Shown: in pieces, positions 1 to 64,000 of the stretch
Layout of the letters: each line of letters starts with the position of its first letter
Position numbering within the stretch: the stretch's first letter is position 1
Source of the DNA: Aeromicrobium erythreum
Lineage (GTDB): Bacteria; Actinomycetota; Actinomycetes; Propionibacteriales; Nocardioidaceae
Assembly: GCF_001509405.1 (NCBI RefSeq)
Contig: NZ_CP011502.1
Location: 1,488,001-1,552,000 of the forward strand
Length of the DNA stretch: 64,000 nt
Direction: 5' to 3'
Program-made: the position numbers and the translations under genes
Notes under the pieces: generated by a model
Seen by the model: the letters and a program-made list of their open reading frames with translations, nothing else
Told to the model about the DNA's origin: nothing
Database searches by the model: none

Positions 1-2
1 AC

Positions 3-152
3 GTCGTCAGCGAGGGCGGTCGGCGCGCGCGGGAGTGGCTCGCCCGCGTGCGGGGTCTGGGCGAGGCGACGTTCCGCCCTCGCGTCACGCCGGGGCCGGC
101 GATCCCGATCACCGGCGACGGTCGCACGTCGTGGGCCGACGACCCCGCCTGA
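3..152 (+). CDS. C-terminal fragment of unidentified protein
   Basis: An open frame enters from the left edge and runs 49 codons to a TGA at 150-152. The peptide starts VVSEGGRRAREW and ends TSWADDPA, with a proline-rich stretch in the middle. Codon third positions are mostly G or C, as in the other genes here. I do not recognise the family from this tail. It converges on the alpha/beta hydrolase gene that ends 12 bases downstream on the other strand. An alternative frame at 35-247 is arginine-rich and looks like an artefact of GC-rich DNA. Confidence 0.5.
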   Translation, partial: VVSEGGRRAREWLARVRGLGEATFRPRVTPGPAIPITGDGRTSWADDPA

Positions 153-164
153 CGACGGACGGTC

Positions 165-1061
165 TCACGTCCCGCGCAGCGCCTCGATCCGCTCGAGGAG
201 GAGCTGCAGCTCCTCGAGCACGACGTCGGGGTGCTCGACGGGGATGAAGTGGGTCGCGTCGAGCTCGCGGAAGCGGGACCTGCGGACGTTCTGCGAGGCG
301 GTGTACATGTCGCGGGCCCCGGTGAGCACGTCCCAGCGTCCCGCCACGAACGTGGTCGGCACGTCGATGGCGGAGAGGCGCACCCGTGCGTGCTTGGACA
401 CGCCGAGGGCGAGCCGGGCGTACCAGGCGGGGTGCGTGGTGAAGAACTCCTTCACCATGGCCTGCAGGTCGGCGGTGTCGGCGGCGGGGTCGATGAGCCG
501 TGCTCGGCGCAGCAGGTCCGTCGTCGAACGGGTCCAGGGCAGCCTGCGGGTCACCGGTGCAAGACCGTGACCCGTCACCGTGGTCACCCGGGCGAGGCCG
601 ACCATCAGCTGTCGGGCGAGGAACGGCGGGACGTGCAGGGGAGCGAGCATCGTCCCGAAGGTGTTGCCCGGGACGCCGGCGACGGCCAGGATGCCCTCGA
701 CCCGCTCCGGGTGACGCCCGGCGAGCTCGAAGGCCACCGTCACGCCGGTCGACCAGCTCAGGACGGGCGCCGACTCCAGGCCCGCGTCGTCCATCACGGC
801 CAGCGCGTCCTCGACGAAGGAGTCGAGGTCGACACGACCGTCCGCCGGACGTGCCGAGCCGCCGACGCCGCGGTGGTTCCAGGAGACGACCCGCACGCCG
901 CAGTCGGGGTTGAGCAGGGTCGGCCAGGCGTAGGGGTTGGTGCCGAGGCCGTTGCACAGCAGCACGGTCGGTCCGTCGGCGTCGTTGGTCCAGGCGCGCA
1001 GCCGCGTGCCGTCGGCGCTGATGACGTCGTGGAAGCGCACGAGGCCCGGGGTCTGGCTCAC
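165..1061 (-). CDS. alpha/beta hydrolase fold protein
   Basis: 298 aa, GTG start. The fold is recognisable from the HG-equivalent loop NGLG (residues 37-40), the strand VVSWNHRGVGGS after it, and the nucleophile elbow SWSTG with Ser104. The usual G-x-S-x-G has Ser instead of Gly at its first position. Probable acid and base are Asp244 (AGRWD) and His271 (DATHF). It is likely a cytosolic esterase, lipase-like or haloperoxidase-like hydrolase. The substrate cannot be told from sequence. The gene stands alone, and a weak -10-like CAGGAT lies 8 bases before the start, so the mRNA may be leaderless. Confidence 0.8.
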   Translation of the reverse strand: MSQTPGLVRFHDVISADGTRLRAWTNDADGPTVLLCNGLGTNPYAWPTLLNPDCGVRVVSWNHRGVGGSARPADGRVDLDSFVEDALAVMDDAGLESAPVLSWSTGVTVAFELAGRHPERVEGILAVAGVPGNTFGTMLAPLHVPPFLARQLMVGLARVTTVTGHGLAPVTRRLPWTRSTTDLLRRARLIDPAADTADLQAMVKEFFTTHPAWYARLALGVSKHARVRLSAIDVPTTFVAGRWDVLTGARDMYTASQNVRRSRFRELDATHFIPVEHPDVVLEELQLLLERIEALRGT

Positions 1062-1128
1062 GGGCGACGATCCTGCCCGCTCGCGGGGCCGTCCGCAACG
1101 CGTTCGGCGGAACTCGACCGCGTGGTCC

Positions 1129-1980
1129 TCATCCCGACAGCCGTGCCACGAGGGCGTCGGCGAAGGTCGCGGCGCCCGTCGCGGTGTGCGGCAGGAAGAA
1201 CGACGGCTCGGTCAGCTCGAGCTCCATGAGGCGCGGACGTCCGTCGGGTCCGGTCACGACGTCGACCCGGGCGTACAGGAGCTCGTGGCCGGTGAGCTCC
1301 CGCGCCACGTGCACCGCGTGCTGGGCGAAGGCCACCTGGTCGGCCGACGGCTCACGCGGCCCGATGTCCTCCTTCAGCTCCGGGAGGCTGCGGGGGTCGT
1401 CGCCGCGGGTGAGGAGGGCACCCTTGCGGAAGGCGTGCGACACGGTGCCTCCGAAGAGGAGGATGCCGGTCTCGCCCTCGGTGTCGACGGCGTCGACGTA
1501 GGGCTGCGTCATGGTGGCGCGACCGGAGTCGAGCAGGCGACGGCTGTGGGCGACGGCCTGCTCCGGGTCGCTCCAGCGGGCGGTGTCGGCCGCGCCGGCG
1601 GAGACGGTCGGCTTCACCACCCACTCCTCGGCCGCCGGCAGGTCGTCGACGGACCGCACGGACCACGCCGTGGGCACGACGGCCACGCCTGCCTCGTCGA
1701 GGGCGCGCAGGTAGGTCTTGTCGGTGTTCCACCGCAGCACGGCGGCGGGGTTGGCGAGCCGCGGCACCGCGTCGGCCCATGCGAGGAACTCGGCGCGCCG
1801 TGGCACGTAGTCCCAGCAGGAGCGCACGACGACGAGGTCGTAGGCGCCCCAGTCGACGTCCGGGTCGTCCCAGACGGCGGTCTGCGCGTCGAGGCCGCGG
1901 GCGGTCATGGCCGCGGTGAGCAGCGGGAGGTCGGGGTCGTGGTGCGCGAAGGTCTTCCCGACGGCCCAGGCGATGTGCAT
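1129..1980 (-). CDS. ATP-grasp domain protein
   Basis: 283 aa. The N-terminal half carries RSCWDY (53-58) and NTDKTYL (85-91). The ATP-grasp core follows with VVKPTVSAGA (121-130) and a metal-binding end RLMELELTEPS near residue 260. These features match the family of glutathione-synthetase-like ATP-grasp proteins that includes the cycloserine ligase DcsG. Such enzymes join a carboxylate to an amine or thiol through an acyl phosphate. Nothing nearby suggests cycloserine synthesis, so the substrate is unknown. It is divergent from the SatD-like gene at 2037, sharing a 56-base gap. Confidence 0.75.
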   Translation of the reverse strand: MHIAWAVGKTFAHHDPDLPLLTAAMTARGLDAQTAVWDDPDVDWGAYDLVVVRSCWDYVPRRAEFLAWADAVPRLANPAAVLRWNTDKTYLRALDEAGVAVVPTAWSVRSVDDLPAAEEWVVKPTVSAGAADTARWSDPEQAVAHSRRLLDSGRATMTQPYVDAVDTEGETGILLFGGTVSHAFRKGALLTRGDDPRSLPELKEDIGPREPSADQVAFAQHAVHVARELTGHELLYARVDVVTGPDGRPRLMELELTEPSFFLPHTATGAATFADALVARLSG

Positions 1981-2023
1981 GAGGCCATGATGTCAGGAAC
2001 AGGTTCTGTCTTACCTGAAGGCA

Positions 2024-2029
2024 TAGACT
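2024..2029 (+). promoter_or_regulatory. -10 box of satD-like gene 1
   Basis: TAGACT lies seven bases before the ATG at 2037, so the transcript should begin at or next to the start codon (leaderless). A 5-base inverted pair, TGAAG and CTTCA, brackets the box at about 2016-2037 and could be an operator for the HTH of the encoded protein. Confidence 0.5.
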
Positions 2030-2036
2030 TATCTTC

Positions 2037-2723
2037 ATGACGGGGCTGTCGACGCGGGTGACGATGATCGTCGACCTCGTGGGCTCGCGCCGGCACGCCG
2101 ACCGCGTCTGGGTGCACCGGGCGTTCACGGACGCGCTGGCCGCCGTCAACCGGTCCGTGCCCGCCGAGCAGCCGCTCGAGCCCACGGTCGGCGACGAGGC
2201 GCAGGCGCGCTACGCGACCGTCGAGCAGGCCCTGAGGTCGTCGTTGCTGCTGCGCCTCGAGCTCCCGGAGCAGCTGGACGCCCGCACCGGCATCGGCGTG
2301 GGGCCGGTGCAGCACCTCGGGCACGGTGCCGTCGGACTGCTCCAGGACGGTCCGGGCTGGTGGGCCGCCCGCGACGCCATCAACGAGGCGAAGGCGCGGG
2401 AGACCGGCCGCGACCGCACCCTGCGCACCTGGTACGTCGTCGCCGACGGGGTTCCGCGCGCCCCCGAGCACCCCGACCCCGCCCACGTCGACGCCTTCCT
2501 GCTCCTGCGCGACGAGATCGTCAGCGGCATGCTGCCGCGGTCGCGACGGCTGCTGCGCGGCGTGCTCGACGGTCGGACCCAGGCCGACCTCGCCGACGAG
2601 GAGGGCATCAGCGCCTCCGCCGTCTCGCAGAACCTGCGTCGTAGCGGCGCCTATGCCGTCCTGCACGCGCACGACCTGCTGCTGCACGGCACCGTGCTCA
2701 CGCCCCCCGCGCCGGGTCAGTAG
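2037..2723 (+). CDS. SatD-like protein with C-terminal helix-turn-helix
   Basis: 228 aa. The N-terminal domain has IVDLVGSR (11-18), VGDEAQ (51-56) and RTGIGVG (83-89), the skeleton of SatD-family proteins. The order of an early Asp, a GDE motif and a G-I-G-x-G strand also resembles class III nucleotide cyclases; that resemblance is my inference. Residues 181-203 (TQADLADEEG then ISASAVSQNL) form a helix-turn-helix. The function of SatD proteins is poorly known. Its stop overlaps, tail to tail, the gene for a Pycsar-effector-like membrane protein, and a second SatD-like gene lies beyond it. The start is chosen because a TAGACT -10 box sits seven bases upstream. Confidence 0.7.
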   Translation: MTGLSTRVTMIVDLVGSRRHADRVWVHRAFTDALAAVNRSVPAEQPLEPTVGDEAQARYATVEQALRSSLLLRLELPEQLDARTGIGVGPVQHLGHGAVGLLQDGPGWWAARDAINEAKARETGRDRTLRTWYVVADGVPRAPEHPDPAHVDAFLLLRDEIVSGMLPRSRRLLRGVLDGRTQADLADEEGISASAVSQNLRRSGAYAVLHAHDLLLHGTVLTPPAPGQ

Positions 2724-3274
2724 CCCACCAGCGCCGCGAGGACGAAGAACGGCACCGACGCCCCCGCCAGACGCATCGCCACGCGCACCCAGTGGTACTT
2801 GCGCGCCACGATCCGCGACAGCTCGTAGAGCTGGTGCCGGGTCCGTGCCGGCAGGGTCGGCGGCTGGGCGTCGAGCGAGGCGTCGAGGGCCTCCCGCGAG
2901 CCGAACGCGGCGACGTGGCCCCAGTAGTAGACCTGGGGGGAGGGCGGCGGCACGGTGAACCGCGGCCACACGGCGAGCGCCGCCGCGCCGACCGAGCCGG
3001 CGGCGAGCAGGGCGCCGACGTACCAGACCGTCCGCCCGGGGACGTCGAGCTCGGTGGGGCTCCAGTCGCGCGCGATGAGCCCGGCGAGCAGCGCTCCGAA
3101 GCCGATGCCCAGCACCGCCAGCACCATCGAAGCCTTGTGGTCGGCCGCACCTACCTCGTTGCGGGCCTCCGCGAGGATGCTCAGCTCGACCTCGATCGCC
3201 TCGACGGGAGGGTCCACGGGCGGTGTGGACCCGGACGGGGCGTCGGCCGAGGGGTCGGCGGGCCGGTCGGTCAT
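2717..3274 (-). CDS. PycTM/DUF5706-like membrane protein
   Basis: 185 aa from the ATG at 3274, which has a GAGGAG ribosome site; an ATG seven codons further up has none. The N-terminal 25 residues are proline- and aspartate-rich. Then comes a helix ending in AADHKASMVLAV (43-54), followed by three likely membrane segments at about 49-68, 84-103 and 165-185. The Asp-x-Lys-Ala just before the first segment, and the two-plus-one layout, are typical of the DUF5706 family. That family includes the PycTM effectors of Pycsar anti-phage systems, which act on the membrane after binding a cyclic nucleotide. No recognised Pycsar cyclase (PycC) lies beside it, only the SatD-like genes. The role is therefore open. 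Confidence 0.65.
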   Translation of the reverse strand: MTDRPADPSADAPSGSTPPVDPPVEAIEVELSILAEARNEVGAADHKASMVLAVLGIGFGALLAGLIARDWSPTELDVPGRTVWYVGALLAAGSVGAAALAVWPRFTVPPPSPQVYYWGHVAAFGSREALDASLDAQPPTLPARTRHQLYELSRIVARKYHWVRVAMRLAGASVPFFVLAALVGY

Positions 3275-3336
3275 GGTGCTCCTCTCCGCCGTCATCGTGC
3301 CACGAGCCTCGGACGTCCTCCCGGACGTGACGACAC

Positions 3337-3384
3337 ATCAAGTCCTCATGCTTGATACACGTGAATCAAGTCTCAAGCATTGAT
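3337..3384 (+). promoter_or_regulatory. tandem operator for satD-like gene 2
   Basis: Two 20-base near-copies lie 28 bases apart. At 3337-3356 ATCAAG, eight bases, then CTTGAT form a perfect 6-base inverted pair. At 3365-3384 the pair is ATCAAG and ATTGAT. The second copy runs into the TAGGGT -10 box at 3384-3389. The site also lies between this gene and the divergent membrane-protein gene, so one bound protein could control both. Binding by the HTH of the SatD-like protein is inference. Confidence 0.6.
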
Positions 3385-3395
3385 AGGGTGACGTC

Positions 3396-3995
3396 ATGTT
3401 CGCCCTCACCCTCGACCAGCGCCGAAGCCGCCAGGCCGCCGACGCGGTCCCCGACCTCCTGCGCGCGTTGGATGCGACGCCGACGGTGCGAGGCTTCGAG
3501 CGCACCGTCGGCGACGAGGTGCAGGCCCTCGTCGACGATCCCGTGGCCGCGGTCGACGTCGTGGCGCTGGTCGCCCGGACGCAGCGCTGGTGGATCGGGA
3601 TCGGCGTCGGTGACGTCGAGACCCCCGTGCCGACGTCGGTGCGGGCCGCGCGAGGCCCTGCCCTGTACGCGGCGCGGACGGCGGTCGAGCGCGCGGCGCG
3701 CTGCCCCGCAGGCGTCGCCCTCGACGTCGGGACGGGTCGTGACGAGGAGGCCGGCGTCGACGCCGAGACGGCGCTGCAGGTGCTGGCGCGGCTCGTCGCC
3801 GACCGGTCGGCCGACGGGCAGCAGGCGGTCGACGTGCTCGAGCGACACGCGACGCAGCGGGCCGCTGCCCAGGAGCTGGGGATCACGCCGCAGGCCATGA
3901 GCGCAAGGCTCCAGGTGGCGCGCCGCGACGACGAGCAGCGGCTGCGTCACCTCGCTGCGCGGCTGCTCGTGCGGGCCGACGATGCGGCGACCTGA
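3396..3995 (+). CDS. SatD-like protein 2 with C-terminal helix-turn-helix
   Basis: 199 aa. It keeps a shortened version of the same skeleton as the gene at 2037: LTLDQRRSR (4-12), TVGDEVQ (37-43) and WIGIGVGD (66-73). A helix-turn-helix follows at about 152-175 (ATQRAAAQELG, then TPQAMSARL). The N-terminal LDQRxSR form is common in actinobacterial relatives. A TAGGGT -10 box six bases before the ATG implies a leaderless mRNA. Two operator-like palindromes overlap this promoter, which fits autoregulation. It ends 41 bases before ilvD but probably is not co-regulated, since ilvD has its own -10 box. Confidence 0.65.
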   Translation: MFALTLDQRRSRQAADAVPDLLRALDATPTVRGFERTVGDEVQALVDDPVAAVDVVALVARTQRWWIGIGVGDVETPVPTSVRAARGPALYAARTAVERAARCPAGVALDVGTGRDEEAGVDAETALQVLARLVADRSADGQQAVDVLERHATQRAAAQELGITPQAMSARLQVARRDDEQRLRHLAARLLVRADDAAT

Positions 3996-4024
3996 CCAGC
4001 GGACGCCGCCGAGCCGCCCGGTCG

Positions 4025-4030
4025 TAGGAT
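4025..4030 (+). promoter_or_regulatory. -10 box of ilvD
   Basis: TAGGAT sits six bases before the ilvD ATG. No ribosome binding site is seen, so a leaderless ilvD mRNA is likely. Confidence 0.5.
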
Positions 4031-4036
4031 CAGCCC

Positions 4037-5755
4037 ATGTCCAGCGAGACCCCCGAACGCCGCCCCGCCCCGACGCCCGAGCCCGGCGTCGACATCAAGC
4101 CCCGCAGCCGCGACGTCACCGACGGTCTCGAGAAGACCGCCGCCCGCGGCATGCTGCGCGCGGTGGGCATGGGCGACGAGGACTGGCCGAAGCCGCAGGT
4201 CGGCGTCGCGTCCAGCTGGAACGAGATCACCCCCTGCAACCTCTCGCTCGACCGGCTCGCCAAGGCGGTCAAGACGGGCGTGCACGCGGCCGGCGGCTAC
4301 CCGCTGGAGTTCGGCACCATCAGCGTCTCCGACGGCATCAGCATGGGCCACGAGGGCATGCACTTCTCGCTCGTCAGCCGCGAGATCATCGCCGACTCCG
4401 TCGAGACCGTGATGATGGCGGAGCGGCTCGACGGCTCGGTGCTGCTGGCCGGCTGCGACAAGAGCCTGCCCGGCATGCTCATGGCCGCCGCGCGCCTCGA
4501 CCTGTCCAGCGTGTTCCTCTACGCCGGCTCGATCATGCCCGGCAACGTCGACGGCAAGGACGTCACGATCATCGACGCCTTCGAGGCCGTCGGCGCCTGC
4601 ATCAAGGGGCTCATCACGCGTGAGGAGGTCGACCGCATCGAGCGGGCGATCTGTCCCGGTGAGGGCGCCTGCGGCGGCATGTACACCGCCAACACGATGG
4701 CGTCCGCCGCCGAGGCGCTCGGGATGAGCCTGCCCGGCTCGGCCGCGCCGCCCGCCCCGGACCGTCGTCGCGACGACTACGCCGCCAAGTCGGGCGAGGC
4801 CGTCGTCGAGCTGCTGCGCCGGGGCATCACCGCCCGCGACATCATGACGCTCGAGGCCTTCGAGAACGCCATCACCGTCGTGATGGCGCTCGGCGGCTCC
4901 ACCAACGCCGTGCTGCACCTCCTGGCGATCGCCCGCGAGGCGGGCGTGCCGCTCACCCTCGACGACTTCAACCGCGTCGGCGACAAGGTCCCGCACCTCG
5001 GCGACCTCAAGCCGTTCGGCCGCTACGTCATGAACGACGTCGACAAGGTCGGCGGCATCCCGGTCATCATGAAGGCGCTGCTCGACGCCGGGCTCATGCA
5101 CGGCGACGTCATGACGGTCACGGGTCGGACCATGGCCGAGAACCTCGCCGACATCGACCTCGGCCTCGACGGCGACATCATCCGCCCGCTCGACGCCCCC
5201 ATTCACAAGACCGGCGGGCTCACGATCCTGCACGGGTCGCTCGCGCCCGAGGGTGCCGTCGTGAAGAGCGCCGGCTTCGACTCCGACGTGTTCCGCGGCA
5301 CCGCGCGCGTCTTCGACGGCGAGCGCGCCGCGATGGACGCCCTGGAGGACGGCACGATCACCTCCGGCGACGTCGTGGTCATCCGCAACGAGGGCCCCAA
5401 GGGCGGACCGGGCATGCGCGAGATGCTCGCCATCACCGGGGCCATCAAGGGCGCCGGTCTCGGCAAGGACGTCCTGCTGCTCACCGACGGCCGCTTCTCC
5501 GGCGGCACCACCGGCCTGTGCGTCGGCCACGTCGCCCCCGAGGCCGTCGACGGCGGCCCCATCGCGTTCGTGCGCGACGGCGACCCGATCACGCTCGACG
5601 TCGCCAACCGCACCCTCGAGGTCGAGATCGACGACGACGAGCTCGAGCGGCGCAAGGTCGGCTGGGAGCCGGCGGCGCCCAAGTACACCTCCGGCGTGCT
5701 CGCGAAGTACCGCAAGCTCGTCAGCTCCGCGGCGCACGGCGCCGTCACCGGGTAG
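4037..5755 (+). CDS. ilvD: dihydroxy-acid dehydratase
   Basis: 572 aa, the normal length for the family. IlvD dehydrates 2,3-dihydroxy-isovalerate and 2,3-dihydroxy-3-methylvalerate, the third step of valine and isoleucine synthesis, in the cytosol. Cysteines expected to hold the iron-sulfur cluster are at 67 (TPCNLS), 140 ([10 protein letters not shown]) and 212 ([12 protein letters not shown]). The family end motifs [12 protein letters not shown] and [10 protein letters not shown] are present. The gene is separate from ilvBNC, which lies 2.4 kb downstream. Its last base is shared with the GTG start of the next gene (TAGTG), so that gene may be translated by termination-reinitiation. Confidence 0.97.
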
Positions 5756-7206
5756 TGCCCGACTTCACCGACGAGGAGCTCGCGACCGCCCTGAAGGTCC
5801 TCGGGGAGGCGCAGTTCCTGGGCGAGAACGACGAGGCGTACGTGGCGCTGCGTCGTGCCTGCGGCGCGTTCTACAAGGACGTCAAGAAGCAGCGGCGTCG
5901 GGCCGCGCGAGCGGCGACCGCCGCCGCCGACCGCGAGGTCGTCGAGCGCACGGCGACCGGCTCGGCGCAGCGCATCGACGACGAGACGGCCGGCATCGCG
6001 CTGACGTCGACCGCGCGCGGGGCGACGGCAGGCGTGCTGCAGGTGCCCCGCGGGTGCTACATCTGCAAGCGCAAGTTCACGCTGGTCGACGCGTTCTACC
6101 ACCAGCTGTGCCCCGACTGCGCGGCCATGAGCCACGCCAAGCGCGACGCACGCACCGACCTCACCGGGCGTCGGGCGCTGCTCACCGGCGGCCGGGCCAA
6201 GATCGGCATGTACATCGCGCTGCGCCTCCTGCGCGACGGTGCCGAGACCACCATCACCACCCGCTTCCCGCGCGACGCCGTGCGTCGGTTCGCCAGCCTG
6301 CCCGACAGCGCCGACTGGATGCACCGGCTGCGGGTCGTCGGCATCGACCTGCGCGACCCCGCCCAGGTGGTCGGGCTGGCCGACGACCTCGCGGCGCGCG
6401 GCCATCTCGACATCATCATCAACAACGCGGCGCAGACGGTCCGGCGGTCGCCGGGCGCCTACGGCCCGCTGGCGGAGTCCGAGGGCGTGCCGCTGCCGCC
6501 CGGGCTGAGCCAGGAGACCGGGGGACCGGAGCTCGTCACGTTCGGGCACACGAGCGACCTGCACCCGGCCGCCCTGGTCGGCTCGGTCGAGTCGCACCCC
6601 GTGCTGGCAGCCGACGCGGCCACCGCCGACCGGCTCTCCGAGCGGCTCGAGGAGGCGATGACGGCGGGGTCGGCCGACCTGGACCGCATCGACGCGGGCG
6701 GCCTCGTGCCCGACGTCGTCGACACCAACAGCTGGGTGCAGACGGTCTCCGAGGTCGACGCGCTCGAGCTCCTCGAGGTCCAGCTCTGCAACCAGACGGC
6801 CCCGTTCATCCTCATCAGCCGGCTGCGCCCCTCGCTCGCCGCCTCACCCGCGCGCCGCACCTACGTCGTCAACGTCTCGGCGATGGAGGGCCAGTTCTCC
6901 CGCCGCTACAAGGGACCGGGCCACCCGCACACGAACATGAGCAAGGCGGCGTTGAACATGCTGACCCGCACCAGCGCGGGGGAGATGCTCGAGACCGACG
7001 GGATCCTCATGACGGCCGTCGACACCGGCTGGATCACCGACGAACGCCCCCACACCACCAAGGTCCGGCTGGCCGAGGAGGGCTTCAAGGCCCCCCTCGA
7101 CCTCGTCGACGGCGCCGCCCGCGTGTACGACCCGATCGTCCGCGGAGAGGCGGGCGAGGACGTGCACGGCGTCTTCCTCAAGGACTACGCCGTCTCGCCC
7201 TGGTGA
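5755..7206 (+). CDS. SDR-family protein with N-terminal CxxC-CxxC zinc motif
   Basis: 483 aa from the GTG that overlaps the ilvD stop. An open frame continues upstream inside ilvD but is not expected to be used. Residues 1-95 are helical and basic. Cys101, Cys104, Cys119 and Cys122 form a zinc-ribbon-like pair of CxxC knuckles. A Rossmann SDR domain follows: TGGRAKIG (144-151), then NNAAQ (223-227), then NVSAMEG (373-379) and NMSKAALNM (394-402). Where classical SDRs have Tyr in YxxxK, this protein has Thr393 with Lys397. A long insertion (about 230-330) separates the NNAAQ strand from the active-site region. It may be an oxidoreductase with altered chemistry or a non-catalytic SDR-like protein. 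I cannot assign the substrate. Confidence 0.75.
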   Translation: MPDFTDEELATALKVLGEAQFLGENDEAYVALRRACGAFYKDVKKQRRRAARAATAAADREVVERTATGSAQRIDDETAGIALTSTARGATAGVLQVPRGCYICKRKFTLVDAFYHQLCPDCAAMSHAKRDARTDLTGRRALLTGGRAKIGMYIALRLLRDGAETTITTRFPRDAVRRFASLPDSADWMHRLRVVGIDLRDPAQVVGLADDLAARGHLDIIINNAAQTVRRSPGAYGPLAESEGVPLPPGLSQETGGPELVTFGHTSDLHPAALVGSVESHPVLAADAATADRLSERLEEAMTAGSADLDRIDAGGLVPDVVDTNSWVQTVSEVDALELLEVQLCNQTAPFILISRLRPSLAASPARRTYVVNVSAMEGQFSRRYKGPGHPHTNMSKAALNMLTRTSAGEMLETDGILMTAVDTGWITDERPHTTKVRLAEEGFKAPLDLVDGAARVYDPIVRGEAGEDVHGVFLKDYAVSPW

Positions 7207-7433
7207 GGGTGGGACTTCCTTCGACCTGCGGGTGCGTCGGCGTGGGTTCTCCCTCGGGTGGGGCTGCGTCCGCGCGGCTTCGACTCGAGGTGGGGCTGCG
7301 TCGGCGCGGTTTCTCGTGGAGCTGCGTTCCGAGAGGGCCTCGACCGGGCGGTTGGCGAGCGTGCTGGTCTGGGGTCTCGGGCTGCGGGTTGCACTCGGGA
7401 TGGACTCAAGGATCTGCGTTTCTGCGTCCCATC

Positions 7434-7479
7434 GGTGGATCTGCCACCTTCGGAGCGCTCTACAGGTGGCATATCCACC
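7434..7479. repeat. hairpin 1 of the palindromic island
   Basis: Arms of 16 bases at 7434-7449 (GGTGGATCTGCCACCT) and 7464-7479 match at 15 positions, with a 14-base loop. Confidence 0.7.
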
Positions 7480-7503
7480 GCCGGCGGGGTCAGGCGTGTC
7501 AGT

Positions 7504-7545
7504 GCTTCTCCCTTCTCGTGGACCGTGCCACGAGAAGGGAGAAGC
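7504..7545. repeat. hairpin 2 of the palindromic island
   Basis: A perfect 18-base inverted repeat, GCTTCTCCCTTCTCGTGG at 7504-7521 and its complement at 7528-7545, with a six-base loop. Confidence 0.85.
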
Positions 7546-7605
7546 GCTGCCCACCCCGACGCAAAGGGCACCCAAGATTCTTCATTCGCGCGTAGAAGGT
7601 CGAAC

Positions 7606-7647
7606 GCTTCTGCGTTGGTGACGGGATCCCGTAGGAAACGCAGAAGC
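7606..7647. repeat. hairpin 3 of the palindromic island
   Basis: Perfect 11-base arms (GCTTCTGCGTT and its complement) at 7606-7616 and 7637-7647. The loop contains the 12-base palindrome ACGGGATCCCGT. Confidence 0.8.
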
Positions 7648-7915
7648 CTTGGAGTCTCACGCACGAACGCAGATCCTTGCGTCCCACGCGACCCACAGCC
7701 CGAGTGCCCAACCCGACGCTGCTGCCAACCGCCCGGTCGAGGCCCTTTCGGAGACCACACCCAGCGCCAGCCGAGGCAGCGCACCAGCAAGGTCACGACC
7801 CCTGCGGCAGCGCACCAGCACGACGAGACCACCTGCGGTAGTGCACCCATGACGCCACGACCACCACTGATCCCCACCCATGCCGTCCGGATGCTGGTAC
7901 GACCTGTCTCAGAAC

Positions 7916-7944
7916 TTGACCACGCCCCGTGGGAGGGCGAGACT
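7916..7944 (+). promoter_or_regulatory. promoter of the ilvBNC leader
   Basis: TTGACC at 7916-7921, 17 bases, then GAGACT at 7939-7944. The start of transcription should fall at about 7951, exactly on a GTG that opens a short leader-peptide frame. Confidence 0.5.
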
Positions 7945-7950
7945 GTCGAG

Positions 7951-7983
7951 GTGCCGTTCACCCGCCTTGTCGTAGACGACTGA
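7951..7983 (+). CDS. ilvBNC attenuator leader peptide
   Basis: A 10-codon frame, GTG to TGA, reads VPFTRLVVDD. It contains Leu-Val-Val encoded by CTT GTC GTA; CTT and GTA are unusual codons in this GC-rich DNA. The stop codon is the first base triplet of a hairpin, and a T-tailed terminator hairpin follows. This is the classical layout of translational attenuation by charged Leu and Val tRNA, as known for ilvBNC in corynebacteria. The frame is also the tail of a longer open frame, but the promoter position favours starting at this GTG. No ribosome site is seen, so the peptide would be leaderless. Confidence 0.6.
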   Translation: MPFTRLVVDD

Positions 7984-8044
7984 CGCGACGACCCGCCGTC
8001 TCGCGTCACCCTCCGTGCGCCATCATTGGCCGGGGGGTTTTTTC
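7981..8044 (+). terminator. ilvBNC attenuator hairpins
   Basis: The first hairpin pairs TGACGCGA at 7981-7988 with TCGCGTCA at 8001-8008 and includes the leader stop codon. The second pairs CCCTCCG (8009-8015) and GCCA (8019-8022) with TGGC (8027-8030) and CGGGGGG (8031-8037). Seven T residues follow at 8038-8044. The second structure looks like an intrinsic terminator placed about 95 bases before ilvB. The balance between the two would depend on ribosome stalling in the leader. Confidence 0.7.
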
Positions 8045-8139
8045 ATGCGAGGGGACAGGACGCCGGCCGGCGCCACGCCGGGGCCGACGAGCACGCAGCA
8101 CACCCACCGGGCACGACCAGACGAGATGAGGACGAAGCG

Positions 8140-9927
8140 ATGACGGAAGTGGTCACGAGGCCGAGCAGCGACACGCTGACGGGCGCCCAGAGCCTCGTCC
8201 GGTCGCTCGAGCACGCGGGTGTCGAGGTCATCTTCGGCATCCCCGGCGGCGCGATCCTGCCCGCCTACGACCCGCTGTTCGACTCGAGCATCCGCCACGT
8301 GCTGGTGCGTCACGAGCAGGGCGCGGGCCACGCGGCGCAGGGCTACGCGATGGTCACGGGCCGCGTCGGCGTGTGCATGGCCACCTCCGGCCCGGGCGCG
8401 ACGAACCTCGTCACCGCCATCGCCGACGCCTACATGGACTCCGTGCCGATCGTCGCGATCACCGGCCAGGTGTCGTCGAGCCTCATCGGCACCGACGGCT
8501 TCCAGGAGGCCGACATCCGCGGCATCACGATGCCGATCACCAAGCACAGCTACCTCGTGACCGACCCCGCCGACATCCCCACCGTCGTCGCCGAGGCGTT
8601 CCACATCGCCAGCACCGGCCGCCCCGGACCCGTGCTCGTCGACGTCGCGAAGGACGCGCTGCAGGCCACCACCACCTTCCACTGGCCGAACGAGCTCGCG
8701 CTGCCGGGCTACCGGCCCACCACGCGCCCCCATGGCAAGCAGGTGCGCGAGGCCGCACGCCTCATCGCCGCAGCGGAGCGGCCCGTCCTGTACGTGGGCG
8801 GCGGCGTGATCAAGGCCGACGCCGCGGCCGAGCTGGCCATGCTGGTCGAGCTCACCGGCATCCCCGTCGTCACCACGCTGATGGCGCGCGGCGCGTTCCC
8901 CGACAGCCACGAGCTGCACCTCGGCATGCCCGGCATGCACGGCACGGTCGCCGCCGTCGCCGCCCTGCAGAAGTCGGACCTGCTGATCTCGCTCGGCGCC
9001 CGCTTCGACGACCGCGTCACCGGACAGCTGGAGACCTTCGCGCCCGGCGCCAAGGTCATCCACGCCGACATCGACCCGGCCGAGATCGGCAAGAACCGCG
9101 AGGTCGACGTGCCGATCGTCGGCGACTGCCGCGAGGTCATCGCCGACCTCGTCGTCACGCTGCGCAAGCAGGCCGACGAGACCGGCACGAAGGGCGACTA
9201 CACGGCCTGGCGCCAGCAGATGCTCGCCGTCAAGGACAAGTTCCCGGTCGCGTACGACACGCCCGGCGAGGGTCTCGCGCCGCAGACCGTCATCGAGCGG
9301 ATCAGCGCCATCGCGGGCCCCGAGGCCACCTACGTGGCGGGCGTCGGACAGCACCAGATGTGGGCCACGCACTTCATCGACTTCGAGCGTCCCCGCCAGT
9401 GGCTGAACTCCGGTGGCGCCGGCACCATGGGCTACTCCGTGCCCGCCGCCATGGGCGCGCAGGTCGGGCTGCCCGGTTCCGTCGTGTGGGCCATCGACGG
9501 CGACGGCTGCTTCCAGATGACCAACCAGGAGCTCGCCACCTGCGCGCTCGAGGGCATCCCGATCAAGGTCGCCGTCATCAACAACTCCTCGCTCGGCATG
9601 GTGCGCCAGTGGCAGACCCTCTTCTACGAGGGCCGCTACTCCAACACCGACCTCAACACGGGCCCGGAGTCGATCGGCGCGCGCCGCATCCCCGACTTCG
9701 TCAAGCTCGCCGACGCCTACGGCTGCGTCGGTCTGCGCTGCGACAGCCCCGACCAGCTCGACGCCACCATCGAGCAGGCCATGGCCATCACCGACCGGCC
9801 CGTCGTCATCGACTTCGTGGTCGAGCGCGACGCCATGGTCTGGCCGATGGTGGCCGCCGGCACCAGCAACGACGACATCAAGATCGCGCGCGACCTCGCG
9901 CCCGAGTGGGAGGACGAGGACCTGTGA
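8140..9927 (+). CDS. ilvB: acetolactate synthase large subunit
   Basis: 595 aa from the ATG at 8140, with GAGGA about eight bases upstream. The open frame extends back to a TTG inside the attenuator, which is not credible. This is the thiamine-diphosphate enzyme that condenses pyruvate with pyruvate or 2-oxobutyrate, the first common step of branched-chain synthesis. Visible landmarks are [10 protein letters not shown] and the [14 protein letters not shown] segment with the catalytic Glu, the FAD/quinone-oxidase-like middle domain, and the C-terminal [12 protein letters not shown] thiamine-binding motif ending near [13 protein letters not shown]. It forms an operon with ilvN 31 bases downstream and with ilvC. 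Confidence 0.97.
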
Positions 9928-11642
<1,715 letters not shown>

Positions 11643-11650
11643 GACCCACG

Positions 11651-11679
11651 AAGGCCCCCGTCCACCGGACGGGGGCCTT
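11651..11679 (+). terminator. terminator after ilvC
   Basis: A perfect 13-base stem, AAGGCCCCCGTCC and its complement, with a three-base ACC loop. It separates ilvBNC from the thiamine operon. There is no long T tract. Confidence 0.85.
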
Positions 11680-11695
11680 CGCTATGGTCGACGTG

Positions 11696-11765
11696 TCCGG
11701 GGTGCCCCGCAGGGGCTGAGATGACACCCGCCGAACCTGATCCGGTTAGCACCGGCGCGAGGGAG
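11696..11765 (+). promoter_or_regulatory. TPP riboswitch (THI element)
   Basis: The conserved pieces appear in order: GGGGTGC, GGCTGAGA, CACCC, GAACCTGATC, GGTTAG, ACCGGCG and AGGGA. This aptamer binds thiamine diphosphate and lowers expression of thiamine genes. The last piece lies only a few bases before the thiM ATG at 11770, so control of translation start is the likely mode (inference). Confidence 0.97.
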
Positions 11766-11769
11766 ACAC

Positions 11770-12561
11770 ATGGATCCGACGTCTGCCGTCACGACGGCCC
11801 TGCGCGAGCGCAGCCCGCTCGTGCAGTGCCTCACCAACTACGTCTCGATGGACCTGGCAGCCAACGTGCTGTCGGCCGCGGGCGCGTCGCCCGCGATGGT
11901 CCACGACCCCCACGAGTCCGCCGACATGGCGGCGCTCGCCGACGCCGTCTGCGTCAACATCGGCACCCCGTCGCCGTCGTGGGCCGACGGCATGCGCCTG
12001 GCCGCCGAGCGGGCGCAGGTCGACGCCACGCCCTGGGTGCTCGACCCCGTCGCCGTGGGCGCGACGGCATACCGCCGCGAGCTCGTCGTCGACCTCCTGC
12101 AGCTGCGGCCCACCGTGGTGCGGGGCAACGCGGGGGAGGTGCTGGCTCTCGCCGGCGCCGTCGGCGGCTCGCGAGGCGTCGACAGCCTCGCCGCGTCGCA
12201 CGACGCGCACGACGCGGCCGCGCTCGTCGCCCGCGAGCACGGGTGCGTCGTCGTGGTGAGTGGCGAGGTCGACGTCGTGACCGACGGCGACCGCACGCTC
12301 CACGTGGTCGGCGGGCACCGGTGGATGCCGATGATCACCGCGCTCGGCTGCTCCTCGAGCGCCCTCGTCGCGGCGGCCTGCGCGGTCGTCGACGACCCGC
12401 TCGATGCGGCTGCGGGAGCCATGGGACTGCTGGCTGCTGCGGGCACGTCGGCCGCCGCGGTCGCACAGGGTCCGGCCAGCCTGCGGGTCGCGCTCGTCGA
12501 CCGGCTGGCCGACCCCGACGGGCTCGAGCTCGTCGGGCGCGTCCGTCCGGTGCCGGCATGA
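11770..12561 (+). CDS. thiM: hydroxyethylthiazole kinase
   Basis: 263 aa. ThiM phosphorylates 4-methyl-5-(2-hydroxyethyl)thiazole in thiamine salvage. Family motifs are LTNYVSMDLAAN (21-32), LDPVAVGAT (91-99) and RGNAGEVLAL (118-127). The anion-hole region is ITALGCSSSAL with Cys194; the family usually has GTGC, so the first residues differ slightly. The ATG lies directly behind the TPP riboswitch. The gene overlaps thiE by an ATGA. Confidence 0.95.
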   Translation: MDPTSAVTTALRERSPLVQCLTNYVSMDLAANVLSAAGASPAMVHDPHESADMAALADAVCVNIGTPSPSWADGMRLAAERAQVDATPWVLDPVAVGATAYRRELVVDLLQLRPTVVRGNAGEVLALAGAVGGSRGVDSLAASHDAHDAAALVAREHGCVVVVSGEVDVVTDGDRTLHVVGGHRWMPMITALGCSSSALVAAACAVVDDPLDAAAGAMGLLAAAGTSAAAVAQGPASLRVALVDRLADPDGLELVGRVRPVPA

Positions 12562-13211
12562 GCGGCGTCCCCGACCTGCGCCTCTACCTCGTGACCGACC
12601 CGTCCTTCGGCGCCGACCTGCGTCGCGTGGTCGTCCCCGCGGTCGAGGGTGGCGTCACCTGCGTGCAGGTCCGCGACAAGCAGGCCACCCCGGCCGAGGT
12701 CGAGGCCCAGGTCAAGCTGCTGCGCGACGCCCTCGTCGGCTCGGGGGTGCCCGTGCTCGCGAACGACCACGTCGTCCCGGGGGCCGACGGGGTGCACGGC
12801 GGTCGCGCGGACGCGCACCCCACGGTGCTGCGGTCGGCGGCCGGTCCCGACGCGGTCGTCGGCTGGTCGGTCGACACCCTCGCGCAGCTCGACGACGCGT
12901 CGGCCCTCGCCGCGTGCACCTACCTCGCGGTGAGCCCCGTCCACGACACGCCGACGAAGCACGACACGGCACCGGCCTTCGGCCTCGCCGGCGTGGCCTC
13001 GGTGACGGCACGGGTCGGCGGACGGCTGCCGGTCGTCGGCATCGGTGGCCTCGACGAGACCACGGCCGGCCCGGCCGTGCGGGCCGGCCTCGACGGCGTG
13101 GCCGTGGTGCGTGCGGTCGGCGCCGACCCCGACCCGCGTGCGGCCGCCGCCCGGCTGCGTCGGGTCGTCGACGTCGCACTCGCAGCCCGACGCGAGGACG
13201 TGTCGGCATGA
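12558..13211 (+). CDS. thiE: thiamine-phosphate synthase
   Basis: 217 aa from the ATG overlapping the thiM stop. ThiE joins hydroxymethylpyrimidine diphosphate to thiazole phosphate. The TIM-barrel landmarks are visible: [23 protein letters not shown], the [12 protein letters not shown] loop and VVGIGGL. The frame overlaps thiD by an ATGA, so translation is coupled. Confidence 0.95.
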
Positions 13212-14011
13212 CGGGTCGCGAGCCGGTGGTGCTCACCGTCGCAGGCTCCGACCCGTCGGGGGGAGCCGGGATCCAGGCCGACCTCAAGACGGCCACGGCG
13301 CTCGGCGCGTACGCGGCGACCGTCGTCACCGCCGTGACGGTGCAGGACACGACCGGGGTCCGCGCCGTGCACGAGGTGCCGCTCGACGTCGTCCGCGGCC
13401 AGCTCGAGGTCGTCCTCGAGGACCTCGACGTCCGGGCGGTCAAGGTCGGCATGCTGGGCTCGCCGGCGTTGGTCGAGCTGGTCGCCGAGCTTCTCGCCGA
13501 CGTGCCCGCGCTCGTCGTGGACCCCGTGATGGTCTCGACGTCGGGCCACCGGCTGCTGCCGCGGGACGCCGAGGCGGCCCTGCGCGACCTCCTCCTCCCG
13601 AGCGCGACGCTGGTGACGCCGAACCTGCCGGAGGCCTCCGTGCTCACGGGCCTCGCCGCGCAGACCGACCCCGGCGAGCTGGGGCGGGCACTGCTCGCGC
13701 TGGAGCCTGGTGCCGTCCTGCTCAAGGGCGGTCACGGCGACGGTCCGGCGAGCGACGACCTGCTGGTCGACCGTCGCGGCAGCACGTGGTTCCGGGCGCC
13801 CCGGATCGACACGCCCCACACCCACGGCACGGGATGCACGCTCTCGGCCGCGGTCGCGACGCGGCTGGCCCTGGGCGACCCGCTGGCCGACGCCGTCGGG
13901 GCCGCCAAGGCCTACCTCGGCGAGGCGCTCGCGTCCGGCGCGGCCCGCCAGGTCGGTCGCGGCCGTGGTCCCGTCGACCACCTCGTCCGGCTCCGGGAGA
14001 CGACGGCATGA
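13208..14011 (+). CDS. thiD: hydroxymethylpyrimidine (phosphate) kinase
   Basis: 267 aa. ThiD phosphorylates HMP and HMP-phosphate to the diphosphate used by ThiE. The ribokinase-fold motifs are [18 protein letters not shown] near the start, VTPNLPEA in the middle and [16 protein letters not shown] toward the end with the catalytic Cys. It overlaps both thiE and tenA by ATGA. Confidence 0.95.
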
Positions 14012-14670
14012 CGACCGCGTTCTCCGCACGGGCCTGGGCGCACGTGGCCGACCGCTACGCCGACGTCTGTCGCCACCCGTTCGTCACCGGCCTGGCCGGC
14101 GGCACGCTGCCCGACGCCGTCTTCGCCCACTACCTGGCCGACGACGCGCACTACCTCGTCGGCTACGCCCGCACCCTCGCGCGCATCGCGTCGCGCCTGC
14201 CCGACGTCGACGACGTCGGTGCGTGGGCCGGCTTCGCCGCCGGTGCCGTCGAGGCCGAGCGCTCGCTGCACGTGGGTGAGCTCGCCCGGCGCGGCGTCGA
14301 GCCGGCCACGCACGTCCCGACCAGCGCGTGCCGCGACTACGTCGACGCGCTCGCCCGTCATGCCGAGGAGTCGCCGGTCGAGGTCGCGGTGGCGGCGGTC
14401 CTGCCGTGCTTCCGGGTGTACGCCGAGGTCGGGCGGCACCTCGCGTCGACCGCGGGCGACCTGGACGCCCATCCCTACGGCGCGTGGATCGCCACGTACG
14501 ACGACCCCGCCTTCGAGGCGTCGGTCGCCCGGGCCGAGGCGACGGCCGACCGGCTCGCCGCCGACAGCCGGTACGTCGCCGAGATGCTCGAGGCGTACGC
14601 GGACGCGACCGACCGCGAGTGGCACTTCTGGGACGCCTCGTGGCGCGCCCCCGACGGGACTAGGCGATGA
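14008..14670 (+). CDS. tenA: TenA family thiaminase II / aminopyrimidine hydrolase
   Basis: 220 aa, typical length. TenA hydrolyses aminomethylpyrimidine products of thiamine breakdown and feeds the HMP pool. Likely active residues are Asp46 (YLADDAHYL), Cys134 (LPCFRVYAEVG) and Glu204 (REWHFWDASW), the set seen in catalytically active TenA_C proteins. It completes the riboswitch-led operon thiM-thiE-thiD-tenA, which is a salvage module because no thiC or thiG is in view. It overlaps the convergent MocR gene by 11 bases at the 3' ends. Confidence 0.92.
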   Translation: MTTAFSARAWAHVADRYADVCRHPFVTGLAGGTLPDAVFAHYLADDAHYLVGYARTLARIASRLPDVDDVGAWAGFAAGAVEAERSLHVGELARRGVEPATHVPTSACRDYVDALARHAEESPVEVAVAAVLPCFRVYAEVGRHLASTAGDLDAHPYGAWIATYDDPAFEASVARAEATADRLAADSRYVAEMLEAYADATDREWHFWDASWRAPDGTRR

Positions 14671-16090
14671 GGTCGACGGCCGGCCCGGCGGTGTGGCAAC
14701 GCCGCCCCGACACCACGACCGACCACGCACGCGCGAGCCGCTCGACGGCCTCGACGCCGACGTGCTCGGGGGCGGTGCACGGCAGGCGCAGACGACGTTC
14801 GCCGGCGCTCGGTGCGCCGAGCGTGAACCGCGGGCCGGGCGTGAGGTGCAGCCCCTCCTGCGCCGCCGCGGCCACGAGCAGGCTCGACGAGCGGCTCGGC
14901 AGGCCGACCCACAGGTTCGGCCCGCCCGGGGGCACCGGGACCTCCCAGTCGGGCAGCCGCTCGCTCAGCGCGCCGACCAGCGCCGCCCGCTGACCGCGCA
15001 ACCGGGCGACGGTCTCCTCGAAGAGGTGCGTGTGGTGCCGCAGGACCTCCGCGGCCACCAGCTGGTCGAACGCAGCGGTCCCGAGGTCGTGACGCATGCG
15101 CGACTGCAGCAGCGCGGTGACGTGGCGCCGCGGAGCGCGGATCCAGCCGATCCGCAGGCCGCCCCACAGCACCTTCGACAGGGAGTCGACGACGATCGCG
15201 TCGGGGTCGTGGGCGGCGTACGACGTCGGCAGTCCGTCGCCGGAGAGGTCCAGGCGACGCATCGACTCGTCGACGACCGTCAGCACGTCGTGCCGTCGCA
15301 GCGTCCGGGCGAGCCGCAGCCGCGTGCCCTCCGGCATGACCGCACCGGTCGGGTTGTGGAAGTCGGGGATCAGGTACGCGGCGTCGACGTGCGGGGCCTT
15401 CGTGCTCGCCGCCTCCAGGTCCCACGGGTCGTCACCGATCGGCAGGGGAGCGGTCCGGTAGCCGAACCCGGTCAGCGACTCGACCCCGTGCGGGTACGAC
15501 GTGCCCTCGACGAGGAGTCCGGCCCCGGGTCGACCGAACGTGCGCCCCACCAGCGAGATCGCGCCCTGGGCGCCGTTGGTGACGATGATCTGGTCCGGGT
15601 CGGTCGGGATGCCCGCCCGGGCGTACTCGGCGGCGACGAGCTCGCGCAGGGCGGGAAGGCCGTCGGGCAGGTAGCCGGTGGTCGTGAGCAGCGACGGCAG
15701 CTGCTCCGCCGCCGCCTGGAAGGCACGGGTGAGCCCGGAGGGCCCGGTCGGTGCCGAGAACGTCATCGCGATGGTGTCGGGGTCGTCGGGGTCGACGATC
15801 AGGCTGCTCGCGGTGGCCGACGTGGTGGGCACCCTCAGCACGCTGCCGCTGCCCTGGCGCGAGTGCAGGACCCCGCGGCGGCGCAGCTCGTCGTACGCCC
15901 GCGTCGTGGTGGTGCGGCTCAGGCCCATCGCCTGGGCCAGGGCGCGCTCGCTCGGCAGCCGGGTGCCGTCGAGCAGTCGACCGTCGACGACGAGCAGGCG
16001 GATGCTGTCGGCGAGCGTGCGGTACGCGGGACCGTCGGGGAGCGTGCCGATCAGCGCCGCGAGCCGGAAGGCGGAGGTACGGGGGTCCAC
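14660..16090 (-). CDS. MocR-type PLP-dependent regulator (YczR-like)
   Basis: 476 aa from the GTG at 16090, chosen because a CATGCT -10-like box lies six bases upstream and because an upstream extension would cross the operators. A GntR winged helix occupies about 15-85 (LPSERALAQAMGLSRTTTTRAYDELRRRG). A class I aminotransferase-like domain follows, with NPTG in DFHNPTGAVMPEG and SLSKVLWGGLRIG carrying the PLP lysine. MocR proteins of the YczR subgroup are known to be divergent from yczE-type membrane genes, exactly as here. It probably controls the divergent genes in response to PLP or an amino compound (inference). Confidence 0.88.
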   Translation of the reverse strand: MDPRTSAFRLAALIGTLPDGPAYRTLADSIRLLVVDGRLLDGTRLPSERALAQAMGLSRTTTTRAYDELRRRGVLHSRQGSGSVLRVPTTSATASSLIVDPDDPDTIAMTFSAPTGPSGLTRAFQAAAEQLPSLLTTTGYLPDGLPALRELVAAEYARAGIPTDPDQIIVTNGAQGAISLVGRTFGRPGAGLLVEGTSYPHGVESLTGFGYRTAPLPIGDDPWDLEAASTKAPHVDAAYLIPDFHNPTGAVMPEGTRLRLARTLRRHDVLTVVDESMRRLDLSGDGLPTSYAAHDPDAIVVDSLSKVLWGGLRIGWIRAPRRHVTALLQSRMRHDLGTAAFDQLVAAEVLRHHTHLFEETVARLRGQRAALVGALSERLPDWEVPVPPGGPNLWVGLPSRSSSLLVAAAAQEGLHLTPGPRFTLGAPSAGERRLRLPCTAPEHVGVEAVERLARAWSVVVSGRRCHTAGPAVDLIA

Positions 16091-16127
16091 GCGCCCAGCA
16101 TGCCGCCTCAATGGACCCGGGCGAAAG

Positions 16128-16172
16128 GGCCACTTCAGCCGAAGTGGCCGCAGCCACCGTGTCTGAAGTGGC
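16128..16172. promoter_or_regulatory. MocR operator, three GAAGTGGC boxes
   Basis: GGCCACTTC at 16128-16136 and GAAGTGGCC at 16141-16149 form a perfect 9-base inverted repeat. A third, direct GAAGTGGC is at 16165-16172. The AGTGG core matches the known MocR/PdxR-type sites. Three boxes, two of them in the same orientation, suit a MocR dimer that rearranges on ligand binding. They lie between the regulator and the divergent small ORF and yczE-like gene. Confidence 0.75.
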
Positions 16173-16210
16173 TCTGTCGCACGAGGCCACCCGGGCTCGA
16201 CCCTGGTCCC

Positions 16211-16351
16211 ATGCTCCTCGTCCTCCTGCTGCTCCTGGCGTGCGTGCCGTCGGGGCTCGGTCTGCGCGCCGTGTCCCGCGACGGCTACGGCATGCGTCCG
16301 CCCCCGGCCTCGCGCCACGACCAGGAGGGGACGCGCACATGGCCGCGATGA
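16211..16351 (+). CDS. small one-helix membrane protein upstream of yczE-like gene
   Basis: 46 aa. A hydrophobic stretch (MLLVLLLLLACVP) is followed by a polar tail with DGYGMRPPPASRHD. Tails of the form D-G-Y-G-x-R-P-P-P-x-S are, as far as I recall, seen in other small actinobacterial membrane proteins. The ATG lies six bases behind a weak -10-like GACCCT just downstream of the MocR boxes. Its 3' end overlaps the yczE-like start by 13 bases in another frame, so the two may be translated together. No function is known to me. Confidence 0.55.
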   Translation: MLLVLLLLLACVPSGLGLRAVSRDGYGMRPPPASRHDQEGTRTWPR

Positions 16352-16959
16352 CCCGCCGCCTCGCCCAGCTCGTCCTCGGCCTGTGGCTCTACGGCGCCAC
16401 CATGGCGCTGATGGTGGAGTCCGGGCTCGGCCTCGACCCCTGGGACGTGTTCCACGAGGGACTGACCCACCACCTGCCGCTGACCTTCGGGCAGGTCGTG
16501 ATCCTGGTCGGTGCCGTCGTGCTGCTCCTCTGGGTGCCGCTGCGCCAGCGCCTCGGCATCGGCACCGTGCTCAACGTGCTGCTCGTCGGTGTCGCGGTCG
16601 ACGTCACGCTCGCGTGGCTGCCCACGCCCGACCACCTCGCCATCCAGGTGGCCTTCCTGCTGCTCGGCGTCGTGGGCAACGGCCTGGCCGGCGCGCTCTA
16701 CATCGGCGCCGACCTCGGGACCGGCCCGCGCGACGGGCTCTGGACCGGGCTCGTGCGTCGCACGGGCCGCAGTGTGCGGCTGGTGCGCACGGCACTGGAG
16801 CTGACCGTGCTCCTCGTGGGCTTCGCGCTCGGGGGGACCGTGGGGATCGGCACCGTGGTCTACGCCCTCGTGATCGGGCCCGTCGTGCAGATGTTCCTGC
16901 CGCTGGTGCAGGTGCGCCGCGTCCGCGAGCCTCGCGGGCTCAGCGTCGCGTCGCGATGA
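16339..16959 (+). CDS. YczE/YitT-type integral membrane protein
   Basis: 206 aa. An AGGAGG site at 16323 sets the start. Five or six hydrophobic segments alternate with short loops. Diagnostic stretches are VESGLGLDPWDVFHEGL near residues 20-40 and GADLGTGPRDGLWTGLVRRTG near 130. These match the YczE group paired with MocR/YczR regulators. The transport or signalling role is not established. The last 20 bases overlap the convergent methyltransferase gene. Confidence 0.85.
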   Translation: MAAMTRRLAQLVLGLWLYGATMALMVESGLGLDPWDVFHEGLTHHLPLTFGQVVILVGAVVLLLWVPLRQRLGIGTVLNVLLVGVAVDVTLAWLPTPDHLAIQVAFLLLGVVGNGLAGALYIGADLGTGPRDGLWTGLVRRTGRSVRLVRTALELTVLLVGFALGGTVGIGTVVYALVIGPVVQMFLPLVQVRRVREPRGLSVASR

Positions 16960-17503
16960 CGAGGGACGCACCCTCGTCGATGAGCAGCTCCACCGCGGCG
17001 AAGCGCTCGTCGGTGAGCCACTGCTCGCGCACCACGTCGACCTGGCCGTCGACGATCGGCGGCCAGTGGACGGACGGGACGAAGTCGTCGAGGACCGCGA
17101 TGCCGCCCGGCTCGAGGAGGTTCGCGAGGACGTCGATCTGCTCCATGACCTCGCGGACGTCGACGAACAGCAGGGAGAACGGGGCGTGCTCCTCGAGCGC
17201 CGACCAGTCGCCCGCCACGATCTCGACGTTGTCGACGTCGGCGAAGATCTGCTGCACGTCGCCGGCGAGCGAGGGGTCGAGCTCGGCGCTCACGATGCGC
17301 GCCTCCTTGCGGGCACCGCTGGAGAGCCACGCGGAGCCCACGCCCGTGCCGGTGCCGAGCTCGGCCAGCGTGCCGGCGCGCGAGGCGGCGAGCGCGGCCA
17401 GGAGCCGGCCGGTCTCGTGCCGCGTCGAGGTGATGAACCCTCGCTGTCGCGCAAGATCGAGGGACCGGGCGACGAGGTCGGGGATCTCCGCAGGCGCACT
17501 CAC
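16940..17503 (-). CDS. class I SAM-dependent methyltransferase, O-methyltransferase-like
   Basis: 187 aa. The SAM-binding motif is LAELGTGTGVGSAWL (46-60), followed by an acidic strand end (VSAELD) and a GDWSAL segment. FVDVREVMEQID and GGIAVLDDFVPS resemble the metal-binding loop of caffeoyl-CoA-type O-methyltransferases. The protein is short and lacks the usual N-terminal extension. The substrate is unknown. It stands alone, converging on the yczE-like gene. Confidence 0.8.
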   Translation of the reverse strand: MSAPAEIPDLVARSLDLARQRGFITSTRHETGRLLAALAASRAGTLAELGTGTGVGSAWLSSGARKEARIVSAELDPSLAGDVQQIFADVDNVEIVAGDWSALEEHAPFSLLFVDVREVMEQIDVLANLLEPGGIAVLDDFVPSVHWPPIVDGQVDVVREQWLTDERFAAVELLIDEGASLVIATRR

Positions 17504-17617
17504 CCGGTCAGTGTGTCACCGCCGTCACGTCGCCCCAGCGGCGACGTCTCACCGACCGAGACACACCGCACGGCGCTCCCGACGCGGCGACGGACGGCGG
17601 GTAGGGTGGTCGACATC

Positions 17618-17665
17618 ATGCGGAAGCAGCTCGTAGTCATCGCTTGCCGCGGCGGGGCCTCCTAG
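17618..17665 (+). CDS. branched-chain amino acid leader peptide
   Basis: 15 codons reading MRKQLVVIACRGGAS. A Leu-Val-Val-Ile run lies in the middle, encoded partly by the less common codons GTA and GCT. The ATG is ten bases behind a TAGGGT -10 box, so the mRNA has almost no 5' leader. The stop codon lies inside a strong hairpin (17648-17686). This is the pattern of a peptide that senses Leu/Val/Ile supply. The downstream target is either the small ORF at 17882 or leuB 375 bases away. Confidence 0.6.
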   Translation: MRKQLVVIACRGGAS

Positions 17666-17686
17666 GGCCACACCCTGCCGCGGAGT
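17648..17686 (+). promoter_or_regulatory. leader hairpin
   Basis: CCGCGGCGGGG pairs with CCCTGCCGCGG over 11 positions with one G-U wobble. The loop holds the leader stop codon and a smaller GGCC/GGCC pair. Confidence 0.55.
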
Positions 17687-17881
17687 CCAGGCGTTGGCCC
17701 GACCGTTCCGCAGCAGGTCAGCTTCATCTCTCGTCGGGACCACGACCTGGTCCCCTCTCCTGAACCATCCGGTCATCACCGGGTGACACGACCTCCTGGA
17801 GCCGTCGGGTCGGTGCTGTGCCCGCACCGTCCAGCGTCCGTCACTCGACGGACCGACCCTCGCACCACCTCAGGAGAGACC

Positions 17882-17977
17882 ATGAACACCTACCCGATCG
17901 AGTGGGGACCCGCCCACCTGCGCGACGACGCCGTGACGCCCGCCGTGGAGCCGGCCGAGCGCCCGGACGACAACTGA
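17882..17977 (+). CDS. 31-residue small protein of unknown function
   Basis: A 31-codon ORF that begins MNTYPIEWGPAHLRDD and ends in an acidic, proline-rich tail. AGGAGA lies five bases before the ATG, one of the better ribosome sites in this window. It follows the leader peptide and hairpins and ends 63 bases before leuB. It has no signal peptide or membrane segment and matches no family I know. It could be a real small protein or a second upstream ORF that couples attenuation to leuB. Confidence 0.45.
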   Translation: MNTYPIEWGPAHLRDDAVTPAVEPAERPDDN

Positions 17978-18009
17978 GAGCGTCCATCGAGTGAGACCGC
18001 GGTTTCAGA

Positions 18010-18033
18010 TCCTGAGACCGCGCCTCCTAGGAT
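18010..18033 (+). promoter_or_regulatory. leuB promoter with TGAGACCGCG repeats
   Basis: TGAGACCGCG occurs twice, at about 17991-18000 and 18013-18022. It is followed by the -10 box TAGGAT at 18028-18033, seven bases before the leuB ATG. The repeats could bind an IclR-type regulator such as LtbR/NdgR, which controls leu genes in other actinobacteria. That link is inference. Confidence 0.45.
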
Positions 18034-18040
18034 GAGCCTC

Positions 18041-19135
18041 ATGACGCGCTCCTACACGCTGGCCGTCGTCCCCGGCGACGGCATCGGCCCCGAAGTCACG
18101 ACCCAGGCGCTGACGGTGCTGAACACCGTCGCCGCGCAGCACGACCTGTCCTTCGACACGGTCGACTACGACCTGGGTGCCCGTCGCTACCACGCGACGG
18201 GGGAGACCCTGCCGGACAGCGTGCTGGAGGAGATCCGTGGCCAGGACGCCATCCTGCTGGGTGCGGTCGGCGACCCCAGCGTGCCGTCGGGCGTGCTCGA
18301 GCGCGGTCTGCTGCTGCGGCTGCGCTTCGAGCTCGACCACTACGTGAACCTGCGACCGAGCACGCTCTACCCGGGGGTGCCGACGCCGCTGGGCTCGCAC
18401 GTGACGGAGCGCGGCCCGATCGACTTCGTGGTCGTGCGCGAGGGCACCGAGGGTCCGTACGTCGGCAACGGCGGCGCCATCCGCGTCGGCACGCCGCACG
18501 AGCTGGCCACGGAGGTCAGCGTCAACACGGCGTACGGCGTCGAGCGCGTCGTGCGCGACGCGTTCGCCCGGGCCCAGGCGCGACCGCGCCGCAAGCTGAC
18601 CCTGGTGCACAAGAACAACGTGCTGGTGCACGCCGGACACCTCTGGGCGCGCACCGTCGCGGCCGTCGGCGAGGAGTTCCCCGACGTCAGCGTCGACTAC
18701 CTGCACGTCGACGCGGCGACGATCTTCCTCGTCACCGACCCGGGCCGCTTCGACGTGATCGTCACCGACAACCTGTTCGGCGACATCCTCACCGACCTCG
18801 CGGCGGCCGTCACCGGCGGCATCGGACTGGCGGCGAGCGGCAACGTGAACCCCGACCGCACCGCCCCGAGCATGTTCGAGCCCGTGCACGGCTCGGCGCC
18901 CGACATCGCGGGCCAGTCCAAGGCCGACCCGACGGCGGCGATCCTGTCCGGAGCGCTGCTGCTGGAGCACCTCGGCCACCCGCAGGCGGCCGCTCAGATC
19001 AGCGCGGCCGTCGAGGCCGACATCGCCGAGCGCGACACGGCCGCCGGTGCCCAGTCCCGCAGCACCGAGGAGGTGGGGGAGGCCATCGCCGCGCGCGCCA
19101 GCGCGGCCGCGGCCGAGGGCGTAGCGGCGGTCTGA
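18041..19135 (+). CDS. leuB: 3-isopropylmalate dehydrogenase
   Basis: 364 aa from the second ATG; the first ATG at 18032 overlaps the TAGGAT -10 box, so the second fits a leaderless mRNA. LeuB oxidises and decarboxylates 3-isopropylmalate with NAD in leucine synthesis. Visible are [12 protein letters not shown] near the start, [17 protein letters not shown] for substrate binding, the Lys in [23 protein letters not shown] with metal-binding Asp, and [13 protein letters not shown] for NAD binding. ilvE follows 32 bases later, probably in the same transcript. Confidence 0.95.
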
Positions 19136-19167
19136 CCTCCCGCCTCCACGACCTCGAAAGGACTACC

Positions 19168-20274
19168 GTGTCCAGCATGACCTCCGCACCGTTCGCCCCC
19201 ACCGTCGAGACCAACCCGGCTGCGCGGACGGACGCCGAACGGGAGGCGATCCTCGCCTCTCCGGGGTTCGGCAACCACTTCACCGACCACATGTTCCTGG
19301 CCGAGTGGACGCCCGAGCAGGGTTGGCACGACGCCCGCGTCGTGCCCTACGGACCGTTGCAGCTGGACCCCGCCACGGCCGTCCTGCACTACGCGCAGGA
19401 GATCTTCGAGGGGTTGAAGGCCTACGCCTGGGCCGACGGCTCGGTCCGCGTGTTCCGGGCGGAGGAGAACGCCGCGCGTCTGCAACGCTCGGCGCACCGC
19501 CTCGCCCTGCCCGAGCTCCCGCAGGACTGGTTCCTCGGGTCGGTCGACGCCCTCGTGGCCGCCGACCGCGCCTGGGTGCCCGAGGGCGGCGAGACCAGCC
19601 TGTACCTGCGGCCGTTCATGTTCGCCTCCGAGGCCTTCCTCGGCGTGCGCCCCAGCCAGCACGTCACGTACTGCGTGATCGCCTCGCCGGCCGGCGCCTA
19701 CTTCCCCGGTGGCGTCAAGCCCGTCTCGATCTGGCTGTCGACGCAGTACTCGCGGGCGGGCGCCGGGGGCACCGGCGCGGCCAAGTGCGGCGGCAACTAC
19801 GCCGCGAGCCTGCTGCCGCAGCAGGAGGCCGCGCAGCACGGCTGCCAGCAGGTCGCCTTCCTCGACTCCACCGAGCAGCGCTGGATCGAGGAGCTCGGCG
19901 GCATGAACCTGTACTTCGTGCAGTCCGACGGCTCGATCGTCACGCCGGAGCTGTCGGGCTCGATCCTCGAGGGCATCACCCGCGAGTCGATCCTGACCAT
20001 CGCCCGCGACCTCGGGCACGACGTCGTCGAGCGCCGGGTCAGCATCGACGAGTGGCGCGAGGGCACCGCCGACGGCACCATCACCGAGGTCTTCGCCTGT
20101 GGCACCGCCGCCGTGGTGACGCCCGTGGGCGTGCTCAAGTGGGACGGTGGCGAGGCCGTGGCCGGCGACGGCGAGGCCGGGAAGATCACGATGGACGTCC
20201 GTTCCGCGCTCGTCGACCTGCAGTACGGCCGAGCCGAGGACCGCCACGGGTGGATGCGCCGCATCCCCGGCTGA
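19168..20274 (+). CDS. ilvE: branched-chain aminotransferase
   Basis: 368 aa, GTG start with GAAAGGA upstream. A PLP enzyme of fold type IV that carries out the last step of valine, leucine and isoleucine synthesis. The Schiff-base lysine is Lys206 in AAKCGGNYAAS. Other family stretches are HYAQEIFEGLKAY and LRPFMFASE. The C-terminal EVFACGTAAVVTPVG binds the cofactor phosphate. It is paired with leuB and followed by a strong terminator. Confidence 0.95.
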   Translation: MSSMTSAPFAPTVETNPAARTDAEREAILASPGFGNHFTDHMFLAEWTPEQGWHDARVVPYGPLQLDPATAVLHYAQEIFEGLKAYAWADGSVRVFRAEENAARLQRSAHRLALPELPQDWFLGSVDALVAADRAWVPEGGETSLYLRPFMFASEAFLGVRPSQHVTYCVIASPAGAYFPGGVKPVSIWLSTQYSRAGAGGTGAAKCGGNYAASLLPQQEAAQHGCQQVAFLDSTEQRWIEELGGMNLYFVQSDGSIVTPELSGSILEGITRESILTIARDLGHDVVERRVSIDEWREGTADGTITEVFACGTAAVVTPVGVLKWDGGEAVAGDGEAGKITMDVRSALVDLQYGRAEDRHGWMRRIPG

Positions 20275-20293
20275 CAGATCCTCGACGGCACGG

Positions 20294-20323
20294 GAGCCAG
20301 GGTGTCTACGGTCACCCTGGCTC
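20294..20323 (+). terminator. terminator after ilvE
   Basis: A perfect 11-base stem, GAGCCAGGGTG and its complement, with an eight-base loop, ending 19 bases before the -10 box of the next gene. Confidence 0.8.
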
Positions 20324-20353
20324 TTGTGCGAGAGGTCTCGCTACTATATCGGC

Positions 20354-21571
20354 GTGAATGATGATGCAAGCACGAGACGTCCTGCGGAAAGCGGGCGACG
20401 CACTGACGTGTCGCGTCCCGTGCTCCGCCCGACCACTCCGGTCGCCGTCGACCGCCGCAGTCCGCTGCCCGGCCTGACCGGGCTGCGCTGGCTCGCGGCG
20501 CTGCCGGTCTTCGCGTTCCACCTCTCGCTCGTCGACTTCGGGCTCAACCCCTTCGCCGACGGGCGGTGGGCGCGCACGTACGCCTCGCTGCTCGGCCAGG
20601 GCGGCTGGACCGGGGTGTCGTTCTTCTTCGTGCTGAGCGGGTTCCTGCTGACCTGGCGGTGCTCGGAGAGCCGGGGGACCGCAGCCTTCGTGCGCAAGCG
20701 ACTGGCGAAGATCTTCCCGCTGCACGTGGTGACCTGGTCCGTGACGATGGTCCTGTACGCGTTCGCCCTCGCGGGGTCGCCGTGGGAGTACCTGCCCAAC
20801 CTCGTCCTCGTCAGCTCCTGGATCCCGGTCCACGACGTCTACTTGTCGGTCAACCTGCCCAGCTGGTCGCTCTGCAGCGAGTTGCTGTTCTACCTGTCCT
20901 TCCCCGCGCTCGTCCCGCTCGTCAGGCGGCTTCGGGCCGACCGCCTCGCGCTCGCCCTCGCGGCGTGCGTCGCGGGCACCGTGGTCGTCGCGCTCGTCAC
21001 GATGTCGCTGCCCGACGGGCCGGGGGTCGACGGCATGCCCGTGACCAACCTGCAGTTCTGGTTCGGCTACAACCTCCCGCTGCCTCGTCTGCTCGAGTTC
21101 GTGGCGGGGATGCTGCTCGCACGCCTGGTCGCGGAGCGTCGGGTGCCGACCATCGCGCCGTGGGTGGCGTGGACGGCGGTGCTCGTCGGCTACGTGGTGG
21201 CCTCGCTGGGCCCCTTCGTGCTCGGCTTCGTGGCCGTCATGCTCGTGCCGCTCATGATGGTCGTCGTGGCCACCGTCCAGCGCGACCTCGCAGGCCGTGG
21301 CACCTGGGTCTCGTCGCGGCCGATGGTCTGGCTCGGCGAGGTGTCCTTCGGGTTCTACATGGCGCAGCAGATCGTCATGTACACGGTCCGCATCACCTGG
21401 CAGCACGGCGCCACGTACTCGGTGCCGCTCGCGATCGCGGACTGGCTGCTGGTCTTCGCGCTGACGCTCGGCTTCGCGACGGCGCTGCACCGCCTCGTGG
21501 AGGAACCGGCGATGCGTCGTCTCGGGACCCGGCACCAGGCCCGCGCGGCAGCGGCGGCGGTGGCCCGGTGA
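20354..21571 (+). CDS. membrane acyltransferase family 3 (OafA-like)
   Basis: 405 aa from the GTG at 20354, six bases behind a TACTAT -10 box; a later GTG at 20408 is possible. The family signature is clear: LPGLTGLRWLAALPVFAFHLS near the start, with the conserved His, then FFFVLSGFLLTW. About ten membrane helices follow, with LGEVSFGFYMAQQIVMY near the end. These proteins move acyl groups onto sugars, lipids or small molecules at the membrane. The gene is translationally coupled (GTGA) to the alpha/beta hydrolase behind it. Another copy of this family is fused to a dehydrogenase at 31393. Confidence 0.85.
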   Translation: MNDDASTRRPAESGRRTDVSRPVLRPTTPVAVDRRSPLPGLTGLRWLAALPVFAFHLSLVDFGLNPFADGRWARTYASLLGQGGWTGVSFFFVLSGFLLTWRCSESRGTAAFVRKRLAKIFPLHVVTWSVTMVLYAFALAGSPWEYLPNLVLVSSWIPVHDVYLSVNLPSWSLCSELLFYLSFPALVPLVRRLRADRLALALAACVAGTVVVALVTMSLPDGPGVDGMPVTNLQFWFGYNLPLPRLLEFVAGMLLARLVAERRVPTIAPWVAWTAVLVGYVVASLGPFVLGFVAVMLVPLMMVVVATVQRDLAGRGTWVSSRPMVWLGEVSFGFYMAQQIVMYTVRITWQHGATYSVPLAIADWLLVFALTLGFATALHRLVEEPAMRRLGTRHQARAAAAAVAR

Positions 21572-22398
21572 CGGCCGTCGCGCTGCGCGTCGAGCGGCTC
21601 GGGGACGCCGAGTACGTGTGCGCGGGGCGTGGTCGGGCGATGGGCCTCGCGCACGGTGCGTCCGGCGACGTCGACGCCAACTTCTCGCCGCTGCTCGACG
21701 CGCTGGGGGACCGGTGGTCGTTCGTGGGCTCGCGGTACCCCGGCACGGGCGGGTCCGGACCCCTCGACGACCTGCCGTCGGTCCTGCGTCCGGAGGTGCT
21801 GGCCGACCGTCTCGTCGAGGCGCTCGACGCCGAGGGCCACCAGCGCGTCCCGGTCGCGGGCGTGTCCTTCGGGTGCTCGGTCGCGATCCAGGCCGCGCTG
21901 CGCCACCCGGACCGTGTGTCGGCCCTGGTCCTCACGGTCGGCTTCGCCAGGCCCGACGTGCAGCTGCGTCAGATGCTCGGCACGTGGGAGCAGCTGGCCG
22001 GCGGGCCGCCGGAGCGGCTCGGGGCGTTCCTGCTCTCCCAGCTCGGCTCGCCCGACGGGCTCGCCGAGCTCGACCGCGCCGGCACCTTCGCGTCGGACGC
22101 GCTCGACGCCGGTCGCGGGGTGAACCCGTCGGGGCTCGCACACCTGCGCGCGGCGACCCAGGTGGACCTGCAGGACCGGCTGGCCGAGGTCCGCGTGCCC
22201 ACCCTGGTGGTCGTGGCGGGCGCCGACCGGGTCGTGCTCCCCGCCACGACGCGCGAGCTCGCGGCTGGCATCCCGGGGGCGGAGCTGCTGGAGTACCCGG
22301 CGGCGGGCCACGCGTTCACGGCCAAGGAGGGTGTCGTCTGGGCGCGCGACGTCGAGGCGTTCCTGTCGCGGGTGGACGATCGACCGGCTGCGCTGTGA
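21568..22398 (+). CDS. alpha/beta hydrolase fold protein
   Basis: 276 aa. The GTG start overlaps the acyltransferase stop. The nucleophile is Ser100 in GVSFG, a standard G-x-S-x-G. The acid is in AGADRVVLP and the His in AAGHAFT. The catalytic set is complete, so it should be active, perhaps as an esterase acting on the acyl product of its neighbour (inference). The substrate is unknown. Confidence 0.8.
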   Translation: MTAVALRVERLGDAEYVCAGRGRAMGLAHGASGDVDANFSPLLDALGDRWSFVGSRYPGTGGSGPLDDLPSVLRPEVLADRLVEALDAEGHQRVPVAGVSFGCSVAIQAALRHPDRVSALVLTVGFARPDVQLRQMLGTWEQLAGGPPERLGAFLLSQLGSPDGLAELDRAGTFASDALDAGRGVNPSGLAHLRAATQVDLQDRLAEVRVPTLVVVAGADRVVLPATTRELAAGIPGAELLEYPAAGHAFTAKEGVVWARDVEAFLSRVDDRPAAL

Positions 22399-22405
22399 CC
22401 TTGTG

Positions 22406-22443
22406 CACGTGCGCCGCCGAGCGCACGTGAGCGGTCCTATAGT
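22406..22443 (+). promoter_or_regulatory. promoter and operator of the ImmA/IrrE-like gene
   Basis: A perfect 9-base inverted repeat, CACGTGCGC and GCGCACGTG, occupies 22406-22429 with a six-base loop. It lies directly before a TATAGT -10 box at 22438-22443, over the place of a -35 box, so a bound protein would block or help RNA polymerase. Confidence 0.6.
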
Positions 22444-22497
22444 CGCGACATCCCTGTGCCGGCAGGGGAACGTCCACGAGACGTCTGGGGGACGAGG

Positions 22498-23007
22498 GTG
22501 AAGGACGCGTCGACGGCAGTGGTGCGGGCAGTCCGCTCACGGCTGCGCGACGCACGCCTGCGTCGTCACCTGCGGGGTCTCCTGCGCCGGCTCGACCTCC
22601 CGCTTCCCCTCGAGGTCGGGCTGCTGTGCGAGCGGCTGGGTCAGCTGCGGGGGACGCCCATCGCCCTCCTGGAGTGGGAGCTCGAGCCGACGGGGCCGTC
22701 GGGGATGCTCGTCTCGCGCGTGGACGAGGACGTCATCGTCTTCCAGTCGCGCACCTCGCGGGCCCACCAGGCACACATCATCCTGCACGAGGTCGGCCAC
22801 ATCGTGGCTCAGGACCTCGACGGCGTGGCCCTGCCGCAGCCCCTGCTCAGGACCTCCTACACCGCTCGCGACGAACGCGACGCCGAGGTCATCGCGTCGA
22901 CCATCATGCACCGGGCGCTGTCGATGACCCGCCGCCTGGACCACGTGGCGCAGGTCGGCGGACGGTCCGTGCAGAGCAGCCTCGTGCTGTGGGACGGCTG
23001 GTCGTGA
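22498..23007 (+). CDS. ImmA/IrrE-type metallopeptidase domain protein
   Basis: 169 aa from the GTG at 22498, which follows a purine-rich GGGGGA. The zinc-peptidase motif HEVGH is at 97-101, with a likely third ligand Glu130 in ERDAEVIAS. ImmA/IrrE enzymes cut repressor proteins of the XRE type. No XRE gene is adjacent, but one lies 2 kb downstream on the other strand. The gene is coupled by GTGA to a membrane protein often found beside such peptidases in actinobacteria. Confidence 0.8.
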   Translation: MKDASTAVVRAVRSRLRDARLRRHLRGLLRRLDLPLPLEVGLLCERLGQLRGTPIALLEWELEPTGPSGMLVSRVDEDVIVFQSRTSRAHQAHIILHEVGHIVAQDLDGVALPQPLLRTSYTARDERDAEVIASTIMHRALSMTRRLDHVAQVGGRSVQSSLVLWDGWS

Positions 23008-24113
23008 ACGACCTCGGATGGGTGGCCGTCGTGACCCTGCTGGTGGGCGCGGCCTGGACCTTGCCCGCGCTCGCGCGCCAGAGCTTCCGGGACCCCATGC
23101 GACTCACGCTGTTCGCCTCGATGCTGCTGCTGGGGCTGGGCAACCTGCTCTCCCGCCCGCCGGTCATCGCGGTCGTGGACGCCAGGACGACGGTCGGCGC
23201 CACGAAGCTCACCTACAACGTGCTGATCCTGGTGGGGCTGTGCCTGATGATCGCCTTCCTGCGCGAACGGCCGCTCGTCGGGGCGCGCGCCCTGCGCCGC
23301 TGGGAGGTCCTGCTGTGCGTCGCCTGCGTCGGCGGCCTGCTCGTCGTGACGGCAGGCATCGACCCGTCGCTGCGCAACCACACCCTCGCGGCCCCGTTCC
23401 TGCAGGACGAGCACGTCCGCGCCTTCTACAACGTCGGCAACACCTATCTCCTGGCGGGCTACGCGGCCTGCGCCGTGCTCGCCGGGCGCCAGACCCGGCG
23501 CTCCGCCGGCGTGGTGCGGGTGGCCCTGGCGACGATCGCGGTCGGCCTCGCGGGACTGGCGCTCAGCTGCGTGGCACGGTTGGTGTGGGTCGACGTCGTC
23601 GCGACCCGACCGGGCGAGGAGGTCTTCGACGACCAGGACGTGCTCGCCTTCGCCCTCGTGGCGACGATCGTGGTGTGCGTGGGCATGAGCCTCCCGGCCG
23701 TGCGCAGCGTCGTGGCGATGCTGGGCGAGGTGCGCGGGCACCGCCGTCGCTGCCGCGGACTGCGGGAGCTCTGGACCCGTCTGGTCGAGATCCATCCCGA
23801 CCTCGTCCTCGACGGGCTCACCTACCGCGGCCCGGCGGTCGCGACGGGCTACGCCCTCGCGACCTACCGGCGCTACGTCGAGTGCCGTGACGGGCTGGTC
23901 CGCGTGGGGGCGCTGGTGCCGGGGGCGCCGGAGGACTCGGCAGGACCAGCCGAGGCTGCCCAGGCGCTCGACGCCGTGCTGCGAGGAGCTCCCGTGGGGG
24001 AGCCGGTGGTCTGGGGCGTGCACGAGAGGTACGAGGACGACGTCGACGCCCTCGTGCGTCTCTCGAGCGCCCTGCGCTCGCTGCGGAGCCGGGCGCCGGC
24101 CCTGGCCCGGTGA
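23004..24113 (+). CDS. seven-helix membrane protein, DUF6545/MAB_1171c-like
   Basis: 369 aa. Seven hydrophobic segments fill residues 1-245, in the spacing of the family annotated as MAB_1171c putative transporters. A cytosolic C-terminal domain follows, from about 250 (LRELWTRLVEIHPDL). The same pairing with an ImmA/IrrE peptidase is common in mycobacteria and streptomycetes. Whether it transports or senses something is not known. The GTG overlaps the peptidase stop. Confidence 0.7.
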   Translation: MNDLGWVAVVTLLVGAAWTLPALARQSFRDPMRLTLFASMLLLGLGNLLSRPPVIAVVDARTTVGATKLTYNVLILVGLCLMIAFLRERPLVGARALRRWEVLLCVACVGGLLVVTAGIDPSLRNHTLAAPFLQDEHVRAFYNVGNTYLLAGYAACAVLAGRQTRRSAGVVRVALATIAVGLAGLALSCVARLVWVDVVATRPGEEVFDDQDVLAFALVATIVVCVGMSLPAVRSVVAMLGEVRGHRRRCRGLRELWTRLVEIHPDLVLDGLTYRGPAVATGYALATYRRYVECRDGLVRVGALVPGAPEDSAGPAEAAQALDAVLRGAPVGEPVVWGVHERYEDDVDALVRLSSALRSLRSRAPALAR

Positions 24114-24121
24114 CCCAGAGG

Positions 24122-25030
24122 TCAGGGCACGAGCACGAGCTTGCCGCGGACGCCGCCTGCCTCGAGTCGCGCGTGTGCCCGGCCGGCCGCCTCGAGCGGG
24201 AGGCTCTCGACGTCGGGGAGCACGCCCGCGCCGCTCGCCGCGCGGGCGACGACGTCCTGGAGGTCCTCGCGCGAGATCTCGACGCTCGTGAGCCGCACGT
24301 CGACGCTGGGGTGGTCCTCAGGCGTGGGGGCGCTGAACGGCGTGATGGTCACGAAGCGACCACCCTCGCGTACCGCGTCCACCAGCGTCGGGACGCCCGC
24401 GGTGTCGATCACGACGTCGTAGGTGCCGGGACCGATCGTGTCCGGGCTCGTGCGCACGGTGCCGAGGGCCTCGGACTGCTCGAGGCGCACGGCCCACACG
24501 TCCGCGTCGCCCGGTCGGACCACGAGGTCGGTAGGTCCCTGCCGTGCGAGGAGCCGACCGGCCACGTGGGAGCCGACGCTGCCCTGGGCGCCCACGAGCA
24601 GCACGCGGTCCTCCGCGCCCAGGCCGGCGAGGCGCAGCGTCTGGACGGCGGTCACGCCAGCGAGCGGGAGCGCGGCGGCGACCAGCAGGTCGAGCGACGC
24701 CGGCACCGCGACGGCGAAGGCGGGGTCGAGCGCAACACGCTCGGCCATCGAGGCGATCCCGGTGCCCAGGGGTGCGGTCATCGCCGCCACGCGGTCGCCG
24801 GCCGCGAACCCCGACCCGTGCGGCGCGCGGAGCACGGTGCCGGCGAGGTCCCAGCCCAGCAGCGTGGTGCCCTCCGTCGGGATCTGGCCCGAGCGGGTGG
24901 CGAGGTCGACCGGGTTGACCGCCGCGCCGGCGACGTCGACGACCAGCAGGTCGTCCCGGTCGGGCTCGGGGACGTCGAGCACCTCGACGACCTCGGGGCC
25001 GCCGGGGGCGTGGAAGCCCACGGCCCTCAC
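24122..25030 (-). CDS. NADPH:quinone-reductase-like medium-chain oxidoreductase
   Basis: 302 aa from the GTG at 25030, which overlaps the stop of the XRE gene (GTGA). The long reverse frame further upstream is not coding. VRAVGFHAPGGPEVVEV and the NPVD stretch are typical of zinc-free quinone oxidoreductases. The nucleotide motif is VGAQGSVGSHVAGRLL. There are no zinc cysteines. It probably reduces a quinone or enone with NADPH. It is co-transcribed with the XRE regulator. Confidence 0.85.
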   Translation of the reverse strand: MRAVGFHAPGGPEVVEVLDVPEPDRDDLLVVDVAGAAVNPVDLATRSGQIPTEGTTLLGWDLAGTVLRAPHGSGFAAGDRVAAMTAPLGTGIASMAERVALDPAFAVAVPASLDLLVAAALPLAGVTAVQTLRLAGLGAEDRVLLVGAQGSVGSHVAGRLLARQGPTDLVVRPGDADVWAVRLEQSEALGTVRTSPDTIGPGTYDVVIDTAGVPTLVDAVREGGRFVTITPFSAPTPEDHPSVDVRLTSVEISREDLQDVVARAASGAGVLPDVESLPLEAAGRAHARLEAGGVRGKLVLVP

Positions 25031-25455
25031 GGCTGACCGGTCTCGCGTCGGGACGCGTCGAGCGCGTCCATGATGGTGAGGAGCTGGCTGCGTGCCTCCG
25101 GCGTGAGCTCGCCGGCGCGCATGGCGATCGAGCGCACCTGGCGGTCCGCCAGCGCCTGCGCCCAACCGGCGTCGTCCTCCTCCTCGCCGGTGAGGGCGGC
25201 CATCGAGATGGGCAGCGACGCCGCGCGCGGCTTGAAGTAGTGCACGAGCGCGGAGAGGACGGAGACCGTGGGGTTGGTCTGCGCGCCGCTGCGCAGCGCC
25301 GCGAGGTAGCTGCGCGAGATGGTGACGTCGTGCTCGGGGCTCTCGCTGATGGCCTGGGCGACCTCGGCGGTGGAGGGCTCGCGCATGCGACCGACGGGAT
25401 CGCGCGTGGCGGCGTCGGCGAACCAGGCGTTCAGGCGTTCGGCGAGGGTCGACAT
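25027..25455 (-). CDS. XRE-family regulator, EspR-like
   Basis: 142 aa from the ATG at 25455, with GGGAG just upstream; a longer frame has a proline repeat with no coding character. A helix-turn-helix of the lambda-repressor type spans about 27-75 (TAEVAQAISESPEHDVTISRS). The C-terminal half is helical and may dimerise. It faces the cyclitol cluster across a 24-base palindrome, so it is a candidate regulator of that cluster and of itself. It is also a possible target of the ImmA/IrrE peptidase nearby (inference). Confidence 0.75.
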   Translation of the reverse strand: MSTLAERLNAWFADAATRDPVGRMREPSTAEVAQAISESPEHDVTISRSYLAALRSGAQTNPTVSVLSALVHYFKPRAASLPISMAALTGEEEDDAGWAQALADRQVRSIAMRAGELTPEARSQLLTIMDALDASRRETGQP

Positions 25456-25548
25456 GGTCACTCCCGGGGTGAGAGGTCGCCGTGGGGACAGCGGCGGGGA
25501 CAGCGGCGGGGACACGGTGGGGGAACGACAGGGAGTGGCGTTCCTGTG

Positions 25549-25577
25549 TTGACAGTATCACACTCGCCATCCATAAC
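25549..25577 (+). promoter_or_regulatory. candidate promoter of the cyclitol cluster
   Basis: TTGACA at 25549-25554, 17 bases, then CATAAC at 25572-25577. The expected start of transcription falls in the palindrome that follows, 110-130 bases before the first gene. Confidence 0.5.
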
Positions 25578-25580
25578 TGC

Positions 25581-25604
25581 TGTGTGCCACTATAGTGGCA
25601 CACA
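25581..25604. promoter_or_regulatory. 24-bp perfect palindrome, candidate operator
   Basis: Two arms of TGTGTGCCAC and its complement flank a central TATA. The whole is symmetric over 24 bases. It lies just behind a promoter-like TTGACA/CATAAC pair and before the XRE gene on the other strand. The centre also reads as a TATAGT box on both strands. Confidence 0.75.
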
Positions 25605-25714
25605 CGACGATGAACTGACCGGGTGTGGTCGCCCGCAGATCTCTGCAGGGCGGCAGCGCACCACCACCAACCGACGCCACGACCACGGGCCCTCGGGCCG
25701 GAGCAGGAGCACCG

Positions 25715-26998
25715 ATGCGCAGCGCCACGGCCCTCACCCAGGGGCTCCACCACCACGTCCACCGCACGCGGGGCGACCTCCCGTCGCCCTCGACCGCCGT
25801 CCCCGACCCGACCCGCACGCCACGGCTCGGAGCCGACGCGTCGTGGACGGTCGAGGCGGTGCAACAGGTCCGCTACCACGTCGTGCGGTCCCAGGGCCTG
25901 TTCGACGTCGACAACACGACGCTGCTCGACGGCTGCGCCGACGCGCCCATGGCCGCGGGGGAGCGCAGACTCGTGGTCGTCGACAGCGCGGTCGACGCCC
26001 TGCACGGCGACCGGATCCGTACCTGGTTCGACGCCCACGACGTCGCCGCGACGATCGTCGCCCTGCGCGCGGACGAGGAGGTCAAGCAGTGGGACTCCGT
26101 CTCGGCGGTGATCGACGCCATGAACGCCTTCGGGATCGACCGGCGCCGTGAGCCGGTGCTCGCGGTCGGCGGGGGTGTGCTGACCGACGTGGTCGGCTTC
26201 GCGGCCAGCCTGTACCGGCGCGGCACGCCGTACCTGCGCATCCCGACCACGCTGATCGGTCTCGTGGACGCCGGTGTCGGGGTCAAGACGGGGGTGAACT
26301 ACGCGGCCGGCAAGAACCGGGTCGGGACCTACGCGGCGGCCAAGGCGACGTTCCTGGACCGCACCTGGCTCAGCACCCTCGACCCGCGGCACGTGTCCAA
26401 CGGCCTCGCGGAGGTGCTCAAGGTCGCCCTGATGAAGTCGGCAGAGCTGTTCGAGCTGCTCGAGCGCTCGGGTCGCGACCTGCTCGAGGACCGGCTGCTG
26501 GGCAGCACGCCGGAGCTCGACGCCGCGGCCGCGACCGTCGTGGCCGAGTCGATCCACCTGATGCTGGAGGAGCTGCAGCCCAACCTCTGGGAGTCCACCC
26601 TCGAGCGCTGCGTCGACTACGGGCACACCTTCAGCCCGGTCATCGAGATGCGCGCGCTCCCCTCCCTGCTTCACGGCGAGGCCGTTGCCGTCGACATGGC
26701 GCTGACCACCGTGATCGGCGAGCTCCGCGGCTACGTCTCGATCGAGCAGTCGGCGCGGGTCCTCGCCGTCATGCGCCAGCTGGGACTGCCCACCTGGGAC
26801 GACGTGCTGGCCGAGCCGGGGCTGCTGGCGTCCGCCCTGCGCGACACCGTGCGCCACCGCGACGGCCAGCAGCGGCTACCCCTGCCCGTCGGGATCGGGG
26901 GCCACCGCTTCGTCAACGACGTCACCGACGCCGAGCTGCAGAGGGCGCTGGAGCTGCTGCGCTCGCGCTCCCGGGACCACGCGCAGGAGACGCGATGA
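25715..26998 (+). CDS. sedoheptulose-7-phosphate cyclase (EEVS/EVS type)
   Basis: 427 aa from the ATG at 25715, with AGGAG five bases upstream. It belongs to the sugar phosphate cyclase superfamily, related to 3-dehydroquinate synthase. The NAD motif is AVGGGVLTDVVGFAAS (150-165). The core runs IPTTLIGLVDAGVGVK (176-191). Zinc ligands are Glu233, His304 (DYGHTFSP) and His320 (LLHGEAVAVDM). The stretch LEELQPNLWE just before the DYGHTFSP site resembles valiolone synthases rather than aroB. The product is probably 2-epi-5-epi-valiolone or 2-epi-valiolone; I cannot choose between them by eye. It is the first gene of a chain of overlapping genes up to 35427. Confidence 0.85.
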   Translation: MRSATALTQGLHHHVHRTRGDLPSPSTAVPDPTRTPRLGADASWTVEAVQQVRYHVVRSQGLFDVDNTTLLDGCADAPMAAGERRLVVVDSAVDALHGDRIRTWFDAHDVAATIVALRADEEVKQWDSVSAVIDAMNAFGIDRRREPVLAVGGGVLTDVVGFAASLYRRGTPYLRIPTTLIGLVDAGVGVKTGVNYAAGKNRVGTYAAAKATFLDRTWLSTLDPRHVSNGLAEVLKVALMKSAELFELLERSGRDLLEDRLLGSTPELDAAAATVVAESIHLMLEELQPNLWESTLERCVDYGHTFSPVIEMRALPSLLHGEAVAVDMALTTVIGELRGYVSIEQSARVLAVMRQLGLPTWDDVLAEPGLLASALRDTVRHRDGQQRLPLPVGIGGHRFVNDVTDAELQRALELLRSRSRDHAQETR

Positions 26999-27734
26999 CG
27001 ACGGCCGTGGTCGTGGGCGGCTCCACCGGCGTCGGTCGCGGCGTCGCCGACGCGTGGGCCGCTGCCGGCTGCCGGGTGCTGACGCTCAACCGGTCCCGTC
27101 CGGTGGGCCCGGGGCCGAGCTGCTGGAGCACGTCGCGGTCGACCTCGCCGATCCCGACGCCGCGCGCGTCGTCCTGCGCTCGCTGCCCGACGAGGTCGAC
27201 CTGCTCTGCTACTCGGCCGTCTACTTCACCGCCGGACGTGCGCCGTTCGCCGAGACCACCGAGCGCGACTGGGAGGACCAGTGGCGCATCAACGTGCACG
27301 GGCTGTGGCTGGCGCTGCACAGCCTGCTGCCCGCCCTGCGACGTGCGGCGCCCTCGGTCGTGCTCAGCATCTCCTCGGAGGTCGTCTACAACGCGGGCCC
27401 GCTGCGGGCCGGCTACGCGGCCACGAAAGCCGCGGCCCGTGGGCTGGTCGAGTCGCTCGCGCAGGAGGAGGACCCGGACGTCGTGCGCGTCGTCCAGGCA
27501 CTGCCGGCGCAGATGGTGGACTCGCCGGGCATCAGGGCGCGCCGCCCGGACGACTTCGACTACGCCGACTACATGACGGGTGACGACTTCGGCCCGCTCG
27601 CCCGCGACCTCGTGGAGCGACGTGCCGCCGACCTCGCCGGTGAGGTCCTCGTGGTGGACCACGGCGGCGCCTACCGTCCGCTCGGCGACACGCTGCCGAC
27701 GTCGCAGAGCCGACCGGCGGGGGTGTCGGCATGA
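26995..27734 (+). pseudogene. SDR oxidoreductase, frameshifted
   Basis: The ATG at 26995 overlaps the cyclase stop. The first frame gives the Rossmann start TTAVVVGGSTGVGRGVADAW, then turns to nonsense after residue 40. The rest of the SDR (ELLEHVAVDLADP, then SISSEVVYNAG, then YAATKAAARG with the YxxxK pair) is in another frame, ending at 27734. A -1 shift at CCCGGGG (27108-27114) joins the two into a normal protein of about 246 residues. The cause may be a real mutation, a sequencing error in the G run, or programmed frameshifting. The downstream half overlaps the next gene by ATGA. In known C7-cyclitol pathways an SDR reduces a ketone. Confidence 0.8.
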
Positions 27735-28375
27735 GCGTGCGGCACGCGGAGGCGGACGCGTACCTGTTCGACATGGACGGCACGCTCGTGGACTCCACGT
27801 CGGTGGTCGAGCGGACCTGGGCCGACTTCAGCCGGCGGCACGGCCTCGACGTGGAGGAGGTGCTGGCCTACGCGCACGGTCGTCCGACGGCCAGCACGAC
27901 CGCCCACTTCCTCGAGGACGCCGACGTGGCTGCCGACGAGGCGATCCGGCTGGCCGCCCTGGAGGAGGAGACCGTCGACGGCATCGTCGAGGTCCCGGGC
28001 GCGGCGGCCCTCGTCGCCGGGCTGCCCGAGGACCGGTGGGCCGTCGTCACCTCGGCCGGCCGACGTCTCGCCGAGCGGCGCCTGGACGCCGCCGGCGTCC
28101 CGCGTCCTGCCGTCCTCGTGACGGCCGACGACGTGGCACGGCCCAAGCCCGACCCGGAGGGCTACCTGCTGGCTGCACGGCTCCTCGGCGTCCCCGTCGA
28201 CGCGTGCGTCGCCTTCGAGGACTCGGAGGCGGGGGTCCGGGCCGCGGTCGCGAGCGGCGCGCGCACGGTCGTGGTCGGCACGCTGTCGTCCCACGACGGG
28301 ACGCTGCCACGTGTCGTGGACCTCAGCGGTCCCGACGTCCCCGGCGCCGTCGCCGCCACGAGGGTCCCGTCGTGA
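27731..28375 (+). CDS. HAD-superfamily sugar-phosphate phosphatase
   Basis: 214 aa. The nucleophile motif is LFDMDGTLVD (12-21), with Asp14 and Asp16. The later motifs are VVTSAGRR and RPKPDPEGYLLAARLLG, followed by AFEDSEAGVRAA. It resembles small sugar-phosphate phosphatases of the YniC/YfbT type. In this cluster it probably removes phosphate from a cyclitol phosphate. It is coupled to its neighbours by ATGA and GTGA overlaps. Confidence 0.85.
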   Translation: MSVRHAEADAYLFDMDGTLVDSTSVVERTWADFSRRHGLDVEEVLAYAHGRPTASTTAHFLEDADVAADEAIRLAALEEETVDGIVEVPGAAALVAGLPEDRWAVVTSAGRRLAERRLDAAGVPRPAVLVTADDVARPKPDPEGYLLAARLLGVPVDACVAFEDSEAGVRAAVASGARTVVVGTLSSHDGTLPRVVDLSGPDVPGAVAATRVPS

Positions 28376-29388
28376 CGGCGCTCGACACCCGCGGCCCTAC
28401 GGCACGCACGCGAGCGACCGCGACGTTCGCCGTCGACGTCGGCGGCACCTGGACGAGGAGCCGGCCCCTGGAGGACGGCGCACCCACCGAGCGCGTGCCC
28501 ACACCGAGCATCCTGCGGCGCCCTGGAGTCCCGGTGGCGGTGCTGCGGGACGACCTCGTCGCGCTGCTCGCCCGTCTCGCGCCGCCGGGTGCGTGCGTGG
28601 CGGTCTCGCTCGGCGCCGCCCTCGACGAGCGCACCGGCATCGTGCACGGCTCGGCGCCGCTGTGGGGGGCGGCCGACGACCCCGTCGATCTGGGCGCCGC
28701 GCTCGCCCGACGCCGTCCCGATGTCGCCTGGCACCTCGTCAACGACGTCACGGCGGCCGTCACCGACCTCGCCGTGCGTCACGCACCCGCAGGGGTGCGG
28801 CACGTGGGCTACCTGACCGTCAGCAGCGGCATTGCTTACCGGTGTCTCGACGTCCCGCGCGCACGGATCGAGATCGACGAACGCGGGCTGCAGGGCGAGG
28901 TCGGCCACCTCGTGGCCCAGGTCGACGCCGAGGACGCCGACCTGCTGCGCCTGCGCTGCGAGTGCGGGGGAGCGGCCCACCTCGCCGCGATCTCCTCCGG
29001 TCCGGGCATCGCGCGGCTGGTCGTGCAGCGCGCGGGTGCCACGTCGGACCCGGTCGCCAGGCTTCGCGCGGGCCTCGGCGCAGGGGAGGACTGGGCCCAG
29101 GGGGTCCTCCGCTCCGCCGTGGCCCCGGTCGCGGCGCTGGTCCGCACCCTGTGGACCCTCGACCCGCACCTCGACCTGCTGGCCCTCGGCGGCGGTGTGG
29201 TCGAGGGACTCGGCGCCGTCTACGAGCACACGCTCCGCGGGCTGCTGGCCGTGCCCGCGTCGTACGCCGACCCGCCGCGGGACGACGCGTGGTTCGACGA
29301 GCACCTGCGGTGCTGCGTGCCGGGTGACGTCGACCTGCTGGCCGGCGCCGCCGCAGCCGTGTCCGGAGCAGCGGAGGCGGTCCGATGA
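28372..29388 (+). CDS. ROK-family kinase, probable cyclitol kinase
   Basis: 338 aa. The phosphate-binding start is FAVDVGGTWTRS (19-30), the catalytic Asp is Asp125 in LVNDVTAAVTD, and GEVGHLV (175-181) is typical. The ROK zinc motif is partly changed: Cys196 and Cys198 remain (RCECGG), but the third Cys position reads AAH. Kinases of this family phosphorylate C7-cyclitols in validamycin (ValC) and acarbose (AcbM) pathways. The same role here is inferred from the cyclase neighbour. Confidence 0.8.
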   Translation: MTALDTRGPTARTRATATFAVDVGGTWTRSRPLEDGAPTERVPTPSILRRPGVPVAVLRDDLVALLARLAPPGACVAVSLGAALDERTGIVHGSAPLWGAADDPVDLGAALARRRPDVAWHLVNDVTAAVTDLAVRHAPAGVRHVGYLTVSSGIAYRCLDVPRARIEIDERGLQGEVGHLVAQVDAEDADLLRLRCECGGAAHLAAISSGPGIARLVVQRAGATSDPVARLRAGLGAGEDWAQGVLRSAVAPVAALVRTLWTLDPHLDLLALGGGVVEGLGAVYEHTLRGLLAVPASYADPPRDDAWFDEHLRCCVPGDVDLLAGAAAAVSGAAEAVR

Positions 29389-30572
29389 CCAGGGGAGCCG
29401 TCGCGTCGGGGCGCCCCGCGGCACTGGTGCGCGTCGAGCGGCACCGCGCCCTCGTCCGCACGCCCGCCGGCCTGCGGCTGCACAGCCTTCCGACCCCCAC
29501 GCCCGGACCGGGTGAGCTGCTGCTGGCCCCGGAGGTCGTGGGCGTGTGCGGCACCGACCTGCAGATCCTGCGCGGGCTCCGCGCCGACCCCGCCGAGGTG
29601 CTCGGGCACGAGGGGGTCGCTCGCGTCGTCGCCGTCGGACCGGCCGTCGCCGGACCTGCACCTCGCGTCGGGGAGCGCGTGCTCGTCGACCCGACTCACC
29701 CGAGGGACGACACGTTCCTGCTCGGCCACAACGTGGCCGGTCTCTGGGCGGAGCGCGTGGTCGTGCCGGCCACGGCCGTGCGCGACGGGCTCGTGGTGCG
29801 GGCACCCGGCCCCGGGCCCGCCACACCGGCCGGCCCCGACCACGACGCGGCCGTCGTGGCCGCGCTCGCCGAGCCGCTGTCGTCCGTGCTGGAGGGGTAC
29901 CGGGTCGCGACCGACGTGGCCGCCGGCGCACCGTCGACGCTCGTGGTCTGGGGTGGCGGGGTGGTCGGCCGCCTGGCTGTGCGGTGGTGGCGGCACCGCC
30001 GTCCCGACCTGCGGGTCCTCCACGTGCACCGCCCCGGCGAGCCGCCGCTCCTGCCGGAGCCGGGCACGCTGGCCCTCGCCGCGGACGACCAGGACCTCCC
30101 GGCCGTCCTGGTCGGGCTCACAGGTCCCGTGACCGCCGTCGTCGCCACCCCGCGCACGGCATCGCTCCAGGCCGTGGCTGCGCTGGTGGGACTGTGCCGC
30201 GCTGCTCTGACGATCGACCTGCACGCGGGCCTGCCCGCTGGGCCGGTGCGCTGGAACGGCGTCGAGGACGTCGTCGACCTCGCTGCGCTGCGAGCGCGCA
30301 ACCGCGCCGGGCGTCCCGTCGTGCCGGTCGCTCGCACGGTGGGCCGCCGAGGCGCGGCACCGGTGACCTTCGTGGGCCACCGCGGCGTCGCCCCGGCCAC
30401 GCTCCAGCGGGCGGCCCACGTGGTGTCCGGCGACCCGACGGCCTGGGCCGACCTTGTGACGCACCACGTGACGCTCGACGACGCCGTCCGCGCGATCCGT
30501 GCCATGGTCGACGGCGACCGACACGTCGACGGTCGACCGGTCCTGAAGCTCGCCATGAGGATCTCGCGGTGA
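29385..30572 (+). CDS. medium-chain dehydrogenase, catalytic-zinc form
   Basis: 395 aa. Catalytic zinc ligands are Cys55 (GVCGTDL), His75 and Glu76 (LGHEGVARV), with Glu163 (LAEPLSS). The four-cysteine structural zinc loop is absent; residues 101-118 have no Cys. The nucleotide motif is VWGGGVVGRLAVR (188-200). It most likely oxidises or reduces a cyclitol hydroxyl or ketone, like AcbL in acarbose synthesis (inference). ATGA overlaps join it to the kinase. Confidence 0.75.
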   Translation: MTRGAVASGRPAALVRVERHRALVRTPAGLRLHSLPTPTPGPGELLLAPEVVGVCGTDLQILRGLRADPAEVLGHEGVARVVAVGPAVAGPAPRVGERVLVDPTHPRDDTFLLGHNVAGLWAERVVVPATAVRDGLVVRAPGPGPATPAGPDHDAAVVAALAEPLSSVLEGYRVATDVAAGAPSTLVVWGGGVVGRLAVRWWRHRRPDLRVLHVHRPGEPPLLPEPGTLALAADDQDLPAVLVGLTGPVTAVVATPRTASLQAVAALVGLCRAALTIDLHAGLPAGPVRWNGVEDVVDLAALRARNRAGRPVVPVARTVGRRGAAPVTFVGHRGVAPATLQRAAHVVSGDPTAWADLVTHHVTLDDAVRAIRAMVDGDRHVDGRPVLKLAMRISR

Positions 30573-31396
30573 GCGCGGGCGTCGTGGCCGTGGCCCAGTG
30601 GCGGGTCGCCCCCGACCACCGGGAGGCCGTGGTCGGCGTGCTCGCGGCGGGGACCCGGCACGTGCAGCTCGACGTCGGCGGGCCCGGTCGCGGTCCGGTC
30701 CTCGACGACGCGGTGCTCGCCGAGCTGTGCCGTCTGGGCGTCGTCGTCGACGCCCTCGCGGTCAACCGCGCGAACGACCTCGGTCTGCACCGCGACGGGC
30801 GTCCGACGCCGGAGTGCCTCGACCTGTTGCTCGCCACGGTCGGGCTCGCCCGCCGCCACGGGGTCTCTGCGGTCCACGTGCCCAGCTTCCGGGCGAGCGC
30901 GATCGTCGACGCGCCGTCGCGCGACGCGACGGCGGAGGTGCTGGCGCGCTGCGCGGGCGAGGGCGGGGCCGACCTGCTCGTGCTGACCGAGTCGACGCTC
31001 GACGCCGCCGATGCCGTCGCGCTGGTCTCGGCCACCGGCGCGTCGACCGTCCGCGTGGTCGCCGACACCGGCAACCTGCTCGACGCCGGCCGCGACCCGT
31101 TCGCCTTCGTCGACACCTGCCGCGCGCACGGCGTGCTGGCGCCCTCGGTCCACGTGAAGGTACCGACGGACGTGCGAGCCGACGAGGTCGCGGCCCGCAC
31201 CCGCACGATCCTCGCGCAGGTCGGCGACGGTGACGTCCTGCTCGAGAACGACTATCGCGGTCGCCCCGACCTGCTGGCCGCCGACGTCGCCGCCGCCTAC
31301 GACCGCGCCGCCGCCCGCCGGCACTCTCTCGCCGGAGCGACCCTCGACCCGCCGACCCTCCGGCGCACCCGCCCGACCCAAGGAGCGTCACGATGA
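30569..31396 (+). CDS. TIM-barrel sugar-phosphate isomerase/epimerase-like protein
   Basis: 275 aa from the GTG overlapping the preceding stop. The xylose-isomerase-like barrel shows in VSAVHVPSFRAS, LLVLTESTLDAADA and VVADTGNLLDAGRDP. HVKVPTDV and VLLENDYRG are further strand ends that would carry metal ligands. In acarbose synthesis the cyclitol-phosphate epimerase AcbO does a similar C2 inversion. That comparison is by role and context, not by alignment. Confidence 0.75.
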   Translation: MSAGVVAVAQWRVAPDHREAVVGVLAAGTRHVQLDVGGPGRGPVLDDAVLAELCRLGVVVDALAVNRANDLGLHRDGRPTPECLDLLLATVGLARRHGVSAVHVPSFRASAIVDAPSRDATAEVLARCAGEGGADLLVLTESTLDAADAVALVSATGASTVRVVADTGNLLDAGRDPFAFVDTCRAHGVLAPSVHVKVPTDVRADEVAARTRTILAQVGDGDVLLENDYRGRPDLLAADVAAAYDRAAARRHSLAGATLDPPTLRRTRPTQGASR

Positions 31397-33636
31397 CCGC
31401 CACCGCCCTGCTCGACGCCCGAGCCGCCCAGGAGCGTCCGCGCCCAGGAGTCCGCCTGGACTCGCTCACCGGACTGCGCTTCCCCGCGGCGCTCGCCGTG
31501 CTGCTGTTCCACAGCGCGCTGCCCGAGCTGCCGTTGTTCGCCGACCGCGGGGTCCAGGAGGGCTACTACCACTGGCTCTCCCAGGCGGGCGGCCTCGGCG
31601 TCACGTTCTTCTTCCTGCTCAGCGGCTTCGTCCTGACGTGGTCGGCGAGCGCCGGTGACCGTCCCGCGTCGTTCTACCGCCGACGGTTCGTCAAGATCCT
31701 GCCGCTGTACTACGTCACCGCGCTGCTCGCCGTGCTGGTGATGCACGCGGGGTCGGTGCCGTGGCGCGACCTGGCGTCCTACCTGACCATGACGCAGGTC
31801 TGGCCGCCCGACTACCCGCTCAACTTCTCCGTGCTGGCGCCGGGCTGGTCGCTCGCGACGGAGGCCTTCTTCTACCTCACCTTCCCCCTCCTCGTCGGCC
31901 TGGTGGTCGGCCGGGGGACCCGACGGGCCGCCACCGTGCTCGCCGTGTCGGTGCTGGCCGTCGTGGCCGTGCCGCTCGTGGCGACCCTCCTGCCGGAGGG
32001 GAGCCAGCGGCTCTCGAACGAGCCCGACGTCTCGGGCCTGCAGTACTGGTTCGCCTACGTGCTGCCGCTGACCCGACTCCCCGACTTCGGCGTGGGCATG
32101 GCGCTCGCGGTGCTGGTGCGTGGCGACGCGCTCCCGCGGCTGTCCCTGCGCTGGTCCTTCGCCGCCCTGGCCGGGGCCTACGTGCTCGCGCTGTCCGCGC
32201 CCGTCCTGCTCGCGCAGCGCGCCGTGCTGGTCGTGCCCTGCGCGCTGATCATCGCCGCGGCCGCCCAGCGCGACCTGGCCGGTCGACCCTCGGTGTGGCG
32301 TGCCAGGCCGCTGCGCTGGCTCGGTGAGGTCTCCTTCGCGTTCTACCTGCTGCACTTCATCGTCCTCGACGCGCTGGACGTGCACGTGCTGCACGGACCC
32401 ACCGACTCCGTCGCGGCAGCGGTCGCGTACCTGCTGGGTGCGGTCGCGCTCACGGTCCTCGGCGCCGGAGCGCTGTACCACTGGGTCGAGATGCCCCTGG
32501 TCCGCGCCTACGGCGGCCGGACCGTGCGCGGCCTGCGTCCTCGCCGCAGCATCGAGTCGCCGGCCGTGCGGGCGTCGGGCGAGCCGATCGGACCGACGTC
32601 CGTCCGCAGCGTCCTGCTCCCGGGACCGCGGGAGGTGACGCTCGTGCAGCGCCCCGCCCCGGTGCCGGGGCAGGGCGACCTCCTGGTGCGGGTGCGCCTG
32701 CTGGGCCTGTGCGGCACCGACCTGGGCTTCTACGACGGCAGCAGCTCCTACCTGCACGACGGGCTCGCCTCGTATCCCTTCGTACCCGGCCACGAGTGGA
32801 CCGGCGAGGTCGTCGCCGTCGGCGCGGACGTGGACGACGCCTGGGTCGGACGCCGCGTCGCCGGGCACAACATCAGGGCCTGCGGGCGCTGCGAGCACTG
32901 CGCGGCGCGACGGATCACGCACTGCCCCGAGCGCCGCGAGATCGGCGTGCTCGGAGACGGCCCTGGTGCCGCGGCGGACCTCGTCGTCGTGCCGGTCTCG
33001 ACCGTGGTGGCCGTGCCCGACGCGCTCTCGGACACCTCGGCGGCGCTGCTGGAGCCGGCGTCCGCCGCCGTCCACGCGATGCACCGCGTCGACGTCCGCG
33101 CGGTCGACCGGGTGGCTGTCGTCGGCGCGGGGACCCTGGGTCTCGTGGCCGCCCAGGCCGCCCGCGCACGAGGCGCCGACGTGCTCGTCGTCGAGCCGCG
33201 CAAGGAGGCGCGCGAGCTCGCGGCCAGCCTCGGGCTCGTCGCCGTCGAGCGCCCGGACGGGTCGCACGGCGAGTCCTTCGACGTCGTCGTCGAGGCCTCG
33301 GGCTCGACCGTGGGGCTGGTGTCGGCCATCGGGCTGGCCGCGTCCGGCGGTCGGGTGGCGCAGCTCGGCACCCCGCACCACGCCGTCGACGGCGTCCCGG
33401 TCGCCGACCTCGTCGTCCGTGACCTGAGCGTCGTCGGCGTCCTGTCCGGCGTCGGGCACTGGGAGGAGCTCGTCGACCTGGTGGTCGCCGGGCACGTCGA
33501 CCTCGACGCGATGGTCGACCGGGTGGTACCGCTGGAGGACGTGCGGTCCGCCTACGAACGCCTGGCCGACCCCCTGCGGGTGAGGCCCAAGGTGCTGCTC
33601 GACTTCATGACCCACCCCACCACCGACCTGTCCTGA
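31393..33636 (+). CDS. fusion: membrane acyltransferase 3 plus zinc medium-chain dehydrogenase
   Basis: 747 aa in one uninterrupted frame. Residues 20-375 are an acyltransferase-3 domain: LDSLTGLRFPAALAVLLFHS, FFFLLSGFVLTW, about ten membrane helices, then LGEVSFAFYLLHFIVLD. A linker of about 30 residues rich in Arg leads to a complete zinc dehydrogenase from about residue 404. It has Cys440 (LCGTDLG), His467-Glu468 (PGHEWTG), and structural cysteines 497, 500, 503 and 511. The nucleotide motif is VVGAGTLGLVAAQAAR. No stop or ribosome site separates the halves, although GTG codons in the linker could be internal starts. The pairing suggests reduction or oxidation of a cyclitol linked to its acylation at the membrane (inference). 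Confidence 0.85.
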   Translation: MTATALLDARAAQERPRPGVRLDSLTGLRFPAALAVLLFHSALPELPLFADRGVQEGYYHWLSQAGGLGVTFFFLLSGFVLTWSASAGDRPASFYRRRFVKILPLYYVTALLAVLVMHAGSVPWRDLASYLTMTQVWPPDYPLNFSVLAPGWSLATEAFFYLTFPLLVGLVVGRGTRRAATVLAVSVLAVVAVPLVATLLPEGSQRLSNEPDVSGLQYWFAYVLPLTRLPDFGVGMALAVLVRGDALPRLSLRWSFAALAGAYVLALSAPVLLAQRAVLVVPCALIIAAAAQRDLAGRPSVWRARPLRWLGEVSFAFYLLHFIVLDALDVHVLHGPTDSVAAAVAYLLGAVALTVLGAGALYHWVEMPLVRAYGGRTVRGLRPRRSIESPAVRASGEPIGPTSVRSVLLPGPREVTLVQRPAPVPGQGDLLVRVRLLGLCGTDLGFYDGSSSYLHDGLASYPFVPGHEWTGEVVAVGADVDDAWVGRRVAGHNIRACGRCEHCAARRITHCPERREIGVLGDGPGAAADLVVVPVSTVVAVPDALSDTSAALLEPASAAVHAMHRVDVRAVDRVAVVGAGTLGLVAAQAARARGADVLVVEPRKEARELAASLGLVAVERPDGSHGESFDVVVEASGSTVGLVSAIGLAASGGRVAQLGTPHHAVDGVPVADLVVRDLSVVGVLSGVGHWEELVDLVVAGHVDLDAMVDRVVPLEDVRSAYERLADPLRVRPKVLLDFMTHPTTDLS

Positions 33637-33646
33637 GGAGGACCTC

Positions 33647-34210
33647 ATGAAGATCTACGTCGTCCACGGCTACTCCGCCGCCCCGCACGACCACTGGTTC
33701 CCCTGGCTCGCCGAGAAGCTGCGCGCCGAGGGCCACGTCGTGGAGGTCGTGCCCATGCCCGACTCCACGAACCCGTCGCGCGACGCGTGGGAGCGCACCC
33801 TCGACGAGCGCGTCGGCGACGTCGACGAGGAGACGCTGCTCGTGACCCACAGCCTCGGCACGGTCACCGTGCTGCGCTGGCTCGCCGCGCGCCCCGCGCC
33901 CTGGCGCCTGCGGGGCCTCGTCGCCGTCTCGGGTTTCCAGGGGCCGATCGCCGCGGTCCCCGAGCTCGACGACTACCTCGCCGAGCCGCTCGACCCGGCG
34001 GACGTCGCGCGGGTCTGCGAGGCGGTCGACGCGCGCGTCGGCATCTACTCCGACGACGACTCGATCGTCCCTCCCGAGGCGTCGAAGGCGCTGGCCGCAC
34101 AGCTCGGCGCGCGCACCCGCGAGGTCCCGGGCGGCGGTCACTTCCTCGCCGACGAGGGCTTCACGGAGCTGGCCGAGGTCCTGGAGGCCGTCGAGGACCT
34201 CACGCGGTGA
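33647..34210 (+). CDS. RBBP9/YdeN-type alpha/beta hydrolase
   Basis: 187 aa, with GAGGAGG before the ATG. VVHGYSAAPHDHWFPWL opens the fold. The nucleophile is Ser69 in THSLGT, the acid is in YSDDDSIVP and the His in GGGHFLA. Such small hydrolases have little known substrate. It follows the fusion gene by ten bases and overlaps the MFS gene, so it is part of the cluster transcript. Confidence 0.8.
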   Translation: MKIYVVHGYSAAPHDHWFPWLAEKLRAEGHVVEVVPMPDSTNPSRDAWERTLDERVGDVDEETLLVTHSLGTVTVLRWLAARPAPWRLRGLVAVSGFQGPIAAVPELDDYLAEPLDPADVARVCEAVDARVGIYSDDDSIVPPEASKALAAQLGARTREVPGGGHFLADEGFTELAEVLEAVEDLTR

Positions 34211-35427
34211 CCGCGCTGCGGCTCGGCCTGCTCGGCGTGGCGACGTTCGTCTACGTCACCTTCGAGCTGCTCCCCGTGGGCCTGATCGGCGACATCGCGG
34301 AGGACCTCGACGTCTCCCAAGGGCGGGTCGGGCTGCTCGTCAGCGGGTACGCGGTCGTGGCGGGGCTGTGCACCATCCCGGGCGTCCGCCTGGTGGCGAG
34401 GTGGCCCCGGGCCCGGGCGGTCCAGGGCGCCCTGGCCGTGCTGCTCGTCGCCGCCGTCGTGGCGACCGTCGCGACCAGCTACGCGGCGATGGTGCTGAGT
34501 CGGGTGCTCGCGGCGCTGACCCACGGCATCCTCTGGTCGCTCGTGGCCCCGGCCGCGGCGTCGCTCGTGCCGCGCGAGCGTGCGGGCATGGCGACGGCCG
34601 CGGTGTTCGGTGGCGCGACGGCGGCCTCGGTCGTCGGCTCGCCCCTGGCCACGTTCGTGGGGGAGGCCACGGACTGGCGCGTGGCGGCCGGCGGTCTCGC
34701 CGCGCTCGTGGCACTCACGCTCGTGGGCCTCGTCCTGACGCTGCCGGCCGAGCCGTCGACACCGGCCCCTTCGGTGGCCGCCGACCCGCTCGACCAGGCG
34801 GGGAGCGAGCGCGGGCTGGGCCGTCTGCTCGGTCCGGCCGCCGGACCGTTGGTGGTGCTCTACGCCCTCGCCGTCGTGGTCGTGTCGGCCCACTTCACGT
34901 CGTTCACGTACGTCGCGCCGATCGCGCGCCGGGCCCTGGACGGCGTCGACGTGCCCCTGCTGCTCGCCGGGTTCGGCGTGGCCGGAGCGGCGGCGACGCT
35001 GGTCGTCGGCCGGGTGCTCGACGTCCGTCCGGTGGGCACCACCGTGACCGCGGTTGCGGCCATGCTCGTGGGGACCGCGGGCCTGGCCGCCGCCCTCGGC
35101 CTCGGCGCCGGCTCCTCCGTGCTGGTGGGTCTGGTGCTCTTCGCGGCCGTGGCGGTCTGGGGAGCTGCCTTCGCCGCCATCGGCCCCTGCTACCAGGCCG
35201 GCGTCATGCGCCTCGCCGGTGACCGGGTCGACACCGCGTCGGCGGTCTACGTGACCTGCTTCCAGGTGGGGATCGCCACCGGGTCGGGACTCGGTGCGCT
35301 GCTCGTCGGGATCGACGTCGAGGTGCTGCCCGTCGTGTCGGCGTCGGCGTGCGCCGTCGCCCTCGCCCTGACCCTCCTGCGGCGCGACGTCTACGCCCCG
35401 AGGACGACCGTCGGGACGCGCGCCTGA
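34207..35427 (+). CDS. MFS transporter, sugar-efflux (AraJ/SotB) type
   Basis: 406 aa from the GTG overlapping the hydrolase stop. Twelve membrane segments are visible. FVYVTFELLPVGLIGDIAEDLDVSQGRVGLLVSGYAV matches the first two helices of the drug and sugar efflux group. RVLAALTHGILWSLVAPAAASLV is helix 4. As the last gene of the coupled chain it is the likely exporter of the cluster's product (inference). Confidence 0.8.
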   Translation: MTALRLGLLGVATFVYVTFELLPVGLIGDIAEDLDVSQGRVGLLVSGYAVVAGLCTIPGVRLVARWPRARAVQGALAVLLVAAVVATVATSYAAMVLSRVLAALTHGILWSLVAPAAASLVPRERAGMATAAVFGGATAASVVGSPLATFVGEATDWRVAAGGLAALVALTLVGLVLTLPAEPSTPAPSVAADPLDQAGSERGLGRLLGPAAGPLVVLYALAVVVVSAHFTSFTYVAPIARRALDGVDVPLLLAGFGVAGAAATLVVGRVLDVRPVGTTVTAVAAMLVGTAGLAAALGLGAGSSVLVGLVLFAAVAVWGAAFAAIGPCYQAGVMRLAGDRVDTASAVYVTCFQVGIATGSGLGALLVGIDVEVLPVVSASACAVALALTLLRRDVYAPRTTVGTRA

Positions 35428-35465
35428 CCGTGCCGCACCGGCCCGTCGTGATGTGGTGAGATGGA

Positions 35466-35481
35466 TGTGACCACGGTCACG
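35466..35481. promoter_or_regulatory. CRP-like palindrome upstream of aspA
   Basis: TGTGA, six bases, TCACG. It matches the TGTGA-N6-TCACA pattern of CRP/GlxR sites at all but the last base. It lies 82 bases before the aspA ATG. Confidence 0.5.
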
Positions 35482-35562
35482 CGCCCGGTGATCCCGCGCG
35501 CCGACCACCCACAGGAACGCCGACGGGCCACACCCTGGGCCCGCGCGTGACGGAAGGAAGCC

Positions 35563-37086
<1,524 letters not shown>

Positions 37087-37743
37087 TCGATCGAGATCCG
37101 CACCCCGCGGTCGTGCGGGGTGACGGAGGCCTGCACGTCGCCCAGGCCGTAGGCGATGTCGCGCAGGGTCACGGTGGCCTCGCCGACCGGGTCGTGCTCG
37201 GGCCACTCGGCGATCAGCCGGTGCACGACGCCGGCGAGCACGGCGCTGCTCATGGCCCGCACGACGTCGTCGGACCCGACGGCCCGCACCCGCACGTCGG
37301 GGAGGCCGAACTGGGCGAGTCCGTCGGTCACGAGGTCGCCGTCGAGCAGGGCCGCGTGGTCGAGCACGTACCACTGGGCGGCGTGCGCGAGCGAGACGTC
37401 CTCGCTCGTCAGCTCCAGGACGCGGGGCGTGAGCAGCTCGACGACGACCCCGTCGTGGCGGGCTGCCAGCTCGAGCGCCTGCACGCGGGTGTCGCGCGCA
37501 GCGGCGGCCGCCTCCGCCACAGGCGCCTGGCTCTGCAGCACCAGCTGGTGGGGCCGGGCCTCCAGTCGCTCCAGGCCCTGCGGCGACGTGCCGTGCGCGC
37601 GCAGCAGCGCGGCGTGGGGCAGGGGCACGTGGTCCTCGTGCTCGAGCGGCTCGGCCGTCATGACGGCGTACAGCGACTCGCACGTGGCGGGGACCGGGAC
37701 GGGTCGGGTGCTCATGTGGGCCCATCCTAGGCGGGCCGCTGCG

Positions 37744-37749
37744 TAGACT
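37744..37749 (+). promoter_or_regulatory. -10 box of cimA
   Basis: TAGACT, seven bases before the GTG start of cimA. A leaderless mRNA is likely. Confidence 0.45.
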
Positions 37750-37756
37750 GGCGCGC

Positions 37757-39334
37757 GTGACCAGCGACGCCTTCCACGTCTACGACACCACGATGCGCGA
37801 CGGTGCCCAGCAGGAGGGACTCAACCTCTCCGTGCAGGACAAGCTGCACGTGGCGCGCCACCTCGACGACCTCGGCGTCGGGTTCATCGAGGGCGGCTGG
37901 CCGGGATCGAACCCGAAGGACACCGAGTTCTTCGCACTCGCCGCCAAGGAGCTGGAGCTGCGGACCGCGACCCTGGCCGCCTTCGGCGCGACCCGTCGGG
38001 CCGGGCTGCGGGCCGCCGACGACCCGCTCGTCGCGGCGCTGCGCGAGTCCGGCGCGCCGGTGGTCACGCTCGTCGCGAAGAGCCACGACCGGCACGTCGA
38101 GCTGGCATTGCGCACCACGCTGGAGGAGAACCTGGCGATGGTGCGCGACACGGTCGAGCACCTCCGGGCCGAGGGGCAGCGCGTCTTCGTCGACTGCGAG
38201 CACTTCTTCGACGGCTACGTCGCGAACCGCGCGTACGCGCTGGAGGTCGTGCGGACCGCCGCCGAGGCCGGCGCCGACGTCGTCGTGCTGTGCGACACCA
38301 ACGGCGGCATGCTGCCGCACCAGGTCGAGGAGGTCGTGGCCGACACGCTGTCCGTCGGGGCGCGGCTCGGCATCCACGCGCACAACGACACGGGCTGCGC
38401 CGTCGCGAACTCGATGGCCGCGGTGCGCGCCGGGGCCACGCACCTGCAGGGCTGCCTGAACGGCTACGGCGAGCGCACGGGCAACGCCGACCTCGTGACG
38501 TCCGTCGCCAACCTCGAGCTCAAGCTCGGCATGCAGGTGCTGCCGGAGGGGGCGCTGGCCGAGGCCACGCGCATCGCGCACGCCGTCTCGGAGATCACCA
38601 ACTACCCACCCTCCGCGCGCCAGCCGTACACCGGCGTGTCGTCGTTCGCGCACAAGGCCGGCCTGCACGCCAGCGCGATCCGCGTCGACCCCGACCTGTA
38701 CCAGCACATCGACCCTGCGCTCGTGGGCAACGACATGCGCCTGCTCGTCTCGGAGATGGCCGGTCGGGCCACCATCGAGCTGAAGGGTCGCGAGCTCGGC
38801 TACGACGTGGGCGACGACGCCGAGCGGCTCGGGCGCATCACCGAGCGCGTCAAGGCCATGGAGCAGCAGGGCTACACCTTCGAGGCGGCCGACGCGTCGT
38901 TCGAGCTGCTGCTCGCCGAGGAGATGGAGGGTGCCCGACCCTCGTACTTCGACGTCGAGTCGTGGCGCGTGCTGGCCGAGTCCTCGCGCGGCACGGAGGC
39001 CACCGTCAAGCTGCGCGCCGCCGGTCAGCGGCTCGCGGTCATCGGCGAGGGCAACGGCCCCGTCAACGCCCTCGACCACGCCCTCCGCCAGGCGATCGAG
39101 CAGCTGTACCCCGACGTGGCGCGGTTCCACCTCATCGACTTCCGGGTGCGCATCCTCGACCAGGGCCACGGCACCGACGCCGTCACGCGCGTGCTCATCG
39201 AGACCTCCGACGGCAAGGACGCGTGGGTCACGGTCGGGGTGGGCCCGAACATGATCGAGGCCTCGTGGGAGGCGCTCGTCGACGCGCTCACCTACGGGCT
39301 GCGGCGGCACGGGGTCCCGGTCGGCACCGCGTGA
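37757..39334 (+). CDS. cimA: citramalate synthase
   Basis: 525 aa, GTG start. CimA condenses pyruvate and acetyl-CoA to citramalate, a threonine-independent way into isoleucine synthesis. The barrel starts YDTTMRDGAQQEGLNLSV, with the metal-binding His pair in GIHAHNDTGCA and the glycine-rich NGYGERTGNADL loop. The C-terminal LeuA-type regulatory domain (from about 390) carries VIGEGNGPVNALDHALRQAIE. The domain order and length fit CimA rather than LeuA. A -10 box TAGACT lies just upstream. A small membrane-anchored protein gene overlaps its stop. Confidence 0.92.
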   Translation: MTSDAFHVYDTTMRDGAQQEGLNLSVQDKLHVARHLDDLGVGFIEGGWPGSNPKDTEFFALAAKELELRTATLAAFGATRRAGLRAADDPLVAALRESGAPVVTLVAKSHDRHVELALRTTLEENLAMVRDTVEHLRAEGQRVFVDCEHFFDGYVANRAYALEVVRTAAEAGADVVVLCDTNGGMLPHQVEEVVADTLSVGARLGIHAHNDTGCAVANSMAAVRAGATHLQGCLNGYGERTGNADLVTSVANLELKLGMQVLPEGALAEATRIAHAVSEITNYPPSARQPYTGVSSFAHKAGLHASAIRVDPDLYQHIDPALVGNDMRLLVSEMAGRATIELKGRELGYDVGDDAERLGRITERVKAMEQQGYTFEAADASFELLLAEEMEGARPSYFDVESWRVLAESSRGTEATVKLRAAGQRLAVIGEGNGPVNALDHALRQAIEQLYPDVARFHLIDFRVRILDQGHGTDAVTRVLIETSDGKDAWVTVGVGPNMIEASWEALVDALTYGLRRHGVPVGTA

Positions 39335-40092
39335 CCCGACGTCGACTCCTCGCGCTGGTCCTCGCGCCCACCCTGCTCCTGGGCCTCGGGCTCGGTGCAG
39401 CGCTGGTCGTCGACGCCCGTGCGCGACAGGTCGACGTCGACCGCGCCGACGCCGTGGCGCTGCGCTACGAGGAACGTCTCTCGCACTACCGCGAGGTGGT
39501 CGTGCGTGAGCTCGAGGCCGCCGACGCGACGGACCCCGACGCCGTGGCCCGGGTGCTGGCACGGCACCGCGACGACGTGCCGACGCTCGGCGCGACGTCG
39601 CAGCGCGGCGCAGCGGCCTCCCCGGACTACGGCGCCGCCCGTCGTGAGCAGTCCGTCGTCACCGAGGCGATGGACCGCCTCGACGACGTCGTCGTCGACA
39701 CCCGGGCCGCGCAACGCTACCTGGTCGCCGCGCGTCGGGCGCTCGAGGTCGACCCGAACGCGCTCGCGCCCGGCACGTTCGTCACGAGCGGCGCGCCGCT
39801 GCGGGCCCAGCTGCTGCCACCCATGCGCACCACCCTGGCGAGCTTCGAGGCCGTCGAGGCACCCCGTGACGCCGCCGCGGTGCGCGACGCGGTGCGGCGC
39901 GCGCTCACCCACGTGATCACCGAGGCCGAGGCCTTGGCGGCGCGGCTCGACGCCGGTCAGAGCGGCAGCTTCCAGTACGCCGAGGAGTACGCGGCCGCGC
40001 GCACGGCGGTGACGCAGTACGAGGAGCGCACGCGCGCCGACCTGCGCGAGGCGCTCGACAACGTGCTGGCCGGCGACGGCGTCGGGCGCTGA
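39331..40092 (+). CDS. membrane-anchored helical protein of unknown function
   Basis: 253 aa from the GTG overlapping the cimA stop. A basic start and one hydrophobic segment (ALVLAPTLLLGLGLGAALVV, residues 8-27) would anchor it, with the rest outside. The outer part is rich in Ala, Arg and Asp and largely helical, with possible coiled-coil stretches around 120-150 and 190-245. There is no lipobox. I do not recognise the family. Confidence 0.65.
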   Translation: MTRRRLLALVLAPTLLLGLGLGAALVVDARARQVDVDRADAVALRYEERLSHYREVVVRELEAADATDPDAVARVLARHRDDVPTLGATSQRGAAASPDYGAARREQSVVTEAMDRLDDVVVDTRAAQRYLVAARRALEVDPNALAPGTFVTSGAPLRAQLLPPMRTTLASFEAVEAPRDAAAVRDAVRRALTHVITEAEALAARLDAGQSGSFQYAEEYAAARTAVTQYEERTRADLREALDNVLAGDGVGR

Positions 40093-40131
40093 TCCTGGTG
40101 CGCTGATGCTGTGTGCGGCCCGGGGCGGGCG

Positions 40132-40575
40132 TCAGGCGCGGGGGAGTCGCCGCATCGGCACGTGCTCGATGCCCGCCTCCCAGAAGTTCTCGCCGCACCG
40201 CTCGAAGCCGAAGCCGGCGTACCAGTCGTGCAGGTACGCCTGCGCGCCGAGCCGGACCTCGGCGTCGCCCCAGCGCTCCAGGACGGCCCGCAGGAGCCGG
40301 CTCGACAGCCCGCGGCCGCGCTGGTCCTGGCGCGTGGCCACCCGCCCGACCTTGCGCACGCCGGACTCGGCGGTGAAGGTGCGCAGATAGCTGGTCGGTC
40401 CGTCGGCGTCGGCGAACCACAGGTGGTGGCAGGTCGGAAGGAGGTCGATGCCGTCGACGTCGGGCTCGTCGCACTGCTGCTCGACGGCGAAGACGACGTC
40501 GCGGATCCGCCAGATGTCGTACACCTCGGCGGCGGTGAGCTCGTCGCCGGAGCGCACGTGCAGGTCGTCGTCCAC
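40132..40575 (-). CDS. GNAT acetyltransferase, ElaA-like
   Basis: 147 aa if the GTG at 40575 is used; another GTG at 40557 is possible. ELTAAEVYDIWRIRDVVFAVEQQC is the ElaA-type opening. The acetyl-CoA loop is VATRQDQRGRGLSSRLLRAV, and YLHDWYAGFGFERCGENFWE closes the fold. It transfers an acetyl group to an unknown amine. A TAGATT -10-like box is only three bases before the first GTG, so the start is uncertain. Confidence 0.8.
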   Translation of the reverse strand: MDDDLHVRSGDELTAAEVYDIWRIRDVVFAVEQQCDEPDVDGIDLLPTCHHLWFADADGPTSYLRTFTAESGVRKVGRVATRQDQRGRGLSSRLLRAVLERWGDAEVRLGAQAYLHDWYAGFGFERCGENFWEAGIEHVPMRRLPRA

Positions 40576-40585
40576 GTCGGTCAAT

Positions 40586-41503
40586 CTACTGGCCGTCTCG
40601 AGCGTCGGGCTGCTCGGGCGCGTGGGCGGCCGGGTGGGCGAGCAGACGGTCGACGTGCGCCAGCAGCGCACGCCGCAGCGGTTCCGCCCGGGCCGCGAGG
40701 TCGCGCTGGCGGCGCACGTACTCGGCCCGACCGTCGGCGACCTCGACCGGGATCGGGTCGAGGCCGTAGGAGCCGACGTCGTAGGGCGAGGCCTGCATGT
40801 CGACGGTGCGGATCTCCAGCGCCAGCTCGAACGCGTCGAGCACGACCGTCGACTCGACGAACGGCAGCAGCCGGAAGGCGATCCGGTAGAGGTCCATGTT
40901 GGCGTGCAGGCAGCCCGGCTGCTCGTGCGCGAGCTGGTGCTCCCGGCCGAGCTGCCAGGCGTTGCGCGGCTCGGCCGCCGGGGTGAAGAAGCGGAACGCG
41001 TCGACGTGCGTGCAGGTGAGCGGGTGGGCCTCGACGACGGCGTCGGTGCCGCTGCGGCCGAGCCGGAGCGGCAGGTCGTGGCGGGGCTGCTCGGAGCGGT
41101 AGACCATGGCCCACTCGTGCAGGCCGAAGCAGCCGTAGCGGGCCGGGCGGTCGAGCGTGGCGGTCAGCAGCGACCTGGTCCACCGCAGGCCGCGCACGCG
41201 GGAGGCGAGCCGCCTGGGGTCGACCGTGCTGACGCCGTCACGCGTCACGTAGGCGCCGAGGGCGGCGTGCTCCGGCGCGTCGGCGAGCCCGACGTCGAGG
41301 CCGGGGTGCCAGCGCTCGAGCTGGGCGGGGGAGAGGTTGTAGTACTCGAAGGGGAAGTCGACGACGGGGTGCGGCTCGTGCCGCTCGCGGCGGAGCAGGT
41401 GTGGCGCGGTCCAGGTGCGGGCACGCTCGCGGTGGGCTGCGGCGCGCGGCTCCCAGACGTCGCGGTCCAGCACCTGCCGCACGAGGGTCGGGGAGGTGCT
41501 CAC
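40586..41503 (-). CDS. actinobacterial protein annotated as 3-methyladenine DNA glycosylase
   Basis: 305 aa from the GTG overlapping the zur stop. LDRDVWEPRAAAHRERARTWTAPHLLRR and HPVVDFPFEYYNLSPAQLERWHPG are the conserved parts of a family usually labelled 3-methyladenine DNA glycosylase. I see no helix-hairpin-helix or AAG-type motif, so that label may be unsound. Many His and Trp residues could bind metal. It is translationally coupled to zur, which hints at a zinc-related role (inference). Confidence 0.6.
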   Translation of the reverse strand: MSTSPTLVRQVLDRDVWEPRAAAHRERARTWTAPHLLRRERHEPHPVVDFPFEYYNLSPAQLERWHPGLDVGLADAPEHAALGAYVTRDGVSTVDPRRLASRVRGLRWTRSLLTATLDRPARYGCFGLHEWAMVYRSEQPRHDLPLRLGRSGTDAVVEAHPLTCTHVDAFRFFTPAAEPRNAWQLGREHQLAHEQPGCLHANMDLYRIAFRLLPFVESTVVLDAFELALEIRTVDMQASPYDVGSYGLDPIPVEVADGRAEYVRRQRDLAARAEPLRRALLAHVDRLLAHPAAHAPEQPDARDGQ

Positions 41504-41889
41504 GCGACGCAGTCGGCGCAGGTGCCGAAGATCTCCAGCGTGTGCTCGACGTCGGTGAAGCCGTTCTCGGTCGCCACCTTCGTGGCCCACGACTCGACCG
41601 CCGGGCCCGCGACCTCGACGGCGCGCCCGCAGGAGCGGCAGACGAGGTGGTGGTGGTGCTCGCCGGCCTCGCAGCGCCGGTACAGCACCTCGCCGTCGTT
41701 GCCGCGCAGCGCGTCGACCTGCTCGGCGTCGACGAGCGCCTGCAGGTTGCGGTAGACGGTCGACAGGCCGACCTTCTCGCCCCGCTGGCCCAGCACGCCA
41801 TGGATCTGCTGGGCGCTGGCGAAGCCTTCGAGCTCGTCGAGCACCGCGCTCACGGCGCGCCGCTGTCGGGTGTTGCGGATGTCAACCAT
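41500..41889 (-). CDS. zur: zinc uptake regulator of the Fur family
   Basis: 129 aa, with a GGAGGA site before the ATG. The winged helix spans about 8-70 (TRQRRAVSAVLDEL to LSTVYRNLQALVDAEQV). The zinc cysteines are Cys84 and Cys87 (HLVCRSC) and Cys124 and Cys127 (FGTCADC). A HHHH run at 78-81 and His116 complete the sensing site. Its position behind znuA-znuC-znuB identifies it as Zur rather than Fur. It should repress the operon when zinc is plentiful. Confidence 0.9.
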   Translation of the reverse strand: MVDIRNTRQRRAVSAVLDELEGFASAQQIHGVLGQRGEKVGLSTVYRNLQALVDAEQVDALRGNDGEVLYRRCEAGEHHHHLVCRSCGRAVEVAGPAVESWATKVATENGFTDVEHTLEIFGTCADCVA

Positions 41890-41897
41890 GGTCCTCC

Positions 41898-42737
41898 TCA
41901 GGAGGAGCGTACCGACCGTCGACGACGCAGGCCCACGGTGACACCACGCAGCAGCGTGGTCAGCACGAAGGTGCCCAGTGCGAGCATGACGATCGTGGGG
42001 CCTGGTGCCGTGTTGGCCTCGAAGCTGGTGACGACGCCGAGCACCGCGGTGAGCAGCCCGATGGCCATCGCCAGCAGGTGCGTGAGCCGGAAGCTGCGCG
42101 CGACCTGCTGTGCGGCCGCCACGGGCACGACCATGAGCGCGGACACCAGCAGCAGCCCGACGGTGCGCATCGCGACCGTGATGGTCGCGGCCGCCATGAC
42201 GGCGATCAGCAGGCCGTACAGGCGTGTCGGCACGCCGCTGACCTTGGCGTGCTCCTCGTCCTGGCAGACGGCGAACAGCTGGGGCGAGAGCAGCAGGCAC
42301 AGGCCGACGACGACGACGCCGAGCACGCTCACGACGACGACGTCGGTGTCGGTGACGGTCGTGATGGATCCGAAGAGGTAGCGGTTGAGGGTCGCGCCGC
42401 TCTCGCCGGCGAGGCCGATCAGCAGGACGCCCGCGGCGATGCCGCCGTAGAACAGCATCGCGAGCGCGACGTCGCCGCTGGTGCGCGTGTAGGTGCGCAG
42501 CACCTCGATGACGACCGCGCCGAGGACGGCGACGACGAGTGCGGTGAGCACCGGCGCCGTCCCCGTGAGCAGCCCCAGCGCGACGCCGGTCAGGGCGACG
42601 TGGCCGAGGCCGTCGCCCAGCAGCGCGAGACGGCGCTGGACCATGAACGTGCCGATCGCCGGTGCGGCGAGACCGGTGAAGAACGCGGCCACGAGGGCGA
42701 GCCGCATGAACTCGTAGTCGAGCAGGTCGAGGCTCAC
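41898..42737 (-). CDS. znuB: zinc ABC transporter permease
   Basis: 279 aa. Eight or nine membrane helices. The ABC-3 family stretch FMVQRRLALLGDGLGHVALTGVALGLLTG is near residues 30-60. It forms the zinc channel of the ZnuABC importer. ATGA overlap with znuC. Confidence 0.92.
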   Translation of the reverse strand: MSLDLLDYEFMRLALVAAFFTGLAAPAIGTFMVQRRLALLGDGLGHVALTGVALGLLTGTAPVLTALVVAVLGAVVIEVLRTYTRTSGDVALAMLFYGGIAAGVLLIGLAGESGATLNRYLFGSITTVTDTDVVVVSVLGVVVVGLCLLLSPQLFAVCQDEEHAKVSGVPTRLYGLLIAVMAAATITVAMRTVGLLLVSALMVVPVAAAQQVARSFRLTHLLAMAIGLLTAVLGVVTSFEANTAPGPTIVMLALGTFVLTTLLRGVTVGLRRRRSVRSS

Positions 42738-43507
42738 CAGACCCCCTCCTCGGGCAGGGGACGCACGCGGTCGGGGTCGGCCGTGTGCGGGTGGGCGTCG
42801 CCGTGGTGCTGCTGGTGGACGTCGGCGACGTGGTCGTCGACCGGGCCGTCGTGCACCACGCGACCCTGGTCGAGGACGACGGCGCGGTCCACGAGCGGGA
42901 GCATCGGGCCGAGCTCGTGCGCGACGAGCAGCACGGTCATGCCCTCGGTGGCGAGGTGGCTGAGCAGGTCGGCGAGGTCCTCGGTGTGGTGGGCGTCGAC
43001 CCCGGCGGTGGGCTCGTCCATGACGAGCAGCTCGGGCTCGCCGGCGAGTGCCCGCGCGATGGCGACACGCTGCTGCTGGCCACCGGAGAGCTCGACGAGC
43101 GGCGACGACGCGCGGTGGGCGAGGCCGACGCTCTCCAGGGCGGTGACGACCGCCTCGCGGTCGGACCGGCGCGGCAGCCCCACGCGCGGGCGCAGCGACA
43201 GGCGACCGCTCGAGACGACCTCGCGCACCGTGGCGGGCACGCCGGTCGAGGCGGCCGACCGCTGCGGCACGTAGCCGACCCGTCGCCAGCTGCGGAACCG
43301 CGTGAGCGGCTCGCCGAAGAGCTCGACCGTGCCGGTCGAGGGCACGAGCCCGACGGCCGCGCGCACCATCGTCGACTTCCCGGATCCGTTCGAGCCGAGC
43401 AGGGTCACGAACTCGCCCCGCTCGACCGTGAGGTCGACGCCGCGCAGCACCGGGTCACCGCCCAGCGTGACCTCGACGTCACGCAGGACGAGTGGGGGGT
43501 GCGTCAT
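42734..43507 (-). CDS. znuC: zinc ABC transporter ATPase
   Basis: 257 aa. Walker A is GSNGSGKST (38-46), the signature is LSGGQQQRVAIARAL and Walker B is LLVMDEPTAG. A His- and Asp-rich tail (residues 225-250, including HVADVHQQHHGDAHPHTAD) may bind zinc. It overlaps znuA and znuB. Confidence 0.93.
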   Translation of the reverse strand: MTHPPLVLRDVEVTLGGDPVLRGVDLTVERGEFVTLLGSNGSGKSTMVRAAVGLVPSTGTVELFGEPLTRFRSWRRVGYVPQRSAASTGVPATVREVVSSGRLSLRPRVGLPRRSDREAVVTALESVGLAHRASSPLVELSGGQQQRVAIARALAGEPELLVMDEPTAGVDAHHTEDLADLLSHLATEGMTVLLVAHELGPMLPLVDRAVVLDQGRVVHDGPVDDHVADVHQQHHGDAHPHTADPDRVRPLPEEGVW

Positions 43508-44523
43508 GAGCAGCTGTTGGCCTTCTGGAGCTCGGCGAGGTTGGAGCGCATGATCGAGAGGTAGTCCTGGTCGGACGTGTCCTTCGTGAGTCCCTCGATC
43601 GGGTCGAGCGTAGCCGTCTGCACCCCGGCCTCGCGCGCCACCGTGCGGGCGACCGCGGGGCTGACGAGGGTCTCGGTGAAGACCGTCGTGATGCCGTCGC
43701 GCTTCACGAGGTCGGAGATCTCGGCGAGCTGGGCGGCCGACGGCTCGGTGCTGGGGTCGATGCCGGCGATGGGGATCTGCACGAGGTCGTAGGCGCGGGC
43801 GAGGTAGGCGAACGCGGCGTGGCTGGTGACGATGTCGCGGACCTTGCAGGTCTTGAGCCCGGCCCGGTACTCGCCGTCGAGCTTCTGGAGGTCGGCGACG
43901 AGGGCCGCGGCGTTCGCCTCGTACTCGTCGGCGTGGTCGGGGTCGAGCTTCACGAGGGCGTCGCGCACGTGCTCGGTCAGCGGCTCGAGGTTCGTCGGGG
44001 CGAGCCAGAGGTGCGGGTCGACGCCGCCGTGGTCGTGCCCGTGGTCGTGGCCCTCCTCCTCCGCGTGGCCCTCCTCGTCGGCGTGCTCCTCATCGCCGTG
44101 CGCATGGTCGTCGTGGCCCTCCTCCTCGCCCTCGGCGTGCGCCTCCTCGGACTCCTCGATGCGGTCGACGCCGTCGGCGGCGTCGACCGTGGTGCCGGGC
44201 TCGCGGTCGGCCTCCTTGACGGCCTCGTCGACGGCGGTCTGGAACTCGTCCTGGTAGACCACGAGGTCGGCGTCCTGCACCGACGCGACCTGCTTCGGGC
44301 TGAGCTCGAGGTCGTGCGGCTCGCCGCCGGGCTTCGTCAGGTTCGTGACGTCGGCGTGGTCGCCGGCGATGCGCTCGGTCACGTACTGCAGCGGGTAGAA
44401 CGACGTGACGACCGACAGCCTGCCGTCCGAGCCGCCGTCGGAGGAGCCGCCGCTGCCGCAGGCCGCGAGGACCAGGGCGCAGGAGGCGAGCAGGACGGCG
44501 GAGCGGGTGCGACGAAGAGCCAT
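43504..44523 (-). CDS. znuA: zinc-binding lipoprotein of the ZnuABC importer
   Basis: 339 aa from the ATG at 44523; an ATG five codons earlier lies inside the Zur box. The signal peptide ends in the lipobox LAAC with Cys22 as the lipid anchor. Zinc ligands include His70 (GGEPHDLEL) and His171 (DPHLWLAP). Between them, 123-165 is a long loop of alternating His, Glu and Asp, a zinc-collecting feature of ZnuA proteins. The gene leads the operon znuA-znuC-znuB-zur. Confidence 0.93.
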   Translation of the reverse strand: MALRRTRSAVLLASCALVLAACGSGGSSDGGSDGRLSVVTSFYPLQYVTERIAGDHADVTNLTKPGGEPHDLELSPKQVASVQDADLVVYQDEFQTAVDEAVKEADREPGTTVDAADGVDRIEESEEAHAEGEEEGHDDHAHGDEEHADEEGHAEEEGHDHGHDHGGVDPHLWLAPTNLEPLTEHVRDALVKLDPDHADEYEANAAALVADLQKLDGEYRAGLKTCKVRDIVTSHAAFAYLARAYDLVQIPIAGIDPSTEPSAAQLAEISDLVKRDGITTVFTETLVSPAVARTVAREAGVQTATLDPIEGLTKDTSDQDYLSIMRSNLAELQKANSCS

Positions 44524-44559
44524 GAGAACGATTGTCAAGACGAGCGGGAACCGTTGTCA
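44523..44559. promoter_or_regulatory. tandem Zur boxes upstream of znuA
   Basis: TGAGAACGATTGTCA at 44523-44537 matches the actinobacterial Zur consensus TGAAAATGATTTTCA at 12 of 15 positions. A weaker copy, CGGGAACCGTTGTCA, is at 44545-44559. The first box touches the znuA start codon, so bound Zur would cover the transcription start. Confidence 0.75.
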
Positions 44560-44732
44560 AATCCCTCGCCTGACGGACGCGTCACACCCGCGTCGCGCTG
44601 GCACCACCATGGGGGTCGCACCGCCGTCGGACGCCTCGCGCACGATCGATACGCTGGACGTCCATCGGGAGCGCACGGCCACGGACGTGCGCACGACCCG
44701 CCGACACCCAGCCGGAAACGGAGCGCCCCACC

Positions 44733-46112
44733 ATGGCCACCAGCCTGATCGACACCGTCATCTCCCTGTGCAAGCGACGGGGGTTCGTCTACCAGTGCGG
44801 CGAGATCTACGGCGGCACGCGCTCGGCCTGGGACTACGGCCCGCTCGGCGTCGAGCTGAAGGAGAACATCAAGCGTCAGTGGTGGCGCTCGATGGTGCAG
44901 AGCCGCGACGACGTCGTCGGGCTCGACTCCTCGGTGATCCTGCCGCGCCCCGTCTGGGAGGCCTCCGGCCACGTCGACGTCTTCACCGACCCCCTCGTGG
45001 AGTCGACCAAGACCCACAAGCGCTACCGCGCCGACCACCTGTGGGAGGCGTTCGAGGCCAAGCACGGCCGTGAGCCCGAGAGCTGGGACGAGGTCCCCGA
45101 CCCCGACACCGGCGAGCGCGGCCACTGGACCGAGCCCCGCGCCTTCTCCGGGCTCATGAAGACCTACCTGGGTCCGGTCGACAGCGAGGAGGGCCTGCAC
45201 TACCTCCGTCCGGAGACCGCGCAGGGCATCTTCGTGAACTTCGCGCAGGTGCTGACGACGTCGCGCAAGAAGCCGCCGTTCGGCATCGCGCAGATCGGCA
45301 AGAGCTTCCGCAACGAGATCACGCCGGGCAACTTCATCTTCCGCACGCGCGAGTTCGAGCAGATGGAGATGGAGTTCTTCGTCCCGCCGGGCACCGACGA
45401 GCAGTGGCACGAGGAGTGGCTGGCCACGCGGATGGCCTGGTACACCGACCTCGGCGTCGCCCCCGAGAACCTGCGCTTCTACGAGCACGCGCAGGAGAAG
45501 CTGTCGCACTACTCCAAGCGCACGGTCGACATCGAGTACCGCTTCCAGTTCCAGGGCTCGGAGTGGGGCGAGCTCGAGGGCATCGCCAACCGCACCGACT
45601 ACGACCTCAGCACCCACGCGAAGCACTCGGGCAAGGACCTGTCCTACTTCGACCAGGCCACGGGCGAGCGGTACACGCCGTACGTCATCGAGCCCGCGGC
45701 CGGCGTCAACCGCTCGATGATGGCCTTCCTCGTCGACGCCTACGCCGAGGACGAGGCGCCCAACACCAAGGGCGGGGTCGACAAGCGCACCGTGCTGCGG
45801 CTCGACCCGCGGCTCGCGCCGGCCAAGGCGGCCGTGCTGCCGCTGTCGCGCAACGAGCAGCTGTCGCCGACGGCCAAGGGCCTGGCGCAGGAGCTGCGCG
45901 GCTTCTGGAACGTCGAGTTCGACGACGCCGCCGCGATCGGCAAGCGGTACCGCCGCCAGGACGAGATCGGCACGCCGTTCTGCATCACGGTCGACTTCGA
46001 CACCCTCGACGACCAGGCCGTCACGATCCGCGACCGCGACACCATGCAGCAGGAGCGGGTCGGCCTGACGCAGGTGCGCGAGTGGCTCGCGGCGCGTCTG
46101 CCCGGCTGCTGA
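44733..46112 (+). CDS. glyS: glycyl-tRNA synthetase, class II
   Basis: 459 aa, the single-chain alpha2 type. It charges tRNA-Gly. Landmarks are [48 protein letters not shown] and the C-terminal anticodon-binding domain from about 360. The 170 bases before it hold no gene. It is not co-oriented with the zinc operon. Confidence 0.95.
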
Positions 46113-46137
46113 ACCGCCCTCGGGACACAATCGGGGC

Positions 46138-46770
46138 GTGAGCCTGCGCCCGGCACCCCGTTCCCGTCGCACGTCCCTCCGGGACGTCGCGCGGGTCCCG
46201 GTGCTGGCCGCACTGGCCGTCGGGCTGGTCGTGTCCGGGTGCTCGCGCTCCGAGGACGAGGCGCAGGCCGAGCCGGCACCGTCGCCGTCGGGCTTCGACG
46301 TCCCGGACGGCGTCACGCTGACCGACCCGGGCAGCAGGCTCGACGTCGGCGACGAGGGCACGGTCGTCATCGACCTCGGCGACGGTGCGGCGAGCGCCGT
46401 GACCGTCACGGTCGAGAAGGTGCGGCGCGGCTCGATCAAGGACTTCCGGTTCTTCACGCTCGACGAGCGGAGCCGCGACGCGACGCCGTACTACGTCGAT
46501 GCGACGGTGCGCAACGACGGTCCCGCCGGCCTGGGCGGGTCGTCGCTGCCCCTGCTGGCGCACGCGGACGACGACGTCGTCTACCCGGCGAGCGAGCTGG
46601 TGGGGCGGTTCCGGCCGTGCCCGTCGTCGGCGCTGCCGAAGCGCTTCCTCGCCGGCGCCAGCGCCGACCTCTGCTTCATCTACCTGCTGCCACGGGGGAC
46701 CTCGCTGCGCTCGGTCGACCTCCAGCCGGGCGATGCCGCGTCGGCCGTCCGGTGGCGCCCGAAGGACTGA
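46138..46770 (+). CDS. secreted lipoprotein of unknown function
   Basis: 210 aa, GTG start six bases behind a CACAAT -10-like box. A basic N-terminus leads to a hydrophobic segment and the lipobox VVSGC (Cys35). A Ser-Pro linker follows, then a compact domain of about 140 residues with many strands (VVIDLGDG, VTVTVEKVRRG, YYVDATVRNDG), like an Ig or DUF4352-type fold. Two Cys near the end (RPCPSS and DLCFIYLL) may form a disulfide. Confidence 0.75.
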   Translation: MSLRPAPRSRRTSLRDVARVPVLAALAVGLVVSGCSRSEDEAQAEPAPSPSGFDVPDGVTLTDPGSRLDVGDEGTVVIDLGDGAASAVTVTVEKVRRGSIKDFRFFTLDERSRDATPYYVDATVRNDGPAGLGGSSLPLLAHADDDVVYPASELVGRFRPCPSSALPKRFLAGASADLCFIYLLPRGTSLRSVDLQPGDAASAVRWRPKD

Positions 46771-47082
46771 CCGGCACCCTGACGAGGGACCCGACGCGAT
46801 GTTCTTTCTCGATCCTCAATGTTCTTTCTGCGCCGAGGTTCCGTCGCACCGTCCGGTCGGGCGAGGATGGACGCGGCCCCGTGCTGTGCGGGGCAGCCTC
46901 TCCACGGCGCCACGGCCGAGGCGGCGCCGGACGTCTCTCCCATGCGTCCGGCCGGACGTCGCCCGGCCAGGCCGGACCGAGCCTCTCCCGCTCGGGTCGT
47001 GCCGGTCGTGGGGAGCGCACCAGGGCCGGCGTCCGACGACGGTCGGCGCCGGCCCTGCGTGCGTCTGGGACACTGGTAGGCG
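46771..47082. other. 312-base gap without a convincing gene
   Basis: ATGTTCTTTCT occurs twice with a 20-base period, at 46799-46809 and 46819-46829. The rest is GC-rich with no clear terminator. A frame from 46819 to 47079 is rich in Arg and Pro and does not look real. A GACACT box at 47069-47074 may be the -10 box of dusB. Confidence 0.55.
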
Positions 47083-48288
47083 ATGACCACCACCACGACC
47101 GCGACGACGATCGTCACGGAGCCAGGCACGCAGGGCTCGAGCGACGTCTTCCTCCCGCGCCCGCTGCGTCTCGGCGACCTCGAGGTCGAGGTGCCGGTCG
47201 TGCTCGCCCCGATGGCCGGTGTCACCAACGTCGCCTTCCGTCGTCTGTGCGCGGAGCAGGGCGCCGGGTTGTACGTCTGCGAGATGATCACGTCGCGCGG
47301 GCTGGTCGAGGGCGACGCGACGAGCCTGTCGATGCTGACCTTCGCCGACAACGAGTCGGTGCGCTCGGTGCAGCTGTACGGCGTCGACCCCGACGTGATG
47401 GGCCGCGCGGTCGAGGTGCTCTGCGCCGACCACGGCGTCGAGCACGTCGACCTCAACTTCGGCTGCCCGGTGCCGAAGATCACCCGCAAGGGCGGGGGCG
47501 CGGCGCTGCCGTGGAAGGCCAACCTGCTCGGTCGCATCCTGGAGTCGACGGTCGCCGCCGCGCAGCCGTACGGGGTCCCGGTGACCATGAAGACCCGCCT
47601 CGGCATCGACGAGGACCACCTGACCTACCTCGACGCGGGGCACATCGCCGAGGACGCCGGCTGCGCCGCGATCGCCCTGCACGCGCGCACCGCCGCCCAG
47701 CACTACTCCGGCCACGCGCGCTGGGAGACCATCGGCGAGCTGAAGGCCGCCGTCTCGATCCCGGTCCTCGGCAACGGCGACGTCTGGGAGGCCGGCGACG
47801 CCGTCCGCATGATGCAGAGCACGGGTTGTGACGGCGTCGTGGTCGGCCGAGGCTGCCTGGGTCGCCCGTGGCTCTTCCGCGACCTCGCCGCGGCGCTCGG
47901 CCCGTCGCCCGACGCGTCGGGGCCCGTGCTGCCGACCCTCGGCGAGGTCACCTCCGTGATGCGACGCCACGCCGAGCTGCTGGGCGACTGGCTGGGCGAG
48001 GAGCGCGGCTGCGTGGAGTTCCGCAAGCACGTCGCCTGGTACCTCAAGGGCTTCCCCGCAGGGTCGCGGGTGCGCAGCGAGCTCGGGGGGGTCTCGTCCT
48101 ACGCCGCGCTCGACGCGCTGCTGGCCGACCTCGACCCCGACGAGCCGTACCCCGTGGCCGAGCTGGGCACACCGCGCGGCCGCCAGGGCAGCCCGCGCAC
48201 GGTGGCCCTCCCTGACGGCTGGCTCAGCTCACGGGACCTCGTCGGCACCGTCGACGCCGGCGCCGAGGACGCGTCCAGCGGAGGCTGA
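47083..48288 (+). CDS. dusB: tRNA-dihydrouridine synthase
   Basis: 401 aa. A flavin enzyme that reduces uridines in the tRNA D-loop. VLAPMAGVTNVAFRRL (40-55) binds FMN, Cys128 in LNFGCPVPKI is the proton donor, and RKGGGAAL follows. The barrel ends with VLGNGDVW and GRGCLGRPWLFRD. The C-terminal tail from about 370 is extended and overlaps the 3' end of the convergent PH-domain gene by 60 bases. Confidence 0.93.
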   Translation: MTTTTTATTIVTEPGTQGSSDVFLPRPLRLGDLEVEVPVVLAPMAGVTNVAFRRLCAEQGAGLYVCEMITSRGLVEGDATSLSMLTFADNESVRSVQLYGVDPDVMGRAVEVLCADHGVEHVDLNFGCPVPKITRKGGGAALPWKANLLGRILESTVAAAQPYGVPVTMKTRLGIDEDHLTYLDAGHIAEDAGCAAIALHARTAAQHYSGHARWETIGELKAAVSIPVLGNGDVWEAGDAVRMMQSTGCDGVVVGRGCLGRPWLFRDLAAALGPSPDASGPVLPTLGEVTSVMRRHAELLGDWLGEERGCVEFRKHVAWYLKGFPAGSRVRSELGGVSSYAALDALLADLDPDEPYPVAELGTPRGRQGSPRTVALPDGWLSSRDLVGTVDAGAEDASSGG

Positions 48289-49644
48289 CCCCACGGTCGC
48301 CGTCTGCGCACGCTCGTCCCGCGCCACGTCGACGGCGCGCAGCACGACGCCGCGCGCCTGTGCCGCATCGACGTGGTGCACGTCGACGTCGACCGGTCCG
48401 TCGGGCGTGTGCAGCTCGACCGTGGCGAGGTCGCGCAGTCGCTGGAGCGGTCCCTGCCGCAGCGCGAACGACTGCACCTTCGCGTGCGGCGCGTGACTGG
48501 TGCGTCGGTGCAGCCACCCCGTGGTCGAGCTGGCGCGACGCCGGCCGAGGGACAACGAGCGGAACCGCCAGCCGACCGGTGCGAACGGCCAGGAGCGTCG
48601 GCTCGCGCGCACGGTGACGACCTCGTCGTCCGGGCCGCCGTCCTGCACGAGCTCGGCCACGAGGGCTGCGGCGAGCGCGCGGTCGGCGATCGGCAGCAGC
48701 GTCGTGTCGAGGTCGCCGTCGTCGGAGCCCGCCCGGCCGGCCACGTCGACCTCGAGCCGGCACCACCCCAGTCGGCGCCAGAGGACGGGCTCCACGACGG
48801 CCACGCCCTGGACCCGGGCGTACGGGATGGTCTGGGCCGTCAGCGAGAGCAGCCCGCGCTCGATCCGCAGCCCGTGCGGCGTGCGCCAGAGGACGAAGCC
48901 CCACTCGGCGACCACGCGCCGTGCGACGACCTGTGCCGCCCAGGACAGCGCCGGCAGCACGCCACCGAGGACGACGAGCGGTGCGCCGAAGCCGAGCGCG
49001 GCGAGCAGGATCGCGACGAGCGCGGCCACCGCCGCCAGCAGGTCGAGGCTGAGCAGCGCGCCCAGCAGGGTGCGTTCCGGCGGCACGCGCGTGATGAGCT
49101 CACCACCGTCGTGGTCGGGCAGGGCGTCGTCGGGTCCGTCGCCCTGCGCGCCGTGCGCCCGCCGCAGCAGCAGACGACGCACGTCGCGCGCCTCGGCGAG
49201 CGGCAGGAAGCGCACGACGAGGCGCGACTCGTCGCCGCCGGCGAGGTCGACCCGCACCTCGGCGAGTCCGACCACCCGCGCGAGCAGCGGCTCCGCGACG
49301 TCGACGGACTGGATCCGCTCGAACGCGGCCCGGCGCGAGCGCCGCGTGAGGACGCCGCTGTCGATGCGCAGCTCCTCGTCGTCGACGACGAAGCGAGTGA
49401 ACCACCACGACACGAGTCCGGCGAGCTCGCCGACCACGAGCCCGCCCCCGACGACGGCCAGCACCGCGACCCACCAGGGCACACCCTCCCAGCGGTCGCC
49501 CTGGAGGAACGAGGCGCCGAGGCCGACGACGGCCGCGCCCGCCCACAGCCCGCCCTGGACCACACCGGTCAGCGGATGCGTGCGGCGCCCGACCCGCAGC
49601 TCGGCCGCGGCGGCGGGGGCTCCGCCCGGCTCAGACCCCGGCAT
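48229..49644 (-). CDS. bacterial PH-domain membrane protein, YdbT-like
   Basis: 471 aa. Two membrane hairpins (VVQGGLWAGAAVVGLGASFL to WVAVLAVVGGGLVVGELAGLV, and around residues 180-230) are each followed by a bPH2 domain. These include VDDEELRIDSGVLTRRSRRAAFERIQSVDV and GLRIERGLLSLTAQTIPYARVQGVAVVEP. A third repeat is near the C-terminus. In Bacillus the ydbS-ydbT pair protects against some peptide antibiotics. Here, too, a shorter partner gene lies upstream with a 14-base overlap. Confidence 0.8.
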   Translation of the reverse strand: MPGSEPGGAPAAAAELRVGRRTHPLTGVVQGGLWAGAAVVGLGASFLQGDRWEGVPWWVAVLAVVGGGLVVGELAGLVSWWFTRFVVDDEELRIDSGVLTRRSRRAAFERIQSVDVAEPLLARVVGLAEVRVDLAGGDESRLVVRFLPLAEARDVRRLLLRRAHGAQGDGPDDALPDHDGGELITRVPPERTLLGALLSLDLLAAVAALVAILLAALGFGAPLVVLGGVLPALSWAAQVVARRVVAEWGFVLWRTPHGLRIERGLLSLTAQTIPYARVQGVAVVEPVLWRRLGWCRLEVDVAGRAGSDDGDLDTTLLPIADRALAAALVAELVQDGGPDDEVVTVRASRRSWPFAPVGWRFRSLSLGRRRASSTTGWLHRRTSHAPHAKVQSFALRQGPLQRLRDLATVELHTPDGPVDVDVHHVDAAQARGVVLRAVDVARDERAQTATVGSASAGRVLGAGVDGADEVP

Positions 49645-50143
49645 CGTGCGCCCGCCCGAGGTCGGTGAGCCGGTCGCGCAGGCGTCGGGCCTCGTCGGCG
49701 GGGACGCCCGGCACCTGGGCGGCGGTCTCGGTGCTCGCGGTGTGCAGGGTCACGCGGGTGATGCCGAGGCGGCGCTCGACGGGACCGGCCTCGACGTCGA
49801 CGAACTGCACGCGTCCGTAGGGCACCACGACGAGCCGGCGGAACATGACCCCCGACGTCACGAGCAGGTCGTCCTGCGACTCCGCCCAGCCCCACGACCG
49901 GCGGTTCCGCTCGGCCCACCACCACAGCGCGGCGGCGGCCCCGAGCAGCACCACGGCGACCGCGGCGAGCAGCACGACCCAGCCGGTCGGGACGCCCGCG
50001 GCGGGGCCGAGCGCGGCCCCGGCGACGGCCACCACGCCGAGGACGGCGAGAGGTGCGGCGAGCACGAGGCGACGTCGCGTGGCGAGGGCGGGGGAGACCG
50101 GCGTCCAGGGCTCGGAGACCGGTCGGAAGAGGGACGCGTCCAC
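49631..50143 (-). CDS. bacterial PH-domain membrane protein, YdbS-like
   Basis: 170 aa from the GTG at 50143, seven bases behind a TAGGCT -10 box; the upstream frame is noise. Two membrane helices (LVLAAPLAVLGVVAVAGAALG and GWVVLLAAVAVVLLGAAAALWWW) precede one bPH2 domain, with LLVTSGVMFRRLVVVPYGRVQFVDV. It forms a two-gene operon with the YdbT-like gene. Confidence 0.8.
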   Translation of the reverse strand: MDASLFRPVSEPWTPVSPALATRRRLVLAAPLAVLGVVAVAGAALGPAAGVPTGWVVLLAAVAVVLLGAAAALWWWAERNRRSWGWAESQDDLLVTSGVMFRRLVVVPYGRVQFVDVEAGPVERRLGITRVTLHTASTETAAQVPGVPADEARRLRDRLTDLGRAHDAGV

Positions 50144-50290
50144 GTCCGGCAGCCTAGGCCGTCGCCCGTCCTGGCGTGTTTGACCCGGGTCGGGGGACGG
50201 TGGGACACTCTGAGACGCAGCCGCCGCTGTACAACCGTCCCGCCGCCCGGCACCCGCGCCGGAGCCGCGATCTCCTGCGGAGGAACACCC

Positions 50291-50491
50291 ATGGCCAAGG
50301 CCCTCGTCGGATTCGTCGGTGGACCCACCGTCGACCAGCTGCACGAGACCGCCCGACTCCGGCGTCGGGTCGCTGACCTCGAGGCCGAGGTGCTGCGCCT
50401 CAACGTCGAGAACGACGGTCTGCTGCGCACCCTCGCCGAGCGTGTCGACGAGGTCACCGCCGGCGACCTGCTCGAGCCGCTCTCGCACTGA
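50291..50491 (+). CDS. small coiled-coil protein
   Basis: 66 aa, with GGAGGA ten bases before the ATG. After MAKALVGFVGGP comes a heptad-rich helix, ETARLRRRVADLEAEVLRLN. Similar short proteins with an MAKALxGxVGGP opening and one coiled coil are, as I recall, common in actinobacteria. Function unknown. It lies 66 bases before smc but smc has its own -10 box. Confidence 0.7.
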   Translation: MAKALVGFVGGPTVDQLHETARLRRRVADLEAEVLRLNVENDGLLRTLAERVDEVTAGDLLEPLSH

Positions 50492-50556
50492 GTCCCCGGG
50501 AGGGGACGCCGCCGCGCGTCGGCGGTCGTGCCGCGCCGACGCACTAGGGTGATCGC

Positions 50557-53500
50557 GTGTACCTGAAGAGCCTCACGCTGCGCGGCTTCAAGTCGTTCGC
50601 GTCCAGCACCACGCTCGAGCTGGAGCCCGGCATCACGTGCGTCGTCGGGCCGAACGGCTCCGGCAAGTCCAACGTCGTCGACGCCCTCGCCTGGGTCATG
50701 GGCGAGCAGGGCGCGAAGTCGCTGCGCGGCGGCAAGATGGAGGACGTCATCTTCGCGGGCACGTCGGGACGCCCGCCGCTGGGTCGGGCCGAGGTCGTCC
50801 TGACCATCGACAACACCGACGGCGCCCTGCCCATCGAGTACAGCGAGGTCACGATCTCGCGCACGATGTTCCGCAACGGCGGCTCGGAGTACGCGATCAA
50901 CGGCACCAGCTGCCGTCTGCTCGACGTGCAGGAGCTGCTGAGCGACTCCGGCATCGGCCGCGAGATGCACGTGATCGTGGGCCAGGGCCAGCTCGACTCC
51001 GTGCTGCGCGCGACGCCCGAGGACCGGCGCGGCTTCGTCGAGGAGGCGGCCGGCGTCCTCAAGCACCGCAAGCGCAAGGAGAAGGCGCTGCGCAAGCTCG
51101 ACGCGACGCAGGGCAACCTCACGCGGCTGCAGGACGTGCTGACCGAGCTGCGCCGTCAGCTCAAGCCGCTCGGCCGCCAGGCCGAGGTGGCCCGCCGCGC
51201 GGTCACCATCCAGGCCGACGTGCGCGACGCCCGCGCCCGGCTGCTCGCCGACGACATCGTCACGGCCCGCACGACGATCGCCGAGGAGATGGCCGACGAG
51301 GCGGCGCTGAAGGAGCGCCGGGCCGCCGTCGAGCACGCCGTGGCCGCCGCGCGCCAGCAGGAGACCGAGCTCGAGGACCGGCTGCGCGAGGACTCGCCGG
51401 CACTGTCGGCCGCCCAGGAGACCTGGTACGCGCTGTCGGGCCTGCGGGAGCGGCTGCGCGGCACCTCCGGCCTCGCCACCGAGCGGGTGCGGCTGGCGGC
51501 CGTGGAGTCCGACGACCGGCCGACCGGCCGCGACCCCGAGGAGCTGGAGGCCGAGGCGCGTCGCGTCGAGGAGCAGCACCGCGCCATGACGACCTCGGTG
51601 GAGGAGGCGCGCGCCGCCCTCGAGGCGGTCGTCGCGGAGCGCACCGAGGCCGAGGCCACCTACGGCGAGGAGGAGCGTCGCGTCGCCGGTCTGCTGCGCG
51701 CGGCTGCCGACCGTCGGGAGGGGCTGGCGCGCCTGCGTGGCCAGGTCAACGCGCTCAAGAGCCGCGCCGAGGCCGCCGACGCCGAGGTCGAGCGGCTCGG
51801 TGCCGCCCGCGACGAGGCGCTGCGCCGTGCCGACGAGGCGCAGAAGGCGTTCGCGGCCCGCGAGGGCGAGATCGCCGGCCTGAGCCGGGGAGAGTCCGGG
51901 CTCGACGAGGAGCTGGAGGCCGCCGAGGCGGTGCTGGCCGACGTCGAGGGCCGCGCCCGGGAGCTGCAGGTCGCCGAGCAGGACGCGTCCCGCCGGCAGG
52001 CGGCGCTCGCGGCGCGTGTCGAGGCGCTGGAGACGGGCCTCGCACGCAAGGACGGCGCCGGCGCGCTGCTCGCCGCGTCCGACGAGATCAGCGGCCTGCT
52101 GGGATCCGTCGCGGCCCTGCTCACCGTGCGTCCCGGCTTCGAGGCGGCCATCGCCTCGGCCCTCGGGTCCGCCGCCGACGCGGTGGCCGTCGACCACGTC
52201 GACACCGCCGTCACCGCGATGGAGCTGCTGAAGTCCGAGGACCTCGGCCGCGCCGGTCTGCTGCTCGGCGGCGAGGCCGACGTCGACGACCGCGACTGGC
52301 CCGGTCTGCCCGAGGGCGCGACCTACGCGGTCGACGTGGTCGAGCCGCCCGCCACGCTCGTCGCGGCGCTGCGCCGGCTGCTCTTCAAGGTGGCCGTGGT
52401 CGACGACCTCGCCGCGGCACGTGCCCTGGTCGCCCAGGCGTCCGACGTGACCGCCGTGACCCGCGAGGGCGACGTGCTGGGGGCTCACTTCGCCTCGGGC
52501 GGGTCGACCTCGCAGCAGAGCCTGCTCGAGGTGCAGGCGGCGATCGACCAGGCCCGTGAGGAGCTCGAGGCGGCCGAGCGCGCGCTCGAGACGCTGCGCT
52601 TCGACGGCCAGCGCGTGGCGCAGGAGCGGATCGCGGCACAGGAGCGCGTCGACGCGGCGCTGGAGCGTCTGCACGAGTCCGACGCCGAGATGTCGGCGGT
52701 CGCGGAGTCGCTCGGCCAGCTCGGGTCCACGGCCCGCGCGGCGAAGGGCGAGGCGGAGCGGCTCACGGCCGCGATCGCCGCCGCCCAGGAGGCCCACGAG
52801 CGCGACCTCGGCGGCCTGGCCGACCTGGAGGTGCGGTTGGCGCAGGCCGAGGAGGCACCCGACGAGGAGCCCGACACGTCGGCGCTCGAGACGCTGGCCG
52901 AGCGGGCGTCGACGGCCCGCCGGGCCGAGACCGACGCGCGGCTCGCCCTGCGCACCAACGAGGAGCGGGCCCGGGCGCTCGAGGGCCAGGCGACCGCGCT
53001 CGTGGCCTCGGCGGCGGCGGAGCGCGAGGCACGCATCCAGGCCCGGCTGCGCCGGGAGCAGCAGCTGCGCGAGGCCGAGACGGCGCGGGCGGTGCTCGCG
53101 GTCGGCGACGTCGCGCTGGCCCGGCTCGAGACGACGCTCGCGGAGGCAGCGGCGCTGCGCTCGAGGATCGAGCAGTCGCGCACGGGTCGCGAGAGCGAGC
53201 TGCGCGACGTCCGCGCCCGGCTGCGCAGCCTGTCCGAGGAGCTGCAGGGACTCACGACGTCGGTGCACCGCGACGAGATGGCGCGGGCCGAGCAGCGGCT
53301 GCGGCTCGAGGCGCTGGAGGCGCGCGCCCTCGAGGAGCTCGGCATCGAGGTCGAGGCGCTCGTCGCGGAGTACGGTCCGGACCAGCCCGTGCCCCCGACC
53401 TCCGAGGAGGTGCAGGGCGAGTCCAGCGACACCGACGACACCGCAGAGACCGACGAGGCGCCGCAGGGCCGGCCGTACGACCGGACCGAGCAGACGAAGC

Positions 53501-54141
53501 GGCTGCGGGCCGCGGAGCGGGCCATGGCCATGCTCGGCAAGGTCAACCCGCTCGCGCTGGAGGAGTTCTCGGCACTCGAGGAGCGCCACCAGTTCCTGTC
53601 CGAGCAGCTCGACGACCTCAAGCGGACCCGGCAGGACCTGCTCGACATCGTCGCCGACGTCGACGAGCGCGTGCAGCAGGTGTTCAGCGAGGCCTGGGTC
53701 GACGTGTCGGCGGCGTTCGAGGACGTGTTCTCGCGCCTGTTCCCGGGCGGCGAGGGTCGTCTCCTGCTCACCGACCCCGACGACATGCTGACCACCGGCA
53801 TCGACGTCGAGGCACGGCCGCCAGGCAAGAAGGTCAAGCGGCTGTCGCTGCTGTCCGGCGGTGAGCGCTCGCTCGTCGCCGTCGCGTTCCTGGTGGCCCT
53901 GTTCAAGGCCCGCCCGAGCCCGTTCTACATCCTCGACGAGGTCGAGGCCGCGCTCGACGACACCAACCTGGGCCGCCTGCTCGAGATCTACGAGGAGCTG
54001 CGCGCCAACTCCCAGCTTATCGTCATCACCCACCAGAAGCGGACGATGGAGGTCGGCGACGCGCTCTACGGCGTCTCGATGCGGGGCGACGGTGTCACCA
54101 CCGTCATCAGCCAGCGGCTGCGCGAGGAGGAGACCGCGTGA
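50557..54141 (+). CDS. smc: chromosome segregation SMC protein
   Basis: 1194 aa, GTG start six bases behind a TAGGGT -10 box (leaderless). SMC dimers entrap and organise the chromosome with ScpA and ScpB. Walker A is GPNGSGKS (31-38). Two long coiled coils flank a hinge at about 510-640 (GLLGSVAALLTVRPGFEAAI). The ABC signature LSGGERS is at about 1100, and Walker B is YILDEVEAALDD at about 1125. An acidic insert, SSDTDDTAETDEAPQ, lies near 955. The next gene overlaps its stop by GTGA. Confidence 0.97.
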   Translation: MYLKSLTLRGFKSFASSTTLELEPGITCVVGPNGSGKSNVVDALAWVMGEQGAKSLRGGKMEDVIFAGTSGRPPLGRAEVVLTIDNTDGALPIEYSEVTISRTMFRNGGSEYAINGTSCRLLDVQELLSDSGIGREMHVIVGQGQLDSVLRATPEDRRGFVEEAAGVLKHRKRKEKALRKLDATQGNLTRLQDVLTELRRQLKPLGRQAEVARRAVTIQADVRDARARLLADDIVTARTTIAEEMADEAALKERRAAVEHAVAAARQQETELEDRLREDSPALSAAQETWYALSGLRERLRGTSGLATERVRLAAVESDDRPTGRDPEELEAEARRVEEQHRAMTTSVEEARAALEAVVAERTEAEATYGEEERRVAGLLRAAADRREGLARLRGQVNALKSRAEAADAEVERLGAARDEALRRADEAQKAFAAREGEIAGLSRGESGLDEELEAAEAVLADVEGRARELQVAEQDASRRQAALAARVEALETGLARKDGAGALLAASDEISGLLGSVAALLTVRPGFEAAIASALGSAADAVAVDHVDTAVTAMELLKSEDLGRAGLLLGGEADVDDRDWPGLPEGATYAVDVVEPPATLVAALRRLLFKVAVVDDLAAARALVAQASDVTAVTREGDVLGAHFASGGSTSQQSLLEVQAAIDQAREELEAAERALETLRFDGQRVAQERIAAQERVDAALERLHESDAEMSAVAESLGQLGSTARAAKGEAERLTAAIAAAQEAHERDLGGLADLEVRLAQAEEAPDEEPDTSALETLAERASTARRAETDARLALRTNEERARALEGQATALVASAAAEREARIQARLRREQQLREAETARAVLAVGDVALARLETTLAEAAALRSRIEQSRTGRESELRDVRARLRSLSEELQGLTTSVHRDEMARAEQRLRLEALEARALEELGIEVEALVAEYGPDQPVPPTSEEVQGESSDTDDTAETDEAPQGRPYDRTEQTKRLRAAERAMAMLGKVNPLALEEFSALEERHQFLSEQLDDLKRTRQDLLDIVADVDERVQQVFSEAWVDVSAAFEDVFSRLFPGGEGRLLLTDPDDMLTTGIDVEARPPGKKVKRLSLLSGGERSLVAVAFLVALFKARPSPFYILDEVEAALDDTNLGRLLEIYEELRANSQLIVITHQKRTMEVGDALYGVSMRGDGVTTVISQRLREEETA

Positions 54142-54587
54142 GCGGGCCGGAGCGGACCGAGCCCCGACGCACCGACTTCCCGGTCCTGCGCCGCATCACG
54201 ACGCGGTGGGCGGACGAGGACGTCTACGGGCACGTCAACAACGTCGTCTACTACTCCTACTTCGACACCGCGGTGAACGGCTACCTCATCGAGCGGGCCC
54301 ACGAGCTGGACGGCGTCGACCCCCGCACGCTCGACGCCTACGGCGTCGTCGCGGAGACCGGTTGCCGCTTCCTGCGCGAGCTGCGCTTCCCCGCCGACGT
54401 CGAGGCCGGCCTGCGCGTGACGCGGCTCGGCACGTCGAGCGTCGTGTACGAGATCGGCCTGTTCCAGGGCGAGTCCGACGAGCCGGCAGCGGTCGGGCGG
54501 TTCGTGCACGTGTACGTCTCGGGCGCCGACCGCACGGTCACCCCGGTGCCCGACGTCGTGCGCGCCGCGCTGGCCCCGCTCACCTGA
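54138..54587 (+). CDS. acyl-CoA thioesterase, hotdog fold (4HBT)
   Basis: 149 aa from the GTG overlapping the smc stop. TRWADEDVYGHVNNVVYYSYFDTAVN (22-47) is the 4-hydroxybenzoyl-CoA-thioesterase signature with the catalytic Asp. It should cleave a short acyl-CoA. Its link to smc is only by coupling. Confidence 0.9.
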   Translation: MSGPERTEPRRTDFPVLRRITTRWADEDVYGHVNNVVYYSYFDTAVNGYLIERAHELDGVDPRTLDAYGVVAETGCRFLRELRFPADVEAGLRVTRLGTSSVVYEIGLFQGESDEPAAVGRFVHVYVSGADRTVTPVPDVVRAALAPLT

Positions 54588-54627
54588 GCGTGGCGGGGCG
54601 CCCCCGGCGCCTGGCAGGCTGGACGCC

Positions 54628-55323
54628 ATGGACCTGCAGCACTTCCACGCCCTGCGCACCGGCGTCGTCGAGACCGACGAGGGCCCTCGGACCCTGACCG
54701 TGGAGCGGCTCGGGGTGCTGCGGCTCCCGAGCGGGCGGCTCGAGGTGAGCGACTCCCTCGTGAACCTGGGGGAGGGCATGCTGGTCGACGTGCCCGGGGG
54801 CGACCACCCCGTGGCGATGACCCTGGCCGACGTCTCCGACGCGCAGGACGGCTCGCACGTGCGGGTGGCGTACCTGTCGCTCGTGCTGGCCGAGGGCGAG
54901 CCCGCCGTCGTGGAGCGGGCCGCCGCGCGCGACGTCCCCGTCGACGCGGGCGTGGTGGGGTTCGCCGACGCCGAGAGCGTCGAGCGCGGCATGCCGGAGG
55001 ACCGCTCGACCTGGTACGACGAGGTCTTCGACGGCTGGATCGAGCTGCTGCACTACCCCGACGACGGCGTCCACCGCCACGGCATCGACGTCCGGCTTCC
55101 CCGGGCGACGGCGGGGGAGAACGTCGTGCTGTCGACCGCGGGCTGGGGCGACGGCGTCTACCGCGTCTGGCGGACCCTGGCCGCCGACGGCTCGCTCCTG
55201 GGCGTGCACGTCGACCTCGACGTCGTCGACGTGCAGGACGACGAGCCCGCGCCGCCGGCGGCGTCTGCCGAGGAGCCGGAGCCGGCCACCGGCGGCTTCC
55301 TGCGTCGGCTGTTCCGGCGCTGA
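54628..55323 (+). CDS. DUF4241 family protein
   Basis: 231 aa. LRLPSGRLEVSDSLVNL followed by a proline-glycine turn and PVAMTLADV is the DUF4241 start. AARDVPVDAGVVGFADAES is the middle motif. The C-terminus is a Pro/Glu-rich linker and a basic FLRRLFRR end. Function unknown. A CAGGCT box seven bases before the ATG suggests its own leaderless promoter. Confidence 0.75.
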   Translation: MDLQHFHALRTGVVETDEGPRTLTVERLGVLRLPSGRLEVSDSLVNLGEGMLVDVPGGDHPVAMTLADVSDAQDGSHVRVAYLSLVLAEGEPAVVERAAARDVPVDAGVVGFADAESVERGMPEDRSTWYDEVFDGWIELLHYPDDGVHRHGIDVRLPRATAGENVVLSTAGWGDGVYRVWRTLAADGSLLGVHVDLDVVDVQDDEPAPPAASAEEPEPATGGFLRRLFRR

Positions 55324-55330
55324 GCGCAGC

Positions 55331-56227
55331 TCAGCGCGTGAGCAGCACCTCGACGGCGTGGTAGAGCCACGGCACCGCCACGAAGACCGTCGGCACGACG
55401 AGGACGGCGGCCGAGACGACGCCGGACGCGACCGCCGAGGCACGCCGCGCACTCCGTGAGGCGGGGTCGCGCAGCCGCTCGAGGCGCACCAGCGCGTCGC
55501 TGCCCGCCCCGAGCGCGCCGGCCGGCGTGGAGCCACCGGCGAGCGCGACGATCGCCCGCGCGAGCGGACGGTCGCCCGTGACCCGGCGTGCGGCGTCGTC
55601 GGCCATGAGCTCGACCATCACCTGGCTCTGGCGCAACGGGGCATCGGTGCGCAGGACGCGGGGGAAGGCGCGGTGCAGGACGCCGAAGGCCTCGAGCACG
55701 AGGTCGTGCCGCGTGCGCACGTGCGAGCGCTCGTGCTCGAGCACCGCCCGCAGCGCCTCGTCGTCGAGCGAGGCCACGGCGCCGCTGGAGATGACGACGC
55801 GCGGGTCGCGCAGCCGAGGGATGCAGTAGGCGACCGGCGTCTGCTCGGCCAGCACACGCACGGCGGGCAGGGCGCCGTGCGGCTCGCCCAGCAGGTCGAC
55901 GAGCTCGCGGTGCCGCGCACGGCGCTGCGAGGTCTCCCGCCACACCTGCCAGGCGGCCCACCAGAAGCGCGCCCAGACCAGGACGCCGATGCCCATGATG
56001 ACCACGTGCAGCACCACACGCCACGGAGCAGGTTCCGGGTCGGTCACGAGCCAGAGCGCGGTGGAGAGCGCCGCCCCGGAGATGGCGAGGACCGCCGCGA
56101 GGGCGAGCGACTGCCAGAGCACGATGCCGGCGGCGGGTGCGAGCCGGGGCCACGCCGCGCGCGAGAGCAGCGCGGGGACCGGGAGGGCCAGCGCGAGGCC
56201 GATCGCGCCGAGCAGCAGGGGCGTCAT
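55331..56227 (-). CDS. M56 family membrane metallopeptidase (BlaR1-like)
   Basis: 298 aa. Two membrane helices at the N-terminus and two more around 33-105 are followed by a cytosolic peptidase domain with HERSH in LEHERSHVRTRHD at about 163. A last membrane segment (VVSAAVLVVPTVFVAVPWLY) ends the protein. There is no extracellular sensor domain as in BlaR1. It would cleave the partner BlaI repressor. Its ATG overlaps the blaI-like stop. Confidence 0.88.
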   Translation of the reverse strand: MTPLLLGAIGLALALPVPALLSRAAWPRLAPAAGIVLWQSLALAAVLAISGAALSTALWLVTDPEPAPWRVVLHVVIMGIGVLVWARFWWAAWQVWRETSQRRARHRELVDLLGEPHGALPAVRVLAEQTPVAYCIPRLRDPRVVISSGAVASLDDEALRAVLEHERSHVRTRHDLVLEAFGVLHRAFPRVLRTDAPLRQSQVMVELMADDAARRVTGDRPLARAIVALAGGSTPAGALGAGSDALVRLERLRDPASRSARRASAVASGVVSAAVLVVPTVFVAVPWLYHAVEVLLTR

Positions 56228-56610
56228 GGCGTGCCCGGTGCCTCGATCTCCTCCAGCGCCGCGCGCAGGGCCGCGGCCTCGGCCGGGTCGACCGTGCGCG
56301 CGAAGTGCACGAGCGCGGCGGTGCGGTCGCCCGAGCTGTCGAGCGTGGCGTTCAGGAGCTCGGCCGTGGCGGCCTCGCGGGAGAGCGCCGCGGTGTACCG
56401 GAACGCCCGCCCGTCGCGCTCGCGGCTCACCATCTCCTTGGCGCCGAGCCGGTCGAGCACCGTCATGACGGTCGTGTAGGCGAGGTCGGCGGACCCGCCG
56501 GCCTCGAGCTGCTCCTGCACCTCGCGGACGGTCAAGGCGCTGGTGGCACGCCAGAGGACGTCCATGACGGAGCGCTCGAGGGAGCCGAGGGAGCGGGAGG
56601 ACGGGGGCAT
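56224..56610 (-). CDS. BlaI/MecI/CopY-family repressor
   Basis: 128 aa from the ATG at 56610, seven bases behind a TAGATT -10 box. LGSLERSVMDVLWRA starts the winged helix and YTTVMTVLDRLGAKEMVSRE is its recognition part. The C-terminal helices dimerise. It should bind the three TACTACG-type palindromes upstream. One overlaps its own -10 box and two lie before cydA. Confidence 0.9.
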   Translation of the reverse strand: MPPSSRSLGSLERSVMDVLWRATSALTVREVQEQLEAGGSADLAYTTVMTVLDRLGAKEMVSRERDGRAFRYTAALSREAATAELLNATLDSSGDRTAALVHFARTVDPAEAAALRAALEEIEAPGTP

Positions 56611-56621
56611 GTGACCTAATC

Positions 56622-56638
56622 TACTACGCGATGTAGGA
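56622..56638. promoter_or_regulatory. BlaI-type box 1
   Basis: TACTACG, three bases, TGTAGGA. An imperfect copy of box 3. It overlaps the TAGATT -10 box of the repressor gene. Confidence 0.7.
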
Positions 56639-56666
56639 GTTTGGCTTGCCGGGACGACGCCGCGAG

Positions 56667-56702
56667 TCCTACGCTCGGTAGTAGTTACTACGAGACGTAG
56701 TA
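56667..56702. promoter_or_regulatory. BlaI-type boxes 2 and 3 before cydA
   Basis: Box 2 at 56667-56683 is TCCTACG, three bases, GGTAGTA. Box 3 at 56686-56702 is a perfect TACTACG, three bases, CGTAGTA. The pair ends 22 bases before the cydA ATG. Confidence 0.75.
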
Positions 56703-56724
56703 GTTCACGCAGCGGAGGCGTCGC

Positions 56725-58152
56725 ATGGAAGCGCTCGACATCGCCCGGTGGCAGTTCGGCATCACGACCGTCTACCACTTCTTCTTCGTCCCGGTCACGA
56801 TCGGGCTGGTCTTCCTCGTCGCCATGCTGCAGACCGCGTGGCACCGCACGGGGAACGAGAAGTACCTCCGGCTCACGCGCTTCTACGGCAAGCTCTTCCT
56901 GATCAACTTCGCGCTCGGCATCGCGACGGGCATCGTCCAGGAGTTCCAGTTCGGCATGAACTGGAGCGACTACTCGCGGTTCGTCGGCGACGTCTTCGGG
57001 GCGCCGCTGGCCATCGAGGGCCTGCTGGCGTTCTTCCTGGAGTCGACCTTCCTCGGTCTCTGGATCTTCGGCTGGGACCGGCTCAAGCCGGCCGTCCACC
57101 TGGCGTGCATCTGGCTCGCGGCGATCGGCACCGTGCTCTCGGCCTACTTCATCCTGGCCGCCAACTCGTTCATGCAGAACCCGGTGGGCTACCGCATGGA
57201 CGAGGAGTCCGGCCGGGCCGAGCTCACGGACTTCTGGGCGGTCATGACCAACAAGGTCGTGCTCGTCACCTTCCCGCACACGATCTTCGCGTGCTTCATG
57301 GTCGGCGGTGCCGTGGTCGCCGGCGTCGGGCTCTGGCAGATGCTGCGCGGTCCACGTCGCGAGGACGAGGAGGAGCGCGAGGCCTTCCGGACCGCCGTGC
57401 GCCTCGGCGCCGTCGTGCTGCTCGTCGCCGGCGCCGGCACGATGGTCTCCGGCGACTTCCAGGGCAAGGTCATGACCGAGGTGCAGCCGATGAAGATGGC
57501 GGCGGCCGAGGGGCTGTACGAGGACGAGGCCCCCGCGTCGTTCTCCCTGCTGACCGTCGGCACCCTCGACGGCAGCGAGCCGCTGTTCGAGGTCAAGATC
57601 CCGCGGCTCCTGTCGTTCCTGGGCACCGGCACCTGGGACGGCGAGGTCCGCGGCATCGACTCCCTCCAGGAGGAGTACGAGCAGCGGTTCGGACCCGGCG
57701 ACTACGCGCCGAACATCCCGGTGACCTACTGGACGTTCCGCGCGATGATCACCGCAGGCGGACTCGCCATGGTCGGTGGCGCCTGGCTGCTCTGGGCCAC
57801 GCGACGACGGCGCCTGCCGTCGCTCGCGACGTGGGAGGGGCGCTGGCTGTTGCGCACCGCCGTCGTCCTGCCGTTCCTGCCGCTCGCGGCGAGCTCGTTC
57901 GGGTGGATCTTCACCGAGATGGGCCGCCAGCCCTGGGTCGTGTTCGGGCTCATGGAGACCTCGGCCGGGGTGTCGCCGGGTGTCAGCGCGGGGGAGGCCC
58001 TGACGACGCTCGTCGGCTTCACCGCGCTGTACGCGGCGCTCGCCGTCGTCGAGTTCCGCCTCCTGCTCACCTACATCCGCAAGGGCCTGCCCGACGCCGA
58101 CCCGCCCGAGCTCGTCGACGACCCGGACGCGCCGCTCGCGTTCGCCTACTGA
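56725..58152 (+). CDS. cydA: cytochrome bd oxidase subunit I
   Basis: 475 aa, with GGAGG before the ATG. It is the haem-carrying subunit of the high-affinity quinol oxidase. Haem ligands are His18 (TTVYHFFF), His185 (FPHTIFACF) and Met399 (FTEMGRQPW). The short Q-loop form is typical of actinobacteria. It leads the operon cydA-cydB-cydD-cydC. The BlaI-type boxes directly upstream suggest its regulation. Confidence 0.95.
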   Translation: MEALDIARWQFGITTVYHFFFVPVTIGLVFLVAMLQTAWHRTGNEKYLRLTRFYGKLFLINFALGIATGIVQEFQFGMNWSDYSRFVGDVFGAPLAIEGLLAFFLESTFLGLWIFGWDRLKPAVHLACIWLAAIGTVLSAYFILAANSFMQNPVGYRMDEESGRAELTDFWAVMTNKVVLVTFPHTIFACFMVGGAVVAGVGLWQMLRGPRREDEEEREAFRTAVRLGAVVLLVAGAGTMVSGDFQGKVMTEVQPMKMAAAEGLYEDEAPASFSLLTVGTLDGSEPLFEVKIPRLLSFLGTGTWDGEVRGIDSLQEEYEQRFGPGDYAPNIPVTYWTFRAMITAGGLAMVGGAWLLWATRRRRLPSLATWEGRWLLRTAVVLPFLPLAASSFGWIFTEMGRQPWVVFGLMETSAGVSPGVSAGEALTTLVGFTALYAALAVVEFRLLLTYIRKGLPDADPPELVDDPDAPLAFAY

Positions 58153-58183
58153 CCCGCCCCACCCCCTGCACCAGGAGACCGTC

Positions 58184-59200
58184 ATGGAGCTCACCACCGT
58201 CTGGTTCGTGCTCATCGCCGTGCTGTGGATCGGCTACCTCGTGCTCGAGGGGTTCGACTTCGGCGTCGGCATGCTCACCGCCGTGCTGGCCCGCGACGAG
58301 AAGGAGCGCCGCGTGCTGCTCAACACCATCGGCCCGGTGTGGGACGGCAACGAGGTGTGGCTCATCGTCGCCGGCGGGGCCACGTTCGCGGCGTTCCCGG
58401 AGTGGTACGCCACGTTGTTCAGCGGCTTCTACCTGCCGCTCTTCGTCATCCTCGTCGCCCTCATCCTGCGCATCGTCGCGCTGGAGTACCGCAGCAAGCG
58501 CCCCGCGATGGTCTGGAAGCGTCGCTGCGACGTCGGCATCCTCATCGGGTCGGTGGTGCCCGCGGTGCTGTGGGGCGTGGCGCTGGCCAACCTGGTGCGC
58601 GGCGTGCCGATCGACGCCGACAAGGAGTTCGTCGGCTCCGTCGTCGACCTGCTGAACCCGTACGCGCTGCTCGGCGGTCTCGTCACCCTCACCGTGTTCC
58701 TCGTGCACGGCGCCGTCTTCGTCGGCCTGAAGACGGTCGGCGACATCCGCGAGCGGGCGCGCGTCCTGGCACTGCGGGTGGGGGTCGTCGCGGCGGTGCT
58801 CGCCACGGTGTTCGTCGGGTGGACGGCCGGCCGCGACGGCGACGCCGTCGTCTGGGTGGCCGGTGCCGTGGCCGTGGCGTGCTTCGCCGCCGGTCTCGCG
58901 GCCGCGTCGGCCCGGCGCGAGGGCTGGGCCTTCGTCGGCACGGCGCTGTCGATCGCCGCGGTGGTGGTCATGCTCTTCACGGCGCTGTTCCCCGACGTCA
59001 TGGTCTCCTCGCTCGACCCGTCCTGGAGCCTCACGACGACGAACGCGGCGTCGACGCCGTACACGCTGACGATCATGACCTGGGTCGCGGCGGCCTTCAC
59101 GCCCCTGGTCGTCGGCTACCAGGCGTGGTCGTACTGGGTGTTCCGGCGGCGGATCGGGACGCACCACATCCCTGACGACGTCCTCGCGCCGACCTCCTGA
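58184..59200 (+). CDS. cydB: cytochrome bd oxidase subunit II
   Basis: 338 aa. Membrane subunit with nine helices. GFDFGVGMLTAVLARDEKERR and TIGPVWDGNEVWLIVAGGATFAAFPEWYATLFSGFYL are the family signatures. It follows cydA by 31 bases. Confidence 0.95.
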   Translation: MELTTVWFVLIAVLWIGYLVLEGFDFGVGMLTAVLARDEKERRVLLNTIGPVWDGNEVWLIVAGGATFAAFPEWYATLFSGFYLPLFVILVALILRIVALEYRSKRPAMVWKRRCDVGILIGSVVPAVLWGVALANLVRGVPIDADKEFVGSVVDLLNPYALLGGLVTLTVFLVHGAVFVGLKTVGDIRERARVLALRVGVVAAVLATVFVGWTAGRDGDAVVWVAGAVAVACFAAGLAAASARREGWAFVGTALSIAAVVVMLFTALFPDVMVSSLDPSWSLTTTNAASTPYTLTIMTWVAAAFTPLVVGYQAWSYWVFRRRIGTHHIPDDVLAPTS

Positions 59201-59209
59201 GCCGCGCGG

Positions 59210-60871
59210 ATGAGACCCCTCGACCCCCGGCTGCTGCGCCGGTCCCGACCCGTGCGGCGCTTCCTCGTCGCCACCGTGCTGCTCGGCCTGGTGGCTGCGG
59301 TCGCCGTCGTCGGTCAGGCCTGGCTGCTCTCGGCCACCGTCGTCGCCCTCGTCGACGGCGTCGCGCCGACCTCCGTCGCCGCGACCACCGCGGCACTCGC
59401 GGGCGTCGTGGCGGCGCGCGGCGTGCTCGCGTGGGCGCAGGCGACCACGGGCACCCGAGCCGCGGCGGCGGTCAAGGCCGGGCTGCGCCACGACCTCGTC
59501 GACGCCGTGCTCGACCAGCGCCGCACCGGCCCCGCGCCGTCGAGCGCACGCGTCGCCACGCTGCTCGACACGGGTCTCGACGCCCTCGACGGCTACGTGG
59601 CCCGCTTCCTGCCGCAGGTGGTGCTGACCGCGCTGGTGCCGGGCGCCGTGGTCCTCACGCTGCTCGCCGTCGACCCGCTGTCGGCGCTGATCGTCGTGCT
59701 CACGCTGCCGCTCGTGGTGACCTTCCTCGTCCTCGTCGGCATGGTGACGCGCGACCGCCTCGACGGCCGCTGGGCCGAGCTGCAGCGGCTCGGCCGCCAC
59801 TTCTCCGACGTGCTCGCCGGGCTGACCGTGCTGACGGGCTTCGGGCGCGACTCCGGCCGCGGCCTCCGCGAGGTGGGGGAGCGGCACCGTCGCGCCACCA
59901 TGGCCTCGCTGCGCACCGCGTTCCTGTCCTCGTTCGTGCTCGAGCTCTTCTCGACGCTGTCCGTCGCGCTCGTGGCGGTGGCGGCCGGTCTGCGGCTCGT
60001 GACCGGCGACCTCGACCTCGCGACCGGGCTGCTCGTCATCGTGCTCGCGCCGGAGGCGTACCTCCCGCTGCGTCGGCTCGGCACGCTCTTCCACGACAGC
60101 ACCCAGGGCCTGGCGGCGGCCGACGAGGCCCTCACGCTCCTCGACGGCGAACGGCGGACCGGCCACCTGGTGGTCGAGGGTCCCGCGCCGGTCGAGGTGC
60201 GCGACCTGGTCGTCGTCCACCCAGGTCGCGAGCGGCCCGCCCTCGCGCTGCCAGGACTGACGCTGCAGCCGGGGGAGTTCGTCGCCGTGACGGGACCGTC
60301 CGGTGCCGGCAAGTCGACGCTGCTCGCCGTGCTGCTCGGCTTCGCGCTGCCCACGAGCGGCTCCGTGCGGGTCGGCGGCGTGCCCGTGGTCGAGCTCGAC
60401 CCGGACGCGTGGCGGCGGCAGGTGGCCTGGGTCCCGCAGGACCCGCACCTGCTGGCCGGCACCGTCGCGGACAACGTCCGGCTCGGCCACCCGGCCGCCT
60501 CGGACGAGGCTGTGCGGTCGGCGCTCGTCGACGCAGGAGCGGCCGACCTCGCTCCCCGACGCGAGGTCGGCGAGCAGGGACAGGCGCTGTCGGCGGGGGA
60601 GCGGCGTCGCGTCGCGGTCGCCCGGGCGCTCCTGCGGGTGCGCGACGGCGGAGCCTGGCTCGTGCTGATGGACGAGCCGACCGCCGGTCTCGACGCCGAG
60701 CGCGAGAGCACCGTCCTCGGGACGCTGTGCCGCCTGCAGGAGTCGGGCGACGTGACGGTGCTCGTCGTCGCCCACCGCGCCGAGACCGTGGCGGCGGCGT
60801 CGCGGGAGCTGCGCGTCGACCGCCCGGTCGAGGTGGTCCAGGCCGGGCCGGCAGGAGAGGTGACCCCGTGA
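59210..60871 (+). CDS. cydD: CydD-type ABC exporter subunit
   Basis: 553 aa. Six membrane helices (1-310) and an ATPase domain with Walker A GPSGAGKST at about 361. The signature is LSAGERRRVAVARAL, with Ala for the second Gly. Walker B is LVLMDEPTAG. CydDC exports reduced glutathione or cysteine and is needed for cytochrome bd assembly. ATG to GTGA overlap with cydC. Confidence 0.92.
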   Translation: MRPLDPRLLRRSRPVRRFLVATVLLGLVAAVAVVGQAWLLSATVVALVDGVAPTSVAATTAALAGVVAARGVLAWAQATTGTRAAAAVKAGLRHDLVDAVLDQRRTGPAPSSARVATLLDTGLDALDGYVARFLPQVVLTALVPGAVVLTLLAVDPLSALIVVLTLPLVVTFLVLVGMVTRDRLDGRWAELQRLGRHFSDVLAGLTVLTGFGRDSGRGLREVGERHRRATMASLRTAFLSSFVLELFSTLSVALVAVAAGLRLVTGDLDLATGLLVIVLAPEAYLPLRRLGTLFHDSTQGLAAADEALTLLDGERRTGHLVVEGPAPVEVRDLVVVHPGRERPALALPGLTLQPGEFVAVTGPSGAGKSTLLAVLLGFALPTSGSVRVGGVPVVELDPDAWRRQVAWVPQDPHLLAGTVADNVRLGHPAASDEAVRSALVDAGAADLAPRREVGEQGQALSAGERRRVAVARALLRVRDGGAWLVLMDEPTAGLDAERESTVLGTLCRLQESGDVTVLVVAHRAETVAAASRELRVDRPVEVVQAGPAGEVTP

Positions 60872-62490
60872 GCCGCCGGTCGCGCCTGCTGGCATCGTCG
60901 CGCACCCGGCTCGCCGCGGGTGGCGCGCTCGGCGTGCTCGCGCAGCTGAGCTCGCTCGGGCTGCTGCTGACGTCGGGCTGGCTGGTCGTGCGCGCGGCGG
61001 AGCAGCCACCGGTGCTCTACCTCATCGTCGCCGTCACCTCGGTGCGGATGTTCGGGGTCGCGCGCGCCGCGCTGCGCTACGCCGAGCGGCTGCTGACCCA
61101 CGACGCTGCCCTCGCCCGCGGGATCGACCACCGCGTGCGGTCCTACGAGGGACTCGCCCGCGTGATGCCCGCAGCCGGCGCGACGCGTCGCGGCGACGTC
61201 GTCCGCACCGTCGTCGCCGACGTCGAGGCGCTGCAGGACGGTCTGCTCCGCCTGCGGCTGCCGTGGGCCTCGGCCCTCGTCACGTGCGCGGTCACGGTAG
61301 CCGTCGTCGCGCTGGTCCTGCCGGCGGCGGGCGTGGCGCTCGCCGCCTTCGCCGCGACGGCCCTGCTGGCGGCGCGCGTGCTCGTCCCGAGGCTCGCGGG
61401 TGCCGAGGGCAGCGCACCGACGGCGCTCTCGCCCGACGTGACCGAGCTCGTGCTGGCGGCACCCGACCTCGTCGCCTACGGGTCCGCGCGAGGCCGTGAC
61501 GTCCGGGCGCACGCCGCCGTCGACGCGCTCGCCCGTCAGGACCGGCGACGAGCCTGGGCCGGAGGTCTCGGCTCGCTCGTGGTGCTCGTCTCCTGCGCGG
61601 CCTGCGTGCTCGCGACCGCGCTGCTCACGGCCGACGCAGGCCTCACCGGTCCGCTCGTCGGCGTGCTGCTCCTCGCGCCGGTCGGGCTGGTCGACGTGCT
61701 GGACGCCGTGGCGGAGGCCGAGCGGCTGCGACCGCGCGTGCAGGCCGCGCGCCGCAGGCTCGTCGCGCTCGAGGGGGGCAGCGACCCGATGCCGGCCCCC
61801 CTCGACGGTACGCGCCGGCCCGACGGCTTCGCCCTGGACCTGCAGGACGTCACGCTCGGCTGGGACGCCGACCTCGTCGAGCACCTCAACGTGCACGTGC
61901 CCGAGGGCGCGCGGGTGGTCGTCACCGGCCCCAGCGGGTCGGGCAAGAGCACGCTCGCGGCCACGCTGTCCCGGTTGGTCGCGGCCCGGAGCGGCACGGT
62001 GCGGCTGGGCGGCGTCGACCTGCTCGACCTCGACCGCGAGCAGGTGCGCGCCGTGGTCGGCTGGATGCAGCAGGACACCGTGCTGTTCGACACCACGGTG
62101 CGCGAGAACCTGCGCGTCGCCGACCCCCGCGCCGACGACGCCACGCTGTGGCGCGCGCTCGGCCGCGTCCGGCTCGCCGACACGGTCGCCTCGTGGCCCG
62201 ACGGGCTCGACACCGTGCTCGGCGAGGACGGGTCGCGCGTCTCCGGCGGGGAGCGGCAGCGGCTCGGTCTCGCCCGCATGCTGCTGGCGGGACACCGCGT
62301 CCTCGTGCTGGACGAGCCGACCGAGCACCTCGACGGCGAGACCGCCCGCGCCCTGCTCGACGACGTCGACGCCCTGGCGCCCGAGCACACCGTCGTCGTC
62401 GTGTCGCACGCCCCGGAGGTCGTCGCGCGGTACCCGCAGCGGGTCGACCTGCGGCCGTCGCCGGTCCGACGTCCTAGGGTGGTCCGGTGA
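60868..62490 (+). CDS. cydC: CydC-type ABC exporter subunit
   Basis: 540 aa from the GTG overlapping the cydD stop. It has the membrane domain and an ATPase with Walker A GPSGSGKST at about 355, the signature VSGGERQRLGLARML and Walker B VLVLDEPTEHLDG. It partners CydD. Its own stop overlaps the ftsY start (GTGA). Confidence 0.92.
   Translation: MSRRSRLLASSRTRLAAGGALGVLAQLSSLGLLLTSGWLVVRAAEQPPVLYLIVAVTSVRMFGVARAALRYAERLLTHDAALARGIDHRVRSYEGLARVMPAAGATRRGDVVRTVVADVEALQDGLLRLRLPWASALVTCAVTVAVVALVLPAAGVALAAFAATALLAARVLVPRLAGAEGSAPTALSPDVTELVLAAPDLVAYGSARGRDVRAHAAVDALARQDRRRAWAGGLGSLVVLVSCAACVLATALLTADAGLTGPLVGVLLLAPVGLVDVLDAVAEAERLRPRVQAARRRLVALEGGSDPMPAPLDGTRRPDGFALDLQDVTLGWDADLVEHLNVHVPEGARVVVTGPSGSGKSTLAATLSRLVAARSGTVRLGGVDLLDLDREQVRAVVGWMQQDTVLFDTTVRENLRVADPRADDATLWRALGRVRLADTVASWPDGLDTVLGEDGSRVSGGERQRLGLARMLLAGHRVLVLDEPTEHLDGETARALLDDVDALAPEHTVVVVSHAPEVVARYPQRVDLRPSPVRRPRVVR
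62475..62480 (+). promoter_or_regulatory. -10 box of ftsY inside cydC
   Basis: TAGGGT, six bases before the ftsY GTG, lies within the last codons of cydC. ftsY can be made from its own leaderless mRNA as well as by coupling to cydC. Confidence 0.55.
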
Positions 62491-63668
62491 CCAACACCGA
62501 GCTGCTCGTCGCCCTCATCGCCGTCGCCGTCGTCGTCCTCGGCGGCGGCGCCGCCCTCCTCGTGCGCCGTGGTCGGGGCGAGCTGCCGCCCCCGCGCGAC
62601 CTCGACGCGATCACCGAGGAGTACATCGAGCACCCGGAGCACCCGGAGCCCCACCTCCCGTCGGAGGACGAGGAACCGCCGTTCGAGGAGGTCCCGGCCG
62701 ACGAGAAGGACCAGCCGACCGCCCCGACGACCACCGTCGAGCGGCCGGAGCCGGCGCAGGGCCGCCTGGTGCGCCTGCGCGCGAGGCTGGCCCGCTCCAA
62801 CTCCTCGCTCGGTCGCGGCCTCCTCGCGGTGCTCGGCCGGGCCGACCTCGACGACGCCGCCTGGGAGGAGCTCGAGGACACGCTCCTTGCCGCCGACGTG
62901 GGTGTCGGTCCGACGACCGAGCTCGTCGACCGGCTCCGCACGCGGGTGCGCGTCGAGGGCATCACCGACCCCGAGGCCGCGCGCCGGGCGTTGCGCGAGG
63001 AGCTCGTCGCGCTCGTCGACCCGACCCTCGACCGCTCGCTCGCGCTGCAGGGCCCTGAGGGCACGCCCGGCGTCGTGCTCGTCGTGGGCGTCAACGGCAC
63101 CGGCAAGACCACGACGGTCGGCCGGCTCGCCCGCGTGCTCGTCGCCGAGGACCGCACCGTCGTGCTCGGCGCGGCCGACACGTTCCGCGCCGCCGCGGCC
63201 GACCAGCTCAGCACGTGGGGCCAGCGCGTCGGGGTCGACGTCGTGCGCGGTCCCGAGGGCGGCGACCCCGCCAGCGTCGGCTTCGACACCGTCAAGCAGG
63301 GCCTCGAGACCGGTGCCGACGTCGTCGTCATCGACACGGCCGGTCGCCTGCACACGAAGGCGGGCCTGATGGACGAGCTGGGCAAGGTCAAGCGCGTGGC
63401 CGAGAAGCAGGCACCCGTCACCGAGGTGCTGCTCGTCATCGACGCGACCACCGGCCAGAACGGCCTGCGCCAGGCCCAGGTGTTCGGCGAGGTGGTCAAG
63501 GTCACCGGCGTGGTGCTCACCAAGCTCGACGGCACGGCCAAGGGCGGCATCGTCGTCGCCGTCCAGCGCGAGCTCGGCGTCCCGGTCAAGTACGTCGGTC
63601 TCGGCGAGGGGGCCGACGACCTCGCGCCGTTCGACGCCGAGGAGTTCGTCGACGCGCTGCTGGCGTGA
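62487..63668 (+). CDS. ftsY: signal recognition particle receptor
   Basis: 393 aa, GTG start. It brings ribosome-SRP complexes to the membrane. An N-terminal helix (LLVALIAVAVVVLGGGAALLV, 4-24) anchors it, followed by an acidic A domain (about 40-95) with repeats of Glu and Pro. The NG domain has GVNGTGKTTTVGRLA at about 201, DTAGRLHTK at about 283 and TKLDGTAKGG at about 344. An ATG-free start is set by the TAGGGT -10 box. Confidence 0.95.
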   Translation: MTNTELLVALIAVAVVVLGGGAALLVRRGRGELPPPRDLDAITEEYIEHPEHPEPHLPSEDEEPPFEEVPADEKDQPTAPTTTVERPEPAQGRLVRLRARLARSNSSLGRGLLAVLGRADLDDAAWEELEDTLLAADVGVGPTTELVDRLRTRVRVEGITDPEAARRALREELVALVDPTLDRSLALQGPEGTPGVVLVVGVNGTGKTTTVGRLARVLVAEDRTVVLGAADTFRAAAADQLSTWGQRVGVDVVRGPEGGDPASVGFDTVKQGLETGADVVVIDTAGRLHTKAGLMDELGKVKRVAEKQAPVTEVLLVIDATTGQNGLRQAQVFGEVVKVTGVVLTKLDGTAKGGIVVAVQRELGVPVKYVGLGEGADDLAPFDAEEFVDALLA

Positions 63669-63672
63669 GGAC

Positions 63673-63719
63673 GTAACACGCCCGTAACGCAGGAGCCGAA
63701 CTCGTGACCTGAGCGAAAC
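63673..63719 (+). promoter_or_regulatory. GlnR-type operator upstream of amtB
   Basis: GTAAC, six bases, GTAAC at 63673-63688, and GTGAC, six bases, GAAAC at 63704-63719. The second pair matches the GlnR pattern exactly; the first has GTAAC for GAAAC. The pairs are 15 bases apart rather than the usual six. GlnR activates ammonium uptake when nitrogen is low. Confidence 0.65.
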
Positions 63720-63811
63720 GCGACGCTGCCGCAGAGGTAATCCCCGACGTCCATCGTGTGACGTGGCGCTGCCGGGAGGCGCGCCGTCCCATCACGTCTC
63801 ACGGAGGTTCC

Positions 63812-64000
63812 ATGGATACCGGCGACACCGCCTGGGTCTTGGCCAGCGCCGCACTGGTGCTGCTCATGACGCCCGGGCTCGCGTTCTTCTACGGGGGCAT
63901 GACGCGCGCGAAGAGCGTGCTCAACATGATGATGATGAGCTTCGCCGCGCTGGCCATCGTGCCGGTGCTGTGGGTGCTCTACGGCTACTCGTTCGCGTTC
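63812..64000 (+). CDS. amtB: ammonium transporter, N-terminal part
   Basis: 63 codons, cut by the window edge. GGAGG lies before the [34 protein letters not shown] is the Amt/Mep signature at the first two helices. The gene probably continues with a glnK beyond the edge. Confidence 0.93.

What the first reader, a model, noticed from the sequence alone, without database searches (positions are those of the whole stretch)
25715..35427. A coupled C7-cyclitol-like biosynthetic cluster with its own exporter
Nine genes run in one direction with ATGA or GTGA overlaps at nearly every junction. They encode a sedoheptulose-7-phosphate cyclase, an SDR, a HAD phosphatase, a ROK kinase, a zinc dehydrogenase, a TIM-barrel isomerase, an acyltransferase-dehydrogenase fusion, a small hydrolase and an MFS exporter. 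The enzyme types mirror the cyclitol part of the acarbose and validamycin pathways (AcbC, AcbM, AcbO, AcbL, AcbN). There is no aminotransferase, nucleotidyltransferase or glycosyltransferase. The product may therefore be a free or acylated cyclitol rather than a pseudo-sugar antibiotic (inference).
Basis: partly seen in the sequence, partly recalled or inferred. Interest (0 to 1): 0.82.

Follow-up and report, generated by a model that had tools for sequence, protein, structure and literature searches.

The report
Probable acylated-cyclitol biosynthesis gene cluster
An actinobacterium carries a 15-kb block of genes, shared in order with distantly related actinobacteria, that probably builds and exports a small sugar-like ring molecule (the ring unit found in the diabetes drug acarbose, but likely decorated with acyl groups instead of sugars) and seems to bring its own regulators and control sites with it.

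Summary
In detail: nine same-strand genes at 25715-35427, with 4-nt overlaps at 7 of 8 junctions. Two corrections. The SDR gene is frameshifted near 27,110 in this assembly. The unit is also larger, about 20.35-35.43 kb, and adds two enzymes (α/β-hydrolase, quinone-reductase-like MDR), a second acyltransferase-3, and an EspR-like XRE regulator, an ImmA/IrrE-like protease and a MAB_1171c-family membrane protein.

The cyclase groups with EEVS/ValA, not DDGS or DHQS (25 of 25 discriminating columns). The kinase, dehydratase-type MDR, SDR and epimerase match acarbose acbM-L-N-O by family and order; the 'isomerase' is predicted to have a ketose-3-epimerase fold. No glycosyl- or nucleotidyltransferase was found in the cluster. 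The core order cyc-SDR-HAD-ROK-MDR1-TIM-MDR2-MFS recurs exactly in 14 of 50 named loci. The block is inserted between ilvE and an aspartase-like gene; its cyclase is in 3 of 49 genus genomes. A promoter/operator-like 12-mer has only two sites in the 3.63-Mb genome, both here.

Best reading: an exported, O-acylated, oxidised valienol-type C7-cyclitol under cluster-specific control. Product and activity are untested; my searches found no published product. New variant of a known kind.

The parts
20341..20352 (+). cluster-specific promoter/operator-like element (CTACTATATCGG) before the first operon
   Evidence: 12-mer CYACTATAKHSG, built to fit this site and 25587-25598, has no third site in the 3.63-Mb genome; 5-mer CTATA occurs at only 3 sites in the 64-kb window
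20354..21571 (+). acyltransferase-3 family membrane acyltransferase AT3b (start inferred)
   Evidence: Pfam PF01757, 100.8 bits, on the longer ORF 20147-21571; AT3b homologs in 4 of 4 extended Streptomyces/Kitasatospora clusters
21568..22398 (+). alpha/beta-hydrolase (start inferred, GTGA overlap with AT3b)
   Evidence: Pfam Abhydrolase_1, on the longer ORF of this frame; homologs in type A loci
22437..22444 (+). weaker copy of the CTATA element, in front of the protease gene
   Evidence: does not fit the 12-mer
22456..23007 (+). ImmA/IrrE-like metallopeptidase
   Evidence: H111 E112 G114 H115 and E144 invariant in the 13 sequences aligned; Peptidase_M78 only sub-threshold, E=0.017
22989..24113 (+). 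MAB_1171c-family multi-helix membrane protein with DUF6545 tail (putative sensor)
   Evidence: NCBIfam NF042915 201 bits, cut-off 100; only copy found in G000 and G083, none in cluster-free G037; model weak, pLDDT 68
24122..25030 (-). MDR3, quinone-oxidoreductase-like MDR (possible enone reductase)
   Evidence: Pfam ADH_N + ADH_zinc_N_2; NCBIfam quinone_pig3-like, below cut-off; homologs in type A loci, in two extended clusters at the far end
25027..25461 (-). XRE/EspR-like transcriptional regulator
   Evidence: phmmer to EspR 4ndw E=6e-10; mean column identity 81% over the 14 sequences aligned; Pfam HTH_3 sub-threshold
25581..25604 (.). 24-bp perfect palindrome with the CCACTATAGTGG core between the divergent XRE and cyclase genes (putative operator/promoter)
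   Evidence: the full palindrome is not kept in the Streptomyces loci, only the CYACTATA-like core
25715..26998 (+). [quoted passage not shown]
   Evidence: Pfam; 4p53 (ValA) 400 bits vs 5tpr (DDGS) 261 vs best DHQS 139; tree; 25/25 columns
26995..27734 (+). AcbN-type SDR reductase, frameshifted at about 27105-27117 in this assembly; intact in the two nearest relatives
   Evidence: C-part dN/dS 0.094 vs L004, 0.203 vs L005
27731..28375 (+). HAD phosphatase (AcbJ-like role inferred)
   Evidence: Pfam PF00702 81 bits; NCBIfam sugar phosphatase, below cut-off
28372..29388 (+). ROK-family cyclitol 7-kinase (AcbM-type)
   Evidence: Pfam ROK, hit in a longer ORF of this frame; 39-58% identity to type A and acb-type ROK genes other than the nearest relative
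29385..30572 (+). MDR1, AcbL-type cyclitol dehydratase/dehydrogenase
   Evidence: Pfam ADH_N; 37-46% to 25 homologs other than the nearest relative, with conserved (95% or more) C55-G-T-D and G74-H-E
30569..31396 (+). AcbO-type 2-epimerase, TIM barrel of the ketose-3-epimerase fold
   Evidence: alignment A1 of 22 sequences with invariant E141, D166 and nearly invariant H195, E226; model and fold search
31393..33636 (+). fusion: acyltransferase-3 (about aa 1-395) + zinc MDR2 polyol-type dehydrogenase (about aa 401-747)
   Evidence: Pfam; open through 747 aa in both near relatives; AT3 not next to MDR2 in the other type A loci
33647..34210 (+). small serine hydrolase, found only in the Aeromicrobium-group version
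   Evidence: Pfam PF06821 96.5 bits; hits only in L005 and L069 among the loci searched
34207..35427 (+). MFS exporter
   Evidence: Pfam MFS_1 123.6 bits; PRK03545/Cmx-CmrA-like, below cut-off

Best explanation
A specialised-metabolite cluster, acquired horizontally (inferred). Shown: gene content, EEVS subfamily, conserved order, insertion site, private promoter-like element. Inferred from acarbose enzymology: sedoheptulose 7-phosphate is cyclised by the EEVS to 2-epi-5-epi-valiolone, phosphorylated at O-7 by the ROK kinase (AcbM role), epimerised at C-2 by the TIM barrel (AcbO role), dehydrated to valienone 7-phosphate by MDR1 (AcbL role) and reduced to valienol 7-phosphate by the SDR (AcbN role). 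The HAD enzyme then removes the phosphate. Inferred with less support: the zinc dehydrogenase MDR2, and perhaps MDR3, adjust the oxidation state of the free cyclitol; two AT3 membrane enzymes O-acylate it; hydrolases trim acyl groups; and the MFS pump exports it. In Aeromicrobium the oxidation and one acylation step are fused in one polypeptide. The EspR-like XRE protein acts on the CYACTATA elements in front of the operons; the ImmA/IrrE-like protease and the MAB_1171c membrane protein probably relieve it on a signal, as in ImmA/ImmR or IrrE/DdrO systems (recalled).
For: EEVS identity. Module matches acbMLNOC in family and order; enzyme steps from PMC9200736 and PMC7081202 (passages). Epimerase fold and metal-type residues. 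Core order in 14 of 50 loci. Every window gene but the small hydrolase, with edge genes reshuffled, in 4 of 4 extended Streptomyces/Kitasatospora clusters. AT3 copies 2-4 per cluster region in 6 of 6 genomes. Insertion between ilvE and an aspartase-like gene. Private element: no third site in the genome; strict CYACTATA in 13 of the 14 XRE-carrying named loci and in 1 of the other 36 (L048), and in the second intergenic region of 9 of 11 loci against a mean of 0.04 in shuffles.
Against: No metabolite or enzyme data. Real Acb sequences were not held; acb-type loci L037-L039 and L043 served as stand-ins. AT3 substrate, acyl group and number of acylations are not predictable from sequence. The SDR frameshift, if real, would stop this strain at valienone 7-phosphate. 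Two of 16 type A loci (Tsukamurella) lack XRE, ImmA and the element, so the regulator is not essential to the pathway. The perfect palindrome is only in the window (10 and 9 of 12 pairs in L004 and L005; at best 7-9, the background level, in the 14 other loci tested), and 2 of 300 random 500-bp pieces of the window also held a perfect 24-mer palindrome. ImmA is sub-threshold in Pfam, and the membrane-protein model is weak (best Foldseek E=0.03).
Confidence: 0.62

Rival explanations
1. The product is a free, non-acylated valienol-type cyclitol (valienol, 1-epi-valienol, streptol or validone class); the AT3 enzymes modify the cell surface or a self-resistance target instead.
For: Acarbose strains leak free valienol and 1-epi-valienol after dephosphorylation (PMC7081202). 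Free (+)-streptol is bioactive on plant roots (PMC8599487). Proteobacterial relatives L046, L048, L050 and L052 have cyc-ROK-MDR1-SDR-TIM-MFS with no AT3, HAD or MDR2 assigned.
Against: AT3 homologs lie near the cyclase in all 16 type A loci, 2-4 copies in the cluster region of the six genomes counted, and one is physically fused to a cluster dehydrogenase in three genomes.
Confidence: 0.22
2. It is a gabosine/COTC-type pathway: MDR2 oxidises the C-4 hydroxyl of valienol to a 2-hydroxymethyl-enone and AT3 esterifies O-7.
For: Gabosines are keto-carbasugars of Streptomyces with a hydroxymethyl or methyl side chain (PMC7961443, passages and reference titles); COTC is a crotonyl ester of that class and gabosines were reported from Streptomyces cellulosae (both recalled). 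An S. cellulosae genome (L018/L071) carries the cluster. No gabosine gene cluster turned up in the paper searches.
Against: By hand CIP analysis (no call) the recalled (4R,5R,6R) configuration of COTC/gabosine C does not equal 4-dehydro-valienol, so an extra inversion or a skipped epimerisation would be needed. Whether the sequenced S. cellulosae strain makes gabosines is unknown.
Confidence: 0.15
3. A precursor module that supplies valienol-7-phosphate to glycosyltransferases encoded elsewhere, giving a pseudo-oligosaccharide.
For: The core is the acb module; of the acb-type loci, L039 has two GT4-type genes and L037 and L043 have genes of the same two clusters (L038 does not).
Against: No GT, nucleotidyltransferase or AcbU-type second kinase was found among the cluster's genes; HAD, MDR2, AT3 and the exporter already complete a small-molecule logic. 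Genes beyond the last homolog in the extended Streptomyces flanks were not family-scanned, and the rest of the genome was not searched for GTs.
Confidence: 0.07
4. The window's copy is a decaying, non-functional cluster.
For: The SDR is frameshifted.
Against: The other cluster genes have no internal stops. The SDR part behind the shift is conserved (dN/dS 0.094 against L004, 0.203 against L005). The indel lies in a GGGCCCGGGG run, where assembly errors are common (recalled).
Confidence: 0.1

Closest known systems
Acarbose acb cluster, acbKMLNOC part (Actinoplanes sp. SE50/110)
   Same: Same five enzyme families for the route to valienol 7-phosphate; M-L-N-O-C collinear in the acb-type loci; a HAD phosphatase (AcbJ) dephosphorylates valienol 7-phosphate in vitro (PMC9200736, PMC7081202, passages).
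   Different: Different gene order (C-N-HAD-M-L-O); no AcbR/AcbS/AcbI-type genes found in the cluster, no ABC exporter; adds MDR2, MDR3, AT3 x2, hydrolases, an MFS pump and a regulatory trio.
EEVS clusters of Nocardia, Rhodococcus and some Streptomyces ('type B' here: L009, L014, L016, L020-L022, L024-L027, L030, L049)
   Same: Cyclase 59-71% identical; HAD, and where the contig reaches far enough ROK and MDR1, plus MDR2/MDR3-like genes and an MFS pump.
   Different: In L026: a VOC/glyoxalase-family protein, a KAS-III-like protein, a luciferase-like oxidoreductase and a TetR regulator, and no TIM or AT3 hit; no CYACTATA-like 8-mer in the 12 loci.
Streptol/kirkamide pathway of Candidatus Burkholderia kirkii
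   Same: EEVS-initiated C7-cyclitol without a pseudo-oligosaccharide of the acarbose kind (PMC8599487, passages read).
   Different: Sequences not compared here; products are a glucoside and an N-acetylated aminocyclitol.
Gabosines / COTC (KD16-U1) of Streptomyces
   Same: Keto-carbasugars (PMC7961443), some acylated (recalled).
   Different: No gene cluster found in the papers searched; stereochemistry does not follow directly.
ImmA/ImmR (ICEBs1) and IrrE/DdrO (Deinococcus) regulation
   Same: XRE-type DNA-binding protein encoded near an ImmA/IrrE-type metallopeptidase.
   Different: Here an EspR-like regulator plus a MAB_1171c membrane protein; cleavage untested (comparison recalled).

Membership tests
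[quoted passage not shown]
   Pfam 116.9 and 85.9 bits
[quoted passage not shown]
   51-row clade with ValA 94/92; DDGS clade 12 rows 99/97; DHQS outside. The EEVS fork is drawn open and ValA is a long branch
[quoted passage not shown]
   25 of 25 columns that separate the 50 other EEVS-clade rows from 11 DDGS-clade rows (ValA itself has 22 of 25). The published 14-residue fingerprint (mentioned in PMC4426668) was not spelt out in the passages read, so not tested as such
[quoted passage not shown] excluded as EVS | not testable with these tools
   No characterised EVS sequence was included
acb-type valienol 7-phosphate module (AcbC,M,O,L,N) | All five enzyme families present and collinear relatives | tested here: met
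   Direct comparison with the SE50/110 proteins not possible (not held)
acb-type valienol 7-phosphate module (AcbC,M,O,L,N) | All five genes intact in the window | tested here: not met
   SDR frameshifted in this assembly; intact in L004/L056 and L005/L057
Pseudo-oligosaccharide cluster (acarbose, validamycin) | Nucleotidyltransferase, (pseudo)glycosyltransferase, aminotransferase in the cluster | tested here: not met
   None among the cluster's genes by Pfam; the neighbouring class-IV aminotransferase ilvE lies outside and is present in cluster-free genomes
Mycosporine-like amino acid cluster | DDGS + O-methyltransferase + ATP-grasp ligase | tested here: not met
   Not in this cluster; such a set lies at another place in the same genome (L054)
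Gabosine/COTC pathway | Produces a gabosine; required by a known producer | not testable with these tools
   Only genome co-occurrence in an S. cellulosae strain; producer status recalled
ImmA/IrrE-XRE protease-repressor switch | Metallopeptidase motif and nearby XRE regulator | tested here: inconclusive
   Motif invariant in 13 of 13 aligned, EspR-like XRE, but Pfam M78 E=0.017, below its cut-off; cleavage not tested

The most novel reading that the evidence does not exclude
The cluster makes an acylated carbasugar that acts as a diffusible signal: the MAB_1171c membrane protein senses it (or a matching cue), the ImmA/IrrE-like protease then destroys the EspR-like repressor, and the CYACTATA promoters fire. 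This would be a transferable, self-regulating hormone-like system built on a C7-cyclitol, with a membrane-sensor/protease/repressor relay that I do not know from other biosynthetic clusters (recall; not searched in the literature beyond).
Probability: 0.1. Interest if true: 0.88.

Novelty: new variant of a known kind. Interest (0 to 1): 0.6.

Why it matters
It defines, with borders set by an empty site and by conservation, a family of C7-cyclitol clusters seen in six actinobacterial genera that carry acyltransferases rather than glycosyltransferases. Together with the orphan keto-carbasugars of Streptomyces it gives a directly testable gene set for acylated carbasugar biosynthesis. It also links a cluster-specific promoter element to an EspR-like/ImmA-like/MAB_1171c cassette, which offers a way to switch on silent members. 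The AT3-dehydrogenase fusion suggests that oxidation and acylation act on one compound.

Tried and rejected
Cyclase as DHQS or DDGS: rejected by tree, scores and columns. Amino-DHQS and EVS references were not in the tree, so those two were not tested directly (a 2-deoxy-scyllo-inosose synthase scored 87 bits).

Cluster as part of a MAA (sunscreen) pathway: rejected; the genome's MAA-type set is elsewhere.

Published equivalent: paper searches (listings seen) gave no paper describing this cluster or a gabosine cluster; the library holds only CC-licensed papers.

Product by stereochemistry: my hand CIP check did not support COTC/gabosine C as a direct derivative of valienol; kept as a rival only.

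Membrane protein fold: model pLDDT 68; Foldseek best E 0.03 to 7TM receptors, not significant, so 'sensor' is inference. NCBIfam calls the family 'putative transporter'; a knockout of MAB_1171c in M. abscessus lowered biofilm mass by about half (PMC8707978, passages).

PDB sequence searches for the epimerase and the kinase found nothing. Whole-genome pattern CYACTATAKNSGNC found nothing because it fitted neither window site; CYACTATAKHSG was then built to fit both window sites, so finding them is by construction; the informative part is that no third site exists. The 8-mer variants were learnt from cyc-upstream regions; the second intergenic region is the independent part. In one search the two Tsukamurella loci, the extended locus L074, 12 type B and 12 other loci had none; the proteobacterial loci and some short loci were not in that call but are, where L048 gave one strict hit and XRE-carrying L028 none. 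The shuffles keep base content only. A sigma-70 consensus scan found no promoters and one terminator-like site, as expected by chance. In the dN/dS table the ImmA row was dropped because an indel misaligned it.

Rows dropped or not given: in the tree, L002 and L055-L057 as copies of the window or of L004/L005, and rows under 60% coverage (L049); L054 duplicates L003. Epimerase alignment: L011 failed (stop in the stretch) and L019, L031, L032, L043, L051 were not given. The XRE, ImmA and MAB alignments used 14, 13 and 11 of the available homologs. The greedy ORF map was unreliable because of opposite-strand GC-rich ORFs and was used only as a guide. The named-genome scan finds close relatives only, so counts of 50 are not a census.

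Full report
OBSERVATION. One search confirms the starts and the ATGA/GTGA overlaps at 26995, 27731, 28372, 29385, 30569, 31393 and 34207; the only gap is 10 nt before 33647. Pfam and NCBIfam give sugar-phosphate cyclase, SDR, HAD, ROK, zinc MDR, AT3+MDR fusion, serine hydrolase and MFS. The SDR is not open in one frame: the first 40 residues and the rest lie in different frames, with the break at about 27105-27117. In Aeromicrobium sp. CnD17-E (L004/L056) and a Lake Pavin MAG (L005/L057) the gene is in frame. The part behind the break is still conserved (dN/dS 0.094 against L004 and 0.203 against L005), so the break is recent or an assembly error.

WHAT THE CYCLASE IS. Against solved structures it scores 400 bits to 4p53, 261 to 5tpr and 139 to the best other DHQS-named chain; that 4p53 is ValA is in PMC4426668 (passages), that 5tpr is a DDGS is recalled. 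In a 65-row tree the window lies with ValA in a 51-row clade (94/92); the genome's own second cyclase lies in the DDGS clade (12 rows, 99/97) and its third outside with DHQS. ValA is a long branch and that fork is drawn open, so the exact place of ValA is less sure than the split itself. At all 25 columns that separate EEVS-clade from DDGS-clade rows the window has the EEVS letter; ValA has 22 and 5tpr has the DDGS letter at 23.

WHAT THE OTHER ENZYMES ARE. The acb operon ends ...QKMLNOC (PMC7682106, passages). In L037, L038, L039 and L043 the order ROK-MDR1-SDR-TIM-cyclase is kept (L037 and L039 have a HAD gene between TIM and cyclase), which equates ROK with AcbM, MDR1 with AcbL, SDR with AcbN and TIM with AcbO. 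The published steps are AcbC, AcbM (7-kinase), AcbO (2-epimerase), AcbL (dehydration to valienone 7-phosphate), AcbN (reduction to valienol 7-phosphate), with the HAD enzyme AcbJ able to dephosphorylate valienol 7-phosphate (PMC9200736; PMC7081202; passages read). The TIM protein gives a confident model (pLDDT 87) whose best matches are ketose and ketose-phosphate 3-epimerases and related sugar isomerases; E141 and D166 are invariant and H195 and E226 nearly so in the 22 sequences aligned, which fits the metal quartet of that family (recalled).

CONSERVATION AND BORDERS. One scan of named genomes, which finds close relatives only, gave 50 loci. The order cyc-SDR-HAD-ROK-MDR1-TIM-MDR2-MFS is exact on one strand in 14 of 50: nine Streptomyces, one Kitasatospora, one Streptacidiphilus, one Kribbella and two Tsukamurella. 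L005 has it with the AT3 and the small hydrolase interposed, and L004 is cut by its contig end, which makes 16 'type A' loci. Homologs of XRE and the ImmA-like gene are present in 14 of these 16, not in the two Tsukamurella loci. In the four clusters that I extended downstream (S. cellulosae, S. olindensis, S. toxytricini, Kitasatospora) every window gene except the small hydrolase is found, with the MAB_1171c gene or MDR3 moved to the far end. AT3 genes number 2, 3, 3, 2, 2 and 4 in the cluster regions of the six genomes counted, G294 to G299. The AT3-MDR2 fusion was seen only in the three Aeromicrobium-group genomes.

INSERTION. A cyclase over 95% identical is in 3 of 49 genomes of the genus; the best hit in any other of the 294 family genomes sampled is 43%. 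ilvE and cimA lie 2.3-5.6 kb apart in 35 of 47 genomes with both genes, but 17.5 kb apart in the window's genome and in G083; in the remaining 10 they are on different contigs (5, among them cluster-bearing G121) or far apart (5). In cluster-free G037 and G063 the order is leuB-ilvE-aspartase-like-orf-cimA, so the 15-kb block is an insertion between ilvE and the aspartase-like gene. In a class-wide sample MDR2 at E<=1e-100 was found in 2 of 393 genomes, both of this genus. The block's genes are 71-77% GC against 71-73% for four flanking genes, so composition gives no clear sign of foreign origin. I did not search for integrases or other mobility genes.

REGULATION. XRE resembles EspR (E 6e-10) and is the most conserved of the three regulatory proteins (mean column identity 81% over 14 sequences, against 70% over 13 and 67% over 11; the row sets differ). 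The ImmA-like protein keeps H111, E112, H115 and E144 in 13 of 13, but Pfam M78 is below threshold. The MAB_1171c gene is the only one of its family found in G000 and G083 and none was found in cluster-free G037; the three Streptomycetaceae genomes checked have 3-5. In the window the word CTATA occurs at just three sites, all in front of cluster operons (20344, 22437, 25590), and the last is a 24-bp perfect palindrome. Against this, 2 of 300 random 500-bp pieces of the window also held a perfect 24-mer palindrome, and the Streptomyces loci do not keep it. The 12-mer CYACTATAKHSG, built from two of the sites, has no other site in 3.63 Mb. The strict 8-mer CYACTATA is in 13 of the 14 XRE-carrying named loci and in 1 of the other 36 (L048); looser variants are in 14 of 14 and in none of 2 Tsukamurella, 12 type B and 12 other EEVS loci. 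Outside the cyc-upstream set used to learn it, the strict 8-mer is in the second intergenic region (after MFS) of 9 of 11 type A loci, against a mean of 0.04 in 500 shuffles. Whether it is a -10 box, an operator or both is not known.

MECHANISM AND PRODUCT. Inference: valienol 7-phosphate is made as in acarbose, dephosphorylated, oxidised by MDR2 (nearest NCBIfam models include scyllo-inosose 3-dehydrogenase, below cut-off), possibly reduced by MDR3, acylated by AT3 enzymes and exported. A type B cluster (L026; type B cyclases are 59-71% identical) has a KAS-III-like protein and no AT3 hit, which may be a second, unrelated acyl-transfer solution. The acyl group, the site and the biological role are open. 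A gabosine/COTC-like structure is attractive because such compounds come from Streptomyces and an S. cellulosae genome has the cluster, but the recalled stereochemistry does not fit directly.

VERDICT. New variant of a known kind.

Noticed in passing
G000:C1 about 331,244-336,447 (L054:9244-14447), outside the window: A second sugar-phosphate cyclase of the DDGS clade sits with a HAD hydrolase, an O-methyltransferase, a weakly ATP-grasp-like gene and a D-Ala-D-Ala-ligase-like gene: probably a mycosporine-like amino acid (sunscreen) set, so this genome would have two separate C7-cyclitol pathways.
   Followed up: partly
L046, L048, L050, L051, L052: Salinicola, Phyllobacterium, Agrobacterium vitis, Pantoea and Chimaeribacter carry a compact cyc-ROK-MDR1-SDR-TIM-MFS set; in L051 (insect-associated Pantoea) ROK, MDR1 and SDR matches and the cyclase ORF are split, as if decaying, and the cyclase ORF of L052 is split too.
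   Followed up: no
L026:9056-20471 and similar Nocardia/Rhodococcus loci: Type B EEVS clusters: in L026 a VOC/glyoxalase-family protein, a KAS-III-like protein and a luciferase-like oxidoreductase stand where type A has a TIM epimerase and AT3 enzymes; no product found for them in the paper listings seen.
   Followed up: partly
window 20294-20323: A perfect 11-bp stem-loop with only a short T tail directly behind ilvE may end the ilvE operon and mark the left border of the inserted block (sequence; not reported by the scan).
   Followed up: no
G298:C53:20667-25367: Three MAB_1171c-family genes lie close together in the S. cellulosae genome, away from the cyclitol cluster.
   Followed up: no
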